Assembly (NCBI GenBank): GCA_033964015.1
Contig: CM066925.1
Location: 496,001 to 560,000, forward strand
DNA length: 64,000 bases
Reading direction: 5' to 3'
From: Scolanthus callimorphus
Taxonomy: Eukaryota; Cnidaria; Anthozoa; Actiniaria; Edwardsiidae
Position 1 is the first letter of the stretch; the number at the start of each line of letters is the position of its first letter. Of this stretch, positions 1 through 64,000 are shown piece after piece. Below the pieces are notes generated by a model, which was not told the origin of the DNA, made no database searches, and saw only the letters and a list, made by a program, of their open reading frames with translations. The translations under genes were made by a program, and so were the position numbers.

Positions 1-1045
1 CACGCATACCACAATACTGTAAAACAAATGTGACGGGACAATATGCCGGACTATCACCTTTGTGAATAATGACCGAGAAAGGGCGGTGAGCGGTGTTGTG
101 TTTAAACTCAGTGATCACCAATTTAATCGCCCGAATCTGGCTACCAGACTTTAAGATAGTAAGAGCCTGTAACGGTAAAACAGAGTGCGCTCGAGCCGGA
201 GTCTTAGCCGTCAGCTCGCCAACGCGGAAAAATCCTCCAAAAGCAGTTAAAAACATAGATTGGAATAACTTTCGCGAATAATCGCACGAAATAGTGTGAT
301 TCAAAGCATCGATTAATTTGTGTAGCACAGCTCGAGTGATAGGCAGCCTAACATCCGGTCGCGAGCAAAGTCTACTATGAGCTGAGGTAATCTTTTGGAC
401 CAAAAATACTTTTGTTGGGTCCGGATAATTTGCTAGCTTATGAGCGTAACTTAACGCGGATAAATAAGAAGAAATAGTAGACGGTGCGCATTGCTTTGCG
501 GAGAGATACGCCACAAAGAGAGCTATGTCACAGACCTGTAAAGGAAGGACTGGTGATGTGATTGGGTTGAATGTATTAGCAAACTCAAGATACCTTATCC
601 AAGCTCGCTGATAACTTTTACGAGAGCCTGCTGAAAGGGCTGAAGATAACAATAATTTCAACTGAGACTCCAACTGCTGGGCAGTAACTCGCTCGGGACC
701 GGTAGGCTGCGCATCCGCGTCTGGCGCGATTTTCCTGAATTTCTCTACCTGTAATCGTGACAATAAATCGCTTTTATCGTTTAAAAGTCCAGGGATATGT
801 TTTGAACGAAAAAGGATATTAAACTCGAGGCAATTGAGCACCAAACGGCGGACCAGCACCATTACCGAGGTCTCGCGTGAAGATTGCTTATTAATGATCT
901 CCACCACCGCTTGATTATCCGAAAAGAAAACAATACATCGGTCGCGCATCGCAGATCCCCAAAGCTCGGCAGCAATCGCAATAGGAAAAAGCTCTAGAAT
1001 AGTAATATTGAAACCTTTCCAGGTCGATGGCCATTCGCCTAAAAC
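1..1045 (-). pseudogene. RNase H end and tyrosine recombinase of a YR retrotransposon (partial at window edge)
   Basis: Continuous minus-strand reading frame that runs off the left edge. It begins just after a one-base frameshift from the RT frame at about 1036-1040. The first ~100 codons complete an RNase H domain (ITILELFPIAIAAELWG, then FFSDNQAVVEIINKQ). After a proline-containing linker near 720 comes a recombinase core-binding domain (SRKSYQRAWIRYLEFAN; APSTISSYLSALSYAHKLA) and the start of the catalytic domain with FFRVGELT; the Arg at 224-226 is the first catalytic arginine of tyrosine recombinases. The HxxR and Tyr boxes lie outside the window. The frame is open over this whole length, so the recombinase itself may be intact. 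Order RT, RNase H, recombinase is the DIRS/Ngaro hallmark. Confidence 0.85.
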
Positions 1046-1986
1046 CAGTGCGTGCCGAAAACTGCCGCATACCCCAGAGACCCCGCCGCGTCAGTATATA
1101 ACTCTAAAGTACGGGACGTGAGCCATCTATCCGATAAGAAAAAGGAGCGACCATTAAAGTTTCGTAAAAATTGCAACCAGACTCGCATATCCTCCTTACT
1201 TTCCTTCGTTAAGCGCACACGATGATAAGATTTACGAACGCCTACCGTCAAATCAATAAGACGGCGGAGAAATGCCCGACCCGGTACAACAACACAACAT
1301 GCGAAATTTAACAAGCCGATAAGAGATTGTAATTCATGCAATCTAACCTTGTCCCTGATGAGAAATTCATTAAGCTTGGATATACATCGATCTAGCTTAT
1401 CTTCGGGTAAACGAGCCTCCATTCTTACCGAATCTAATGTGATACCGACAAATTGTAAAGTCGTGACAGGGCCTACAGTTTTCTCTTCGGCGATCGGAAC
1501 ACCGATCAAATCGCACAGACTTAAAAACGCATCGAGATCTGCCTGACACTTCGCTTGAGACGGGGCCAAAAATAGAAAATCATCCAGGATATGTATGACG
1601 GACGTTACCCGTAGTTTGTTATGTGCAATCCAGTTAAGCGAATTAGAAAATTCCTGAAATAATCTACACGATATCCTACAGCCCATGGGGAGCGTCCTGT
1701 CAAAATAATACCGTCCCTGCCATTCAATGCCCAACAAATGGAAATCGCTAGGATGGATTGGAACAATTCGAAAAGCCGATGTTATATCAGTTTTGGCAAG
1801 ATAAGCCCCTTTGCCTAAGGTCAAGAGTAATCTGACAGCATCATCAATCCGGCGTAATGAACCGATGTTAATAGACCGATCCCTATTTTGACGATAGCTC
1901 CGCCCACTCATAGCAAACAATAGGAAGTTTTCCCTACCGAATTCAAAATGTCCGAGCAACAAACTTGAATATCGAAGATTTTTCAA
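1039..1986 (-). pseudogene. Reverse transcriptase and start of RNase H, YR retrotransposon
   Basis: Codes for RT palm and thumb: AYLAKTDITSAFRIVPIHP (motif A), LPMGCRISCRLFQEF (motif B region), HILDDFLFLAP (catalytic DD, motif C), then LQFVGITLDSV and an RNase H start YTDAAGSLGYAAVFG. It copies element RNA into DNA in YR retrotransposons. The frame stops at 1039 through a one-base shift; the next frame continues with no loss of homologous sequence. The true upstream start is unclear: residues before about codon 40 do not look like RT, and the fingers domain lies in another frame at 2161-2853. Confidence 0.85.
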
Positions 1987-2160
1987 TAATTATTCAGCTT
2001 TTCAAGATAAAAATATTAAATCCAATTTGCTGCAACAACTTCTAACACTTCCCTGCAATCGGTGTCTTTTCCGCGCTCTATGCCAAAGATAAAATTTGGC
2101 TTGTCCGACGTAGCAACAGTAACTAGGGGTATAACAATGAATGCGGGATCGGTGAATTCC
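1900..2160. other. Unexplained segment interrupting RT
   Basis: Between the fingers frame (ending PPGFSVNDGFS at 2161) and the RT frame resuming at SLRRIDDAVRLL there are about 250 bases where none of the three minus frames reads like RT. In related elements these two blocks are almost adjacent. An insertion or a scrambled stretch is inferred; no terminal repeats or target duplication were recognised. Confidence 0.4.
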
Positions 2161-2853
2161 TTAGGAAAAACCATCATTAACCGAAAACCCCGGGGGAAAT
2201 GACAAATTATGGATAAGTCGAAATTCACGAGGTACCTTCTTAGGAACAACCCCCAAAGGTGAAATACGAAAATTTGGCAGAGGAGGAGTGTCGAACGGGC
2301 CAAGAATTCGACCCGCGTCAACTTCTTGCGCAGGGTTTACCGCAACAGCTTCGGGATTCTTAAGAGCGTTCTCGAGATTGAGGGATCGCGATGACGAGCG
2401 ACTACCCATATAACTAATGAAAAATCCGTGAGTGAAACCATCAACAAGAAATCTAGCTGAGTGAGGGTCGTACCCCTTGAGCCGCCGGGCGAGCTGGTCC
2501 GCCTTTACCGGGGTTGGGCCTCGCAGGAGAAATGGAACTCCCTCCCTCGGAATTAACTGGTGGTTTTCTACTTTTAGAGTGACATTGGCTTGCGGGATGG
2601 GCGCCTCCGCAACGAAAACAACTGTGCTTGAAGCGGCACTCCCCAACACACTCTTCTCCCGAGTGGTAGCGAAAACAAGAGCCCTTTGACATGGAGCCCC
2701 CGGGACGAGTTTGCTTTGGCTTTCTATTATCTCCGGTGAAAGCCCGCGAGGTGGTGGCGGGATAGGTTGCCTGATTCCAGAGTTCCCAATTAATGCTGTT
2801 CCAGGGATAAAGCTGAGGTTTTGCTTGGCGTAACAGTCTAAACTGCTCGTCAT
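2161..2853 (-). pseudogene. N-terminal (fingers) part of RT ORF, YR retrotransposon
   Basis: The informative part is the second half: GPTPVKADQLARRLKGYDPH, FLVDGFTHGFFISYMGS, and the RT fingers signature ISPLGVVPKKVPREFRLIHN. It overlaps the zinc-knuckle gag frame by about 400 bases in a different frame, as gag and pol do in many YR elements, although part of the overlap may be an open-frame shadow. It ends after VNDGFS, where the RT homology breaks. Confidence 0.75.
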
Positions 2854-3160
2854 AAAATCGCCAATTCCCTCCTTTATTAGCGATATCCCGCACCACCTCG
2901 CAGTATTTCAAAAGCGCCCCTGCAGAAGTCGGACACTTAACGATGTACACTGCTATAAAAATATTAAAAGCAGAAAGCCAATCATTTAAAGATAGCAATT
3001 TGCGCCTTGGCTTCACAGGGTCGAGGCAGATACTAGGGGTCTCGGCAGAAGTATCAATTGAAAGCTGCAGTTTCGTCTCCGCTGGCGAAACGACCAGCAG
3101 CTGGCTTAGATCTACAAATTCATTAGCCCATATTTTTCGCCTTAACCTTGTCTGTGACAC
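2453..3160 (-). pseudogene. Gag-like ORF, C-terminal part with Cys/His knuckle
   Basis: Minus-strand frame with RRKIWANEFVDLSQLL near its start and a Cys/His-rich segment SKGSCFRYHSGEECVG...HSCFRCGGAHPASQC, followed by a Ser/Pro/Gly-rich tail. The Cys/His block is the kind of nucleic-acid-binding region found at the end of Gag proteins. The N-terminal half sits in another frame (3123-3554); the two overlap at a frameshift near 3135-3155, where both frames contain the same DNA read one base apart. Confidence 0.7.
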
Positions 3161-3554
3161 GACTAGACAAATCTATGCCTACACTACAAAATTCTACTGC
3201 CGGACTACTAGGAATATCACTAACTACAGGGCAGGCCGACATACCCGTTACTTGTCCCAACTCTACCTCCGTGAGTTCCGACACGATATCGTTCCCGGCT
3301 GCTGCTGGTGCTGCTGGAGCCGTGGAGACAGGAGGGGCTGGTGAGGTGCTAGACGAAGCCGGCGGAGTCGGCGGAGTAGCCCGGAGACCTTGCACCGCGG
3401 CAATGATGGCAGTAGTGATCATGTGAGTTACTTCTTGTCGAGTCGGGGGTGGTTCCACGGGAGGTTGCGAGCTCGATGAAGCCAGGGCAGCGGATGAATT
3501 ACGCTTGGCTGACCCAGCGGTGCCTTGACGCGTGGAACGACGCTTAGAGGACAT
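3123..3554 (-). pseudogene. Gag-like ORF, N-terminal part
   Basis: Starts best at the ATG at 3552-3554 (MSSKRRSTRQGTAGSAKRNS); the 19 residues upstream in the open frame are hydrophobic and AT-rich like untranslated leader. It is basic at the N-terminus, then Ala/Pro/Ser-rich. It ends by frameshift into the knuckle-containing frame. Same element as the RT and recombinase downstream. Confidence 0.6.
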
Positions 3555-3611
3555 GACTTGGAAAATGGGAGATATTACAAAGATGTAAAATATATATGTA
3601 CCTCTCGGCAA

Positions 3612-4039
3612 TTATAGAGGAAACGAATAAAAGTATCCCGGAGGATCGGGGCAAAATGTTAAAGGCGTGAAAGTAAAAGCAAACAAACACATCAAAAAAA
3701 CAGCGCAATCTCTTTCGCTTAACATCGAGAGTCAATGGCGTATAGGCTGCACGCAAGCAACGGAATGCGCTGACACTTAAAGCCAGGCAGTTTTCACCAA
3801 GAGCCCGGAGTGTTATGCACGAGTTGATACTGCGAGAGAGGGCACACACTATAATGGCAGTGCGTTGAGCTCACTATTTGAAAAATAGCCGCCAAGAATT
3901 AACACATTATCGAACGCAATGCGCAGAACGATTATCACAACACTATCCACCGGGTCTGAACTATAAGTTGCAATGCCAAAGCCTATACCGTCACAGCGTT
4001 ACATAAATCACTGAGTTGTTAAACGATATCGTTTACAGG
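3612..4039. other. Spacer between gag and SGNH frame
   Basis: About 430 bases with no supported coding sequence. It is probably leader or intergenic sequence of the YR element. Confidence 0.5.
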
Positions 4040-4513
4040 TTACACGCGTTCGCCTAAACGTAACGCCTTGAAAATTGCACCCCGAATGCTCCGATATAAT
4101 TTGTAATTCCCCAGGCGATTCAGGTGTATACCATCCCGTCTAAACAAATTGCGTGAGGAATTCCAAAACCCCCGGTGATGCCAGTAAAAACACTAGGGGA
4201 GCGAATCGAGCACGACGGTTAAATACTGTTGCAATCGTGGCAACTTCTGATTAAATGAGGGATTGCCCCTACGCCGAAATACCTGGCAAACACCGATCAC
4301 CGAAACGCCGAAAGAATCGTGTAAAAGGCGCACAAGGCCTTCAATTTGCGAGCCTACAGAGTGAGCAGGCAAAGACGATAAGTCATTTGTGCCCAGTTCT
4401 AAAACAACGATGTCGGGAGCAAACCGGCGAACAAATTCTAAATCACGAGCTAAACACTTAGCAACTGTATTGCCTCCGACCCCGTGTAGGCGCACACGAC
4501 CGAAACTAAACAT
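4040..4513 (-). pseudogene. SGNH/GDSL-like hydrolase, transposon-encoded, one stop
   Basis: Minus-strand frame with the SGNH block III pattern VVLELGTNDLS and, after an in-frame TAG at 4190-4192, block V DGIHLN (the catalytic Asp/His region). Block I, carrying the nucleophilic serine, is not clear; the frame upstream of 4513 meets stops. SGNH hydrolase domains are known as extra ORFs in some Ngaro-type YR retrotransposons, which fits the neighbouring element. In the published arrangements I know, this ORF follows the recombinase; here it precedes gag on the same strand, so it could instead be the tail of an adjoining second copy. Confidence 0.7.
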
Positions 4514-4823
4514 ATCAGTACGGAGACGGCCGTGGCCCTCTTATGCAAGAATTTTTCCAGATGGTAGCGACAATAAAGATTAAAAACAAGAAATCACTTG
4601 CCTGTGTTAATACAACGAATGAAAGGCAGATGTGTCTCACTGGAATTCTTGCATGAAAGAGGGCAACTCCCAAGATTCAACACCCTATTAGTTAGAGCTA
4701 GGAGTACGTCACTATCCTTCCTGTCATCGCTCTACGAGCCAGACATAGATAACGACCTCGGCGCCAGCATTTCCTCCCAATAACAAAATAGCCCATTTCG
4801 CGACTAAAGCATAAACACCATTA
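4514..4823. other. Spacer with short inverted motif
   Basis: No gene is visible. A stretch near 4530-4548 (CTCTTATGCAAGAATTTTT) recurs in inverted form near 4643-4662 (ATTCTTGCATGAAAGAGG). This may mark an old junction between the YR element and the Penelope element. Confidence 0.35.
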
Positions 4824-5921
4824 TCACTTTGTGGTGACAATGGGCGATTTGATGCCGTGGGGTGATCGGCAACCGAGTGAAAGAATAAGTCTATTCTCTT
4901 TCTGGAAGCGAGAATGATTAGACCCGTTGTGAAGAGAAACACCGCAAACAGTCATATGATCCCTAGTGTGACCGGGAAGATTGAAGTGTCGGGCCACTGG
5001 TTTGTTAGGGTCATTTTTGTTCACATCATTGCGATGCTGGCAAAAGCGCGTAGAAAGCATTTGACCGGTTTGTCCTATATAGATCATGCGGCAGAGGGAG
5101 CAAGTAATACAATATATGACGTTGGCGGTGGTGCAATCAAAGTGATCGGTGATGTTAAAAGACTCGCCGCTAGGGCCGAGGATCCGGGTGGTGGAAACGA
5201 CATGATCACACGTTGTGCAATTTCTAGTACATTTGAAAGTGCCGGGCTGTAGACCGCCAGGCGTGAGAACGCCTCTAACAAGAGAATTACGCAAGTTTCG
5301 GTCCCGCTTAAAGGAGAACAAAGGCGGCTTGGAGAAAATGGCGGCTGTTTTCGGGTCCCTTTGTAGGATCTTAAAGTTCCTGGATACAAAATGCTTGATT
5401 GCTAGGTTAGTAGGATGAAAAGTAAGGGGGAAGGGAATCCTGTCCTCTAGAGTGGGTTCTGATGGCTGCAAGGCTGTGGTTCTGTCGATCGAGCGGGCGC
5501 GGCTAAGGGCGTTAGCGACGACATTGTCAGGGTAACCACGTTTTCTGAAAAACTCACTCATTTCGTCGGATTTAGCCATAAAATCGACCTCCTCGCTGCA
5601 CAAGCGACGGAGTCGGAGAAACTGAGAGAACGGGATGGCTGTCTTGACGTGCGCGGGGTGCGATGAAGAGAACAACAGATAACCATGAGAATCAGTAGGT
5701 TTGTATTGAACGGAAGTAGCTAAGCGATCTCCGTTAATAGTAAGATTGATATCTAAGAATGTGAGGGGGGTCTCCGAAATTTCCCATGTGAATTCGAGCG
5801 CTGGGTGAAAGTTGTTGACAAAAGAAATGAAGCGCTCGAGGTCAGGCTTAGGGCACGATGTAGCGCCAATGCAATCGTCAATGTAGCGTCCGTAGAGATA
5901 AGGCGTGGGGCCATCGTACTG
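4824..5921 (-). pseudogene. Penelope-like element: RT end and GIY-YIG endonuclease
   Basis: The frame is open from just after a TAG codon (5922-5924) to 4824. It starts with the RT catalytic motif YGRYIDDCIG, continues through FLDINLTING and an alpha-helical linker, then a Cys-rich segment (KCTRNCTTCDH) and a GIY-YIG nuclease: VIYCITCSLCRMIYIGQTGQ, the conserved Arg in STRFCQHR, and the Glu in RFQKENRLI. In Penelope-like elements RT followed by GIY-YIG performs target-primed insertion. The nuclease domain looks complete. Confidence 0.9.
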
Positions 5922-6179
5922 CTAAATAATTAGGTCCTCGATGTAGCCAACGAAGAGGTTGGCGTAACTGGGTCCCATTTTAGTACCCATGGCTACTCCA
6001 TTGACTTGCTGATAAAAATCGCCTGAAAAAGAAAAGCAGTTAAGAGTGAGGACTAACTCAGCTAGTCTGAGTAGAGTGGCAGTGCTAGGTTCTAAGACAC
6101 TCCTACGGTCAAAGAAGTGTTTAAGGGCCTTTAGACCCTCGTCATTGGGAATGACTGTATACAAAGACTTAACATCCAT
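5922..6179 (-). pseudogene. Penelope-like element RT, central part
   Basis: Begins MDVKSLYTVIPNDEG and contains the RT motif NGVAMGTKMGPSYANLF, diagnostic of Penelope RTs. It ends at the TAG at 5922-5924, after which the same frame resumes with the YIDD motif, so a single base change separates this block from the downstream frame. The upstream side is joined to RT only by a frameshift near 6180. Confidence 0.85.
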
Positions 6180-7128
6180 TGTAAAGATAACCTATGCGCA
6201 CTATCGGCAGGAAAAGAAAAGTTGTTAAAAATGTGGAGAGCATGGTTGGTGTCCTTAATATAAGAGGGAAGTGCTTTGACGAACGAGGCCATCTACTGTT
6301 TGTCTTAATAGCTCGAAATGAGCTCTGTAGGACAATTACATGCAGAAACATTAGGGCGCCCCGGATTGTTGGCCTTGTGGATCTTGGGCAGAAAGTAGAT
6401 ATTAGACGTTCTAGGTGTAGTAACGATAAGATTGGTAGCAGTCTTAGGCAGCTCATGATCTAAGATAAGTTTCTTAATAGTTCTAGAAATAGTATTTTGG
6501 TTGGTGGTCGTGAGGTCTTTCTTAAGTTTAGAATAGAATAGAAGGTAGTGTCGAGAGTTGGCGCGCGGCTTCCTGTTTGTACAGGTCGGTGCGCCAAACG
6601 ACCACCGCCGCCTTTGTCGGCAGGCTTAATGACAACGTCTTTACGCATGCGGAGAGATCTAAGACATTTCTTCCCTAGAAAGGTTGCTGAAATCCAGTTT
6701 GCGGTTGAAATGCACGCGCTGTAGGTCCTGACGACATTTTTTAACAAAAAGCTCAACGGCAGAAAATTGACCGTCGTTAGGAGTCCAGTGAGATGAGCTA
6801 GGTTTAAGAGCTTCAGAGTCGTCTTTCTCAACCAGTTCTGAGTCCCTGTCGTGAAAATGAGCTCTGAATTTAACGCGACGGAGAAAACGCTCTGTATCTT
6901 GCCTAGCTGTAAATTCGTCTGCCTTGTTGGATATAGGCACGAAATTAAGGCCCTTTCCGAGAACGGATCTCTCGGCGTCTGTGAGCGGCAGGTCGTCTGG
7001 TATAGTGACAACCGCATTCCGTTGAGTGGAAAGCGAGGATGCGAGGATGAGATTGGCCAAATGACAAATATAAACAATGAAGACAGGCCAAGTGTCCGAG
7101 TGCAGATGTGCAAGAGTACGGGATACAC
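6180..7128 (-). pseudogene. Penelope-like element, N-terminal RT region, frameshifted
   Basis: Several overlapping minus frames each carry part of the protein: 6659-7060 (LPLTDAERSVLGKGLNFVP, DTERFLRRVKFRAHF) and a second frame from about 6660 down with MRKDVVIKPADKGG. PADKGG is a Penelope RT motif. At least three frameshifts lie between 6180 and 6660. Confidence 0.75.
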
Positions 7129-7299
7129 AGGACTTAGTATCCTACAAAGGCTCCATTAGCTCTACAAGTTCAATGTGTTCAAAGACCTTGTTTTTGATAC
7201 GATGCATCATCTTGCACTGAATGTTATAGCGGAGCGCCGCGCGAGCGGAGCACCATACGTAAGGAAAAGTGGTATCAGACATGTATAACCATCAAGTCG

Positions 7300-7930
7300 C
7301 TTTTGAGTGGTTTGACACATTTTTGGCGTTTTTATGACGTAATCAGTGACGTCATATCACGTGACTTTGACGTTAGATAGCTATCAACCTAAAGGCAACC
7401 TTTGTCAAGTTTGGTCGTTATTGGAGCTTTCTTCCAGGAGATATGATTTTTTCGTTCTCTTTCTTGAATAAAACCTATAGTGGTGATTCCGTGTGCTTGT
7501 CCGTCCGTCCGTAACACAGGTATCCCAATTCTAGAAAAGTCAATATCTCAAGAAGGCAACATCGCTAGATCATCAAACTTGGGTAAAATGATATTGGGGG
7601 CAGGAGGGTTGCGCCATCAAGGTCACGTGGTATGACGTCATCGATGACGTCATAAAAACTAGAAAAGTTAATATTTCAAAAATGCAACATCACCAGATCA
7701 CCAAACTTGGGTAAAATTATTTTGGAGGCAAGGGGGGTGTAACACCCAGGTCACGTGGCATGACGTCATCGATGACGTCATCAAAACTGGGAAAGGCAAT
7801 ATCTCAAGAAGGCAACATCGCTAGGTCACCAAACTTGGGTAAAATTATCTTGGAGCCAAGGGTTGCACCACCAAGGTCGCGTGGCATGACGTCATCAGTG
7901 TCATCATCAAAACTTTAAAAGTCGATACTT
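7300..7930. repeat. Imperfect tandem repeat, about 130 bp, with double CRE palindromes
   Basis: Three recognisable copies starting near 7531, 7662 and 7785, each with AGAAGGCAACATCGCTAG, CACCAAACTTGGGTAAAAT and TCACGTGGCATGACGTCATC, plus a shorter relative near 7330-7370. At 7631-7654 a perfect 24-base palindrome holds two TGACGTCA octamers around a central ATCGAT; 7761-7780 is a perfect 20-base version. No coding potential. Confidence 0.85.
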
Positions 7931-8434
7931 CGATGATAGAGCAATGTATTAATTCGAGCTCCGCTTTTAGGCAGTGCCTAAATCTATATATTATCAAGGC
8001 AAATCAAGAAATTTATAAATGACGGCACAGTTGTCGGCACAGGTTTTTTTTTTTGACAATTAATAGATAGCAACCACAAACTCCAAGTTACTGGTCAAGA
8101 TGTTTATTCCACTCGATACCTCTGGTAGATTTCTTTCACTCGAGCTCTTGCTCTCTGGTTCTCTCTCTCCACCTTCTTTCTCTTCAGTGATTCCTATACA
8201 ATTTATTGTGTACTAAACAGTAGATTCAGTGCGTCCTTTGTTCTGGTCTAAGTTTATAAAGATTACTTCAGAATAATTATGTTCGCCAGAAAATCCTTTG
8301 GAGGATAACTCAGTGGAAACTCGATCAATTGAAAGGGCACATCGGATATTCGTAGCTAAGAGGTGAAATTCAACAAAAAATGTTCCGAATATGAAAGATA
8401 GAATTATTTACGAGTAGGAGCGATAGCGTCCTTT

Positions 8435-8535
8435 TTAACTCGTGGGTTACTATGGTAACCCCGAGTTGTAGTGGGGACTCGATGTCACTCACTCCGGTGT
8501 TAGCTCATTAGCTCTACATTAGCATAATTTATGTT
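8435..8535 (+). repeat. Dispersed repeat, copy 1 (inverted relative at 25578-25680)
   Basis: Shares ordered motifs with the reverse complement of 25578-25680: AACTCGTGG, a bulged GTT..GTAGCAAC/GGTAACC core, GATGTCACTCACTC and TTAGCATAATTT. Family unknown. Confidence 0.6.
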
Positions 8536-8654
8536 GATTATTTGTTAAGTTATGTGTTCATTTTACCTACCCCTCCCCTCGAAACATTCGCTTATCTTTT
8601 CCCTTCCCCATCCACTTTGCCGTCGGTCACCATCCAAATACTAACCTTGCCGGA

Positions 8655-8735
8655 TCGTGCTTAACTTTAAAAGAATGCCCGAGTCACGCGCTTACCAACT
8701 GCGCCACGGGGACTGCGCCACGGGGACCGTAATCA
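8655..8735 (-). repeat. tRNA-derived SINE-like fragment
   Basis: On the minus strand this reads GGTCCCCGTGGCGCAGTTGG TAAGCGCGTGACTCGGGCA, like the 5' half of a tRNA with an A box (TGGCGCAGTTGG). There is no clear B box, no cloverleaf 3' half and no CCA-side stem, so a tRNA gene is not called. The 16-base tract GCGCCACGGGGACTGC/GCGCCACGGGGACCGT is duplicated. Confidence 0.55.
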
Positions 8736-9469
8736 CTTAGGAAAAACTGATTATTTGAGTCAAACGTCCCAGGGTTTGGTTGGTTCTCCGCAGGTTCTCT
8801 GTCTCACAAGTTCGCTGTGTTTTGAAAGGCTTAAAATTACTCTTACTATGTACGAATTCGAACAATATTCGACCGATGTGAATGCTCTCATGACCACTGT
8901 CCACTGTCTCGCAAGTTCACTGTTCACTGGACTTTAATATATCTTCCATAAAGCTGAAAATCACGACTTTTACTCATCGAACATTGTTGTTGTGATGCTG
9001 ATGTATTTGCCGATGAATCGTATCCCGTCAACGGTTTCAGTTCGCGACTTGAAATTACTCTTACTACGAGACTCGTGTTTTAAAGTGCCGAGAATCTGCC
9101 AGCTGCCGCACTCTCGCCACTGCTAGACTGTTGTCACGCCGAAGGTTACAAAATATTTTTTGGAATGTTAGTAGTGGTTATGACTCATTCTTCGATCTCT
9201 AGTGCCGGACGTCCGCGGAGTGGAGTTCAACCTTGAGGTCAACACATTCTTCTTTTTCTTTTTTAAAATCCTTTAGATAAAAAAATGATGTTCTCGAGAA
9301 CAATATTGAAATACTTTGAGGCCGGTTTTTTTTTCACTTTCAAGGAAAAATCCAGCTTTCAAACTCGCGCCAAAAGTTTGGGGCAGAAGCTCCAATTAGC
9401 TCATACATTTACTGTGGATTGAAAACGCCCGATTTTAATATTCAGCAGTAATTAATTTTTAACTCTGCT

Positions 9470-9900
9470 GGATTCAAAATTTAAACATTGCAACTGGCTT
9501 ATACCCGTCCGTCTCCACAGACAGAATGTTATTTTTTTTTCCCGGGGGGAAGGGGTAGGTATCCCATATTTTTGGGGATGGGTGTCGTCGGGAACTTCGA
9601 TTTTACCCCCAAAAGGTACCAACAAGACGATTATTTTTTTTTTTTGAGAGCGAAAATACGTCTGAATTCAGGCTTCAGACAAGCGTGATTTGCTAGAACG
9701 GGCCCCTAACTGGTACCTATCTTTAAAAAATTGAAAGTTTTCAAAGTTTACCCCTAAAAGGCACCAGAGGCCTAATTTTAAACCCTAAAAGGTAGGACGA
9801 GCACCCCCGCTCCAAAAATATTGGAGTCCCCCCCCCACCCCCGGGATTTTTGACGGGAAATTTCAGTTTTTTTTAAATGAGCAACCCCACCCATTCCATA
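9470..9900. repeat. Degenerate low-complexity repeat (CCCTAAAAGGTA type)
   Basis: Repeated variants of CCCC(T/A)AAAAGGTACC near 9604, 9747 and 9784, mixed with poly-C, poly-T and GGGGG tracts. The open frame across it comes from low complexity. Confidence 0.55.
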
Positions 9901-10280
9901 TGAGCGCCTTCCCCTGCCCTCTTCACTCTTCATTACCCACGAGTTGGCGATAGCTTATAGCTTTGATTGATAAGTTGACCAATTAATTTGTTGTAAGACA
10001 AAATCTGGCGTAAGAACGTAAAGTGACTCGCGCACCAGAACGACTCAGCAAAAGGCTCTCGTAGCTACGAGGCTAGCAATGACTAGGCAATAATTCGGGA
10101 ATAACTCTTAGCTGTAATTCTGACTTGCGAATTCAACAGGAGTTAACTAAAAGAGATAATTATGGGGGTTTTCAGGATTTGATCAAAACAAGACTAGAAT
10201 GTTTTCAAGACACAGTTGACCCAGAGGAGATGGAGAAGCATCTCAAGTTTTTTCCTTGGCCTGCAGGTAACTAAATATAG
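9901..10280. other. No gene recognised
   Basis: Unremarkable AT-rich sequence with no ORF, motif or repeat that I can support. Confidence 0.5.
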
Positions 10281-10380
10281 GTTCAAAACATAGGAGGAGG
10301 TCTTGCATAGAAATTCAAAACCGACCGCGTAGCGGGAGGTTTTGAATTTCTATGCAAGACCGACTCCGTAGTTTTGAACT
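10281..10380. repeat. Hairpin: 24-base perfect inverted repeat
   Basis: Arms 10299-10322 and 10338-10361 (GGTCTTGCATAG.. and its complement) are perfectly complementary around a 15-base GC-rich loop. A second, outer pair, GTTCAAAAC near 10281 and GTTTTGAAC near 10371, extends the foldback. Confidence 0.85.
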
Positions 10381-10402
10381 TGTTTACATACCTACCACAC
10401 CC

Positions 10403-10675
10403 AAATTCTATTGTTTCTATGGAAAGCTCATTATCAGTTTTATCGCTTTCTGTGTGCCATTGTCAGAAATGTCAGAAATGGACAAAAAGTCCTAATAACG
10501 TTACGCCGGAAAAAGGTTTGTTAACAAAATGTTAACAAAATTCTATTGTTTCTATGGAAAGCTCATTATCAGTTTTATCGCTTTCTGTGTGCCATTGTCA
10601 GAAATGTCAGAAATGGACAAAAAGTCCTAATAACGTTACGCCGGAAAAAGGTTTGTTAACAAAATGTTAACAAAA
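10403..10675. repeat. 135-bp tandem duplication, two near-identical copies
   Basis: The unit from TTCTATTGTTTCTATGG to TTGTTAACAAAATG is repeated with period 135 (anchor positions 10406 and 10541). The copies look identical apart from their ends, so the duplication is recent. Each ends in GTTAACAAAATGTTAAC. Confidence 0.9.
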
Positions 10676-10975
10676 GTGTCTTGTTCTATAGAAATTCTAT
10701 CCAATAGCAGAGCAACACAACGAGTCGCCTTTTCTGTGGCTTGGCAGTGGGACATTTGAATTTCAGATTGCTTCAATGCATGCCGTGTAAACATGTCTGC
10801 GGAATAGTTGCGCATTTTGTAAACCAGATGGTCAGCGATATTTGGGATGAACGTTCAACATCGTCCATGGGATGGATAAAGAAAGGTAAATATGTACGCA
10901 ATGTTTGAGATTGAAGTACATTTTTGCTTAATTTCAGTTTCTATAGTCAAGAAAACTGGTGTACATGATTGAATA

Positions 10976-11181
10976 GCCGAATTCAAACTATAGAGACGAG
11001 TTTCCCGTCTGAGACGAGTTTCTCGTCAGAAAAATTTCCTGTCTTATGTGAATTCTAGTCGGAAACTAGTCGGCTTATTATCGCCAGACGTTCTCCTTCA
11101 AAAAAGTTTTTTTTCGCGTGATCACAGAAGAACAGGAAAGAACATTCAAGACGAGAAACTCGTCTCTAGTGTGAATTCGGC
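10976..11181. mobile_element. MITE, 206 bp, TA target site
   Basis: Terminal inverted repeats 10976-11009 and 11150-11181 (GCCGAATTCA.ACTA.AGACGAG and its complement, with a small indel), flanked by TA on both sides (10974-10975, 11182-11183). Internally it has further GACGAGTTTCTCGTC palindromes. No coding sequence. TA duplication suggests mobilisation by a Tc1/mariner- or PIF-like transposase; that is inference. Confidence 0.8.
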
Positions 11182-11183
11182 TA

Positions 11184-11624
11184 ATCATAGTATAATGTTT
11201 CTCGCTCTATTTTATTCTAAAAGTAGCTTTGTATACATTCCTAACATGTTGCATTTTCTTCAATTTAGATTGGGCAATTTGTTTCCTGGATATTACTGCA
11301 TGCCGGCGAAATATGACAAGCAATGACGATGTTTGTACGTGAGTTTCAATTTGACTTTTTTCTTGAAAAAGCAAAGGAAAGAAATACAATTTGTATTGAA
11401 TAGAATTGAACTGAGGGATTGAACATGATCATTGTATTGATTAATTGTTTACATTAAATTTCCTAACGATAGTCAATGGATATTGTTTTACTTTCGTGTA
11501 ATTTTGAGACAGAATAATAGTAGTGCACAAATTAAAATTTATTTTTGGGGAGCGGGACTAATAATTTAATTCTGGTGCTAGGATTGATTTGTGATTTGAT
11601 TAATTTAGAGCAGCGTGTAGCTTA
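11184..11624. other. No gene recognised
   Basis: AT-rich; short frames only, none with family resemblance. Confidence 0.5.
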
Positions 11625-11713
11625 ATGTAAGACCCGGTACAGGTTTACATTTGGATGTAAGACCTGTACCGGGTCTTACATTTGAATGTAAGACCTGTAC
11701 CGGGTCTTACATT
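11625..11713. repeat. Three-armed inverted/direct repeat
   Basis: A 20-base block, ATGTAAGACCCGGTACAGGT (11625-11644), appears as its reverse complement at 11662-11681 and again at 11693-11712. Any two antiparallel copies can fold, and the unit itself is nearly palindromic (GTAAGACC..GGTCTTAC). Confidence 0.85.
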
Positions 11714-12282
11714 CAGCCCCACACTCCCCTAAATTATTCAAATGCCGCTACCATCTTTTAAATAGTGAAAACAATAGGATTTGGGTGTGGTAGGTTTTTA
11801 ATAATGGTTTAGCATTCAATTCACAGCCATTGATAGGTTGTCATAGAAAGAAAGGGCAACTCTGTCAACTTGTACCCCTGGTCTCCCGGGAAAACATCGA
11901 AACTTTCCATATATTTACTGTAGATCGTCCAAGAAAATTTCTTGTGTTTTTCTTGTGCAGGTGTTGTAATTGAAACACAATCTGGCGATTTTGAAGCTTT
12001 TGGGGTTGACAGGTTTAGGGGCTGCAAGTGTAAATGGCCTTAAATAACAGAATGCCAACATAAAACACCCATCTATTGGCTACAAAAGTCTACACTATGG
12101 CTCCAAGAATTCAGGCGGGGAACTAAAATGCATTAGTGCCCAAATGGTTTTCCTCAGCGCGATAAAACTTTATAGCAACACGATTCATGCAATGCAGCGG
12201 TCTGCAGTAAAAAAAAAACTGTTGTGAAAACCAAAATCCTGCTATTTTTTCTATGGGTTTTCTATGAGTCAAATAGTCAAAC
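11714..12282. other. No gene recognised
   Basis: Non-coding; short frames only. Confidence 0.5.
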
Positions 12283-12291
12283 TCGGCGCTG

Positions 12292-12670
12292 CAATTTTCC
12301 CTTTCGTAAACCATCGTTGCCTTTTGGATGGCACTATCACGTTTCGTTGTCTCAGTAAAGGTAAAAGGAAAAAAAATCGTATATAAATTCTGATCTGTTT
12401 TAGAACCCTAACCCTAACCGGTAAACCGATTACTAACCCAAACCCTAACCAGTGCGCTACGAGTGAATTCGATGGGTTGGAGGTGCTTTTGAAGTGGATT
12501 TGTACTATCTTTCATTAGCATCTATAGAACGAAGCTATATGAATGATAATTACTAATTATCCCAAGGTATCAGAAATGGCAACGACCTCTCTGAAAAGGC
12601 ATCGACCGTTCAAAGAAATGGCAACGACCGTTCTAAAAGGCAACGATGGTTTACGAGAGGGAAAATAGCC
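12292..12670. mobile_element. MITE with 9-bp target duplication and telomere-like interior
   Basis: Terminal inverted repeats of about 35 bp at 12292-12326 (GCAATTTTCCCTTTCG..) and 12636-12670, nearly perfect. Both ends abut the 9-mer CTCGGCGCT in direct orientation (12283-12291 and 12671-12679), a clean 9-bp target duplication. That length is typical of Mutator/MULE elements. The interior carries CCCTAACCCTAACC at about 12406 and degenerate relatives to 12450. No transposase. Confidence 0.85.
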
Positions 12671-12931
12671 TCGGCGCTACAGGCCTCGTTAACTATAGCT
12701 CATTTTAATTTTTTTGCTTTAGAATTCCAAGATGGGAGAGTGCCAAATGGTTTTTCATCTCGTCTGTCACATTGGAAAGCCGAGGAATACGTGTAGTTTT
12801 GCTTCCCTGCATCAGAAGTTATTTTGCCAGATATGCTAAACCAATCTGACACACAAATCTGGCAGCTAATAGTAAGGATGACTGAGATGGTATTCAGCCG
12901 ACAAAGAACATAGGAAATTAGTGATATCGCC

Positions 12932-13294
12932 GTGTTCAAGAATCTAGCCCTCCGTTACCTCCTATTGTCAGAAGAGCACTTAGGCATAACAACCTGTGTG
13001 GTTACAGCTCATAATTTACAACATACTGCCGATGATGCCATGCGCTTCTCTCACCCAGATAACTATTGGTGTTTCGCACATGAAAGAGCTGTGAAGAGGT
13101 ATGTGAGGCACACCTCAAATTTTAAGAGTGCAGAATGCTCATTTGGAAATTCTACTCCAGTGGCACACAACAAAACCTTGTTGCAAACCTTCAAGATCGA
13201 CAAAGACAAGGTACAGTATGCTGTTTCCCCATTTTACTGCCGTCCAGTGGACAGCTATCAAAGTCTCAATTTGACAAACAATAAGAACGTTTAA
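12932..13294 (+). pseudogene. Exon-like fragment, possible CACTA-type transposon protein
   Basis: 120-residue open frame with VTAHNLQHTADDAMRFSHPD and NYWCFAHERAVKRYVRHTSN. The spacing (His..His..Asp..Arg-Phe, then Trp/Phe-Glu-Arg) resembles the DUF4218 region of CACTA/En-Spm transposon proteins, although the match is from memory of the family pattern and is weak. It stops at 13294 without a clear splice site. Other fragments on the same strand follow at 14037 and 14380. Confidence 0.35.
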
Positions 13295-13569
13295 AGGATG
13301 CGTTTTTACCTTGAATTTAAAAGACGAAAGTTTAGTTCTGTGCATACCCTGATGTTGTCAGGGTATCCCATAGCCCTGGAGCGGTGTAGGAGAATGCCCT
13401 GCTACTGTAAGTTAAAAGTGAGCAAGAGAAGTCCCTTACTGGCCGCATTTAATGCCTTTTAGGAACGTAAGGGGTTAAAACGTCTTTTAACAGTATTCTG
13501 GGGTGATGTCATTCAGGGATTTTTAAACTTAAAAGTACAATTTGAAAACGAATCCTGGCAACTACCGGC

Positions 13570-13900
13570 AGCCAGTGTCGAAACAATAACAATGACAATA
13601 ACAATAACTCTTTATTCACAATCTCGTAAAAATCTAAAACTATGTACAATTATGTAAGAAGAAAAAAATTATAAGAATAAAATAACGGATACGCACATTG
13701 GGCACATTCACGAGGTGGCTCTTCGTCCCGTGCACCTGTGAGGTGTTTTAGTTAGACCTGTATCAGCATCCCAGGGTTCTTTTACGTCCCCCTCGAATTG
13801 GATATGGAAGCGGAGGGAGACGGGACCTCGGTTGATTGTCTCATCCGAAGGACTATGGAAGCACAAGCTTTTTACAGTCCACAATGAAGCCTAAGGTCTT
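13570..13900. repeat. SINE-like dispersed repeat, diverged
   Basis: Contains GGTTCTTTTACGTCCCCCTCG and AGACGGGACCTCGGTTGATTG..TCATCCGA, which match in order the core of the insertion at 39484-39731 (GGTTCTTTTACGCCCCTCTG, AGACGGGACCTACGGTTTAACG..TATCCGA). The same family in two places supports a dispersed mobile repeat. Confidence 0.6.
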
Positions 13901-14036
13901 GTAGCTTTTTAAGTATGGGTGTAATGTGGTTGTATTTTCGTGTTCCTGTTAAAAGGCGTGCTGTGGAGCTCTGAACGTACTGTATTTTATTTCATTCATT
14001 TTGCATATTGAAGAATACAACTCTTTTTCCTTTCAG

Positions 14037-14320
14037 ATGTGTGCAAACAGTTTGGCCGCAGCAAGATCTTTTGCAGAAGAAACTTCTTCCAATGAGGGAG
14101 TTTTGGTCGGTGGGATGTCTAGAAATGGCATTTCACTCACAAGAGAGCAAGTGCTGTCAATCAGAGCTTCACATCCTTATGGCAATGTAAGTGTGCTCGA
14201 GGATCCTGCATATGAGTTCAAAAGTTGCTTTCACCCATCCCATTTGGCGGAAAAGGTAGGAATGCTATACCGCAAAGCTGAAGCAATCCTGCTTGAAGAA
14301 GATAACTGCATATACACTTG
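14037..14320 (+). pseudogene. Exon-like fragment 2
   Basis: Follows a good acceptor (TTTTCCTTTCAG at 14025-14036). The frame reads MCANSLAAARSFAEETSSN, LTREQVLSIRASHPYGN, FHPSHLAEKVGMLYRKAEA. A GTAAGT at about 14187 could be a donor, but coding-like sequence continues past it. No family recognised; it may continue the gene begun at 12932. Confidence 0.35.
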
Positions 14321-14379
14321 TGAAATAATTATTTTTTTGTGTGTATACGTTGACGACACTCCCCGTCGCTTGTTGTAGT

Positions 14380-14701
14380 CCAGAAGTTCACACCGTTGGA
14401 GGATGCAAATGATGACCCAGTGAAAGATGAGTACACAGGATATGATGTCGTCCAGCCAACACTAGAAAGTGTTATAGTCGATGTCTCGAAGATTCGAAGG
14501 AAGGTCATCCTATACCCTGACCGTGGAGGTTTAATAGTGATTGACTTCCAAAGGCCAAGGCTACCTGATGATTTCCATGTGATGGTTCCATTCTATCCCA
14601 CTGTTGATGACATGGTTTTAATTGAAGGTGATGAAGCTGACACACCTTGGAAAGCCAAGGTGCTGTCAGTGCAAGAGGGGTTAATCAAAGGCTTGCCGTA
14701 G
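14380..14701 (+). pseudogene. Exon-like fragment 3
   Basis: After a possible acceptor (TTGTAGTCCAG, ending about 14379) the frame gives VVQPTLESVIVDVSKIRRKV, YPDRGGLIVIDFQRPRLPDD, FYPTVDDMVLIEGDEAD and ends at TAG 14699-14701. Acidic/hydrophobic alternation looks like real protein. Same strand and order as the two preceding fragments. Function unknown. Confidence 0.35.
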
Positions 14702-14718
14702 GCCAACTCGTGGCTTAG

Positions 14719-14828
14719 GGACGGACCATTAGAAAAACCCGGAGGGGTTGAGAATTACCCAAAATCATGCAAGGGAAGATTGCCCCCCAAAAATATCCTA
14801 CAGGTGGTCTTTGCCCCCCTCCCCTACC

Positions 14829-14860
<32 letters not shown>

Positions 14861-15016
14861 ATCCTACAACTGTTGTATGACACAGAACATTGTGCTGAAA
14901 AAATCCTGCAAACCTTGGACTCCGGGAAAAAAAACTGCACTCAATTATCTCTGAAAAAAATAATCCTGCAAACAATTTGTTCTGTACCCCGTCCGGGTTT
15001 TTCTAATGGTCCGTCC
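14719..15016. mobile_element. MITE, 298 bp, perfect 24-bp terminal inverted repeats
   Basis: 14719-14742 (GGACGGACCATTAGAAAAAC + CCGG) is the exact reverse complement of 14993-15016. The interior holds a poly-C/poly-A tract and repeated AATCCTGCAAAC / TATCCTACA motifs. No convincing target duplication was seen. It lies immediately after exon-like fragment 3. Confidence 0.85.
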
Positions 15017-16326
15017 ATATAGAACGTCAATGTGACGTAGCCCAGAGCCACGACATTACGTCAAATGCATGCATTCCGGGAAAATTTCTTGTAGCACTTT
15101 TGGTCAACGAATGTTTTGGATAGAAGTTTTAACTTGTATGCTACAAAAAAGATCTTCCTTTTAGTTAATTGAATATTTATTTAATAAATTGTTCACCAGG
15201 AGTTAAAGCTAGTTGTGGAATGTTCACATTATATCATGTTTCTATTAATTTTGTATATATTATTGTCAATGGTTGCAATTCCAGCTATAAGCACGCGTGC
15301 TCTCCTTTCTTTAGTAGCGCCGTGTACTTTAAGAAAAAGATTATTTGTAAGCAAAATAAAACAGGCTGCTCAGATCAGTATAATAGATGAAAGTGTAGCG
15401 AAACTGCTCACTTATGTGTCGATAAAGCATGTCAGAGGTCGCGAGGGAATTGTCAAAACAAATGCGTGAGCGAAACACAAGACGGGCTGCTTAGAAGACG
15501 AAACAGTGACCCAAGGTCAAGTTTTATAATTTCAGTTTTAAAATAAAATGCAGCGTAATTAATGAAAGTTAGTTTGTAATTGTGTTAGTTTGTAATTTGT
15601 TGAAAAAAGGAAAAAACAAAGCTACAGGTTTCTCAACTGCGTGTGCAAACGCTGCCGTAGAATCAAATTTACTTTGGATGTGTTAGATCGAGCTCTTTAA
15701 CCGGGATTTTGGATTAGTCCTTCAGCAATGAAGACTTTGACTCAGCTCTCTCTCTATATCTTTCTAATACAACTGGACTCTTTCACCGTCCTTTTATGTG
15801 CTGAGACCAGACAAAAACCAGTGGGGTAAAGGAAATTCTATGACAATTTAAAGAAGCTTTTGAGTAGGAACGGGTAGAAATGTCTTGGTTAGCCAATCAG
15901 GCAAAACGTTATGATTTTCACTTGACTGAGTTGTCTCCTGTTCTAGCACATTCACATTAATTATAGAAATGGTTACAGGTTTTCCTTAAAAATAGTTTGA
16001 TCACGACTGCGCACGACCAAGACATCATGTTGCTACAAATTCTACATCGCATGCTCGAAAGATTACGTCACTACAAAGATTTTCACTGTTTGTCAAACTA
16101 TGTATAAAAACCAAAACCAAGAGAGATAGATGATCTCCAAGCTCGTACTATTCCTTAACCAAACTTTTATAAAACAATGAAGTCTTCCGAGCCTGTAGAT
16201 CTAGTGAAATTCTGCTGCACAATCACAATCTCGCAACCCTCTTCATTGTAGTGTACAAAAGGTTACATGCGGTAGGTCCGTGGACATGCTAACGCTCAAT
16301 CGAAAGTTACCTTGACTTAATTTTCA
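15017..16326. other. Long stretch without a supported gene
   Basis: AT-rich; short frames only, with no family resemblance and no repeat structure recognised. Confidence 0.5.
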
Positions 16327-16555
16327 TTTATATTTTCCTCTTCCCTTTAGTAAGAGATAACCTAAATGGGGCTGTCGCAGTTCTTGCTCGTTTACTGGGC
16401 AGGAATAAAACAAGACGATTGTTGGAGTTAAAATGGCTGAGGGCGATAGCCCAAAGCCGCTTTATTCGAATTTTCTGATCCAAATCGAAAATACGAAATA
16501 CGAAGATGTGGTTTTTACAGTGCCCAGTAAAGGTGAGGGCAATCAAAACGCAATC
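16327..16555 (+). repeat. Duplicated putative first exon, copy 1
   Basis: About 228 bases nearly identical to 16822-17050. Each contains ATTTATATTTTCCTCTTCCC, an ATG (16433) opening MAEGDSPKPLYSNFLIQIEN.., and a GT donor-like site after VPSK (AAAG/GTGAGG at about 16530). This looks like a 5' UTR plus a first coding exon, but no second exon was recognised. Confidence 0.55.
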
Positions 16556-16821
16556 ACCATCATGTGGAAGGCTAGGGGAGGAGGAGGGTCAAAGGAAAAA
16601 CCAGCGTGCTCGCTTCAAGGTCTCGACGAATGACTAATTGCAAAATCCGTCCCCTAGAGGGGGGTTAATTGAAGTCCTCTCCTCGGGGAGCCAGCGGCCG
16701 CCACGTGACCGTGATTGTTACATAATCAATCGCTTGAGTATAATGGCTACAGATTAATAACTAGTAGATCGCGATAGGCGGAAGAGAAAATATAAAAATC
16801 ACATTCGCTTTGCAAATATTC
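16556..16821. other. Spacer between exon-1 copies
   Basis: Non-coding. It includes GC-rich CGGCCGCCACGTGACCG near 16692. Confidence 0.5.
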
Positions 16822-17050
16822 CATTTATATTTTCCTCTTCCCTTTAGTAAGAGATAACCTAAATGGGGCTGTCGCAGTTCTTGCTCGTTTACTGGGTAGG
16901 AATAAAACAAGACGATTGTTGGAGTTAAAATGGCTGAGGGCGATAGCCCAAAGCCGCTTTATTCGAATTTTCTGATCCAAATCGAAAATACGAAATACGA
17001 AGATGTGGTTTTTACAGTGCCCAGTAAAGGTGAGGGCAATCAAAACGCCA
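16822..17050 (+). repeat. Duplicated putative first exon, copy 2
   Basis: Second copy of the 16327-16555 segment, ATG at 16930, same N-terminal reading frame and same donor-like GTGAGG. One visible difference is GGCAGG versus GGTAGG upstream of the ATG. After the shared block the sequences diverge. Confidence 0.55.
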
Positions 17051-17275
17051 AATGCATCATAAAGCAAATATGATGCAGCCCCACCCAAGAAACGCGACAA
17101 CCACACAACCCTTAGGACGAAAAAAAAATTGAACCGAATTGAATCAGGAATCGTTCATGATTCCATTAATATTGATGAACAGTATATAGCTAATAAATTA
17201 GACAGTAAAAACGTCTGATTTCACCTGGCCGCTGCCACTTGCTAATCGGCTAGGTGAGGCAAGGAGCATTCCGAA

Positions 17276-17592
17276 GAAGCGTGTATGTGAACGATAGTCC
17301 TGAAGAGCTGCTGCAGCTTGCTATTCAACTCGTATGTTCACTATCGTCCGGAAGAGCTGCTGCATCTTGCTATTCAGCTCGTATGTTAACTATAGACCTG
17401 AGAGCTGCTGCATCTTGCTATTCAGCTCGTATGTTAACTATAGACCTGAAGAGCTGCTGCCTCTTGCAATTCAGCTCAAATGTTAACTACAGTCCGGAAG
17501 AGCTGCTGCATCTTGCGTTGCAACTCCTCAATGCTAACTACAGTCCGGAAGATCTGCTGCATCTTGCGTTTCGACTCCTCAATGCCAACTTG
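17276..17592 (+). repeat. 49-bp minisatellite, about six and a half copies
   Basis: The unit includes GAAGAGCTGCTGCATCTTGC then TATTCAGCTCGTATGTTAAC, with period 48-51. Because 49 is not a multiple of three, successive copies are read in rotating frames, so the open frame at 17254-17631 shows each of three translations in turn (PEELLHLA, SCYSARMLT, RKSCCILR). Confidence 0.85.
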
Positions 17593-18360
17593 GCCTTTAA
17601 GCTATGCGTATGCATTTGTAAAACGTATTAGAATGTCTTTTGTCGAGGTATCTTATCTGATTGTGAGCATCGGTCAGTCTACTTCTCTGCTGCATTGGAG
17701 GCTGCACCAATTCAGAAACTGTGGCCTTCATAGCGATGTGGACAATGCAACCGTCCATGGTTACCCACTAATTTCGTGAGTAAAAGGAGGACAAGCATTC
17801 CAGGAGGTCCAAGAGACATAATTGCCAATCTCGAGAAAGCATGAAAAGCAAAGGAACGTATCGCCTTGGAGCGCACTCTAAGAAAGACGCTAAGATCCGG
17901 GAAGACCTTAGATACGCTAAACATGAGGCTCGGGTAGAAAAGGGGTAGGACCGCCCACTTTCACGCAATTATCAGTTCATAACACGACGGAATGAAGTCG
18001 AGAATGTTCCGTCTCCAGGAAAAGTCCTATATTAGTGCCCCCAACAAGTTTAACTAACGTTCGTATGAAGTCAATGGCAAGGTAACTCCTTGTAGAATAC
18101 GGAATAATTGGTTATGTGTTGTTTTTAGACATTTTCAGTGGTCACATTTAGAATTTCGCGTTTCAAAATATGAATATTAATTACGTACTAATTAGTCTTG
18201 CTCTCCGCACGAAAATATTTTATCTGACCCAAACCGGTTGTAATAAAAATTATTCTCCAGCAACTAAAAGGTCAGTTTGGAAAGCAATAGTTAATGTATG
18301 TATCTCTTCAAAAACACAATTTGAATTTCACGCCACAGAGATGTTGACCCTATGACAGCT
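17593..18360. other. No gene recognised
   Basis: Short frames only; nothing supportable. Confidence 0.5.
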
Positions 18361-18369
18361 GAGTGACAA

Positions 18370-18565
18370 CTGACGTCATATATATATGGGGGGGGCTCGC
18401 TCCTTTCATACCGAAATCCCGTGTACGATGGGAAGCGTTATCGGGAGGCGATCGTCTGGACCCTAGCTTCCCGTAGCCTTCTAGCATTTGCAACATTCCA
18501 AAAACTCAAGTCGGGTCTGGGCAGCCAGAGTCTGTGGATATAGACTAAAGCCAAAACGTAAGTGT
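18370..18565 (+). promoter_or_regulatory. Possible promoter and non-coding first exon
   Basis: TATATATATGG at about 18378 is followed by a pyrimidine-rich CTCGCTCCTTTC initiator-like tract, a GC-rich leader, and a donor-like AACGTAAGTG at about 18556. This arrangement fits a TATA promoter plus an untranslated exon, but no downstream exon was identified. Confidence 0.3.
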
Positions 18566-18944
18566 TATCTGGTGGAAACTGCGTAGATCCTCCACTGTCG
18601 CACGGTGGGGTGCAGCAGTTGGCCGGTTTTTCACAGGCTGGGCCAGACGAGATGTAACTGCATCAGCCACTCGGGTGGCCAACTGATCACAGACTCAGCA
18701 GACATCCCTGGAAGGTTTGCCGGATTTGCCTTTGGTGCTGCTCACTTTCTGCTGGCATGCTGTGCTGAACGCATGTGTGGCATAGCGCAGTAAGGAACTG
18801 CAAATAAAACAAACAAACTGGCAGAAACTAATTGTAGATGAGCCGTGCAAACAAAAACACCCTGCAAGACATTAGCCACGAGCTCTCGTACAGAAATGTC
18901 AGCTATGAACTGCTGAACTGCTATGAACTGCTGGATGTACAGAT

Positions 18945-18992
18945 TAGATTGGATACCGCACAAGCCCTTGACCGCCTGTCTTACAGGTTAGA
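18945..18992 (+). repeat. Single 44-bp satellite unit left of the LINE
   Basis: Reads TTAGATTGGATACCGCACAA GCCCTTGACCGCCTG..ACAGG, the same unit as the array right of the LINE. It shows that the LINE sits inside the satellite. Confidence 0.9.
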
Positions 18993-19005
18993 AAATACGG
19001 GCAAC

Positions 19006-20487
19006 ATGGCGGGCAACATGGCGGGCAACATGGCGGCGGTGCGAGCACGCGTTTTTATGCTCCTGCCACTTTGGCTACTTGTTGGCCTATCAAGCGTCGT
19101 TTCCTGTCAAAATCCATCAATCAGGACTTCTCTTAGCCGTAATACGCTTTTAAGGGATCTGGAGGTCAATGTTTTCAAAGATAAATTTGATTTGTGGAAA
19201 CATTTTCGAAACGCCTCGTATCGGGTCGACGCCATCTTGACCCTTCGACGCTTCTCTCTTTCGCTACATCAACGCCATGTCCTGATCTCTTGCAAGCCTA
19301 TCGCCACCTGGCTTCCTTCTGGTCATCTTTATCTGCAGAGGGACATTCTATGCTGTGGCGACGTTAAACCTCAACCCGGACCTGATTCTATGGGCCTTCG
19401 TCATTCCGGCCTCCATCTTGGAACTCACGAACGCAACTCTGACGTCAGCCTCTACAGCCGTGTGTCATCTGTCTCTGGTCCTTCTTCCATCCCGACATCT
19501 CTTCGATGTTTTTACCAGAACACTCAAAGCATAAGGTTAAAGAAACTTAACGAGTTTCGCGACTCTGTTTATGCTAATGACTTTGACCTTGTTGCAATTA
19601 CTGAATCTTGGCTGGACAGTGACATCTCTGACTCAGAAATACTTCCTTGGGGCTACGATATACATCGCTGCGATCGTCACCGAGGTGAACACGGGGGAAT
19701 ACTCATCGCTACCCGTAACTGCCTTCGCTGTTGCCCAGTGTTTCTTGATTCAGATAACGAGTTGGAATACGCTGCAATCGAGCTGAACACAAACAACTGC
19801 GGAAAAGTTCTTGTTGCAGTATTTTACAGGCCCCCTGATTCACGGGTCTCCTGGCTTCACAGTTTCATCGATCTTCTTAGCAAAATTAATTACGATAAGA
19901 TCATTTTATTGGGAGATTATAACCTGCCATCAATCGATCCCTCGATTTCTTGGATTGAAGGATCCGGTTTTTGCGCTTCAACTGACTCAGCCTTGTTTGC
20001 ATTTTGTCAAGCTCTAATGGATAGGAACCTGTTCCAGTTGATCGATGAGCCGACACGTGGGGACAATTACCTGGACCTACTTATGACCACTATTGTCGAA
20101 GGCGTCGGCAACCTTTGTGTCACCAACTGCAGTGGTGTTGCCATTGCTTCTGATCATAGAGCCGTGACTTTTGACTTGCACTTTTCGTCGCGCTCTTTAA
20201 ACAACAATACTGAGCCGACTTTTAACATCAAGAAGGCAGACTTTGAGGGTTTAAGATCTTCACTAGTTGAACGCCCCTTTGATAATCTCCTTGTGGTCGA
20301 AGATGTTGAAAAAGCCTGGGACAACTGGAAAGGGTGGTTCACTGGCCACGTTAAAAATCATGTGCCTATTTGCAGGCCGCGCAAATTCATCACGCCTCCC
20401 TGGGTAGACAGTGAAGTGACGCACGCAATCCTCCATAACGGTCAGTACGGTGGAGGTCACCTCTGTGCTACAGGGTTTGGACCCTAG
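19006..20487 (+). pseudogene. LINE ORF with leader, 2A-like motif and AP endonuclease
   Basis: Three in-frame ATGs lie in a GGCAACATGGC triplet repeat (19006 onward). The open frame extends upstream to 18838, but that part is satellite and flank. A hydrophobic leader (VFMLLPLWLLVGLSSVVSC) comes next, then about 90 residues ending in LCCGDVKPQPGPD, a degenerate version of the 2A consensus D(V/I)ExNPGP. The endonuclease domain follows: TESWL, ILLGDYNLPSID (GDxN) and ASDHRAVTFD (SDH), the catalytic signature of LINE AP endonucleases. The frame ends at 20487 shortly after THAILHN because an internal deletion joins it out of frame to RT. Confidence 0.85.
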
Positions 20488-22066
20488 TAAGGCCCCTGGT
20501 CCAGATGGGAGTCACCCGCGCATCTTAAAAGAGTGCGCAGTAGAACTTGCCCCTTCTCTGTGCGCCTTGTTCAACCTTTCCCTCCGCACTGGTTCACTAC
20601 CACCTGAATGGAAGTGCGCAAACATCGCCCCGGTGTTCAAGAAAGGTGTCAAATCCGCCGTTTCTAACTACAGACCGATCTCGTTGCTTTCCATCGTCAG
20701 TAAGGTGTGCGAGCGGTGTGTTTTGAACCATCTCCTGCCCGGCCTTAGGGACTTGTTATCCGCCTTGCAACATGGTTTTGTGGAAGGTAGATCTTGCGTC
20801 ACTCAACTTCTGTCTGTGTTGGATGAGCTTGGTGCTAGCCTGGACGCTGGGATGGAAACCGATGTCATCTATTTAGAGTTTTCTAAAGCTTTTGACTCGG
20901 TGCCGCATCAAAAGCTCCTACACAAGCTCTCCTTGTACGGTATTGATGGACCCTTGTTAGATTGGTTCGCCGACTACCTGTCGACCAGGTCGCAGCGAGT
21001 CCTGGTGGATGGTGCCTATTCCTCCTGGTCCAAAGTCATCTCTGGAGTCCCACAAGGCAGCCTACTAGGTCCGGTTCTGTTCCTGCTATATATCAACGAC
21101 CTGCCGGACGTGGTTAGCTCTGGGACTAGCATCGCATTATATGCTGACGATGCCAAGTGCTCCCGCGCCATTCGGGGCCCTGATGACCACCAGCGTCTGC
21201 AAGCTGACTTAGTTAATTTAGATAAATGGACTGACGTCTGGGGGCTATCCTTCAATACTAAGAAATGCGAAGTTATTAGAGTATCCAGGAAACGGTCTAG
21301 CTGCGCGCCTTCTCTTGTGACCAATCCCTATAAGATCAGTGGGCATGCCTTGACGGTTGCATCTTCACAAAAAGACCTCGGGGTCACTGTTAATAGCACC
21401 CTCACTTGGGGTGACCATATTTGTACCGTGGTTGCCAAAGCAAACCGGATGCTTGGCTTTCTGCGCCGTCACTGCTTGCCTCTAGGGACTGGCCAAAAGA
21501 GACTTTTATATTTAACTTTTGTGCGCTCCCATATGGGCTACGCTAGCGAGGTCTGGGCCCCTCAGTCCCGTACCACCGACATTAAGTTACTGGAAGGTGT
21601 CCAGCGTCGCGCCACGCGCTTTATTCTTGCATGCGACCCCAGGCCAGAACTCAGACCTCGTTACAACCAGCGCCTCACTATTCTTAAGCTGCTGCCCATC
21701 TCTTACTGGTTAGAAGTAAAAGACCTATGTTTCCTGTTCAAAGCCCTCAGGGGAGAAATCAATTTCCCTATTAACAACTTCGTCTCCATTAACACAGGCC
21801 GCACAAGAAGCGCTGCAAGTAATTTAGATCTCCGCCCCAGACGTTTTAGAACTTCACTTTTTCGGGACTCCTTTTTCAATAGAATTGTCTTAATCTGGAA
21901 TAATCTGCCTGTCGACATCCGTAAATCTAGCTCCTCTACTGTTTTCAAACAAGATTTGAAATCCTTCTATTTTAATAAACTGTACACTCATTTTGATACG
22001 GATAGAATCCGCACCTGGAAAACTGTCTGCCCCTACTGCAGATCATTGAACATTAACTGCTGCTAG
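20450..22066 (+). pseudogene. LINE reverse transcriptase
   Basis: No true ATG at the frame start (a GTG); this is the continuation of the endonuclease ORF after a deletion of roughly 100 codons and a frame change. RT blocks are in order: GLDPSKAPGPDG, SNYRPISLLSIVSKVCER, YLEFSKAFDSVPH (catalytic Asp), GVPQGSLLGPVLFLLYINDL, ALYADDAK (YADD), then the thumb and the C-terminal Cys/His-poor tail. No internal stop in over 530 codons. Confidence 0.9.
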
Positions 22067-22260
22067 ACCAGTCTATGCATAATATATATATATATATTTA
22101 CATTTTATAATTTTTGTATTGTCATTGTAACCCGTTAAGTGTTGGGGGCGTGTCTCGTCGGGACCTCCGTGTCCGTTTACTCGCCCCCTTCACGTGACAT
22201 TATTTATTTATTTATTCCTTCCAGTCACGTGTAGAGTCTCTAAAATAAAAATAAAATAAA

Positions 22261-23890
22261 TTAGATTGAATACCACACAGACCCTTGACCGCCTGGCTTA
22301 CAGGTTAGATTGAATACCACACAGGCCCTTGACCGCCTGGCTTACAGGTTACATTGAATACCACACAGGCCCTTGACCGCCTGTCTTACAGGTTAGATTT
22401 AATACCGCACAGGCTCTTGACCGCCTGGCTTACAGGTTAGATTCAATACGGCACAGGCCCTTGACCGCCTGGCTTACAGGTTAGATTGAATACCACACAG
22501 GCCCTTGACCGCCTGGCTTACAGGTTACATTGAATACCGCACAGGCCCTTGACCGCCTGGCTTACAGGTTAGATTGAATACCACACAGGCCCTTGACCGC
22601 CTGGCTTACAGGTTAGATTCAATACCGCACAGGCCCTTGACCGCCTGGCTTTATAGATTAGATCGGATACCGCACAGGCCCTTGACCGCCTGGCTTACAG
22701 GTTAGATTGAATACCACACAGGCCCTTGACCGCCTGGCTTACAGGTTAGATTGGGTACCACACAGGCCATTGACTGTCTAGGCACAGTTCCTGAAAGGTT
22801 GGATAAAGTAGATAGATTAGATCGGATACCGCACAGGCCCTTGACCGCCTGGCTTACAGGTTAGATTGAATACCACACAGGCCCTTGACCGCCTGGCTTA
22901 CAGGTTAGATTGGGTACCACACAGGCCATTGACTGTCTAGGCACAGTTCCTGAAAGGTTGGATAAAGTTTTCCATGGATAAAAGTTATCTGTTGTGTAGG
23001 ATTTGTTTCGGATTTATCCGTTGGATAAGCGTTTATCGACTGATAACTCTTATCTGACATTCCAGGAACCGGCCCCTGGCTGACAGGTTAGAACAGGCTA
23101 GATTGAATACAGCACAGGCTCTTGACCGCCTGGCTTACAGGTTAGATTGAATACCGCACAGGCCCTTGACCGCCTGGCTTTATAGATTATATTCAATACC
23201 ACACAGGCTCTTGATCGCCTGGCTTTATAGATTAGATTCAATACCACACAGGCTCCTGACCGCCTGGCTTACAGGTTAGATTCAATACCGCACAGGCCCT
23301 TGACCGCCTTGCTTTATAGATTAGATTCAATACCACACAGGCTCTTGACCACCTGGCTTTATAGATTAGATTCAATACCACACAGGCTCTTGATCGCCTG
23401 GCGTTATAGATTAGATTCAATACCACACAGGCTCCGGACCGCCTGGCTTACAGGTTAGATTCAATACCGCACAGGCCCTTGACTGCCTGGCTTACAGGTT
23501 AGATTGAATACCACACAGTCCCTTGACCGCCTGGCTTTATAGATTAGATTGAATACCACACAGGCCCTGGACCGCCTGGCTTGACAGGTTAGATTGAATA
23601 CCGCACAGGCTCTTGACTGCCTGGCTTACAGGTTAGAGTGAATACCGCATTGGTCCTTCACCTGCTGGCTTTATAGGTTAGATTGAAAACCTCACAGGCT
23701 CTTGACCGCCGGGATTTACAGGATAGATTGAAAACAGCACAGGCCCTGGACCTCTGGGCCTTACAGGTTAGATTGAAAAACCACCAGGCCCTTGACCAGC
23801 TGGCATGACAGATTAGAATGGCAACTGTGCTGGCCCTGAACTAGCTTACAGGTTAGATAGAATACTACGCAGGCCCTTGACTGCCTGGCA
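22261..23890. repeat. 44-bp satellite array
   Basis: About 35 head-to-tail copies of TTAGATTGAATACCACACAG GCCCTTGACCGCCTGGCTTA CAGG with variants (..TTTATAGATTAGATTC..). A composite block of about 160 bp (22651-22809) is repeated at 22813-22970, so there is higher-order structure. Copies decay towards 23.6-23.9 kb. Single unit 18945-18992 is the same array left of the LINE. Confidence 0.95.
22942..23072. mobile_element. Short MITE-like insertion in the satellite
   Basis: A non-satellite block bounded by GTTCCTG and CAGGAAC, rich in GGATAA/TTATCC motifs in both orientations (TGGATAAAAGTTATC, TTATCCGTTGGATAA). Its left 40 bases also occur at the end of the preceding composite repeat (near 22780-22810), so it was amplified with the satellite. 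Confidence 0.5.
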
Positions 23891-26016
23891 GGTATAAGGG
23901 CATTGATGACTACCCCATAATAAACACTGTATCTGCAGGCTCGCCATGCTGATTCAATAGCAAGTACGGGTGAGAGACCACCTGTGTATGGCAGTTTAGG
24001 GGTTTAGGGCTCTGCAGATGCAATTATATATTACACACTCAGCCTAATATACAAGGTCTAATTATGCAGTCTGAATTAGGGACTCTGCAGGGTGTGACTC
24101 AGCAGTTAATTACGTATTCATTGTCGTCCAATCCAAACTATTAAAATTCCTATAGTGTTCGGGTCACCAACCCCAGCAAACCAGAGCACAGCAAAAAGTA
24201 CAAAAAGTAAAATATACAGACATTTATGAATAATTAAAATATTGCCTCCCCCCTGCAAAGCTAAAAATATATATTTCATTTCATGTCATTCATAATATAT
24301 ATATATTTATTTGTTGTTGTTGTAATAGTTTTACAACTATAAAATGTCTGAGATCCAGAAGTAATTTCTGTTTGAAAACACACTCTCTCAGATCAGCCCA
24401 AAGTAGTAAAGAAATTGAAATTTACAGATTCAAAGATTAAAAATCCGACCTTATTTGGGCCGATGGTCATAATTCGTTAGTTCTCAACTTATGGTGTTGA
24501 GATACAATAATGGATTATAGGAGGAAAAGAAACACAACATAGGGATTCCAAAGTCAAAAATCTTCAAGTTAGATCAGCCAATCACGGACGCAAAAATGGC
24601 ATATCAGCTATCAGCTATTTATAGATCCTGCAATTTGATCTGGCCAATTCCAAAGCTCAAGAAAAGATCAAAATTCTCACTGAATTTGCGATGTATCATG
24701 GGCAGTACCCTGATTGCAGCTCATTTGAAGTATTTTGTCTATATGTCATATCCAACAGTTATCAATCAAATTTCCAAAATACCACTAAGCAAGTTTTTCC
24801 TTAAAAGTGTCACGTAACAGATATAAACAAATACAACAAAAGTTCGCTCTTGCATCATATAATCTACAAGACGTCCCAGAGTATTTCCCTTTTTTATAAA
24901 CAACTACAAGCCCAAATACACAGTCACTAATATCTGCTTTTCTTAATGAAAATGTTAGGAGATATATGGAATAGCTTTTCGGGGAATATTGTTTGTATAA
25001 AACACATATCTTTCTATGCTTTTTGTGACTCGCACAGGAAGTCTGAGTAAAAACAGAGCCGAATTTATAACTGGCGGGCTCTTCCTGCGGAAGCCCGAGT
25101 AATAAACAGGCATCGAAATTTGATTAAAATACCCCCTGCATTCGAAACCCTTCACGAGATACCTTGGCTTTGCTTGATGAGGGTCCTTGTTAAGTGTAGG
25201 TTTTAAAATACCCCAAAAAGCAGCGTTTTCGTAGCGACTAACTTTTGCGCATGCGCTAATGACGTCATCGGTAATCTATCTCTCATTTTCCCACGTTTTG
25301 TAACTACCTTGCTCCTGGCTTTGCATGATGAGAGTCCATGCATTGTAGGTTAAGATTATTCAAAATTATCGATTTACAACAAACTTTTCTTTTTTGCAAA
25401 AACAGGTAAGTTCCCACATGAAGACACTAGCGGCAATTGGACGTATATATACTTTGGTGAAGGACAAGAAGTAAATACGGTAACTTGAAGTTTTAGTCGC
25501 GCTAAGTCCCGCAGATGACTCCCGAGGGACTGGATGGATGACCTCAGCATAAATGATGCTAATCTGGATGGATGACTTCAGCTTAAATTATGCTAATACG
25601 TAGGAGTGAACGAGTGAGTGACATCAAGTCACCACGATAACTCTTTGGCTGTTGCTACGCAACAAGCCACGAGTTAAAATCCATGCGTGTTCTATATTAT
25701 GCCAACAACATTGCAGCTTCAGAGAGGCTAGGCAGGAATGTGTTTATACACACTGGCCGCTCATCTAGGGATACAGTGCATTTGAATTCAATTATTGGCT
25801 TGGATGAGGGTGACTGGCATGATCACTGGTGGGAAAGTTATGTGTGATGACTTTCACGTGGCCCAAGCAACTTGGGATGTAGCCACTGGTGAAGTAAAAG
25901 AGCCTGTGTCAGCCTAGCAACATACCAAGTCGGCGAAAGCATCCATTTCCATCGGTTGGTTTAGGGAATGCAGCTGGTTATCTTCGATAAAATCTGCCGG
26001 TTTTCTTTGAAAAATA
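23891..26016. other. Long non-coding stretch
   Basis: No supported gene. It includes a duplicated motif (TACCTTGG/CTCCTGGCTTTGCWTGATGAG near 25160 and 25309), two 37-bp tandem units CTGGATGGATGACYTCAGC at 25530-25602, and a dispersed repeat at 25578-25680. Confidence 0.55.
25578..25680 (-). repeat. Dispersed repeat, copy 2 (see 8435-8535)
   Basis: Reverse complement carries AACTCGTGG, GATGTCACTCACTC and TTAGCATAATTT in the same order as copy 1. Confidence 0.6.
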
Positions 26017-26269
26017 TCATTTTCTTTTGAAAATTGATATTTATGAGTAATACTTACCTAAAATCTAAATTGAATATGCTAATTTGCCATCAAATGATAT
26101 GCACTAGGACAAAGGAATAAACATAATATTCCCGGATGTACCTACATATTATCCAGACTCCTACAGGATCACGCCACTTCGTTTGTGCAACGAGCGAAGC
26201 AGCAATGATTAAGGATGTAAAGCGGAGAGGTGGAGTACTTCTCCCAAGGAGTACGGAGGGCAAAATCAT

Positions 26270-26361
26270 TTAGATTTTAGGAAAGTATTACTCCTAAATA
26301 TCAATTTTCAAAAGAAAATGTATATTTATTTCGTAAACTTATCTTAAAATCTAAATTGAAT
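26270..26361. repeat. Internal complementary region of DIRS A
   Basis: Joins the complements of both element ends at a T/A-rich core (GAAAATG/TATATTT at 26320/26321). In DIRS-1 this region templates the circular intermediate. Confidence 0.85.
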
Positions 26362-26659
26362 ACCTGAATATCATGATAGGTGGCGGGTACAATCCTGTGG
26401 TATAGAGTAGCCACTTGACCGACCAACTTGTGTTCTGGTTTATCATGAGCAACTTGAACAGCATCCACTGAACGGTCACCAATGACCACATACATACTGT
26501 TGGTACTGACTGCACTTCCAGGTAAATTGCAAATCAATGCCAGGAGTTAGATACTAAGACAAGGTGTCTACACCTGTCCTCTTTCTATGTACAATATTTA
26601 CATGTCTAAACAAAACTAATTGTGGAAATGATATGCACAAAACTCCGAGAGCTAGTAGC

Positions 26660-27897
26660 TCTCTAGACTGTAGACTGGGCTACAGAGAGGGGTCCAAGTC
26701 TCTGGATCTGTTCTGAAAATCCAGACATGTCCCGGAGGTAAAAACTGGTAAACGTAGATTCATTGTTCCAATACGCCGCTCGCAGAATGTTCTCTAAGGG
26801 CGCATCGTTGAATAATGCCCAAGATGAGGCAATGGCTCGAACCTCGTGTGCCGATATACCAGTAGTATTCGTTGTTACCCAAGGTAGAATATGCCTGCCT
26901 TATGGCTGACCTAATCCACCTTGAGACAGAATTGGGGGTTAGCTTGTTTGATCCATCACCCAGTTTGTAGGGGATGAAAAGTCTAAAGCAGTTTCCTCTC
27001 TTGGGCTGAGTACGCTTAATATAATACTGTAATGCATGAGCAGAGCATGTTGTCAGGTTCCTGACTAGCCAGAAAGTTCCGTAAGGCCTGAATCACTACT
27101 GGAGGATTGGCATCCCCAATTTGATTCTTAGCTTTAAAGGCAGGGTTAGTAAAAATTGTCACATCTACCTTATGCCTGCCAAATCTCAGAGACCCAGGAA
27201 GTTGTGGGTTCTGTGAATCCGGCTCAAGAGGGAAGGCATGTAAGCAGCTTACCCTTCTAGCTGATGCCAAGGCTACCAGAAAAGCTGTCTTCCAAGACAG
27301 ATACTTCATGTCACATGAATCTAAGTGTTCAAAAGGCTCCTTCAAAAGGGCTCGTAGGACTAAAGCGAGATTCCACTGTGGAATAATCTTAGGAGAGCGA
27401 GGGCGTTCCATCTCAAACGCTCGCATCAACGATGACAATACTGCATCTGTACCTGGGTTCTTGCCAACGTATGACTTAAGCACTGACCCTAGAGCGGTAA
27501 CCCTTAATTGTCGATGGCGCTAACTTCTTAACTGAGAACAAAAACTCAAAGAAGTCTGCTAATTGTTGAATAGAGGACTGGAGTGGATCAATCTGTTTTG
27601 AATCACACCAATCCGCAAACACCTTCCATTTGCAGTCATAAATTCCTGCGGAAGACTGCCGAATTGTGCGGGAGAGACGGGCTGCAACCGCTTCTGAAAA
27701 ATTTCTCTCTCGCGAGCCACGCTGGATATGCTCCAAGCGTGCAGATACAGGCATTCTGGGTGTTGGTGAAATACCGCTGACTGAGTTTGTTTGAGTAACC
27801 TAGGCAATGCTGGTATCTCCCTGGGGTGGTCCACTAGAAGACTTAGAAGAAGTGGTAACCACGGCTGAAAAAACTGCAGTGGAGCAATGAGAAGCAT
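26660..27897 (-). pseudogene. Tyrosine recombinase of DIRS A
   Basis: Core-binding part: RTIRQSSAGIYDCKWKVFAD and LAPSTIKGYRSRVSA (27476-27897). Catalytic domain: TAFLVALASARRVSCLHAF (Arg I), then SAHEVRAIASSW (HxxR) and ILRAAYWNNESTFTSFYLRD with the likely nucleophilic Tyr, ending GPLSVAQSTV with a stop near 26668. All catalytic boxes are present but split by frameshifts near 27478, 27050 and 26880. Confidence 0.85.
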
Positions 27898-28125
27898 TCT
27901 GCAGTGAAGTGAATGCTGTAGCTTGAATGAATGAATATACTTTATTTATACACGGTTATCCCTATCAAGTACGTATTTTATAAAAATATATGTAAGAAAA
28001 GTATTATTATAATTATATATATATATATACTATCCCTAAAACTACCTAAAACTACCTTAACCTGTTTTCCATGAGAGCCGTGTTGGAAGAAATAATAATA
28101 AAAACGATATTACGATTTTGAGAAA

Positions 28126-29982
28126 TCATAGGAAGTCCCTGCAGCCCGCTTTAAATGCATTTAGGGAGTCTGCGTGCCGTAACTCTGAGGGTAGGCTATT
28201 CCAAAGCACCGCACCACTATAGCTGAAGCTGTTTTTCAAATAGTTTGTGCGGGGCTTTGGAATAGCTAGCTTGCCCTCGGTGTCTCTCAGGGAATAAGCC
28301 GCTACGGTGTCCCGGCTAGTGAACATGGACTTAAGGTAATCGGGAGCAAGTCCATTGAGTGATTTAAACACCATTACAGCTTTATGATAGTTCTGGAGTG
28401 AACGAATATTTTTCCACCCCAGACTATCAATTAGAGGGTCGGCATTAGCGTCATAAACCGAATTAGTTAAAACTCTAGCGGCCCTATTTTGAAGTTTCTG
28501 CAATTTGGTGGCTAAAGTATTGCCACATGTATCCCAAACTTCAGAACAATAATTGAAATGGGGAAGCACTAGTGCATTGAAAATCATTCCTAAGGTTGCT
28601 GAGGGAACAAGAGGGCGAACACGTTTAATAGCACCAATGCCAGAAGCAATCTTTTTTGAAATCGCGTTAATGTGTACATTCCAAGATAGATTTTGATCAA
28701 TGTCCACACCCAACGATTTAGCTTCTGATACATGTTTGATGAGGCTTCCGTTAATCGTGAGGGCGGGTGATTTATCAAACGTGCTCAACCTTTGTCTAGA
28801 CCCTATCAACATATACTCGGTTTTGGACTGATTTAGAGTCAGCTTGTTTGCCATCAGCCAATCATTGACATTAGCGAGGTCTTCATTTAGATATAGTTCG
28901 ATATCCTCGATATTATTACTCGGAAATGTCAAATGTGTGTCGTCTGCATACATACGGGGTGTGGCGTGCGACAGGCAATTTGGTAAGTCGTTGATATAGA
29001 CCAAAAACAGTAGAGGTCCTAGTATGGTCCCCTGAGGAATACCACAAAGCAGCGAGCGACTATTAGAAAGTCGACTATTAACGCTGCATTTTTGGATGCG
29101 ACTGCTTAGATAAGACTTAAACCAAACACCTGAGGCACCCCCTATCCCGTATGCACTCAGCTTTGAGAGTAGGATTTCGTGGTCAACCGTGTCAAAAGCT
29201 TTTTTCAAGTCTAGGAAAACAACAGAGTTCACATTTCCACGATCAATATTGTAAGCCCAACTATTAGAAGCTTCGAGGAGAGCTGTGACTGTTGAATGGA
29301 GACCACGAAATCCTGACTGACAATTGGAAAGGAGTTTATTGTCATCAAGGAATGAATAGACTTGTTGAAAAACGATTTTCTCAAACACCTTTGCAATGAC
29401 AGGAATAATTGAGATTGGCCTATAGTTATCAAGAGCTGCGCGTTCCCCCTTCTTGAATAAAGGGATAACCTTTGCGCATTTCCATTCACTGGGAAAAATA
29501 CCAGTGACGATTGATTGATTAAAAATAACACAAATAGATTCCGCAATTAGATCTGGGCAAATGCGTAAAAGCCGAGCAGATATCTTGTCTAAACCAGTTA
29601 CCTTTGATTTGCACAATTTTGACAAGATAGAAAACACTGTTGAATTGTTAGTTTGTTTCAGCTCGAAATTATTCTGCGTGCAGGTTTGAGCTGTTAAATA
29701 TTTAAGGGGGGAACGTTTGTTAACATTATTAGGAATTTGTTGAGCTAGCTTTGGACCAATAGTTGCGAAATGGTGATTGAAAGCTTCGCTTATTTCTTGT
29801 GAATCAGTTATAGTTAAATCATTACAAGATATTTCCTTTATCGGAGGGCTCGCTTGTTTTCTTGAAGTCATTTCATTGATAATTCTCCAAGTCTTTTTCA
29901 GATCATTAGCGTTCTCTTGTAGAGTAGTATTATAATAGGACTCTTTGGCATTTCTTATTGCATTATTCACAGAATTACGGGC
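28126..29982 (-). pseudogene. Reverse transcriptase of the nested LINE
   Basis: 614-residue frame with LDNYRPISIIPVIAKVFEK, FLDLKKAFDTVDHE (catalytic Asp), CGIPQGTILGPLLFLVYIND, MYADDTHLTF (YADD) and a C-terminal tail. One TAA (29983-29985) separates it from the endonuclease; the reading frame is otherwise the same on both sides. Confidence 0.9.
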
Positions 29983-30694
29983 TTATTTGAATAAATTCCA
30001 ATCATAAGGGCATTTTGATTGAATTGCCTTTATTTTAAGGACATCACGCTGGCGCATACGCTGTTTTAAGTCAGCGGAAATCCAAGGAGTTTTAACACCC
30101 CTGACGCGTTTACATTGTAGTGGGGCGTGCCTGTCAACCACGCTGTTAAACATGGTTTTCCAGGCATGCCACATATGATTCGGATCGTTAAATGTTTTGA
30201 TGTTAGCCCAATTCTGTAAACTAATGTCGTTACGAAATAAATCGGCATTAAAATGCTTGAAATTCCTATATGTTATATTTGAGTGTTTCCCATTATTATG
30301 GCTAGCTGAGAGTTTGCGAAATGCATATATCAGGCTATGGTCGCTAATGCCGACGTGAGAGACACCGGAGCAAGCAATTTTATCTGGTTCGTTTGTGAAT
30401 ATCAAATCGATTGTTGTTGAAGTTGATTCGGTGATCCGGGTTGGTTCGCAAATTAGTTGATTCAAATCGAAAAGTTCAGTGACGCCTACCAAGACGCTGG
30501 TGGGATGGTCCAAAGCGGACGCCCCGACATTACAATTAATATCACCAAGCAAATGATATTCGATATGTTCAGAGTCTATCCTACCAAGTAAGGTTTCGAA
30601 AAAGTCGAATTTTTCTACGGTTGAATCTGGTGGTCGATACCAAGTGGCAACGAGAAAGGGCTTTGAACTTGGTTTTCTTATTTCAATGCATAAA
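29983..30694 (-). pseudogene. Endonuclease C-terminal part of the nested LINE
   Basis: Contains ATWYRPPDS, YHLLGDINCNVGA (GDxN) and GISDHSLIYAF (SDH). The open frame extends to 30747, but its first 16 residues (MWAYAFPPTPLVPQIL) belong to DIRS A; the fusion is a by-product of the insertion. The N-terminal part of the endonuclease is missing. Confidence 0.85.
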
Positions 30695-30699
30695 TTGTA

Positions 30700-32415
30700 C
30701 AGGATTTGCGGAACTAAGGGAGTTGGAGGGAACGCGTATGCCCACATTCCCTCCTAAGATATCGACATTGCGTCCACTGCCACCGCTTTGTCGTCCGGGA
30801 TTGGGGACACAAACGCTGGCAGTTTGTTGTTGTAGCGTGTTGCAAACAGGTCCACTACGGGAATGAACCATATTGCAAACAACTGCTTCACCACTGATGG
30901 GAGTATTGACCACTCGATCTTGAGCACCTGCGCTCTTCGAGGCGGTCTGCTCGAACGTTCAGTTACCCTGCCTGGGATGTGACAACCAATAACGTGATCA
31001 CTTCCTGTTGACACCAGAGGAGGATCTCCCAAGTTATTCGAAACATGTGCAACGAATGGGTTCCACCTTGATTACGAATATATGCCACTGCTGAGGAATT
31101 GTCGCAGTGAACTGTCACTGTTTTCCCCCTCAGCGGTTCTACAAATTGATGAAGAGCTTTCTGTATCGCTAGGAGCTCTATCTCGTTGATATGTCTGAGA
31201 GACTCTACTACTGTCCATGTCTCTGATACTGTCAGCTTCTCGTAGTGACCCACCCATCCCTCCTGTGATACATCTGTGTACAGGGCTACTTGAGATGTTG
31301 GTGGATGCAGGGGTTTCCCTTGTAAAACATTGGACCTCTTGGTCCACCACAAGAGAAATGGGTCTAGGAACGAGTGGTCGAGTGGAATTCTGTCTGACAG
31401 ACTTCCCAATTTGGGCCTCCAGTGGGCTAAAAGATACAGCTGGAGCGGCCTGTATCGAAGAGGGCCATATGGTACTAGATCTGCTAGTGAGACAAGTCTC
31501 CCCAGCAGAGACAGAAAGTCCCTGGCAACAACATACTGTGCTAGTCGGACACGACGCACATGTGCCGCGACTTGTGCAACTCTTAAAACAGGTGGAAACA
31601 TTAGTCCCCGATCTGTCTGGTAATGGGTCCCCAGAAAGAGAAAGTCCTGGGATGGTACCAACTCCGCCTTCTCCTGGCTGGGAAGCCATCCTAGACAAAT
31701 TATCAAAGGTAGAAGATACTGAATCTGAGATCCTAATTCCTGTGGCGACTGGTGTCGAAGCAACCAGTCGTCCAGGTAGTTGTGAATGTTGAAGCCCAGT
31801 GATCGGAGATGCACCATCATTGCATCTACCACCCTGGTAAAGACCCGTGGACTGGGGGAAAGACCGAAAGGGAGACCTCGGAACTGGAATATCTTCCCTT
31901 TGTAGCAGAAACGAAGGTATTTCCGAGATGCAGGATGTATTGGAATGTGAAAGTAAGCATCCGATAGATCCACCGACACAGCCCAATCCCCTTCCTGAAT
32001 TGCACAATGTAGATTGCGTGTGGTCTCCATGTGAAATTTTTTCTACCGTTAGATGTCTGTTCAAACCTCGCAAGTCTATGATTAGACGGAGTTTGCCATT
32101 CTTTTTGGGAATGACAAACAGAGGACTGTAGAACCCTGTCGATTTGGTGTTCTGCACCTCCTCTATGGCATTCTTCTCCAGCATGGACAATATTTCCTGT
32201 TCTAAGTGCTGTTTTCTGTTGCTGACCTCTGGCACAGGAAACGGCACTGCACATGTTGTCAATACTGGGAGGGACTGAAACTGGAGACAGTATCCCTGCT
32301 GGAGAAGCTGAATGACATAAGAATCCTTGCACACCTCTTTCCAGGAGGCAAGGAAATGAGACAGCCGACCTCCGACCGGTATAGAGGGTAGCGGTAGGTC
32401 TGAAAGATGTGACAT
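30700..32415 (-). pseudogene. RT and RNase H of DIRS A
   Basis: The fingers lie in the frame of 32415 down to about 32040 (GFYSPLFVIPKKNGKLRLII). After a one-base shift the frame at 32030-30963 gives AVSVDLSDAYFHIPIHP, GLPFGLSPSPRVFTRVVDA, IHNYLDDWLLRH (catalytic DD) and RNase H ALYTDVSQEGWVGHYEKL, TVTVHCDNSSAVAYI. Another shift near 30970-31030 leads to the linker VVDLFATRYNNKLPAFVSP shared by DIRS elements. The nested LINE interrupts downstream. Confidence 0.9.
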
Positions 32416-32448
32416 GAGTGGACAGGTTGGGGCCTACAGCCCGTCCAG

Positions 32449-33141
32449 TCATGCGTTTTTTGGCGTCTTCTTACCACTATTGTTAGGTGCCGAGCGTCTG
32501 GTCCTCCCCCGTTGGCCTTGACGCCGCATTGGGGTGGCAGACGGCAATGTTGAAGCCCTCTCATAGCCACGAGCAGCCTGTTTAGGAGCTCTAGCAGGCG
32601 TCTGATAGTTAGTGGTAGAAGTGTGGGTGGACCAGTTCCCTGCACGAGCCGCGAGGGGTAGTCTAGCCCGCTTCTGTCGCTCTGATGCCTCCTTAGCAAC
32701 AGCAGTTATTTGGCCTGCAAACAATGAAGGCTGAGTTGTAGCAGTACTACGCAGATAGTTTCTGAGTTGAATCTCTCTTGCTACCTTGGACTTATCTAAG
32801 AAAGAGTCCCTTCTGATTAGCGTCAGGTTGCCTAAAAGCTTAGCACTTATATTGGCCAAGTGAGAAATAGCCCTAGCCTGGGATTTCTTAAGATTGAGAA
32901 GCATCTGAAGCTTAGGAGGTAAGTCCTCATCCCCAGTATGTATGCTTGTGATATACTCCTGGAGAAGACTTGTGGATGCTATTTCAAAATGTTCCACATA
33001 GGAAATGACATCCAAGCTGGAACGAGCTAATGACTCTACAGCTTTAACATTAGCTAGTTTAGCTGTAATATTAGATTCAGGAGATCCAATTAACTGGAAA
33101 TCCTTCCAACTTCTGAGGTGTTTGTTCCACAACACCATCAT
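32449..33141 (-). pseudogene. Gag of DIRS A, C-terminal part
   Basis: 230-residue frame with a helical central part (LPPKLQMLLNLKKSQARAIS, LLGNLTLIRRDSFLDKSKVA) and an Arg/Gln/Gly-rich C-terminus (MRRQGQRGRTRRSAPNN), typical of DIRS Gag. It is out of frame with sequence just upstream (a frameshift near 33121). The N-terminal half is not recognisable. Confidence 0.7.
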
Positions 33142-33960
33142 GAATCAGGTAACAGTCAGATAGTTTTGTTGTTTCGGCGGCAAACTCGAGGGCATGTATA
33201 CAAGACGAGTACGACCTATCTAGATATGTCCGTCGAGGAAAACACACAGCTAACCTAAAGGGAAACGCTTGTATGCGTTTTCTAGTGCCGTTTACACCGC
33301 AAAAGTTTCGTAAACAGTAAGTATTTAAAAGAACGTTGCAGATATGAAGAAGTGTGCTTTGGTTAAACAGGTTAAAATTTAGTTACAGGGAAGCGGCGAG
33401 AGTGTTGAAAAACTACTGTGCATGGAGCGTTATTCCTTCTTGAACTGTTCGATTATGAAGTACCGTGAAATGATAAGAGAGAGGATTGATCTTCACGAAG
33501 CCGTAGCACCGCTTGAGATACCATACCAGATAACATATTCCTGGCTGAATCGTGGCTGAAATGGCCGCGGAATGAAAACTATGGCTGGTTGGAAATCCCT
33601 GTCAAGGCGACGGCAATGAAAGCCGTGAGCGATGTTTGCAAGCGATTAGTGCATGGATAAGGCTCGCTTGAGAAATCCTTAGAATGCAATCCTTTCGGCG
33701 CGGAACTAGAGAACAACAGGAGGCGAAGGAAATCATTTACCACACAACAAAAGTAGTACTTAACAGTGAAGAGAACGCAGAAATTCGGTAAGATCATTCT
33801 ATGGCAATACAGAAAACCAGAAACGTTTTGATACGAAAAGCACAAAACTGCCACAAACGGATAGTTTCTAGTTTCAATTCAAGTAAAATTTTGCTACAAT
33901 TTAATGATCATTTTTTCACATTACAAATTACATTTGGCTGTTTTTGTTTATAGTGTACAG
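33142..33960. other. DIRS A 5' part, no gene recognised
   Basis: Contains no supported reading frame. It may hold the decayed gag N-terminus or an intron. Confidence 0.4.
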
Positions 33961-35530
33961 TGGTTTTCACATTGCAGGGCCGACCTGGGTATTCATTTAC
34001 CTGTCGGGTTCTGTCCTAGTTTTCACATACAAGAGTCATAGCTTTCACATTTCACGCTGATCACAGGGCCCACCTGGGTATTCATTTACCTGTCGGGTTT
34101 TGTCCTAGTTTTTCACATTACAAGAGTCATAGTTTTTACATTACACGCTGATCAAAAGGCCGACCTGGGTATTCATTTACCTGTCGGGTTCTGTCCTAGT
34201 TTCACATACAGGAGTCATAGTTTTTACATTACAAGCTGAACACAGGGCCCACCTGGGTATTTAGATTTACTTGTCGGGTTCTGTACCAGATCTTCACATT
34301 ACAAGTAATAGTTTTCACATTTTACGCTAATATTACAGGGCCCATCTGGGTATTTATTTACCTGTCGGGTTCTGTCCTAGTTTTCACATATAAGAGTAAT
34401 AGTTTTTACATTTCACGCTAATTACAGGGCCGACCTGGGCATTTATTTACCTGTCGGGTCCTGTCCTAGTTTTTCACATTACAAGAGTCATAGTTTTTAC
34501 ATTACACGCTGATCACAGGGCCGACCTGGGTATTTATTTACCTGTCGGGTTCTGTCCTAGTTTTTCACATTACAAGAGTCATAGTTTTTACATTTCACGC
34601 TGATCACAGGGCCGACCTGGGTATTCATTTACCTGTCGGGTTCTGTCCTAGTTTTTCAAATACAAGAGTCGTAGTTTTTACATTACACGCTGATCACAGG
34701 GCCGACCTGGGTATTCATTTACCTGTCGGGTTCTTTTCTAGTTTGTCACATTACAAGAGTCATAGTTTTTACATTACACGCTGATCACAGGGCCGACCTG
34801 GGTATTCAATTACCTGTCGGGTTCTGTCCTAGTTTTCACATACAGGAGTCATAGTTTTTACATTACACGCTGATCACAGGGCCGACCTGGGTATTCATTT
34901 ACCTGTCGGGTTCTGTCCTAGTTTTCACATACAAGAGTCATAGTTTTTACATTACACGCTGATCTCAGGGCCGACCTGGGTATTCATTTACCTGTCGGGT
35001 ACTGTCCTAGTTTTTCACATTACAAGAGTCATAGTTTTTACATTACACGCTGATCACAGGGCCGACCTGGGTATTCATTTACCTGTCGGGTTCTGTCCTA
35101 GTTTTCACATTACAAGAGTCATAGTTTTTACATTACACGCTGATCACAGGGCCGACCTGGGTATTCATTTACCTGTCGGGTTCTGTCCTAGTTTTCATAT
35201 ACATGAGAGTCATAGTTTTCACATTTCACGCCAATTACAGGGCCGACCTGGGTATTCATTTACCTGTCGGGTTCTGTCCTAGTTTTCACATATAAGAGTC
35301 ATAGTTTTTACATTACACGCTGATCACAGGGCCGACCTGGGTATTCATTTACCAGTCGGGTTCTGTCCTAGTTTTTCACATACATGAGAGTCATAGTTTT
35401 CACATTTCACGTCAATTACAGGGCCGACCTGGGTAATTATTTACCTGTCGGGATCTGTGCTAGTTTTCACGTGGTCCTAGTTTCTATTACAGGGCCTACA
35501 TGGGTATTCTATTTACATGTCGGTAATACT
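33961..35530. repeat. Tandem array, about 18 copies of an 88-91-bp unit
   Basis: The unit runs CACAGGGCCGACCTGGGTAT TCATTTACCTGTCGGGTTCT GTCCTAGTTTTTCACATTAC AAGAGTCATAGTTTTTACAT TACACGCTGAT. Each copy contains an imperfect stem, CCGAC..GGGTA/TACC.GTCGG. Middle copies (34480-35210) are most alike; the ends are diverged. It lies between the gag remnant and the 5' terminal repeat of DIRS A. Confidence 0.95.
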
Positions 35531-36709
35531 AAATTTCCTATAACTATATAACTTAGTGACCATTCTTTACTTCCATAGAATTATTGAGGGATGCAGGTTA
35601 TAGTGGATATGGAACCTCAATCTTATTCTGTAGTTGTCAATATTGTTGCTCATGATTCTTGTTTGTTTTCAAAACCGGGAGGCACAAAAGTTGAAACAGG
35701 AAGTTGTTGCTTGTTTCATACTAGTAGCTGAAGCGCATACACTGTTGGCTGCACGGCCTGTTTATTTATCATTACTTCGCGCCGTTATAGGAAATATTAT
35801 ACTTGAACCAAGAGGAATAGTTACAATTGTAGGATGTTTTTTTCTGTAGAACTCGTAAACGGGGCTTAAAAAATGTAAACAAAGTATATAATGAATTCCG
35901 CGCTTTTTCATATGGGACTGGGAATGAATGTTTCTATGAATCTATAACGGTATTCGATTTCCGAAGTGCGCTTTTTACCATGAAATTAATCGGTTAGCAA
36001 GGTATTTTGTTGCTTGCTCATGGTGTTCTGAGCGCGGTATTTTGATTCACGTAGCAATAGCTAACCTAAAGCGGGTTGCGAAACTGCCGAGGTATTTTAT
36101 TGGATTAAGTCGGCGTTCTGACAGAATCTGCTCACACGCAGTAGTGTGATCTCCCGCAGGTTAGGGCAAAATATTTTCCCTAACCTGTGGGGTGCCACTT
36201 TTTCGAGTCGCGTTAAGCTCCTCATGCTAATAGTTGCACAGCACAACAAAATAGCTGCATACAGTCACTGCAAAAGTCTAGGTGCAGCAACAAAGGCCGA
36301 GGAACACGAGGGGTTACGCCAGAAGGCCACGTTACTCCACACCGAAATGACAAGAAATACGAATGTCTTTACGGCTAAAAAAGAGCGTGAAATTCTATAG
36401 CCGCAAAAGACAACGGTAGGAGAGTTAACGGAGAGTTAACTCTGCAGAATACAGGCGAAGCCTAAACTAAAGCACGCCTGAAACAGATACAAACACAGCG
36501 AGGAAAGAATCCAAGATGGCGGACATTAAAACCACTTAACTGAACTCTTCTGTGTAAAACTGTGGACAACACAGTCTTCTGAAGCCGGGAGAAACATAAT
36601 ATATCCTCCAGAGAAGCTTCAGACCTCTAGTGCTGACGGCAAACGTCGGTTTTCGCAAGTATAGGGCAAGACAAACTTGTCTGAAGGCTCTCTCTATACA
36701 CACACGATC
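35531..36709. other. DIRS A leader region, no gene recognised
   Basis: Contains a 14-base near-perfect hairpin at 36153-36191 (CCCGCAGGTTAGGG..CCCTAACCTGTGGG). Near 36507-36525, the minus strand has an ATGTCCGCCATCTTGG that could be an old gag start. Confidence 0.4.
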
Positions 36710-36877
36710 CGCTCGCGAGTTGCACAAAAACCGAAGTGGCGTGATCCAGTAGGAGTCTGGATAATATGTAGGTACATCCGGGAATATTATGTTTATTCCT
36801 TTGTCCTAGTGCATATAATTTGATGGCAAATTAGCATATTCAATTTAGATTTTAGGATAAGTTTACGAAATAAATAT

Positions 36878-38593
36878 CGCCAAAGGTTTTTTTTTTTGCT
36901 TCTGGCCTTGAAAAACGCTAAAATTCGGACATATTTTAGACATAATTAGGTCTTTTCCTGTCTCAAAAGCCCAATATTTTGGTGTGCCAAGGTTTTTCGA
37001 GCGGCAGGGTTGACGTCCCTGCCATTCATGTTTTTCGAACTCCCGCGAATGGCTAACCAGACAATCATGGGAATCCTGTAATTCCCATTAATGTAAAACA
37101 ACAAACCATTCATGTATTTCTGCAATTTTTTCCTGTAGTACCTATCTCAGCAGGTGCCTCGAACTTGATTGGCTAAGTACAAGTAAGCTCTGGAAGCACT
37201 GACATACTTGACAGAACCCTCTGGTAGTTGGTGGGCTGCACCTCAAAAGCATCTCTTACGCTACTATGCTCTCTCATCTATCAGCGTGCTTCCAGAGAAC
37301 TGGAAAATAATGTATCAGTCAATTCCAGCGGTGACCAGCGGGGGAGGGGGAGGGAATTTTGAAAATTTTGCTGGCCCGGGGGTCGGGATTTGTTTTCCTC
37401 CAGGGGAGGGGGTGGGGAATTTTGGTTCTCTTTCTTAATCTTTTAGTAGTGAGTTGAATTTTGCGGAACTACAACACCAGTTCACTTCCCTGACCAATTA
37501 TACCTATCAATTGGCAGTTAAGATGTCCCAGTTACAGAAAATGTCACACAAAATAAAATGCCGAGCATGGCCTGTATGCACACTCTAGTTTTGAGATTGA
37601 GCAATGCCGGGGACGAGAAATGAATTGAATTTGTAGCCACATGGCTACAACCGCGATCGAATGGCCGAGAGAAATTAGCGGAGACTTTTGAAGGCATGTC
37701 TACTATATTGTAATGCCTTTAAGGTAGTAGAAGAAGAATTTCAATTACGATTTGAGACTGACGGATTTGTTTCACTTGTTTACCTTTATTTTGTCTCGCT
37801 TTCAGTGAAATGAGAATTTGTTCAGAGAAGAGAAAGCTAAAGTACAGTGAAAAAATGAATTATAGAGGCATAAATGTTTGGACAGAATAAATGGAGACGA
37901 AGTTCTGAGCGGAATCATTTTGTTGGGAAGCTTTGTAAGGGAGTATTCATAATTTATCTAGAGGGGGCTTATGATGATTTCCTTATTTTATTTTATTTTA
38001 TTTTTTCATTTTTTGAAGCCCCCCCCCCCCCCCCGATGATCTCAGGGGTTTTTTCCTGACCCCCCCCCCCCCCCCTCTCAAGAGTTGGCAATTAATCAAA
38101 GTAAAATATCATACCCCCCCCCCACACACACACACACACACATATACATGTCAAACCCGCCCTTAGCCATATCAAAGTCTTGTGACAATTATTGATCCCG
38201 AAGATTGCTATTAATCTAATCGTTAAACGCAGTGTCAATGGAATCTTTGTCTTTTTCTGATGCCGGGGGAGGGACATTTGTCCATTTTTTGTCTTCCCCG
38301 TCGTGGGGTATTTTGCATCTTTTCTCCGGCGGGAGGGGGGGGGAGGGGGGGCAGAACAAAATACACACTGCTAAATTCTTAACTTTCCAGTAGCGAAGGG
38401 AGACATGCTGCTGGAAAACGGCATCGAGTGGTCGCCATCTTGCTTTCCTTGCGAGCAGACGCCAGAAGCTACTTTTATCTCCCTGCATTTCCTTTTACTT
38501 TTTTAGTGTTTTATTTTCGTAAATCTGCAGTCTTCACTTTCCTTTACAACAGAACTGGTTGATCAAGCTTAATTTGTGAACTTAACTTAAGTG
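36878..38593. other. Non-coding, homopolymer-rich
   Basis: G-rich tracts at 37340-37430, poly-C at 38020-38075 and 38114-38124, (CA)n at 38124-38142, G-rich at 38330-38350. No supported gene. Confidence 0.6.
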
Positions 38594-38712
38594 ATTATTT
38601 TTTGACCAACATCGATCGGACCACTCTTAGGCAGCGGACATCCTATCTTAAGTCTTAAGATAGGATGTCCGCTGCCTAAAAGTGGTCCGATCGATGTTGG
38701 TCAAAAAATAAT
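38594..38712. repeat. Near-perfect 119-bp palindrome
   Basis: Arms 38594-38652 and 38654-38712 around a single base at 38653, with one mismatch (CCACTCTTAGG versus CCACTTTTAGG). A transcript would form a 59-bp hairpin. Confidence 0.95.
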
Positions 38713-39098
38713 TTTCCTTTTCTTGTTCACCATTTAAAAGGCATTGATAAGTAAGCTTAAGTAATCAATTGGGATTTCTTTTTGCGCAGATTCTTGTTTG
38801 TGTAGCTTTCAACTGTTTCCAAGGGGGAATTTTGAGAGATTTGAAGGCCACACTATCACAAAGCAAACAAATTTTGCCAAATAAGAATTATACTATTTTA
38901 CAGCATTACTTTATTTTTATCTCTGTTGCTTTGCTGCAGTTTCCTCACATTTTGCATTGTGGCCAAGAGCCCACAAAAATACCGCCACAAAGTTGTTCCG
39001 CGCCGCGACCGTGACCGTACCGCGACTAAACGATTTCATTGGCGATTTCATTCCATCTACAGCAGGCCTGGTTCCGTACCGCCACCGCGACAGTACCA

Positions 39099-39750
39099 CG
39101 ACACTTTTCACAGTCATACGAAATCTGCTCTAGTGATCTGTATGTTGATGGCTCACTTTACCATGACATTTAATCCACACAAAAACATCAATGATATTAC
39201 ATACAAAAATTACTAGATAGGATAGTTATATTAAGTACAAAAATATAGTACAAGAATATTACTTACTGCTGATTCAGTACAAACTGCTCAAAAAATAGTT
39301 TGGCTTACTTCAACATCATCATTCTCAGAATAAAAAAAGAAAATGCCGAAAACTGCTTTCATGCCATACACAATCATCTTTCTTGAGTGATGGGACTCAC
39401 ACAGTCTCAAGTTTATGAAATTTGATAGCAAAATGTTTTAGATCTAATATAAGAATGTCTTTACAATTTATGCAATTCTTAAAAGTTAAGGTAAAGTAGG
39501 TGCTTATATAGCGCTTATCTTTAGAGCTCTAAGCGCTTTACATTTTTGGATAACTCATTCTATAGAAACCAGTTTTATAATAATGAGTGTGTGTTAGTAT
39601 GGAGAGTTCTGTGACACAGAGGTTGGGCAACTTCCGACGGTCCTCGTGGTTCTTTTACGCCCCTCTGATTCCGGTTAGTGTAGTGTATGTGTGAGACGGG
39701 ACCTACGGTTTAACGTCCTTATCCGAGAAGATGAGGTATGATAAAGGATT
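39099..39750. repeat. About 430-bp tandem unit, copy 1 (interrupted)
   Basis: 39099-39483 and 39732-39750 match 55541-55944 of copy 2 (ACACTTTTCACAGTCATACG, GATATTACATACAAAAATTA, TGAGGTATGATAAAGGATT). It is split by a SINE-like insertion and then, at ATT (39748-39750), by DIRS B. The remaining piece lies at 55511-55540. Confidence 0.9.
39484..39731. mobile_element. SINE-like insertion, about 248 bp
   Basis: Present in copy 1 of the tandem unit, absent at the same place in copy 2 (near 55921), so it moved in. Features: a hairpin TAGCGCTTATC..CTCTAAGCGCTTTA at the start, GGTTCTTTTACGCCCCTCTG and AGACGGGACCTACGGTTTAA in the second half. A relative is at 13570-13900. No target duplication clearly visible. 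Confidence 0.75.
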
Positions 39751-39985
39751 CTCTTTCGGTACACTCCACATTATGGGATAACTGTGCATTCCTTGTCAGT
39801 ACTTGGGGTCAGCGGTCACACTTCAAAGCAATCCTTTGTTATGTAAATAGTTACCATATAAACAGCCAACACGCGTGATAAATCCATTCTCCTTTTCGTG
39901 CTTATACAGTCGGCGGTAAAAATCATTTGCGAAGATAAATTTCTTTCGTCGTGTCTTCAAGAAATTGGCTTACAGCATCCCTCCA

Positions 39986-40504
39986 ATGGACCCGGAAATA
40001 GAAGACGAATCTATACAAACGCTCGAAGCGAGCGAAGATCAAATTATGCTCGAAGTGGGCGACAAATCTGCTGAACAAGAATCGAACCAAGATCTCGAAA
40101 TTGACCTGGACGATTTACGAAATCAGCTAGGTCTGGACGAATTATTTTCGTCTATGCAGTCGATGAAATCACTCCTGCTACAATCTAAAGCGACAGCGAC
40201 TAAAAGACCAGCGCCTGATCCTGCTGAGTCGAACAAGCGTTCTTGTCCTGAGTCGCAGCCACGTGCTGATACTGACTCTTTTGACCCAACAGGGCCTATT
40301 TCTCTTAGTAATGCTGAAGCAGCACCAGAATTACTTGACCTACCGTCAATTTCTGACGATACGGACGGCAAAGGGCCTAAAGTAAACGAGATTTTAACCT
40401 CGAGGATCAATAAAGCTTGCACCAAGAAAGCTTTGGAAACAAAACTTAAGGAAATTGAGGCGAAGTATAAAGCCCGGAAAACTGCAATTTTCTCTGTGTT
40501 CTAA
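39986..40504 (+). pseudogene. Gag of DIRS B, N-terminal part
   Basis: Start chosen at ATG 39986 (MDPEIEDESIQTLEASEDQI); the open frame upstream lacks an ATG. It is acidic with a predicted helical C-terminus (KKALETKLKEIEAKYKARKT) and ends at 40504. The Gag continues in another frame from about 40530. The first part contains DELFSSMQSMKSLLLQSKAT and a Pro/Ser-rich middle, as in other DIRS Gag proteins. Confidence 0.7.
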
Positions 40505-40529
40505 TGTTTAATCTTGAATTCTGATTTGA

Positions 40530-40933
40530 ATTAGCCAGACAGTCGAGGTCAAAAGATCTGGCTTTGCAAGAGGCCCAGAGAGGCATAGTTAAAGGCGTTC
40601 AACCGGTGATTGAATTGGTTGAGAAGATTCTGAATGCTCAGAAGGCAAAGGAAACCTTGAGTCCAGACTCTTTTGTTACACCACTGGTGAATGCAATCAC
40701 TCTTTTGTTACACCACTGATGGATGCAATCACTTTATTGTGCAATGCATCTTTTAGACTCTCAACTGTAAGAAGAGAAACAATGCGAGACTGCATTAATA
40801 CAAATTACCGTTCTCTCTGTAGTAAGAACACCCCACCTGGTAAGTGGTTGTTTGGGGATGAACTTCCCAAACATATCAAAGAGATTGCTGAAGTTAACAA
40901 GATGGCCAAGAAGCTAGGCCCAAACCAGTCATC
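40530..40933 (+). pseudogene. Gag of DIRS B, central part
   Basis: Frame with VQPVIELVEKILNAQKAKE, then, after a 32-bp tandem duplication (40667-40698 and 40699-40730) that shifts the frame, DAITLLCNASFRLSTVRRET, GKWLFGDELPKHIKEIAEVN. The pattern LFGD-L-K is typical of DIRS Gag. It is cut at 40933 by the nested element; the reading frame resumes in step at 52053 (GSRGRGSSYPQGQGRK) once one copy of the 6-bp duplication is discounted. Confidence 0.75.
40928..40933. other. 6-bp target duplication GTCATC, left
   Basis: Identical to 52047-52052. Together they bracket 40934-52046. Confidence 0.9.
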
Positions 40934-41732
40934 AGTAGTGAAGCTCGCATTGGAGGCGCCTCGTTCTCGGGGAGACATTGGGGATAAATGGGGAGTCATA
41001 GGGGTGGAGACAGGGGAGTCAGAGGAGTGGAGACAGGGGAGTCAAATGGGAGGCAAAAGGGGGAGACAGGGGAGTCAGAGGGGTGGAGACAGAGGAGTCA
41101 AAAGGGGAGTCAAATGAGGAGTTAAATGGGGAGTCAAATGGGCGTCAGAGGGGTGGAGACAGGGGGGAGAAATGGGGAGGCAAAAGGGTGGAGACGGGGG
41201 AGTCAGAGGTGTGGAGACCGGGGAGTCAAAAGGGGAGTCAAATGGGGGTCAAAAAGTGGCCATCAAATGGGGAGACAGGGGAGTCAAGGTGGAGACAGGG
41301 GAGTCAAAAGGGGAGTCAAATGGTCGTCAAAATATGGGAATCAAATGGGGAGACAGGGGAATCAGGGTGGCGGGGGAGTAAGGGATGGTATTATATTTAT
41401 AAATGGTAAATAAAATTTTACAGCCACACCGCAACAATTTTACAGCTCTAACGTGACTGACGAATCTTTCAAGAAACAATGGCTTCAAAAATTCTACACG
41501 AAAACGGAGAGCAGCTCTTTCCCTTGGGAGAAAATGGGTTTTATGGTTCCGTGGTTGTGTATAAGAACTCTGTCAAGTTCCACATCAGAGAGTACAAAAA
41601 GAGACTCAACGGAAAAGTCAGCCCAACGTTCAAGGGGGTCTGTCTCACGTTTCAAGAACTCGTGGATTTGCAAAATAGTATTGGGGAACTTTACGAAATA
41701 GCAGAAAGCTTAGAGTTTGCAAGGAATCACAC
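40934..41732 (+). repeat. Left terminal inverted repeat (799 bp)
   Basis: Contains a G-rich minisatellite at about 40970-41390 (GGGGAGTCAAATGGGGAGAC AGG variants) and the first 85 codons of the PC4-like gene. Complementary to 51248-52046, with small differences inside the minisatellite. Confidence 0.92.
40970..41390 (+). repeat. G-rich minisatellite in the terminal repeat
   Basis: Degenerate units of 15-30 bases built from GGGGAGTCA, AATGGGGAG and GGTGGAGACAGG. Runs of four or more G are closely spaced, so G-quadruplexes are possible on this strand. Three reading frames remain open through it and give GESNGETGES-like peptides; these are not taken as genes. Confidence 0.85.
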
Positions 41733-41952
41733 CGCCGAAATTTTCGAGGACGAGGGAGTGACACCCCAAAACAAGGAAGATTATGGCGAAAGAGAAAAAA
41801 AGTTAATCGCAGCACCACCGAGAGGAAAAAGGGAAAACCTGCAAGAGCCACTGAGGTTAACGAAGCGACGCATAAATTTCAATCAAATATCACCTGACGC
41901 TACAACCGTCCAGTGGGATGAGGATCTATCCCCGTCGCAGCAACTACATTGA
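41479..41952 (+). CDS. PC4-like single-strand DNA-binding protein
   Basis: 157 residues from the ATG at 41479. Residues 20-80 (GSVVVYKNSVKFHIREYKKR, then FKGVCLTFQELVDLQNSIGE) follow the PC4/SUB1 fold pattern: beta strand, IREY motif, G(V/I)xLT/N, then the C-terminal helix LQNSIGELYEIAESL. PC4 proteins bind single-stranded DNA in transcription and replication. The tail (residues 85-157) is basic and acidic mixed, with KRRINFN. The first 85 codons lie in the terminal repeat; the rest is unique to this end. AATAAA-type signals follow at about 42025 and 42069. No intron is needed. Confidence 0.65.
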   Translation: MASKILHENGEQLFPLGENGFYGSVVVYKNSVKFHIREYKKRLNGKVSPTFKGVCLTFQELVDLQNSIGELYEIAESLEFARNHTAEIFEDEGVTPQNKEDYGEREKKLIAAPPRGKRENLQEPLRLTKRRINFNQISPDATTVQWDEDLSPSQQLH

Positions 41953-42490
41953 AAGAAATCAATAACAAGAACATTTCTTAAGTGGACAGTTTAAAAATTT
42001 GTATTGTAAAATAAGATCTTATTCCGAAGAGGTAATAAATTTGTTAACACACTGAATGAGTTGTATGAATAAATCCGGATAACATTCAAAACCTGACCAG
42101 TTCCTTTCCGCAAAATCGCGCACGTGTCAAAACATTATGCTCGGGTCTATTTCTGCTCTAATTAGCGAGATATACCTATTCTGAAGCAATCCAAAAATTA
42201 AACCCTTTCTCAACACAATTTATCGCTATGTATATTCTTAATTGTACATTTGAACTATAGACTTTGCGAAATAGACTTGTTCAAAATATCAATAAAGAAA
42301 AAGAAAATTTAACACAAGAAGGGACTGAAAGTAAATCAGAGAGTCTGCAAAAGAGACTCTTTCGAGACACATACGCCTGCGGGTTAATAATCATTTTATC
42401 ATGGCCCAGCCTGAGAACGTCAACGCACGAAGAGTAATAATGTAATATATAATAACAGGTAACAACATTAGACCAATTAAGATCCTACTG
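41953..42490. other. Element interior without a recognised gene
   Basis: AT-rich, with short frames such as one around 42285-42400 (SESLQKRLFRDTY). A possible acceptor, TTTTCATTCATACAG, ends near 42519. Confidence 0.45.
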
Positions 42491-42889
42491 GTGTGTACAA
42501 ATGTTTTCATTCATACAGCGGGTTCGAAGTTGTTTTATCACCCCATCCTTAGAAAAAGTCAACGCTTGAATAAAATCCCGCGGAATAATGTTCAATTAAA
42601 AACCGTAACGACTAATTTAATTCAACTTTGGGAACTTTTATTGAAATACATATTATATCAAGACTCTTCTATAGCTATCTATAAACTAAGAACATTACAC
42701 AAATGTATAGTAAATCTTTTAAACAAAGAGCAACATGTTGCTTATAATTTTCCATTCATACAACGCGTGTACTCACTGCTCCCCTCTCACCTTTTAGGGA
42801 ATACCCCTAGCTCAAGGAGAAGACAAATCTATTGTTTCTTTTTGTACCTGTCGTTTATATATAAAAAAGTAAACTTAACTGATTTTTGA
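42491..42889 (+). CDS. Unknown 132-residue protein
   Basis: Open frame without a clear ATG at its start (it opens on GTG), so it may begin as an exon after the acceptor near 42519. Rich in Leu, Ile, Tyr and Arg (WELLLKYILYQDSSIAIYKL, YCFFLYLSFIYKK). The C-terminal third is hydrophobic enough for a membrane segment. No family recognised. The next sequence to the right is the retroelement remnant. Confidence 0.4.
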   Translation: MCTNVFIHTAGSKLFYHPILRKSQRLNKIPRNNVQLKTVTTNLIQLWELLLKYILYQDSSIAIYKLRTLHKCIVNLLNKEQHVAYNFPFIQRVYSLLPSHLLGNTPSSRRRQIYCFFLYLSFIYKKVNLTDF

Positions 42890-42929
42890 GGCACAAGAGA
42901 CAAGTGGACTTTATGTTTTACGACGATAA

Positions 42930-43336
42930 ATAATGAAAACCGCCCATATCAATTCAATTTTCAACCAGGACAGCTGAACCAACTACAACAATTAATCCAG
43001 AAAACAGTGCGATCCGAGCTTAATTCGGCCAGTGCTAGAAATAATCCACCCCAGGGTAATTTTAATGGCCAGTCTAGAGAAAACGGACAGCAAGGACCGC
43101 GCGCTAATTATCAAAGAACGTATAATACAAATCGCGGTGATTTCGGCCCAGCTAGAAGAACAACCCTAGGCGAGGTTATTTGTACACGCTGTAATAAGGT
43201 CGGGCATAGCAGCCGCAATTGTAGAAGTCAATTTCCATCGAATTCGAGGGATAATCGGGGTCCCGCCCCTAACACATCTTACAATAGGCAAAACCAAGGG
43301 TTTGCTCGATCCAACAACCACCCAGCTTTAAACTAG
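42930..43336 (+). pseudogene. Retroelement Gag, nucleocapsid part
   Basis: Open frame with a Gln/Asn/Arg-rich stretch and one CCHC zinc knuckle, CTRCNKVGHSSRNC (CX2CX4HX4C), followed by a basic tail, ending at TAG 43334-43336. It is the nucleic-acid-binding end of a Gag protein; capsid sequence upstream is missing, so the element is truncated on this side. Confidence 0.65.
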
Positions 43337-43476
43337 AATCGCCAACTTTCGAACCGAGAGGAAATGTTGGCTTCTCAAATGAATCGTCATCTGTAAATAA
43401 TGATTCACATTCAACAAAAAATAAACAATCACAAAATGAAAAAACACCAAAAACAACTACGATCGATATAAGTGCT

Positions 43477-45414
43477 ATGGTTGGTAGTGCCACTAAGACG
43501 GAAAATAGTCAAGAAATTAATGAAAATAGTGATTCGGAAGAAAATGATACCACTGAAATCAACTCTTTAGAGGAAGAGGTTCGCCTTAGAACTACTAAGA
43601 TATTGGGATGTGATCCACTTTTGTATTTTGATCAAATAAAACGTGAGTCTGAGCTCTCGGACAGCGCTCACAATACAGAATCTTCAATTTCTTTTGCTAA
43701 TGTTTTAGGAAATGCACATATATCTAAACAACTTTTCATGGAACAAAATAAACAAAACCAGGGACAAAAGAAATCCAAAACTAAAGTAGGACAAAAGAAA
43801 TCTCGAGGCAAAGGTAAACAAATTCAGAAAGAAAAGCCTCTCGCTAATATTGACAGCATAGAACCGCCTTGTTTAACCGTGACCACGCAGGTTACTATTC
43901 CAGAAAATGAAGCATGTGTGCGCCTCACAGTGAAAGAAATGAAAAGTTCACCTGAACAAACTACAGGGTCTAACACTTCTTTGGGTTCGCTATCGAGCGT
44001 CACCAATAGTCCTAACCAATTAAAAACGCCAAACACCTCTAAAGATATTTCACACGAGCACAAAAAAGAACTTTCCACACCTATTGAGCCAATATATAAC
44101 GCGCAAGTCCCTAGCCTTTCTTCCTACCACAATTCAAATCTACTCTCGGATATACATACTTCATCTAACGGACAAGCTCTTAGCGTTTCTGCCTACCACA
44201 AATCAATTCATCAATCAAATATCCTTACTTCACCAATCAAGACTACAGGTAAGACCAAATCTCACCCTAAGCGCAATATCCTAATACGCGTTTTTCTCTT
44301 TTTCTTTTTCTTTTTCTTTTCGCGCAAATTTAAGTGCCACAAAACAGCACCAACTGAATTATCTCTTCCATCGGACAGACAAAAACATATACTCGTTACT
44401 GACTCGAGTTCTAGTACAGCGTTTAATTGCATGAATGCGTTCCCTAATGCTAATCAAAGTACCTCTTCAGATATAAGTAAGCAAATTTATTCGGATAATA
44501 GTGATTCACGAGAAAATACCATAGAGTATTCTAAGGGAGATGACAAATCGAAAGGAAATGATAGTTCATCTAAAATCCCTTCGCAACAAAAGATTGCCAC
44601 TGAAATTGATTGTCACATGCTTAACGAAAAAGCAGACCAATTTTTTAAATCACGACAAATACACGAGACAATTTCCTCTCAAGAGAATAAAATGCTAAGC
44701 TCAGAGGAACCTAAGATTTGTACAACAAATAAATTCACACAGTTGAAGGACATAGCTAATCCCAGCTGTAATTTGAAAAATGTTGCAAATTTAGGCATAT
44801 TACAATTGTTGCCGTCAAGCACCAATTTTGAGTATGATAGTGTTAGTGATGAAAATATAGCCTCAGAAATTGTAAAAGTACAAGAAAACATTTATAGCGA
44901 TAATAACCATGAAAATGAGATTTTAAACAGCTATGAGATTTTGAAGTTAAACGAACGAAAAGAACTAGCCAAAACCGGCCAAAATCGTTCGAAAAATATT
45001 AAAGAAGTCCTACAAAAAGAAACATGTTCACTAGTAAACCAAGATATTTCTAATGAGGACACGAGACAAAATTTCAAAGAAGCAAACGAATTAAGTGAGG
45101 TAATCACAAATTTCAGAGAAACAAAACAAGAAAATGAATTAATTGAGGCAATCACAGATTTCAAAAAAGAGGCAAAACATAATGATGAAGCACAAGTGTT
45201 TTCAGGGAGACGCTGTAGTGAATTAGGACAGTATGGCCCGGATGAGCCAGATAACATTTTCCGCTATAAGAACGAAGATTTCAGTAAATGTTTAGATTTT
45301 TCAACAGATGATTCAGTAAAGGTAATAGAATTTTGCCGATCCGTCAAAAACCTAGCTAAAGCCTTGCAACAAGGTTACCCTCTTTTCATATCGTATGACC
45401 AGATACAATGTTGA
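43477..45414 (+). CDS. 645-residue low-complexity protein of the retroelement remnant
   Basis: Long uninterrupted frame rich in Ser, Asn, Glu and Lys, with a homopolymeric Phe run from TTTTTC repeats (44293-44318). It does not carry an aspartic protease, RT or integrase motif. It lies between the zinc knuckle and the Env-like frames, where pol is expected. It could be a lineage-specific ORF or a frame kept open by AT-rich bias; the length of more than 600 codons argues for past selection. Confidence 0.45.
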   Translation: MVGSATKTENSQEINENSDSEENDTTEINSLEEEVRLRTTKILGCDPLLYFDQIKRESELSDSAHNTESSISFANVLGNAHISKQLFMEQNKQNQGQKKSKTKVGQKKSRGKGKQIQKEKPLANIDSIEPPCLTVTTQVTIPENEACVRLTVKEMKSSPEQTTGSNTSLGSLSSVTNSPNQLKTPNTSKDISHEHKKELSTPIEPIYNAQVPSLSSYHNSNLLSDIHTSSNGQALSVSAYHKSIHQSNILTSPIKTTGKTKSHPKRNILIRVFLFFFFFFFSRKFKCHKTAPTELSLPSDRQKHILVTDSSSSTAFNCMNAFPNANQSTSSDISKQIYSDNSDSRENTIEYSKGDDKSKGNDSSSKIPSQQKIATEIDCHMLNEKADQFFKSRQIHETISSQENKMLSSEEPKICTTNKFTQLKDIANPSCNLKNVANLGILQLLPSSTNFEYDSVSDENIASEIVKVQENIYSDNNHENEILNSYEILKLNERKELAKTGQNRSKNIKEVLQKETCSLVNQDISNEDTRQNFKEANELSEVITNFRETKQENELIEAITDFKKEAKHNDEAQVFSGRRCSELGQYGPDEPDNIFRYKNEDFSKCLDFSTDDSVKVIEFCRSVKNLAKALQQGYPLFISYDQIQC

Positions 45415-45841
45415 CAGGGCCAGATATAACAATCATGGTAAAATAATATCTATTCGGATTGACATTGGATTACCGACCAGCTAAATACCAAGAAATTTCA
45501 CAAACACACACAAAAAAAAATAATAATAATCAGCATAGAAGATGACGAGTCGAGCATGACAACATTGACACACTTTCTTCTACTTTCAATGGCGAACTGA
45601 AATCATCAAATTTGCTCAAGATGAGAAATGTCATTACAATTCGGTACTTGAGTTTTTTTTTTTCAAAATTAACCTTTGAACATGGTAAAGTTTTATCCTC
45701 TATTTTACGAGAAAAAGAACTTTGAACATCGCACAGGCAGATACAGCAATTTACACATATGTTAATTACCCTGCCGAATACTCAAACAGTAATCAAAGCT
45801 GATGCGTTAGCAAAGTGTTACTCTAATCAAGGAAACTATGT

Positions 45842-46318
45842 TTGTCCTGTACTAATACACTAAGAATGGACGCAAATGTAGACTGGCTTGGGCTGCCTTG
45901 GCACCCTGGATCTCAGGTTGATCATGTGCGTAACCACAGGCTAACAGACTGTACAAGTCTACAGGATATAATTCACATTGGAGGACACTTCTACCTCTCG
46001 GCACGCAGACAACGTCTATCACTCAAAAATGGAACTCTGGACATGACTCCGCTAAGTATTTACCAGCTTCCATGCAATTCTACCGACGAACACTTGGACA
46101 TGGCTTTCGGCCCTTGCCCAGAGACTTTGACTTTCTCGTTACCAGTATTTTCTAACACCAAGGTGCAATATGTACAATACACACCTGGCACTGACGACCA
46201 AACTCTCAAGCTGCATTATCAATCGCTCAAATTCGCGCCTAAGATCAAGATAAAACCATTCTCAAGTCTTTGGACCAAACTTATAATCAAATCAACGATC
46301 GCATTTCACAAGAAATAA
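45842..46318 (+). pseudogene. Env-like glycoprotein, ectodomain part
   Basis: Open frame of about 158 residues with scattered Cys (CTNTLRM, TDCTSL, LPCNST, GPCPET) and one NxS/T sequon (N-S-T near residue 79). Ends at 46318, where a second frame overlaps by about 50 bases and carries a coiled-coil-like helix and membrane anchor. The arrangement is that of the C-terminal half of a retroviral-type envelope, separated by a frameshift. Position just before the 3' LTR supports this. No fusion peptide was identified. Confidence 0.45.
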
Positions 46319-46575
46319 CGCAAGTACGCAACGACATCGACAAAATTCACGAGGCTTGGTTAACAACATCAGCCGAGATAGCTGCCTACATAGCTCTCTC
46401 CTTGACATTGTTACACACCTTATTGGCCATCGGCGCTGCTTATTATTATCACAGAAACCGTTCCTCTACCAAAGTACTCACCAAATCCACTACAGTCGCC
46501 AAAGTCGAGGAAATTTCGTTAAAAGATTGTTGTGAGAACTGTGACGAGCCCTTATCTGAACCTACTAACGTTTGA
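46270..46575 (+). pseudogene. Env-like glycoprotein, membrane-anchor part
   Basis: About 100 residues: a helical, heptad-like start (residues 1-35), a hydrophobic span at about 38-60 (IAAYIALSLTLLHTLLAIGA), then basic RNRSSTK and a short cytoplasmic tail with CCENC. It is the anchor and tail of a type I membrane protein. It is out of frame with the preceding ectodomain-like part. Confidence 0.5.
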
Positions 46576-46599
46576 CTCTTATATACAATCTCCATAGCA

Positions 46600-47115
46600 A
46601 TGGCTTTTCCTTTGGTAGTAGTTATCGCCCTTGACGGTTTCAAGCACGGCAGGGAGCCCTTCCGGCCGAGAACAATCAGCCTCGTAGACCCCTTTGGTCC
46701 GACCAGCCACACCGTCGTCATTCGGGTGCCGGAGGCCAACACGGCAAATGTGGCGGCCCTCACCACGTACACTTACCAAGCGCGCCATCAAAAACACAAC
46801 GTGGGCAGCGACGGTATTCCACTTCCCGCGGCTTGGGCCATTCTACAGGGATTGATCTACCAAGTGCAGCGGGAATACCCGACACCGGCTACGCCCATGA
46901 CAATCCTGGTGAAGGGCACCGAACAGTTGGCCCTTCTACAGAGCTGGTTGCCGGACCTCCCAGGCAGCCGTTTTTTCAATTTAGACGACATGGGTTGTCC
47001 TAGATTTAAAGAATTGGCGGCTGCATGGGAGGAACCAACGACAAACCGCAAGGCGCGGGCATACGCTTTGTGGTTTCGTCGCGACCTAACAAACCGCAAT
47101 TATTTATGCCGTTGA
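46600..47115 (+). CDS. Accessory ORF of the retroelement remnant
   Basis: 171 residues, intact from the ATG at 46600 (MAFPLVVVIALDGFKHGREP). GC-richer than its neighbours. The block order, an N-terminal beta strand with ALDGFK, later LPGSRFFNLDDMGCPRF, recalls RNase H-fold accessory proteins found next to invertebrate retroelements (DxxG.. then LxDxxCP), but this is a weak recollection, not a firm family call. It lies between Env-like frames and the LTR, a usual place for accessory genes. Confidence 0.5.
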   Translation: MAFPLVVVIALDGFKHGREPFRPRTISLVDPFGPTSHTVVIRVPEANTANVAALTTYTYQARHQKHNVGSDGIPLPAAWAILQGLIYQVQREYPTPATPMTILVKGTEQLALLQSWLPDLPGSRFFNLDDMGCPRFKELAAAWEEPTTNRKARAYALWFRRDLTNRNYLCR

Positions 47116-47372
47116 TCCACATACCTACAGAAAGAAGAAACGAACACTAAAACAACAACAACAAAAAAAAAGAACAATTGCATGTAATCATCTTCTCTTT
47201 CTATATATATATATATATTATCTTTCTTCGATATACGAATACATGTAACACTATTTTATCAATTTCACTTAGTTTCTCGTATACAAAAAAAAATTTATCT
47301 TCATATTTTTCAGACATACCCTTGCATTTTAGTCTTGCTCAGAGGACTGAGCGTCTGAAAACGGGGGGGTAT
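47116..47372 (+). other. 3' region with polypurine tract
   Basis: Short TA repeats, then GAAAACGGGGGGGTAT at 47357-47372 immediately before the LTR, the expected plus-strand primer. Confidence 0.7.
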
Positions 47373-48120
47373 TGTTATGATACGTTTTTCGGGTAATTTT
47401 GATTGAATTGGGAATCGTGAATCAAATATAAAAAATACAAAAAACTGTACAATTTAGTCTAAACCAAAACAAATACTTTTTCTTAGATTTGACATGTTGA
47501 CTTTTGTTCAATAACAGAGATTTCAATATTGAGTTTTACTTTCAAGCAATTTCCTATTTTCCAGTTTCACTCAACACCTGAGTTTCCTGGCAATTTGGAA
47601 TGTGTAGATTCAGTTGCGTTCCGGACTTAAGGCGCAAGGTAAAAGTAAATATCTTAACTTTCAATTTTAATTGGAGTTATTACAGAAAACTTTATTCTAA
47701 AATATCTCTGAAATTCTCTAAAGAACTATACTAAATTTCCTAGCCAAACTTTATATTTTGTTCTCTGTTATCTAATGAATCATTTCAGAGTTAAATAGAA
47801 TTTCTTAAATACGATGTTTCACAGACCTTTAATTTAAAATTGTAAGACACGTAATCTAAATATCTGTGTAAATACAGCTGATTGAAAAAGGGTATAAATA
47901 GAGACCCTGAACTTGTAATCTTTAGGTCAGTCTGACTTTTAGTCAGCCAGTAATAACCAGTAAAGTTGTGCAGTACCAATCTGTGCGTCTCTCTTACTTT
48001 CCTTGCTCAATTAAAGTAATATCCATAAGAGCATATTCCTATTCCGTCCCTTAGTCTAGGACGAAGGTTTGTGAGCTTTTCCCTCTTTCCCCCAAGAGGA
48101 CACCAAAAAGGATCACAACA
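47373..48120 (+). repeat. 3' LTR (748 bp)
   Basis: Begins TGTTATGATACG and ends GGATCACAACA (TG..CA). It contains GGTATAAATAGAGACCC near 47890 (TATA) and AATTAAAG near 48010 as a possible poly(A) signal. No matching 5' LTR exists in the window. Confidence 0.8.
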
Positions 48121-49589
48121 ATATCTCAATCAGGGAGATTGGCGGGCTTTAGAGGAAATCATGGACGATCTTTCTGAGCAAATAGAAAATTTACCCGTAA
48201 GTAATGCTTATCATTTATTCTAAAATGTACTTTGATTTGATAACTAAAAAGAATAGTTCAAATGACGTGGCACATAAGTTAGATAAACATGGAGTCAAGT
48301 AATTATCTCTCGCCGTTCATCATCTAATTTTTTTTTTAATCAAGACTCTTTGTCCCGCAGACGTTTCGTCATTGCTCAAAAGTTCAAAAATTAATGCTAC
48401 AAGTTTATTAAGCCACCTGATAAGACAAACTGACCTTATGATAACATAAAACCTTACGATAACATAAACTTTGAAATGTATGGCAAAATGCTTTAAAAAA
48501 AGGCTAGTACTTAGCCAAACTCAATTAACTAAAATAACGGTGTTTCACAAATTATATCAAATCTCTTCAACTTTTGTGATCAACACGAAACCGTAATTTT
48601 CAAGCCCATCATTAAACAGACACCCTTGATTCTTCTAAACAGAAGAAGTTGTCAGTCGTCTGTAGCTAAGTTCCTCATCGGATACGGAACCACTTGATAG
48701 GGATCCCACAGGAATGAGTTGTAATTGCGGGGTTCTCTCGAGTTTTAATTGTTTTCTTTTTCTAAAAGCCTTCCAGGCTAGAGTCAAAATAATACATGTT
48801 AAAATGAAACCTGGGATTCCTATTGACGAACCTAAGATGCCGGCAGGTTTATTTTGCTACCCACATCCGGCTTGGACGTATTCTTTGTAGTCGTGAACCT
48901 GAAAGTAATCCGGTTTGTCGGGCGTTTCGTATCCTTGATATCCTTTCCCGTTGAGTGAAATGTAGTTTTCGTAATTGTAGCAGGGATTGAAGTAGTAGTA
49001 TTTTGAACATTTCGACACTGTGTATTTCTTACCCTAAGCCCGCTTCTTCTTAGTTTCGCGATACAAATACAAGTGGTGGGATTATTTTCCATATCTATGT
49101 CTTGGAAATGTACCAGCGTATTAGTTGCATTCGGGCACTCTCTAATGTTATTATCTCGTATAGAAAGGAATTCCAAACTCTTGAGAACTGGAATTGTCGT
49201 GATTCCTTTGCCGCTGCAGTCAATCGAAAGTAACCGCACTGTTTTTGAGACAGAAAGTCGCACAAAACCTTGCATTCGTTGTATGCTTGCACAAAGATTT
49301 ATTTTGTACTTTTCTCGGTCCCGCCGAAGCGTTGGGAGTAAGGTAATGTTGATTTCATTTTCATAAGCTCACGGCCTTGCAATTTGTAAATTTCCATTTG
49401 TCGATCCAATAAAGTAAAGCAGCAATGAGTTACAATACTCATATAGATTTCTTGTAGGACGTTATCGAGATCTCCGACGACGATGAAGATGAATTCGAAG
49501 AAGAGGAAGACTGGGAAGATGAATATCCGATCCGCTGTGAAACGGCCGAGGATTATGTCGAGGCCTGGCAAGAAGGCTATGGAAGGTAA
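48121..49589 (+). CDS. Small acidic spliced ORF (putative)
   Basis: Exon 1 (ATG at 48163) reads MDDLSEQIENLP and ends at a strong donor CCC/GTAAGT (48197/48198). Exon 2 starts at 49457 after TAGATTTCTTGTAG and reads DVIEISDDDEDEFEEEEDWE then YVEAWQEGYGR, stop at 49587-49589. Both exons are in phase 0. Alternatively, the exon-1 frame extends upstream and was cut by the LTR element. The minus-strand LRR frame lies entirely inside the intron. Acidic proteins of this type are common in large DNA elements, with no function implied. Confidence 0.4.
48650..49365 (-). pseudogene. LRR / mucin-like / transmembrane protein
   Basis: Minus frame to 48832 has leucine-rich repeats (LLSIDCSGKGITTIPVLKSL, FLSIRDNNIRECPN) and an LRR C-terminal cap-like Cys pattern (NNPTTCICIAKLRRSG, NTQC), followed by a Ser/Thr/Lys stalk. 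A one-base shift near 48840 leads to a transmembrane span (IPGFILTCIILTLAWKAF) and a short tail with SVSDEELSYRRL, stop near 48650. It is thus built like a cell-surface type I glycoprotein. No signal peptide was found; the frame upstream of 49365 meets a TGA. Its presence in a mobile element with no obvious transposition role is odd; capture of a host gene is inferred. Confidence 0.55.
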
Positions 49590-50883
49590 CGTCGAGGAGA
49601 TAATGCCATATGTCACGACGAAGGTGGCGAGAATTTAGGAGACATGTCATGTTGTACACTGCTCCACGATCTACGGCGACAGCCACGACGACGATTAAGA
49701 TTTTGACGCGAAGCGCCTGATCGATCGATATAACCTTTTTAAATGTCTTCGCGTTTCCTCATGACATCTGAGCAACGCTTCCTTCTCTGGCTCTTAAACA
49801 CTTCTCTCTCGTCACCCTCCACATAAATCGCTGCCGTTTCGTAACGGATGGGCACATCCAAACTCAAACACCACAAGCATAGCCAAGAACAATAATACCA
49901 TATTCAAGAACTCGAGAACGTCCTCGTCACCACCGCCATCTATAATCTTCAACTTCAAGACGTTTATGTATATAAAATGTCTAAGATATTTATGTATATA
50001 AAATGATATCCTCTAATAAGTCATCTTGAATTAAAAAAAACATCGCTTCCCCGCAATCAAACGACTAATTTATGCGCTCTTAGCAGAGGCAGCTTTGCTA
50101 GCGGCATCCTGGAAAAGGAGACACGTGTATAGGCAATATACATGGATTATCGTCAAATGGATCTCGCAAAAATAAAGGGATGATGGCGATGAACTCCCAA
50201 TGGTGAATGCAAAAGGCTACTGTTTTAGAACAGCCTTCTATAGTTATAATATTAAATTACGGTTATAGTACTAAATTATAGTTATTGTATTAAATTAAAG
50301 TATAAGTACTGAATTAGAGCGGTTTTCATCCGGCTGTGAAACAAAAACTATTAGTCAGTGTTTAATAGTGCCTACTAGTCATACTTAATAAGGAGAATAC
50401 AATAAAAATGACTTTCATAGTGTGTATTAGTGCGTATTTGGTTAGTAACTATTTCACTGTCGGATGAAAACCACTCTATAGTTTTAGAACTAATATTTTC
50501 AGCTAACTTATTTTACACTAGTAGCATAAGCGCATGACGAGGAGGTTGAGGAAAAAGGGAGTTATACACATATTTTTTTTCTGTTTGCTTGTTCTGTAAT
50601 AATTATTAATCTCGGCCATTTGCGTCCATTCCCGGCCATAGTAAATCAAACGAGTCACGGATAATAATTGGTAATTGGTAATAATTTCGGTAGTAACCGT
50701 CAGGTGTAGCGTTCGGGGAGGTTTATCGCCAAATCCTACACAACAGCTTCTTGCCATACAGATGGCGTGCATCTGAATTGTTCACCACGGCTCTTGCCTC
50801 TCGCGCTTATTTGGAGGCAGTTGAATGTGATGATTAATGTACGGTGGCTGGTTGTGAGGTTAACCATCCTTTCTCGTGGTACT
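49590..50883. other. Element interior, little recognised
   Basis: On the minus strand near 50104-50060, after CTCCTTTTCCAG, a short Ala/Lys-rich exon end reads DAASKAASAKSA then stop; its upstream exons were not found. An ATTA/GTATTAAATTA repeat lies near 50240-50310. No other gene supported. Confidence 0.4.
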
Positions 50884-51229
50884 TTATACTAAAGCATTCG
50901 CTTTGCAACTACCAAAAACATCGGCCAGCACTTGCTTGTTTGCTGGGGTATCAGGCTTGTTATCTACCAAGATGTAACTGTATGCCATTTCTGTTTCTTG
51001 GAGATAAGCGTTCATAAAGCGTTCCCTATTTTTTTCTTCTTCAAATATTCGTTCAGCTACAATCCCTATTTGCTTCCGGTCGCCGGGACTACGAAACAGC
51101 GCTAAGTATAACTGTGCATTTCGATTAATGTCGGTGTTGTGTTTCCTTTCTGGAACGTGCTTTGTAACAACATATCCACACTTGCGTTTCTGTGGCGACC
51201 CTGAGTAGACGAGCGACCAGTCCACTATC
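50884..51229 (-). CDS. Unknown protein or exon next to the right terminal repeat
   Basis: About 114 residues (IVDWSLVYSGSPQKRKCGYV, NAQLYLALFRSPGDRKQIGI, ERIFEEEKNRERFMNAYLQE), stop at 50884. The frame is continuous with the truncated PC4 copy but separated by TAA TGA at 51238-51246. A possible acceptor GAAGCTTCAG ends near 51230, so it may be a last exon. No family recognised. Confidence 0.45.
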
Positions 51230-51243
51230 TGAAGCTTCCGTCA

Positions 51244-51501
51244 TTAAGTGTGATTCCTTGCAAACTCTAAGCTTTCTGCTATTTCGTAAAGTTCCCCAAT
51301 ACTATTTTGCAAATCCACGAGTTCTTGAAACGTGAGACAGACCCCCTTGAACGTTGGGCTGACTTTTCCGTTGAGTCTCTTTTTGTACTCTCTGATGTGG
51401 AACTTGACAGAGTTCTTATACACAACCACGGAACCATAAAACCCATTTTCTCCCAAGGGAAAGAGCTGCTCTCCGTTTTCGTGTAGAATTTTTGAAGCCA
51501 T
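51244..51501 (-). pseudogene. Truncated second copy of PC4-like gene
   Basis: Same first 85 residues as the left copy, including the full PC4-like core (IREYKKR, GVCLTF), then TAA. The core domain is whole, so it might still make a short ssDNA-binding protein; the tail is lost. Confidence 0.65.
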
Positions 51502-52046
51502 TGTTTCTTGAAAGATTCGTCAGTCACGTTAGAGCTGTAAAATTGTTGCGGTGTGGCTGTAAAATTTTATTTACCATTTATAAATATAATACCATCCCTT
51601 ACTCCCCCGCCACCCTGATTCCCCTGTCTCCCCATTTGATTCCCATATTTTGACGACCATTTGACTCCCCTTTTGACTCCCCTGTCTCCACCTTGACTCC
51701 CCTGTCTCCCCATTTGATGGCCACTTTTTGACCCCCATTTGACTCCCCTTTTGACTCCCCGGTCTCCACACCTCTGACTCCCCTGTCTCCCCCCTTTTGA
51801 CTCCCCATTTGTTCCTCCTGTCTCCACCCCTCTGACGCCCATTTGACTCCCCATTTAACTCCTCATTTGACTCCCCTTTTGACTCCTCTGTCTCCACCCC
51901 TCTGACTCCCCTGTCTCCCCCTTTTGCCTCCCATTTGACTCCCCTGTCTCCACTCCTCTGACTCCCCTGTCTCCACCCCTATGACTCCCCATTTATCCCC
52001 AATGCCTCCCCGAGAACGAGGCGCCTCCGATGCGAGCTTCACTACT
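51248..52046 (-). repeat. Right terminal inverted repeat (799 bp)
   Basis: Complement of 40934-41732, with the C-rich face of the minisatellite at about 51590-52010. The duplicate PC4-like frame on the minus strand (51501 down to 51244) keeps the first 85 residues and then stops two codons past the repeat boundary. Confidence 0.92.
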
Positions 52047-52052
52047 GTCATC
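52047..52052. other. 6-bp target duplication GTCATC, right
   Basis: Matches 40928-40933. Confidence 0.9.
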
Positions 52053-52221
52053 ATCTGGATCAAGAGGTCGTGGTTCCAGCTATCCTCAAGGGCAAGGACG
52101 CAAGGTCTATTTTGTAGGATCAAGCAACCGCAACAACTCATACGGTCGGAGGACAGACTCAAGGAACAACCAGAATTACAAGATGTCTGCAACTACAACC
52201 AAACAGAACACCTCTCAATAG
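52053..52221 (+). pseudogene. Gag of DIRS B, C-terminal tail
   Basis: The frame includes GSRGRGSSYPQGQGRKVYFV and SNRNNSYGRRTDSRNNQNYK, an RG-rich Gag tail, and ends at 52219-52221. Its reading phase is the one expected if the nested element and one GTCATC are removed. Confidence 0.75.
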
Positions 52222-52229
52222 AGGTAGGT

Positions 52230-53940
52230 CGATATGCTGGTAATTTAGCTCACTTTCTCTCAATCTGGAGATCTATCACTAGTGACCCCTGGGTGCTGGT
52301 AGCAGTGTCGGGGTATGACTTGGAGTTTAGCACAAGACCTGTGCAAACCAAACTCCCTAATCCTCCTCTTTTGTCTGTATCAGATAAGGAGATTATAGAC
52401 CTTGAGCTTCAGAAGCTACACCACAAGGGTGCAATAGAAAATGCTTCATTTTGCAGAGATCAATTTATTTCTAACATGTTCTTGGTTCCCAAGAAGACGG
52501 GAGATCTCAGACCAGTTATAAATCTCAAACCCCTCATTGAGTTTGTAGAAAAAATTCATTTTAAAATGGAAAACATCAGTTTTGTCAAAAATCTCATCAA
52601 GTCTGGAGATTTTCTAGCCTCAATTGATTTGAAGGATGCTTTTTTTAGCATACCCATTTGGGAACCTGATAGAAAATATCTCCGTTTTTTCTGGAACAAT
52701 CAAATTTTCCAGTTTCATGCTTGCCTTTTGGTTATAGTCTCGCTCCTCGAGTCTTTACCAAAGTACTCAAACCAGTCATAGCACATGCCAGGTTTTATGG
52801 GGTCCGTTTAGTTGTGTTCATTGATGACATTCTAATTATTGGCTCTAATTCTCAAGAATGTTCAGAACATGTTACCATGGTAACACAACTTCTTAAAAGC
52901 CCAGGATTCATTATTATTGCTGAGAAGTCTCATTTTGTGCCTACTCAGTCTTTGATTTTCCTGGGATTTATGGTTAACACCATTTCAATGAAATTAATTC
53001 TACCAGAACACCAAATTTCAAAGATCAAGAATTATTGCCAAACCCTTTTGTAGCAAAAGGTTGTCTCTTTATCTGATATAGCCCAAGTTACAGGACTATT
53101 GGTATCTGCCTTTCCAGCTGTCAATCATCTTGAGTTATATTACAAATCAATTGAATTTTGTAAATCTCATCAACTACACCGGGGGGCTACTTTTGATGAG
53201 ATAGTCACTCTTAGTGATCAAGCATCATCAGATCTCTTGTTTATAATTGACAATATTGATTCCTTCAATGGAAAATATGTATGTGAAACTCCCATTGATC
53301 TCTATATTGGGAGTGATGCTAGTAACACTGGTTGGGGTGCACATTGCAATGGCATTGCTACAGGTGGGCCTTGGTCTAAATCTGAGGCTGACAATCACAT
53401 CAACTGCCTCGAGTTACTTGCTGCCTTTTATGCATTGCAGTCATTTTTACCTCACCATAGATCAGCTTATCATTTTCGTCTTAAGCTAGACAATTCTAAT
53501 GCTGTAGCATGCGTAAATAATTTTGGCAGCATTAAATCCCCATCCTTAAACAAATTGTCTAGATCTATTTGGGACTGGTGTATTGCTAACAAAATCAACA
53601 TATCTGCAGAATCTATCCCAGGAGTTGACAATACTATTGCAGATTCTATGTCAAGACAAAATTCTAACAAATTAGAATGGGCTTTGGATTTTTCTGTTTT
53701 CAAGACTCTGTCTATACTGGCTTTCAAAGCAGATATAGATCTGTTTGCCAGTAGACTGAACAAACAACTACCAGAACCTGAATGTTATGCTGTCGATGCT
53801 TTCAGCTTTCCATGGACACCATTTAAATGTTATGCCTTTCCTCCTTTCTGTCTTATCCCTAGAGTGCTAGAAAAGATGGAACAGGATCATGTGGACCAAT
53901 TTCTGTTAATTACTCCAGTGTGGCCAACGCAGAGTTGGTA
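52230..53940 (+). pseudogene. RT and RNase H of DIRS B
   Basis: Fingers SNMFLVPKKTGDLRPVINLK, motif A ASIDLKDAFFSIPIW (52614-52660), a shift near 52715, then MPFGYSLAPRVFTKVLKPVI, VVFIDDILIIG (catalytic DD). TAG at 53051-53053 splits the thumb from RNase H, IDLYIGSDASNTGWGAHCNG, LELLAAFYALQSF, FRLKLDNSNAVACV, and the DIRS linker DIDLFASRLNKQLPEPECYA. One frameshift and one stop; otherwise well preserved. Confidence 0.9.
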
Positions 53941-55006
53941 TCCTCTGCTTCTGGGAACGTCATACCGTGCACCAATTCTTCTACCACAGGACCAACATCT
54001 CCTACATCTGGCTCACTCCAGCCTTCTTCATCCTCTACACAACAAGCTTCAGCTTGCCGCATGGATACTATCTGCCAGCACCTTCAGACAAGAGGACTTT
54101 CTCCAGAGACAGCTAAGCTCGTCGGTGCATCCTGGACCCAGGGGACTGAGAAAAAGTTCAAGCCTGTATGGAAGATATGGAGTAGCTGGTGTGTTCAGAA
54201 GCAGATTGATCCCATTCAGGGTAATGCAGTCCATCTAGCTAATTTCTTAGCTGATCATTACAAGCAGGGTAAGAGCTACAACACCTCTGAACTCCTACAG
54301 ATCTGCAATATCCACTACTTTACATGTCATTAAAGAGGACAAGCTTGGAGATCATCCCTTAGTTACTAGATGTCTTAAGGGAGTGTATGTTTCCAGACCA
54401 CCTACTCCCAGGTATGAGTCTACATGGGATGTTTCCAAAGTTACTTCCTATTTGGCTTTGCAGTCTCCTGTTCATGATTAGCTTGAAGGCTCTGACATTA
54501 AAAATTGTAGCACTTTGTGCCCTTGTGACAGCTCAGAGGGAACAAACTCTGTGTTCTCTGGACATCAATAATATGACTGTTACGAATGACCAGATTAAAT
54601 TTGTAATCTCTGCCAGGATAAAAACATCTCGTCCTAGTAGAAAGCAACTGAGGTTTATATTTCTTCGTTGCCCTCTAAGCCTAGTGTCTGTCCTAAGCAG
54701 ACTCTTTTGCATTATATTGATCATACTAAGGATTTACGTAAGCCTGATAATCAGACTCAATCTCAGTTATTTGTGTCATATGTTAAACCACACAAGCCTG
54801 TTTCCACATCAGTCAGGCAGGCATTGATACTAATTTGTTTAAGGCACATAGTGTCAGAGGTGCTTCTACTTCTGCACTGTATCAGAGAGGTGCTACTATG
54901 GCAGAAATTTTGAAGATGGCTGATTGGTCATCTGAGAGAACCTTTCAGCGATTCTACAATCGCACCACAGAACCAGTTGCCACAGTGGGCAGATTAGTTC
55001 TTTCCT
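53920..55006 (+). pseudogene. Tyrosine recombinase of DIRS B
   Basis: N-terminal part in the frame 53920-54333 (QGTEKKFKPVWKIWSSWCVQ, VHLANFLADHY), then after frameshifts the catalytic Arg in VALCALVTAQREQTLCSLDI (54387-54827), and in another frame FKAHSVRGASTSALYQRGAT (HxxR) and ERTFQRFYNRTTEP with the likely nucleophilic Tyr, ending TVGRLVLS with TAA at 55006-55008. All boxes present, at least three frameshifts. Confidence 0.85.
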
Positions 55007-55140
55007 AAGAAATTTCATGTAGACAAGTGCCATATCTATAATAAATGCACTTGAAGTATGCTCTATATGGTGTTCCTTTTTTCTCATAGTATTTGTTTTA
55101 TTTTTCTGGCTGCGGTTCTTTTAAATCGCACAGTTATCCA

Positions 55141-55512
55141 ATAATGTGGAGTGTATCGAAAGAGAATTTCCAAATTAGACGAGAGGTTACTTACCTTGAA
55201 GTGTAATTGTAATTCTCTGAAGATACACGGAGCATTATGGGATAATGCCCCCCCCCCCCCCCCTTACAAAAAAAAACATTTGCCTGTCCCTTCCACTTTT
55301 GTTGGGACCTTAGCCAGGCCGCACTCCAGGAGAATGGATTTATCGCGCGTGTTGGCTGGTAACTATTTACATAACAAAGGATTGCTTTGAAGTGTGACCG
55401 CTGACCTCAAGTACTGACAAGGAATGCACAGTTATCCCATAATGCTCCGTGTATCTTCAGAGAATTACAATTACACTTCAAGGTAAGTAACCTCTCGTCT
55501 AATTTGGAAATT
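55141..55512. repeat. DIRS B internal complementary region and right terminal repeat
   Basis: 55141-55166 is the complement of the left extremity (TTCTCTTTCG..CCACATTAT at 39749-39774), and 55167-55240 the complement of the right extremity (55436-55512). The two halves meet at AATT (55164-55168). A poly-C tract at 55248-55264 separates it from the terminal repeat. Confidence 0.9.
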
Positions 55513-55540
55513 CTGAGTTGTTACGTTGACCACTGGTCCG

Positions 55541-55968
55541 CGACACTTTTCACAGTCATACGAAATTTGCTCTAGTGATCTGTATGTTGATGGCTCACTT
55601 TACCATGACCTTTATTCCAAACAAAAACATCAATGATATTACATACAAAAATTACTAGATAGGATAGTTATATTAAGTACAAAAATATAGTACAACAATA
55701 ATACTTACTGCTGATTCAGTACAAACTGCTCAAAAACTAGTTTGGCTTACTTCACCATTCTCAATCTCAGAATAAAAAGGGAAAATGTAGAAAACTGCTT
55801 CATGCCATACACAATCATCTTTCTTGAGTGATGGGACTCACACAGTCTCAAGTTTATGAAATTTGATGGCAAAATGTTCTAGATCTTATATAAGAATGTC
55901 TTTACAAGTTATGCAAATCTTAGTTGAGGTATGATAAAGGATTCTGAGTTGTTATGTCGACCACTGCA
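55541..55968. repeat. About 430-bp tandem unit, copy 2, with the DIRS empty site
   Basis: Matches copy 1 throughout; its 3' part reads GAGGTATGATAAAGGATTCT GAGTTGTTATG, the uninterrupted target of DIRS B. Confidence 0.9.
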
Positions 55969-56998
55969 CTTATTTTAAACACAGTCCCAGATTCTCACTT
56001 TATTTTGATATGATTAAAACATCAGTCAAGTATCATTTTAGTGATCTGAATGCAAGTTGACAATGGAAGCAGAAGTGACACTACATGTCAACAATACGCA
56101 AATATGTGAAAGAGTGAAGACCCAGAAATAATTTTACCTTCAAGGAGGTGGCAGAACCAAAACAAAACCATGCCTATTGCTGTAAAAAAAAAAACACCCA
56201 TAATTACAATGCCCCACAAGTATCACCACAGAAACAAATAACTGACAGCATAAATAAATTGTTCATGGCGAAAGCAAAGTTCTCATGACAAGAATAAATT
56301 GCAGTCATGGCTAAAACAAATTGCAGTCGCTGCTAAAGCAAATTGCTTGCAGCAAAAAGAAATCGTAGTCATGGCAAAAACAAATTGCAGTCACTGCAAA
56401 AACAAATTTCTTACAGCAAAAATAAAAACCTACATAAACAGATTGCGATACATCGTTGGGGTGATTCTCATGATTCTGTATCATGGCTTCGCTACTGTGG
56501 GGAGATTTTCAAAATTGATTTTTATGAAAAAGTTTACATTCATTACACAATAATTCTGATTTTCTGATCATACATGCTTAAAAACACCCAAGGGCCAGTA
56601 ACAGTATAGAGTGGAGAAAACACCATGTACATGCTGTTTGAGAGCAAATCTGCTGACCCGACAGCTTGCAGTCTGCCTAGTTCCCAGAGTAGTATAGGGT
56701 GCGTCAATGGAGCCGCGTTAGTGAAGCATCGTGAAGCATCGCATACTAATTTTTGGCAACGAAGAAGCACCGCGCATACTAATTTTTGTCAACGGTTTGA
56801 ATAGGGATTAACCAACAAAGGCTTGCCCAGGCAGGTCTAATCCTTTGATCATTCTGATTGGTCGGTATTGTTTTAAGCGCCTTCTTTGAATTAAAAAGAC
56901 GCATTAGGTCGTTATTCCTTCCTACTTTCGAAGACGCACAAGGTCGTTTTATTCCTTCCTACTCTTGAAGACGCACAAGGTCGTTTTATTTTATTATT
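55969..56998. other. Non-coding with a degenerate 24-bp tandem repeat
   Basis: 56290-56430 repeats GGCAAAAACAAATTGCAGTC variants about six times. 56700-56790 holds two GCATACTAATTTTTGKCAAC units. 56890-56998 holds three AAGACGCACAAGGTCGTTTT ATTCCTTCCTAC units just before an ORF. Confidence 0.65.
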
Positions 56999-57298
56999 AT
57001 GTCTAACCCAGCTGTTCACGAGAGACATGGTGAAGTGTTGTACAAAACTGGGACTGCGCTACCAGCGATTAAATCCGATCCCGGGCATATGGAAAACAAC
57101 GAACTTGATAAATTTGAAGAGAATCCATCACCGAATATTATTAAAACTCCAGCTCAAAAGAAAACACGATTCCTGGATGAGGACGAAGCAACATTAGCGC
57201 CTAAACGAGCGAGAGAAGAGGACTCTGATGTCAGTGCGAAAACACAGTGCAAGAAGCGTCAAACCTTCTTAACGGACGAAAAAACATTCTTTCTTTAA
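56999..57298 (+). CDS. Small basic/acidic unknown protein (putative)
   Basis: 99 residues from the ATG at 56999 (MSNPAVHERHGEVLYKTGTA), with nuclear-localisation-like clusters (AQKKTRFLDEDEATLAPKRA, CKKRQTFL). Stop is followed by a 12-base A run. The ORF follows a short promoter-proximal tandem repeat. No family recognised; it might be a chance ORF or a retrocopy. Confidence 0.3.
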   Translation: MSNPAVHERHGEVLYKTGTALPAIKSDPGHMENNELDKFEENPSPNIIKTPAQKKTRFLDEDEATLAPKRAREEDSDVSAKTQCKKRQTFLTDEKTFFL

Positions 57299-58169
57299 AA
57301 AAAAAAAAATTAATTTAGTTAATGGCGCCTGGACAAAAACAGATATTGCTGTTGTGTTTGTTTATTAAAATAGTTATTTAAAGTTTTTTTTTCTACAGAG
57401 AATAAAAATAATTAAGAGAAGAGAATTAAAATTATGCGTGTCCTACCTGTCCTATAGTGTCCTAGTTAAACCTTATTTAGACATTTGTTTGCTTATCAAG
57501 CGATATATTAATCAAAAACGGTCATTTATTTGTTTTTAATAAAGACCAATACGCGTGTTCTTCGTTTGTTTGGCGTCTTTTATTTAATAACTTTACAGCA
57601 CACACATTACAATAACTATAAGTAACAGGAACTAAGCTAGACATCGTTTTTATAGACAAGCGTAAAAACGTTTATTATCCTTTTCAGTCTGAACTTGTGT
57701 TTTGTTTACTAGGGCGCAGTGTCTCCCACTCGTCTGTTTTCTTGTGATAATAAGATCCTCCCAAGCAATCGTAGCACCGCACAAAGGCCCTGTAACTGCC
57801 GTTATATAACTTTAGTTACGTTAAGCGTGACTATTATTATCGTCGCTTAGATAATTAAGTGTTGTGTGATTGATAAATAATTAGCTGGCTTGACACGCTA
57901 TGGCAGTGCCTCGCCCATGCCTATCAGTTCCTATGTCGATTTGTCGTGAGCACATGGAAAGTGATTTGTTGTGAAATTGTGAATAGAATATTGTGAATTG
58001 ATCAACTCCCGAGAAACCCGCAAACGTTGGTAAGTGACATTTTATACTCTTTATTTAGCCATAATTATTGTAATTACTTTAGAATGAAGAGTTCGCTGTA
58101 AAGCATGATTTATATCGCTGATTGTCCGAAGAACTAACTGTAAACATAGCATTTGTACTTAGAACACTT
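57299..58169. other. No gene recognised
   Basis: AT-rich, with several AATAAA signals (57403, 57539). Confidence 0.5.
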
Positions 58170-58400
58170 TATCTCAGCACTTCTCTCAGCAAGATATATG
58201 GAAAAGCGGAAGGTGCGAGCTCTGCTATGCGCCGTGCTACGTTTTGCTGGAGGGAGGAAGACCAAAACACGTACTCGCACGGTTGGGATTTTTCGGCCAC
58301 TAGATGTGACGTTTATTTTTCAACTCGTAAATTATGTAAATTGGATTACAGTACTAACTGAATCACTTCAGCAAAAGGTGGGGAAGAAAAAACCGCAACC
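58170..58400 (+). repeat. 230-bp direct repeat A, copy 1
   Basis: TATCTCAGCACTTCTCTCAG .. AGGTGGGGAAGAAAAAACCG C, near-identical to copy 2 at 58837-59066. An open frame in both gives MEKRKVRALLCAVLRFAGGR.., but no family is recognised. Confidence 0.9.
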
Positions 58401-58587
58401 CACATTATCTAGACTATACAAATATATACTATACTCAACCTCGCGGACTCGCTTCGAAACAATGTTGACAAGATAAGGTCAATGCAATCAATGCAAGTGG
58501 GCTGGAGTTGGGGAGGCGGTGGGAAAAAACCTCGCGACTCGCTTCGGGGATAAGGCAATCAATGCAAGTGGGCTGGAAGGCGGTGGG

Positions 58588-58838
58588 AAAAACCTTGAAC
58601 TGAAGAAGTTTTGGTTGAAGGCTGTCGTTGGTTCTTCCAAAGAATAAGCTTAACTGAAATGCTAGTCAGCCGATACATACAGGAATGGAACCACGTGAGT
58701 GCTCTGCCTTGATTGGCTAAAACAATTGCTTGGTATTTTCCCACTGACAACCCGCGCGCCAGCTTGTCTACCAACTGACAGTATGAAAAGATACGTGCTG
58801 AGATAAATGTCATTATCTGTGCCAGATAATGTTTGTTT
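58588..58838 (+). repeat. 253-bp direct repeat B, copy 1
   Basis: AAAAACCTTGAACTGAAGAA .. CCAGATAATGTTTGTTTTAT, near-identical to 63152-63404. Copy A2 follows immediately. Confidence 0.92.
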
Positions 58839-59066
58839 TATCTCAGCACTTCTCTCAGCAAGATATATGGAAAAGCGGAAGGTGCGAGCTCTGCTATGCG
58901 CCGTGCTACGTTTTGCTGGAGGGAGGAAGACCAAAACACGTACTCGCACGGTTGGGATTTTTCGGCCACTAGATGTGACGTTTATTTTTCAACTCGTAAA
59001 TTATGTAAATTGGATTACAGTACTAACTGAATCACTTCAGCAAAAGGTGGGGAAGAAAAAACCGCC
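58837..59066 (+). repeat. 230-bp direct repeat A, copy 2
   Basis: See copy 1. It joins the end of repeat B copy 1 with no spacer. Confidence 0.9.
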
Positions 59067-60960
59067 ACAAGCCACAGATCTGTGGCCACCCCACCCAGGC
59101 GCAGAGAGAGAGCTCGACCGAGACACGCAACCTCCGAGTACAGCCCATGACTGCCCACCCTTCAGTTGCTTTCTTCATTATATGTTGTCGTCAAAATATA
59201 GCTGATAACTCGAACGCACTAGGTGTTAGTGATAAGGACTGACGTCAGCAAAGCAGCCCATGACTGCCCTTTGTGATGACAGGCCTGGAAAAGCGATTTG
59301 AAAACATTGCCAGCAATGAAGTGTCACAGTCCAAGAATTGTGAAATAGTTGAGAACTGCCTTGCCTAGACGAGAGGATCCGCTTTAGCAAGTCTGACTTG
59401 AAAACATTAAAGACACCGATACTATTACTGGAGTGCCAGGGAGGCCAGGAAAAACCTATAGTAGAAAAAACCCTTTGGGAAAATCAGTCATAGGAAACCT
59501 GGGTCGGGACCAAGGCACACCAGATCCCCCGACAGGATAAACGGTATTGGGAAATTCGTTTGTAGCTACGACGATATGGTGATTAAATGCGGAAAGGAAA
59601 TGCAGATCAGTGTTTGTCTTTAAATGTAAATTAAAGACTGTGACTTTGACGCTACCCGTGAAGACAAATGAAGCTTGAGGCGCACTTCCGGTGCGCGGGA
59701 AACGACCCGCGGGAGGTCAGCATTTAATGTTATGTCAAGTGATCTTCGCGGCTTTCAAAAGGTAAGATAATTGAGATTGAAATCTCCAGTATCGCTGGAA
59801 AAACATTGAGCTTCCTTTGCATAATGCGGTAGGTGTGTCGACACAACCAAGTTGAATATAGAAATAGAATGTCCTGCCCTTACAAGGGCTATCTGTTGTT
59901 CGTAGCCTAACCCGCCCCTCGAAATGTTCACAGTTGCGTTCGTGGCGATACCGAAGAGGCGCCCGTCTGGACTTGATTAGTAGATAGGTCGTCATAAGAT
60001 AGGTCAGAGCCGGGTCAGAGCCAGCAGCACTGTATACAAACTGAATAAAGAGCCTGTCTCAGCAGCCATTTGGACCGGGAAAGGACCGCAGACTTGATCT
60101 CTCACAGTGGAGGTGATTGCCCGCACTGGTGTATACTCTGTTCTGCATGTTGTCGGTTCGGATCCTCCCGAGCACTAGCCAGCGGGTTGTGTACTGTAAA
60201 TCCCAGGAGGTGTGGTGGGGCCATCTACTGGCCTGTTGGAGTTTACGATGTAACTTGAACAAAATAATGACAGGAAAATTATGAGTAATAAAATGCGACA
60301 TACTATATAATGCCCCAATACTTTATAACAGTATAATAGAGTTGCCCATGAAGCAGAAGAAATCAACGACTCGCTGGCAACCTTTAGGTGTTCTAGAAGT
60401 GACAGTGCCGTGCTAAGTCTTCTAATAAAATGCATTCTTCAACTCCTAATGAATTTTTCCTAACAACTTCCAGGTTTTTATCTATGTATGATTGTTATGA
60501 TTGTATTTCTGTTAATGGCACTGACATCCGTTCCCGGGCGGGAAAATACTCGAAAAACGTACACTTTTTTTTTTTTTATGAAGAACCTTTTTTATAAGGA
60601 CGTTGAGCCTGAAATTCACCCAAATTTGGAGAACATGCTAAGAGAATGCCTGATGCTCAGATAGGAGCCAAATAAATTTATTTCCAGTGATGCGTTCTAA
60701 ACAGTCTAAGATCCAGAACCAATGTGTTATTAATAAGCAAACAACAACAACACAAAATTAAATAAATAAAAATTTAAAAGATATCTGATGGAAACACATT
60801 GGCAGGGGGCAAGGGGCGACAAATGCCCGCGCATAGACACACACACACACACACAAAATTGACAGACAGGCCCGCGCTCTAGATATAAAGGCGCAACAAG
60901 AAACCCAGCGCAGTTAGCTACGCAAGGAAGCCGGTTGTCGGGTTGCACGCTATACGGGTT
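59067..60960. other. Long stretch without a supported gene
   Basis: Contains (CA)n at 60838-60855 and, at 60898-60968, a segment related to 62101-62172 (CCCAGCGCAGTT..GGGTTGCACGC). No coding sequence recognised. Confidence 0.55.
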
Positions 60961-60977
60961 CTGTTGGCAAATAGAAA

Positions 60978-61130
60978 TATCGAGCTGGCACCCAGCTCCA
61001 GTAATGTACTGGCACCCAGTACTGCAGGCCTGCATATAAAATATCGAGCTGGCACCCAGCTCCAGTAATGTACTGGCACCCAGTACTGCAGGCCTGCATA
61101 TAAATATTGAGCTGGCACCCAGCTCTAGGC
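60978..61130. repeat. 64-bp tandem repeat made of nested palindromes
   Basis: Two and a third copies of ATATCGAGCTGGCACCCAGC TCCAGTAATGTACTGGCACC CAGTACTGCAGGCCTGCATA TAAA. Each holds GAGCTG.GCAC.CAGCTC, GTACTG.GCAC.CAGTAC and TGCAGGCCTGCA. Confidence 0.9.
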
Positions 61131-61355
61131 AAATGGTTCATTAAGGAGCGCGGACTAATAATGGTGTCTAGAGCGCCAAAAGCAAGTACCGCCCCTCGCA
61201 GACTGCGATAACGTTTGTGTAAATGCATGTAAATGAAATCCGGCTCGATGGTCTAGGAAGTTCACTCTAGTGCTCCAAAAACCCGCGAGACCAAACAAAA
61301 TAATGAAAAATGCCATTTACGAGCACCAAAATTTACATAGAGCAGAGCCAGAGGT

Positions 61356-61494
61356 CATGTAAAATTCCCGTAGGCGACATACAATTTATTACTGAATGAG
61401 TTTCGAAAAACTGTTGAAATTAAACATGTAAAATTCCCGTAGGCGACATACAATTTATTACTGAATGAGTTTCGAAAAGCTGTTGAAATTAAAC
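61356..61494. repeat. 69-bp tandem duplication
   Basis: CATGTAAAATTCCCGTAGGC .. GTTGAAATTAAAC twice (anchors 61356 and 61425), with one visible difference (AAAAACTG versus AAAAGCTG). Confidence 0.9.
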
Positions 61495-63151
61495 CTGATC
61501 GTTTACCGGGGAATCACGTAATGTCGACTCGACATAGCTTCCTACTTAGGAAATCGATCTAGCCAATGTGTCTGACCGCTGTGAGTTTGACGAGATTAAG
61601 CATATTCTGGCGATGGAAGGCATAGACGTGCAGAGATGAAATTCCTCGATAATAGGTCGAACAGGGCCTAAAATTGGGTCAAACGAAATCGGTCGAATTT
61701 GTAAACACAATATTAAGCAAAGCATTATCACGTCAAAATGTCACCAAACTGTGCACGTCAGAGATTACAACAGATTGCTTCGTGAATATCAAATTTATAT
61801 CATTGCAGCGATCTGCATCCGTGCGCCCCATTCATGATACAGACTATTAAACCGCAAATCCCAACTTAGATGCAGCCCTGCATGTAAAATTCAGTACGCT
61901 GTATCAGTAGTGAAGTAAGACGATTTTGTATTCGCTTGAGCCCGAGTTAATTGCTAACGATTAGAATAGGCAAGTCGCACTGCCAATATCGAGCAGAGTC
62001 GAGCAGAGTCGAGCAGAGGCCAAGGGCGGTGTTAACCAGAAGACGCGTACAATAAATGAATAAAGTGTACACAAGCCGTGTTCCCAAAAAGCAAAACACC
62101 AGACCCAGCGCAGTTGGCCACTCAAGGAGGCCGGTGGACGGGTTGCACGCTCAACACGGGTTTTGGCTGCAATAAAACTCCCAGGCCCGCAAGGATACGG
62201 CATAAACCGTAAAGTACAGTGCACTAAAACGGCGGGCAATTACACAATCAGGAGTTGGGAACCGGCAAAATCGCGTCCACGGAACGAGTGCACATAATCA
62301 CCGCCCCTCGCATGCTACGTTAGCACTGCACAAACTCCAAATACATAGACACTTTTTGTAGGTTTCATAATGATCTGTTTATGTATCTCGTATATCCTAC
62401 CGTGCCTTCAGAAGGTGTTTAAAGGAATAAAGCTTCTTGTTTGTTTTTTGGAATTCAATACCAAACGAGAGAACGGATCGCTCGCATTTAACCTTCGAGA
62501 TCAAATTTTCTCGTATCTACACGTGGCTAAAAACCAAGGACACGGAATTTACAATTCAAAATGAAATTGAATGAGGATTATAGAAACAGATGAAATCTTA
62601 TATTCAAAGAAATTATAGAAAGATCAATTTGATGCAATCGTCTACTGATTACCCAGTCCCTGATACAACAGAATTTAAGCTCAAATGCGCTTGATGGCCT
62701 TCCAGCACATTTCTTGTATTTGCTAAGCAAATCTGATGAAACTAATATTTATTTGAGAACGAAATGAAAAACAAATCTCTCACAAAGCACCAAACGAGAC
62801 AAATGAAGCGGCGAAAAACACAGGGAAGAAAGTACCCGAAACTGGCGGCACAAACAGCCGCCCCGTGAACTCATAGTGCAGAGCGATTGCTCGAATCAAG
62901 TGGCTGTCTCGCTAAGACTGCACGCTTCCTGAAATCGTCGGGACTTGAAGGGGACACAAACCCACAATAGATGAATTAAACGTGCAGAATGCAATTCCTG
63001 AGAGTAGGGGATTTCTGATTCCCAATAACGAAAACGTAAAGAAACTACGGAACATGAACGACGAAACAGAAACAAGTTCATGTGAATAGCATGCAACCAG
63101 ATAATGTCATGATAAACAGCATCTCAAATAAGAGAGACTATACTCGCCTAA
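61495..63151. other. Long stretch without a supported gene
   Basis: GAGCAGAGTC occurs three times in tandem at 61990-62019. 62101-62172 is related to 60898-60968. No gene. Confidence 0.55.
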
Positions 63152-63404
63152 AAAAACCTTGAACTGAAGAAGTTTTGGTTGAAGGCTGTCGTTGGTTCTT
63201 CCAAAGAATAAGCTTAACTGAAATGCTAGTCAGCCGATACATACAGGAATGGAACCACGTGAGTGCTCTGCCTTGATTGGCTAAAACAATTGCTTGGTAT
63301 TTTCCCACTGACAACCCGCGCGCCAGCTTGTCTACCAACTGACAGTATGAAAAGATACGTGCTGAGATAAATGTCATTATCTGTGCCAGATAATGTTTGT
63401 TTTA
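63152..63404 (+). repeat. 253-bp direct repeat B, copy 2
   Basis: Near-identical to 58588-58838; the flanking sequences differ on both sides. Confidence 0.92.
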
Positions 63405-63656
63405 TTGTAACTTTAATGTTTTCAGTCGACCGTAACGTAAACTGCATCCTGGTAAATAAATCAAGTAAAATACCGCCTTGGTGCTCCTTGCGTCCGCGTA
63501 GTCAACACGGGACAGAGTTTTTCAATGCGACCAAAAGAGAAATTTCTTGAGAACAAAGAACCCACTCACAGTCGACAACGCTAGGGTGTAGCGTGTATGA
63601 GAACTCAGATTTGAAACTGAAGTTGAGAGTAATTTCAAAGAAAAGAAACTACGAAA

Positions 63657-64000
63657 ATGACCTCAGAAAATCCTAATGACACTAACTTAGATGAAAGGGA
63701 CTTAGAGCTCCTAGAAAGTGTTTTGTGCAATGATGAATTCCCTAAAGAAGAATTATCGCAAAGTGATATCAATTCGAAACAATTCGAAGAATGTCCGGAA
63801 CGTCACGCGAGAGCACGTACCGAAAAGGGCCTATATTATGATTTGGATATCACGTCAAAGAAAAGGGCAAAGGCAATAGTAGCTCTGAAGTCACGCATAC
63901 AAGCCGTTGATGAAACCATGAGAAATGTAGCAGACTTAGCCAAATTGACTGCCTGTAAAGACGGTTTGGAAGCTGACCTGGATAGCGTGAAATCTTTCAT
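63657..64000 (+). CDS. Gag-like N-terminus, leaves the window (possible BEL/Pao element)
   Basis: Open from the ATG at 63657-63659 to the right edge, at least 114 residues: MTSENPNDTNLDERDLELLE, then RARTEKGLYYDLDITSKKRA, IVALKSRIQAVDETMRNVAD. The pattern of an acidic start followed by a charged coiled-coil-like helix resembles the N-terminus of BEL/Pao Gag proteins; the call rests on that style alone. Repeat B copy 2 and a leader of about 250 bases precede it, which would suit an LTR and primer site, but this is unproven. Confidence 0.45.
   Translation, partial: MTSENPNDTNLDERDLELLESVLCNDEFPKEELSQSDINSKQFEECPERHARARTEKGLYYDLDITSKKRAKAIVALKSRIQAVDETMRNVADLAKLTACKDGLEADLDSVKSF

What the first reader, a model, noticed from the sequence alone, without database searches (positions are those of the whole stretch)
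40934..52046. 11.1-kb Polinton-type insertion without recognisable Polinton genes
799-bp terminal inverted repeats, AG...CT ends and a 6-bp duplication (GTCATC at 40928-40933 and 52047-52052) fit Polinton/Maverick integration exactly. The flanking DIRS gag returns to a continuous frame if the insert and one GTCATC are discounted, so the boundaries are secure. Yet PolB, integrase, ATPase, protease and capsid genes are not visible; the cargo is a PC4-like gene, an LRR membrane protein, an acidic ORF and unknown ORFs. This may be a new non-autonomous or minimal virus-like lineage.
Basis: partly seen in the sequence, partly recalled or inferred. Interest (0 to 1): 0.92.

Follow-up and report, generated by a model that had tools for sequence, protein, structure and literature searches.

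The report
Rearranged Polinton with a duplicated end
The insert is a broken, non-self-sufficient relative of complete Polinton virus-transposons that sit elsewhere in the same animal genome, and it leads to a striking group of relatives in that genome whose DNA is one end of the virus copied back on itself as a near-perfect mirror image.

Summary
In detail: 799-bp inverted ends (8 mismatches), AG...CT termini, 6-bp duplication GTCATC, and a DIRS gag frame that runs on across the empty site. 'A new minimal lineage without Polinton genes' does not. The same genome holds three full-length Polintons with similar ends and perfect 6-bp duplications, carrying PolB, ATPase, protease, capsid, penton and integrase genes. 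The window copy is a non-autonomous chimera: left end with an intact PC4-like ORF, a decayed LRR membrane gene, a packaging-ATPase fragment, and a right end replaced by an inverted copy of the left end. Most other 'cargo' ORFs belong to a nested, 5'-truncated LTR retrotransposon (42929-48121).
The ATPase fragment led to something stranger: palindromic Polintons. In 11 of 13 fetched ATPase loci the element is an inverted repeat, with arms 0-1% different in the ATPase gene and mirrored module boundaries. A separate 9.3-kb palindrome folds back inside PolB and is flanked by GGGATT duplications. Best mechanism: snapback (end-duplicated) genomes form during replication, then integrate. Copy number and autonomous partner of the palindromes remain open.

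The parts
40928..40933 (.). target-site duplication GTCATC, left copy
52047..52052 (.). target-site duplication GTCATC, right copy
40934..41732 (+). left inverted repeat, 799 bp: G-rich minisatellite, then the start of the PC4-like gene
51248..52046 (-). right inverted repeat: an inverted copy of the LEFT end, including the first 84-85 codons of the PC4-like gene; relatives have a different right end (ORF170, mostly with a second PC4-like gene)
41479..41952 (+). intact 157-aa PC4-like ORF (Pfam PC4, 30.4 bits, cut-off 25)
   Evidence: dN/dS 0.12 against the C2 copy
40934..42902 (+). stretch homologous to the left part of related Polintons (C63: 89% over element positions 683-1859, 81% over 1863-1969; C2: 73% over 1-1157)
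42929..48121 (+). nested LTR retrotransposon, 5'-truncated; the longer matches elsewhere in the genome are 85-97% identical
47371..48121 (+). its 3' LTR, about 751 bp; solo-LTR-like matches elsewhere
   Evidence: G-rich tract just upstream read
43007..43336 (+). zinc-knuckle (gag-type) ORF of the retrotransposon
   Evidence: (zf-CCHC 20.5 bits, just under the cut-off of 20.8)
48119..49223 (-). decayed LRR membrane-protein gene of the Polinton (homologous to the 361-385-aa gene of the full copies)
49224..50574 (.). unassigned stretch; no match in the fetched loci; contains a MITE-like inverted repeat (50315-50341 / 50452-50478, 27 bp, 89%)
   Evidence: genome search not answered
50575..51249 (-). 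fragment of a Polinton packaging-ATPase gene (ORF 50884-51225)
40719..40933 (+). host DIRS gag, left of the insertion
52053..52221 (+). host DIRS gag, right of the insertion; frame continues to a stop

Best explanation
The 11.1-kb insert is a non-autonomous, chimeric Polinton derivative. SHOWN: Polinton ends and 6-bp duplication; PC4-like and LRR genes homologous to the left region of full-length Polintons in the same genome; no PolB, integrase, protease, capsid or penton gene; an ATPase fragment closest to a different Polinton family; a right end that is an inverted copy of the left end, longer than the repeat of the full copies; a nested LTR retrotransposon. INFERRED: while the element was a linear replicating molecule, the polymerase switched to the opposite end (panhandle or snapback pairing of the repetitive ends), so that both termini became left ends; the molecule was then inserted into DIRS gag by the integrase of an autonomous relative acting in trans. 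It decayed and was hit by the retrotransposon.
For: Ends, TSD and frame. Full-length relatives with similar ends and perfect TSDs: GGCGTC, AATTGA, GACTTG, 3 of 3, read; gene content; many of the 120 listed PolB relatives bear PF03175. In the three full copies the shared terminal repeat is about 415-530 bp of minisatellite and PC4L lies outside it. Five right ends of relatives carry ORF170 (C2; C3:36.99; C12, C63, C3:30.4), with PC4R in four of the five; PC4L matches there are only 25-29% cross-hits onto PC4R. In the window, arm positions 264-799 are identical while all 8 differences lie in 1-263. Retrotransposon. That an end can be doubled before integration is shown independently in the same genome by L041, a 9,317-bp palindrome folded inside PolB with GGGATT on both sides.
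Against: The order of end duplication and integration is not shown for the window copy itself; conversion between the two ends after insertion would look similar. No second copy with the same junction (51247/51248) turned up among the matches scored, so this structure is not shown to have moved as such. 49224-50574 (1.35 kb) is unexplained. The full copies differ from the window copy by 22% in PC4 protein (dS about 1.0), and C12 shows frame breaks, so the mobilising partner is not identified.
Confidence: 0.82

Rival explanations
1. The 799-bp repeat arose after integration, by one-sided gene conversion between the two ends of the inserted copy, anchored in the shared minisatellite.
For: Inner 536 bp identical, differences confined to the outer 263 bp; the natural repeat shared by the two ends offers the anchor.
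Against: The right arm abuts foreign ATPase sequence at the arm boundary, with no left-type homology there to end a conversion tract. In L041 end-doubling clearly preceded insertion.
Confidence: 0.2
2. A new minimal virus-like Polinton lineage that lives on PC4, LRR and acidic proteins.
For: Intact PC4-like ORF with dN/dS 0.11-0.12 against two full copies, long repeats, TSD.
Against: One such copy found; LRR and ATPase disrupted; the larger ORFs belong to a nested retrotransposon; the dN/dS reflects the functional ancestors as well.
Confidence: 0.03
3. Assembly artefact (collapsed or fold-back reads).
For: Long inverted repeats are prone to mis-assembly (general knowledge).
Against: Eight differences between the arms, unique DNA between them, perfect TSD and a continuous DIRS frame.
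Confidence: 0.02

Closest known systems
Polinton/Maverick elements (full-length copies C2:28040764, C3:36975259, C12:1487146 in this genome)
   Same: AGTAGT... ends, 6-bp TSD, minisatellite TIR, PC4L and LRR genes at the left. PMC10045372 gives 6 bp as the Polinton TSD length (passages read).
   Different: The window copy lacks PolB, integrase, protease, capsid and penton, has only an ATPase fragment, and its right end is a left end.
Snapback (end-duplicated) defective genomes of AAV (PMC8235507, abstract read)
   Same: One genome end in inverted duplication, with partial gene content; seen most clearly here in L041.
   Different: AAV is a single-stranded virus with hairpin ends (recalled); here the molecules are integrated Polintons with TSDs. 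Working likeness, not membership.
Adenovirus left-end packaging domain (PMC5033970, abstract and passages read)
   Same: A linear genome with a terminal protein whose packaging signal lies at one end and also works near the other; doubling that end could favour packaging.
   Different: No packaging signal has been mapped in these Polintons; the link is an inference.
Polinton-like viruses of cryptophytes with long TIRs (PMC12220804, passages read)
   Same: TIRs of hundreds to thousands of bases, some with short TSDs, 6 bp being typical for rve integrase; that study kept TIRs of 100 bp-8 kb.
   Different: The passages read do not describe near-complete palindromes or mirrored module boundaries; the rest of the paper was not read.

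Membership tests
Polinton/Maverick (autonomous) | 6-bp target-site duplication | tested here: met
   GTCATC/GTCATC
Polinton/Maverick (autonomous) | terminal inverted repeats with AG...CT ends | tested here: met
Polinton/Maverick (autonomous) | protein-primed PolB and rve integrase genes | tested here: not met
   tblastn with PolB and integrase of C2 against the non-retrotransposon parts of the window element: no hit; of ten window ORFs, the six of the retrotransposon stretch or near it other than o42491 match no fetched Polinton locus
Polinton/Maverick (autonomous) | packaging ATPase, protease, capsid proteins | tested here: not met
   only an ATPase fragment; no protease, MCP or penton hit
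Non-autonomous Polinton derivative | ends and partial genes homologous to full-length Polintons of the same genome | tested here: met
Non-autonomous Polinton derivative | moved in trans by an autonomous partner | not testable with these tools
   C2 and C3 copies have long open PolB (742 + 204 aa, two ORFs) and integrase (362 aa) frames; mobilisation not observed
Snapback / end-duplicated defective genome | both termini derive from the same genome end | tested here: met
Snapback / end-duplicated defective genome | formed before integration | tested here: inconclusive
   window: not shown; L041: fold-back inside PolB plus intact ends and TSD GGGATT
Snapback / end-duplicated defective genome | extrachromosomal or encapsidated form | not testable with these tools
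   no reads or particle data

The most novel reading that the evidence does not exclude
This genome carries a persistent lineage of palindromic 'snapback Polintons': satellites made of one Polinton end mirrored on itself, holding a packaging ATPase, an acidic protein and, in part, a PC4-like gene, copied through a fold-back intermediate that regenerates one arm from the other, and mobilised by autonomous Polintons. The window element and the PolB palindrome L041 are separate products of the same end-copying tendency. This would be a genomic fossil record of defective, snapback genomes for a virus group whose replication has scarcely been observed.
Probability: 0.45. Interest if true: 0.78.

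Novelty: new variant of a known kind. Interest (0 to 1): 0.55.

Why it matters
Polintons encode a protein-primed PolB for replication (PMC6431247, passages), but how their genomes replicate and are packaged is, as far as I recall, inferred from genes rather than seen. End-duplicated and palindromic copies that carry target-site duplications would be footprints of replication intermediates, much as LTRs are for retrotransposons. If upheld, they give a way to study Polinton replication, packaging signals and satellite parasitism from sequence alone, and arm divergence might serve as a clock for each insertion.

Tried and rejected
Rejected: minimal lineage (cargo explained by nested retrotransposon and decayed Polinton genes); artefact. 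PHROGs gave only weak hits (E 0.03 or worse). A viral-contig scan with the palindrome ATPase found no relative. The acidic ORF of the palindromes has seven unnamed relatives at E <= 0.001. I first noted L038, L039 and L040 all as inverted pairs (note); re-reading one search shows L039 as a single 1.15-kb fragment, so it is counted as not palindromic. An end search with up to two mismatches did not find both ends in the six other palindromic loci (L028, L030, L032, L034, L035, L038); in L028 the palindrome runs up to the edge of the stretch fetched. Not answered: the search for elements sharing the ends of the palindromic family (so its autonomous partner and copy number are open), the search with window 49180-50570, a search with the L041 end and a protein census of the ATPase. 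Literature: 'Polinton, palindrom' (44 papers, 15 listed), 'Maverick, Polinton, long inverted repeat' (3 listed), 'Polinton, non-autonomous, terminal inverted repeats' (20 of 32 listed), 'Polinton, adintovirus' (19 of 20 listed) and 'Polinton, PC4' (none) listed no title on palindromic Polintons; listings were read, plus passages of four Polinton-related papers among them or cited there, in an open-licence library.
Full report
OBSERVATION. The window shows inverted arms 40934-41732 and 51248-52046, 799 bp with 8 mismatches, all in the outer 263 positions, the other 536 identical. Both arms start AGTAGTGAAGC and are flanked by GTCATC. Joining the two host flanks gives one open DIRS gag frame to its stop.

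FULL-LENGTH RELATIVES. The window lies in a 597-Mb genome. The left arm finds paired ends at several places. Three are full-length Polintons: C2 (17.8 kb), C3 (17.8 kb) and C12 (23.2 kb), end to end. Their 6-bp duplications are GGCGTC, AATTGA and GACTTG (3 of 3, read). They encode PC4L and an LRR membrane protein at the left, PolB, ATPase, ORF264, then protease, capsid, penton, integrase with chromodomain, a second PC4 (PC4R) and ORF170 at the right. Pfam supports integrase, chromodomain and PC4 above cut-off; adenovirus-type protease, double jelly roll and A32 ATPase only below cut-off, and gives nothing for the protein I call penton, a label from recall and position. ORF170 and ORF264 are working labels. 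The first PolB ORF had no Pfam PolB hit, but it finds 1371 relatives, and many of the 120 listed bear PF03175. The C2 PolB differs from the C3 and C12 copies at dS about 0.002, so these copies are recent. I did not establish that any of them is intact: PolB lies in two ORFs, the C3 capsid gene in two, and in C12 the ATPase, protease, capsid, penton and integrase matches are split between frames.

THE WINDOW ELEMENT. It shares DNA with the left part of these and of C63, the closest (77-97% in pieces; C63 itself has lost its left repeat). tblastn with 15 Polinton proteins finds PC4 (by four PC4 or PC4-like queries' cross-hits: PC4L, PC4R, B_PC4), LRR and ATPase pieces, but no PolB, ORF264, protease, capsid, penton, integrase, ORF170 or acidic ORF. 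In the full copies the shared terminal repeat is about 415-530 bp of minisatellite, with PC4L outside it. Five right ends of relatives carry ORF170, four of them with PC4R. In the window both ends carry PC4L, the right copy cut after 84-85 codons. The right end is thus a left end.

NESTED RETROTRANSPOSON. 42929-48121 matches a dispersed family (75 matches; 40 of 93 candidates scored). 47371-48121 recurs alone and at both ends of a longer copy on C83, so it is the LTR. The window copy begins at 42929, without a 5' LTR. This explains the zinc-knuckle and the ORFs from 43.0 to 47.1 kb. A small MITE-like inverted repeat sits at 50315-50478. 49224-50574 stays unassigned.

ATPASE FRAGMENT AND THE PALINDROMES. 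50690-51249 matches 39 other places at 79-83% (40 of 834 candidates scored, so these are the best ones only). By coordinates these are 23 loci: 15 inverted pairs, 1 direct pair, 7 single. I fetched 13 (9 pairs, the direct pair, 3 of the 7 singles). Nine of 9 pairs are long inverted repeats, L032 with the shortest main arms, 1.3 kb; of the singles, L038 and L040 are interrupted or trimmed palindromes and L039 is a lone fragment; L037, the direct pair, is not a palindrome. So 11 of 13; six further pairs are known by coordinates only, four singles not at all. Both ends were found in 5 of the 11, and the 6-bp duplications are perfect in 5 of 5: GTGGAT, ATGTAA, GATGGT, ACCTTC, TATGTC. L029 is 8,486 bp with arms 99.1% alike and a 220-bp centre. 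Each arm typically holds an ATPase of about 456-468 aa (relatives bear PF04665), an acidic ORF of about 181 aa, and an outer module; some arms are broken.

Ten arm pairs were compared over the ATPase: 0 to 0.97% different within elements (substitutions only), median 2.46% between. Over longer stretches with indels the arms are 96.2-99.7% alike. On the tree the two arms of an element group together in 8 of 10 pairs; L028 and L029 are nearly identical (0.07% apart in one comparison, less than most within-element values) and not resolved. Between the two subfamilies dS is 0.16-0.18 and dN/dS 0.28-0.32 (seven comparisons); within elements the few differences show no clear constraint. PC4 of the palindromes shows no clear constraint (0.39-1.13, few changes). 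The axis is homologous between subfamilies: L028 4421 and 4541 lie on either side of its centre at about 4477 and match L035 4261 and 4552 around its centre at about 4406. So the palindrome probably predates the split of the subfamilies, yet arms stay alike: one arm is copied from the other.

MIRRORED MODULES. Outer modules differ: ORF170 type (L028, L029, L030, L036, L038), PC4 type (L031, L037, L040) and a third (L033, L034); L032, L035 and L039 gave no outer protein hit. In the 7 elements where both arms gave hits they carry the same module. Boundaries are mirrored: homology between L029 and L040 resumes at 1010 from the left end and 1012 from the right; the same with L031, probably one shared event; with L033 it resumes at 1593 and 1594. 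Independent swaps at mirrored points are unlikely; copying one arm from the other explains it. Conversion between arms in the chromosome could do this too and is not excluded.

A SECOND, INDEPENDENT PALINDROME. PolB searched in the genome gives 108 matches (60 of 631 candidates scored), with one inverted pair, on C2. That locus, L041, is a 9,317-bp palindrome, 99.8%, with ends AGTAGTATAGTAGG and GGGATT on both sides; the axis lies inside the PolB gene, with an unpaired centre of about 11 nt (read). Each arm has an open PolB part of about 900 aa, 51% identical to the C2 PolB. Intact ends plus duplication mean it folded before it was inserted. This is what a snapback replication product would leave.

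MECHANISM. Shown: duplicated ends, TSDs, arm identity, mirrored modules, fold-back before insertion in L041. Inferred: strand-displacement replication with template switching at short inverted repeats or between the repetitive ends, followed by integration with a partner's integrase. AAV makes snapback defective genomes (PMC8235507, abstract); adenovirus keeps its packaging domain at one end, and it works near the other end too (PMC5033970, abstract and passages). A similar signal would favour end-doubled molecules; this is untested here.

LIMITS. Host identity was not tested; named ATPase relatives are from Exaiptasia, Actinostola and Porites, named PolB relatives from Paramuricea, Porites and the echinoderms Holothuria and Diadema; an anthozoan is likely. 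No other animal genome could be searched. The window fragment of the ATPase is diverged (dS 0.19 and 0.35 in two comparisons), so the chimera is old or from a third subfamily.

VERDICT. The given finding is a new variant of a known kind: a non-autonomous Polinton with a doubled end. Its main value is that it points to palindromic Polintons, for which I saw no title in the searches named in Tried and rejected.

Noticed in passing
L028-L036, L038, L040 (C14, C3, C100, C6, C2, C1, C6, C8, C10, C12, C14 of the same genome): Palindromic Polintons (6.5-9.9 kb in the five with both ends found) with ATPase and acidic ORF in the arms; mirrored outer modules.
   Followed up: partly
L041:267-9583 (C2:8197767-8207083): Palindrome folded inside the PolB gene, flanked by GGGATT.
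   Followed up: yes
L014:1072-1254 and L015:9083-9226: The DNA on both sides of the full-length C3 copy resembles the PC4-like gene (36% and 48%): it may have inserted into another Polinton's PC4 gene.
   Followed up: no
C15:12943377, 12948438, 12953498: Three PolB matches in the same orientation about 5,060 bp apart: a possible tandem array.
   Followed up: no
L017:6480-8000 and L019:7682-9233: Two right ends of the window's subfamily share about 1 kb of outside flank: one insertion, later duplicated, or a shared target.
   Followed up: partly
L017:3524-4204: ORF with a 2A-like DVEVNPGP motif (motif name recalled) inside the C63 copy.
   Followed up: no
window 39096-55922: Host DIRS-type element with repeated and inverted end pieces, interrupted by the insert.
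   Followed up: partly
window 49458-49585: Acidic open stretch (VIEISDDDEDE...) that looks flanked by splice signals; unassigned.
   Followed up: no
window 22217-23883 and 34028-35466: Tandem arrays with units of about 44-45 and 90-91 bp.
   Followed up: no
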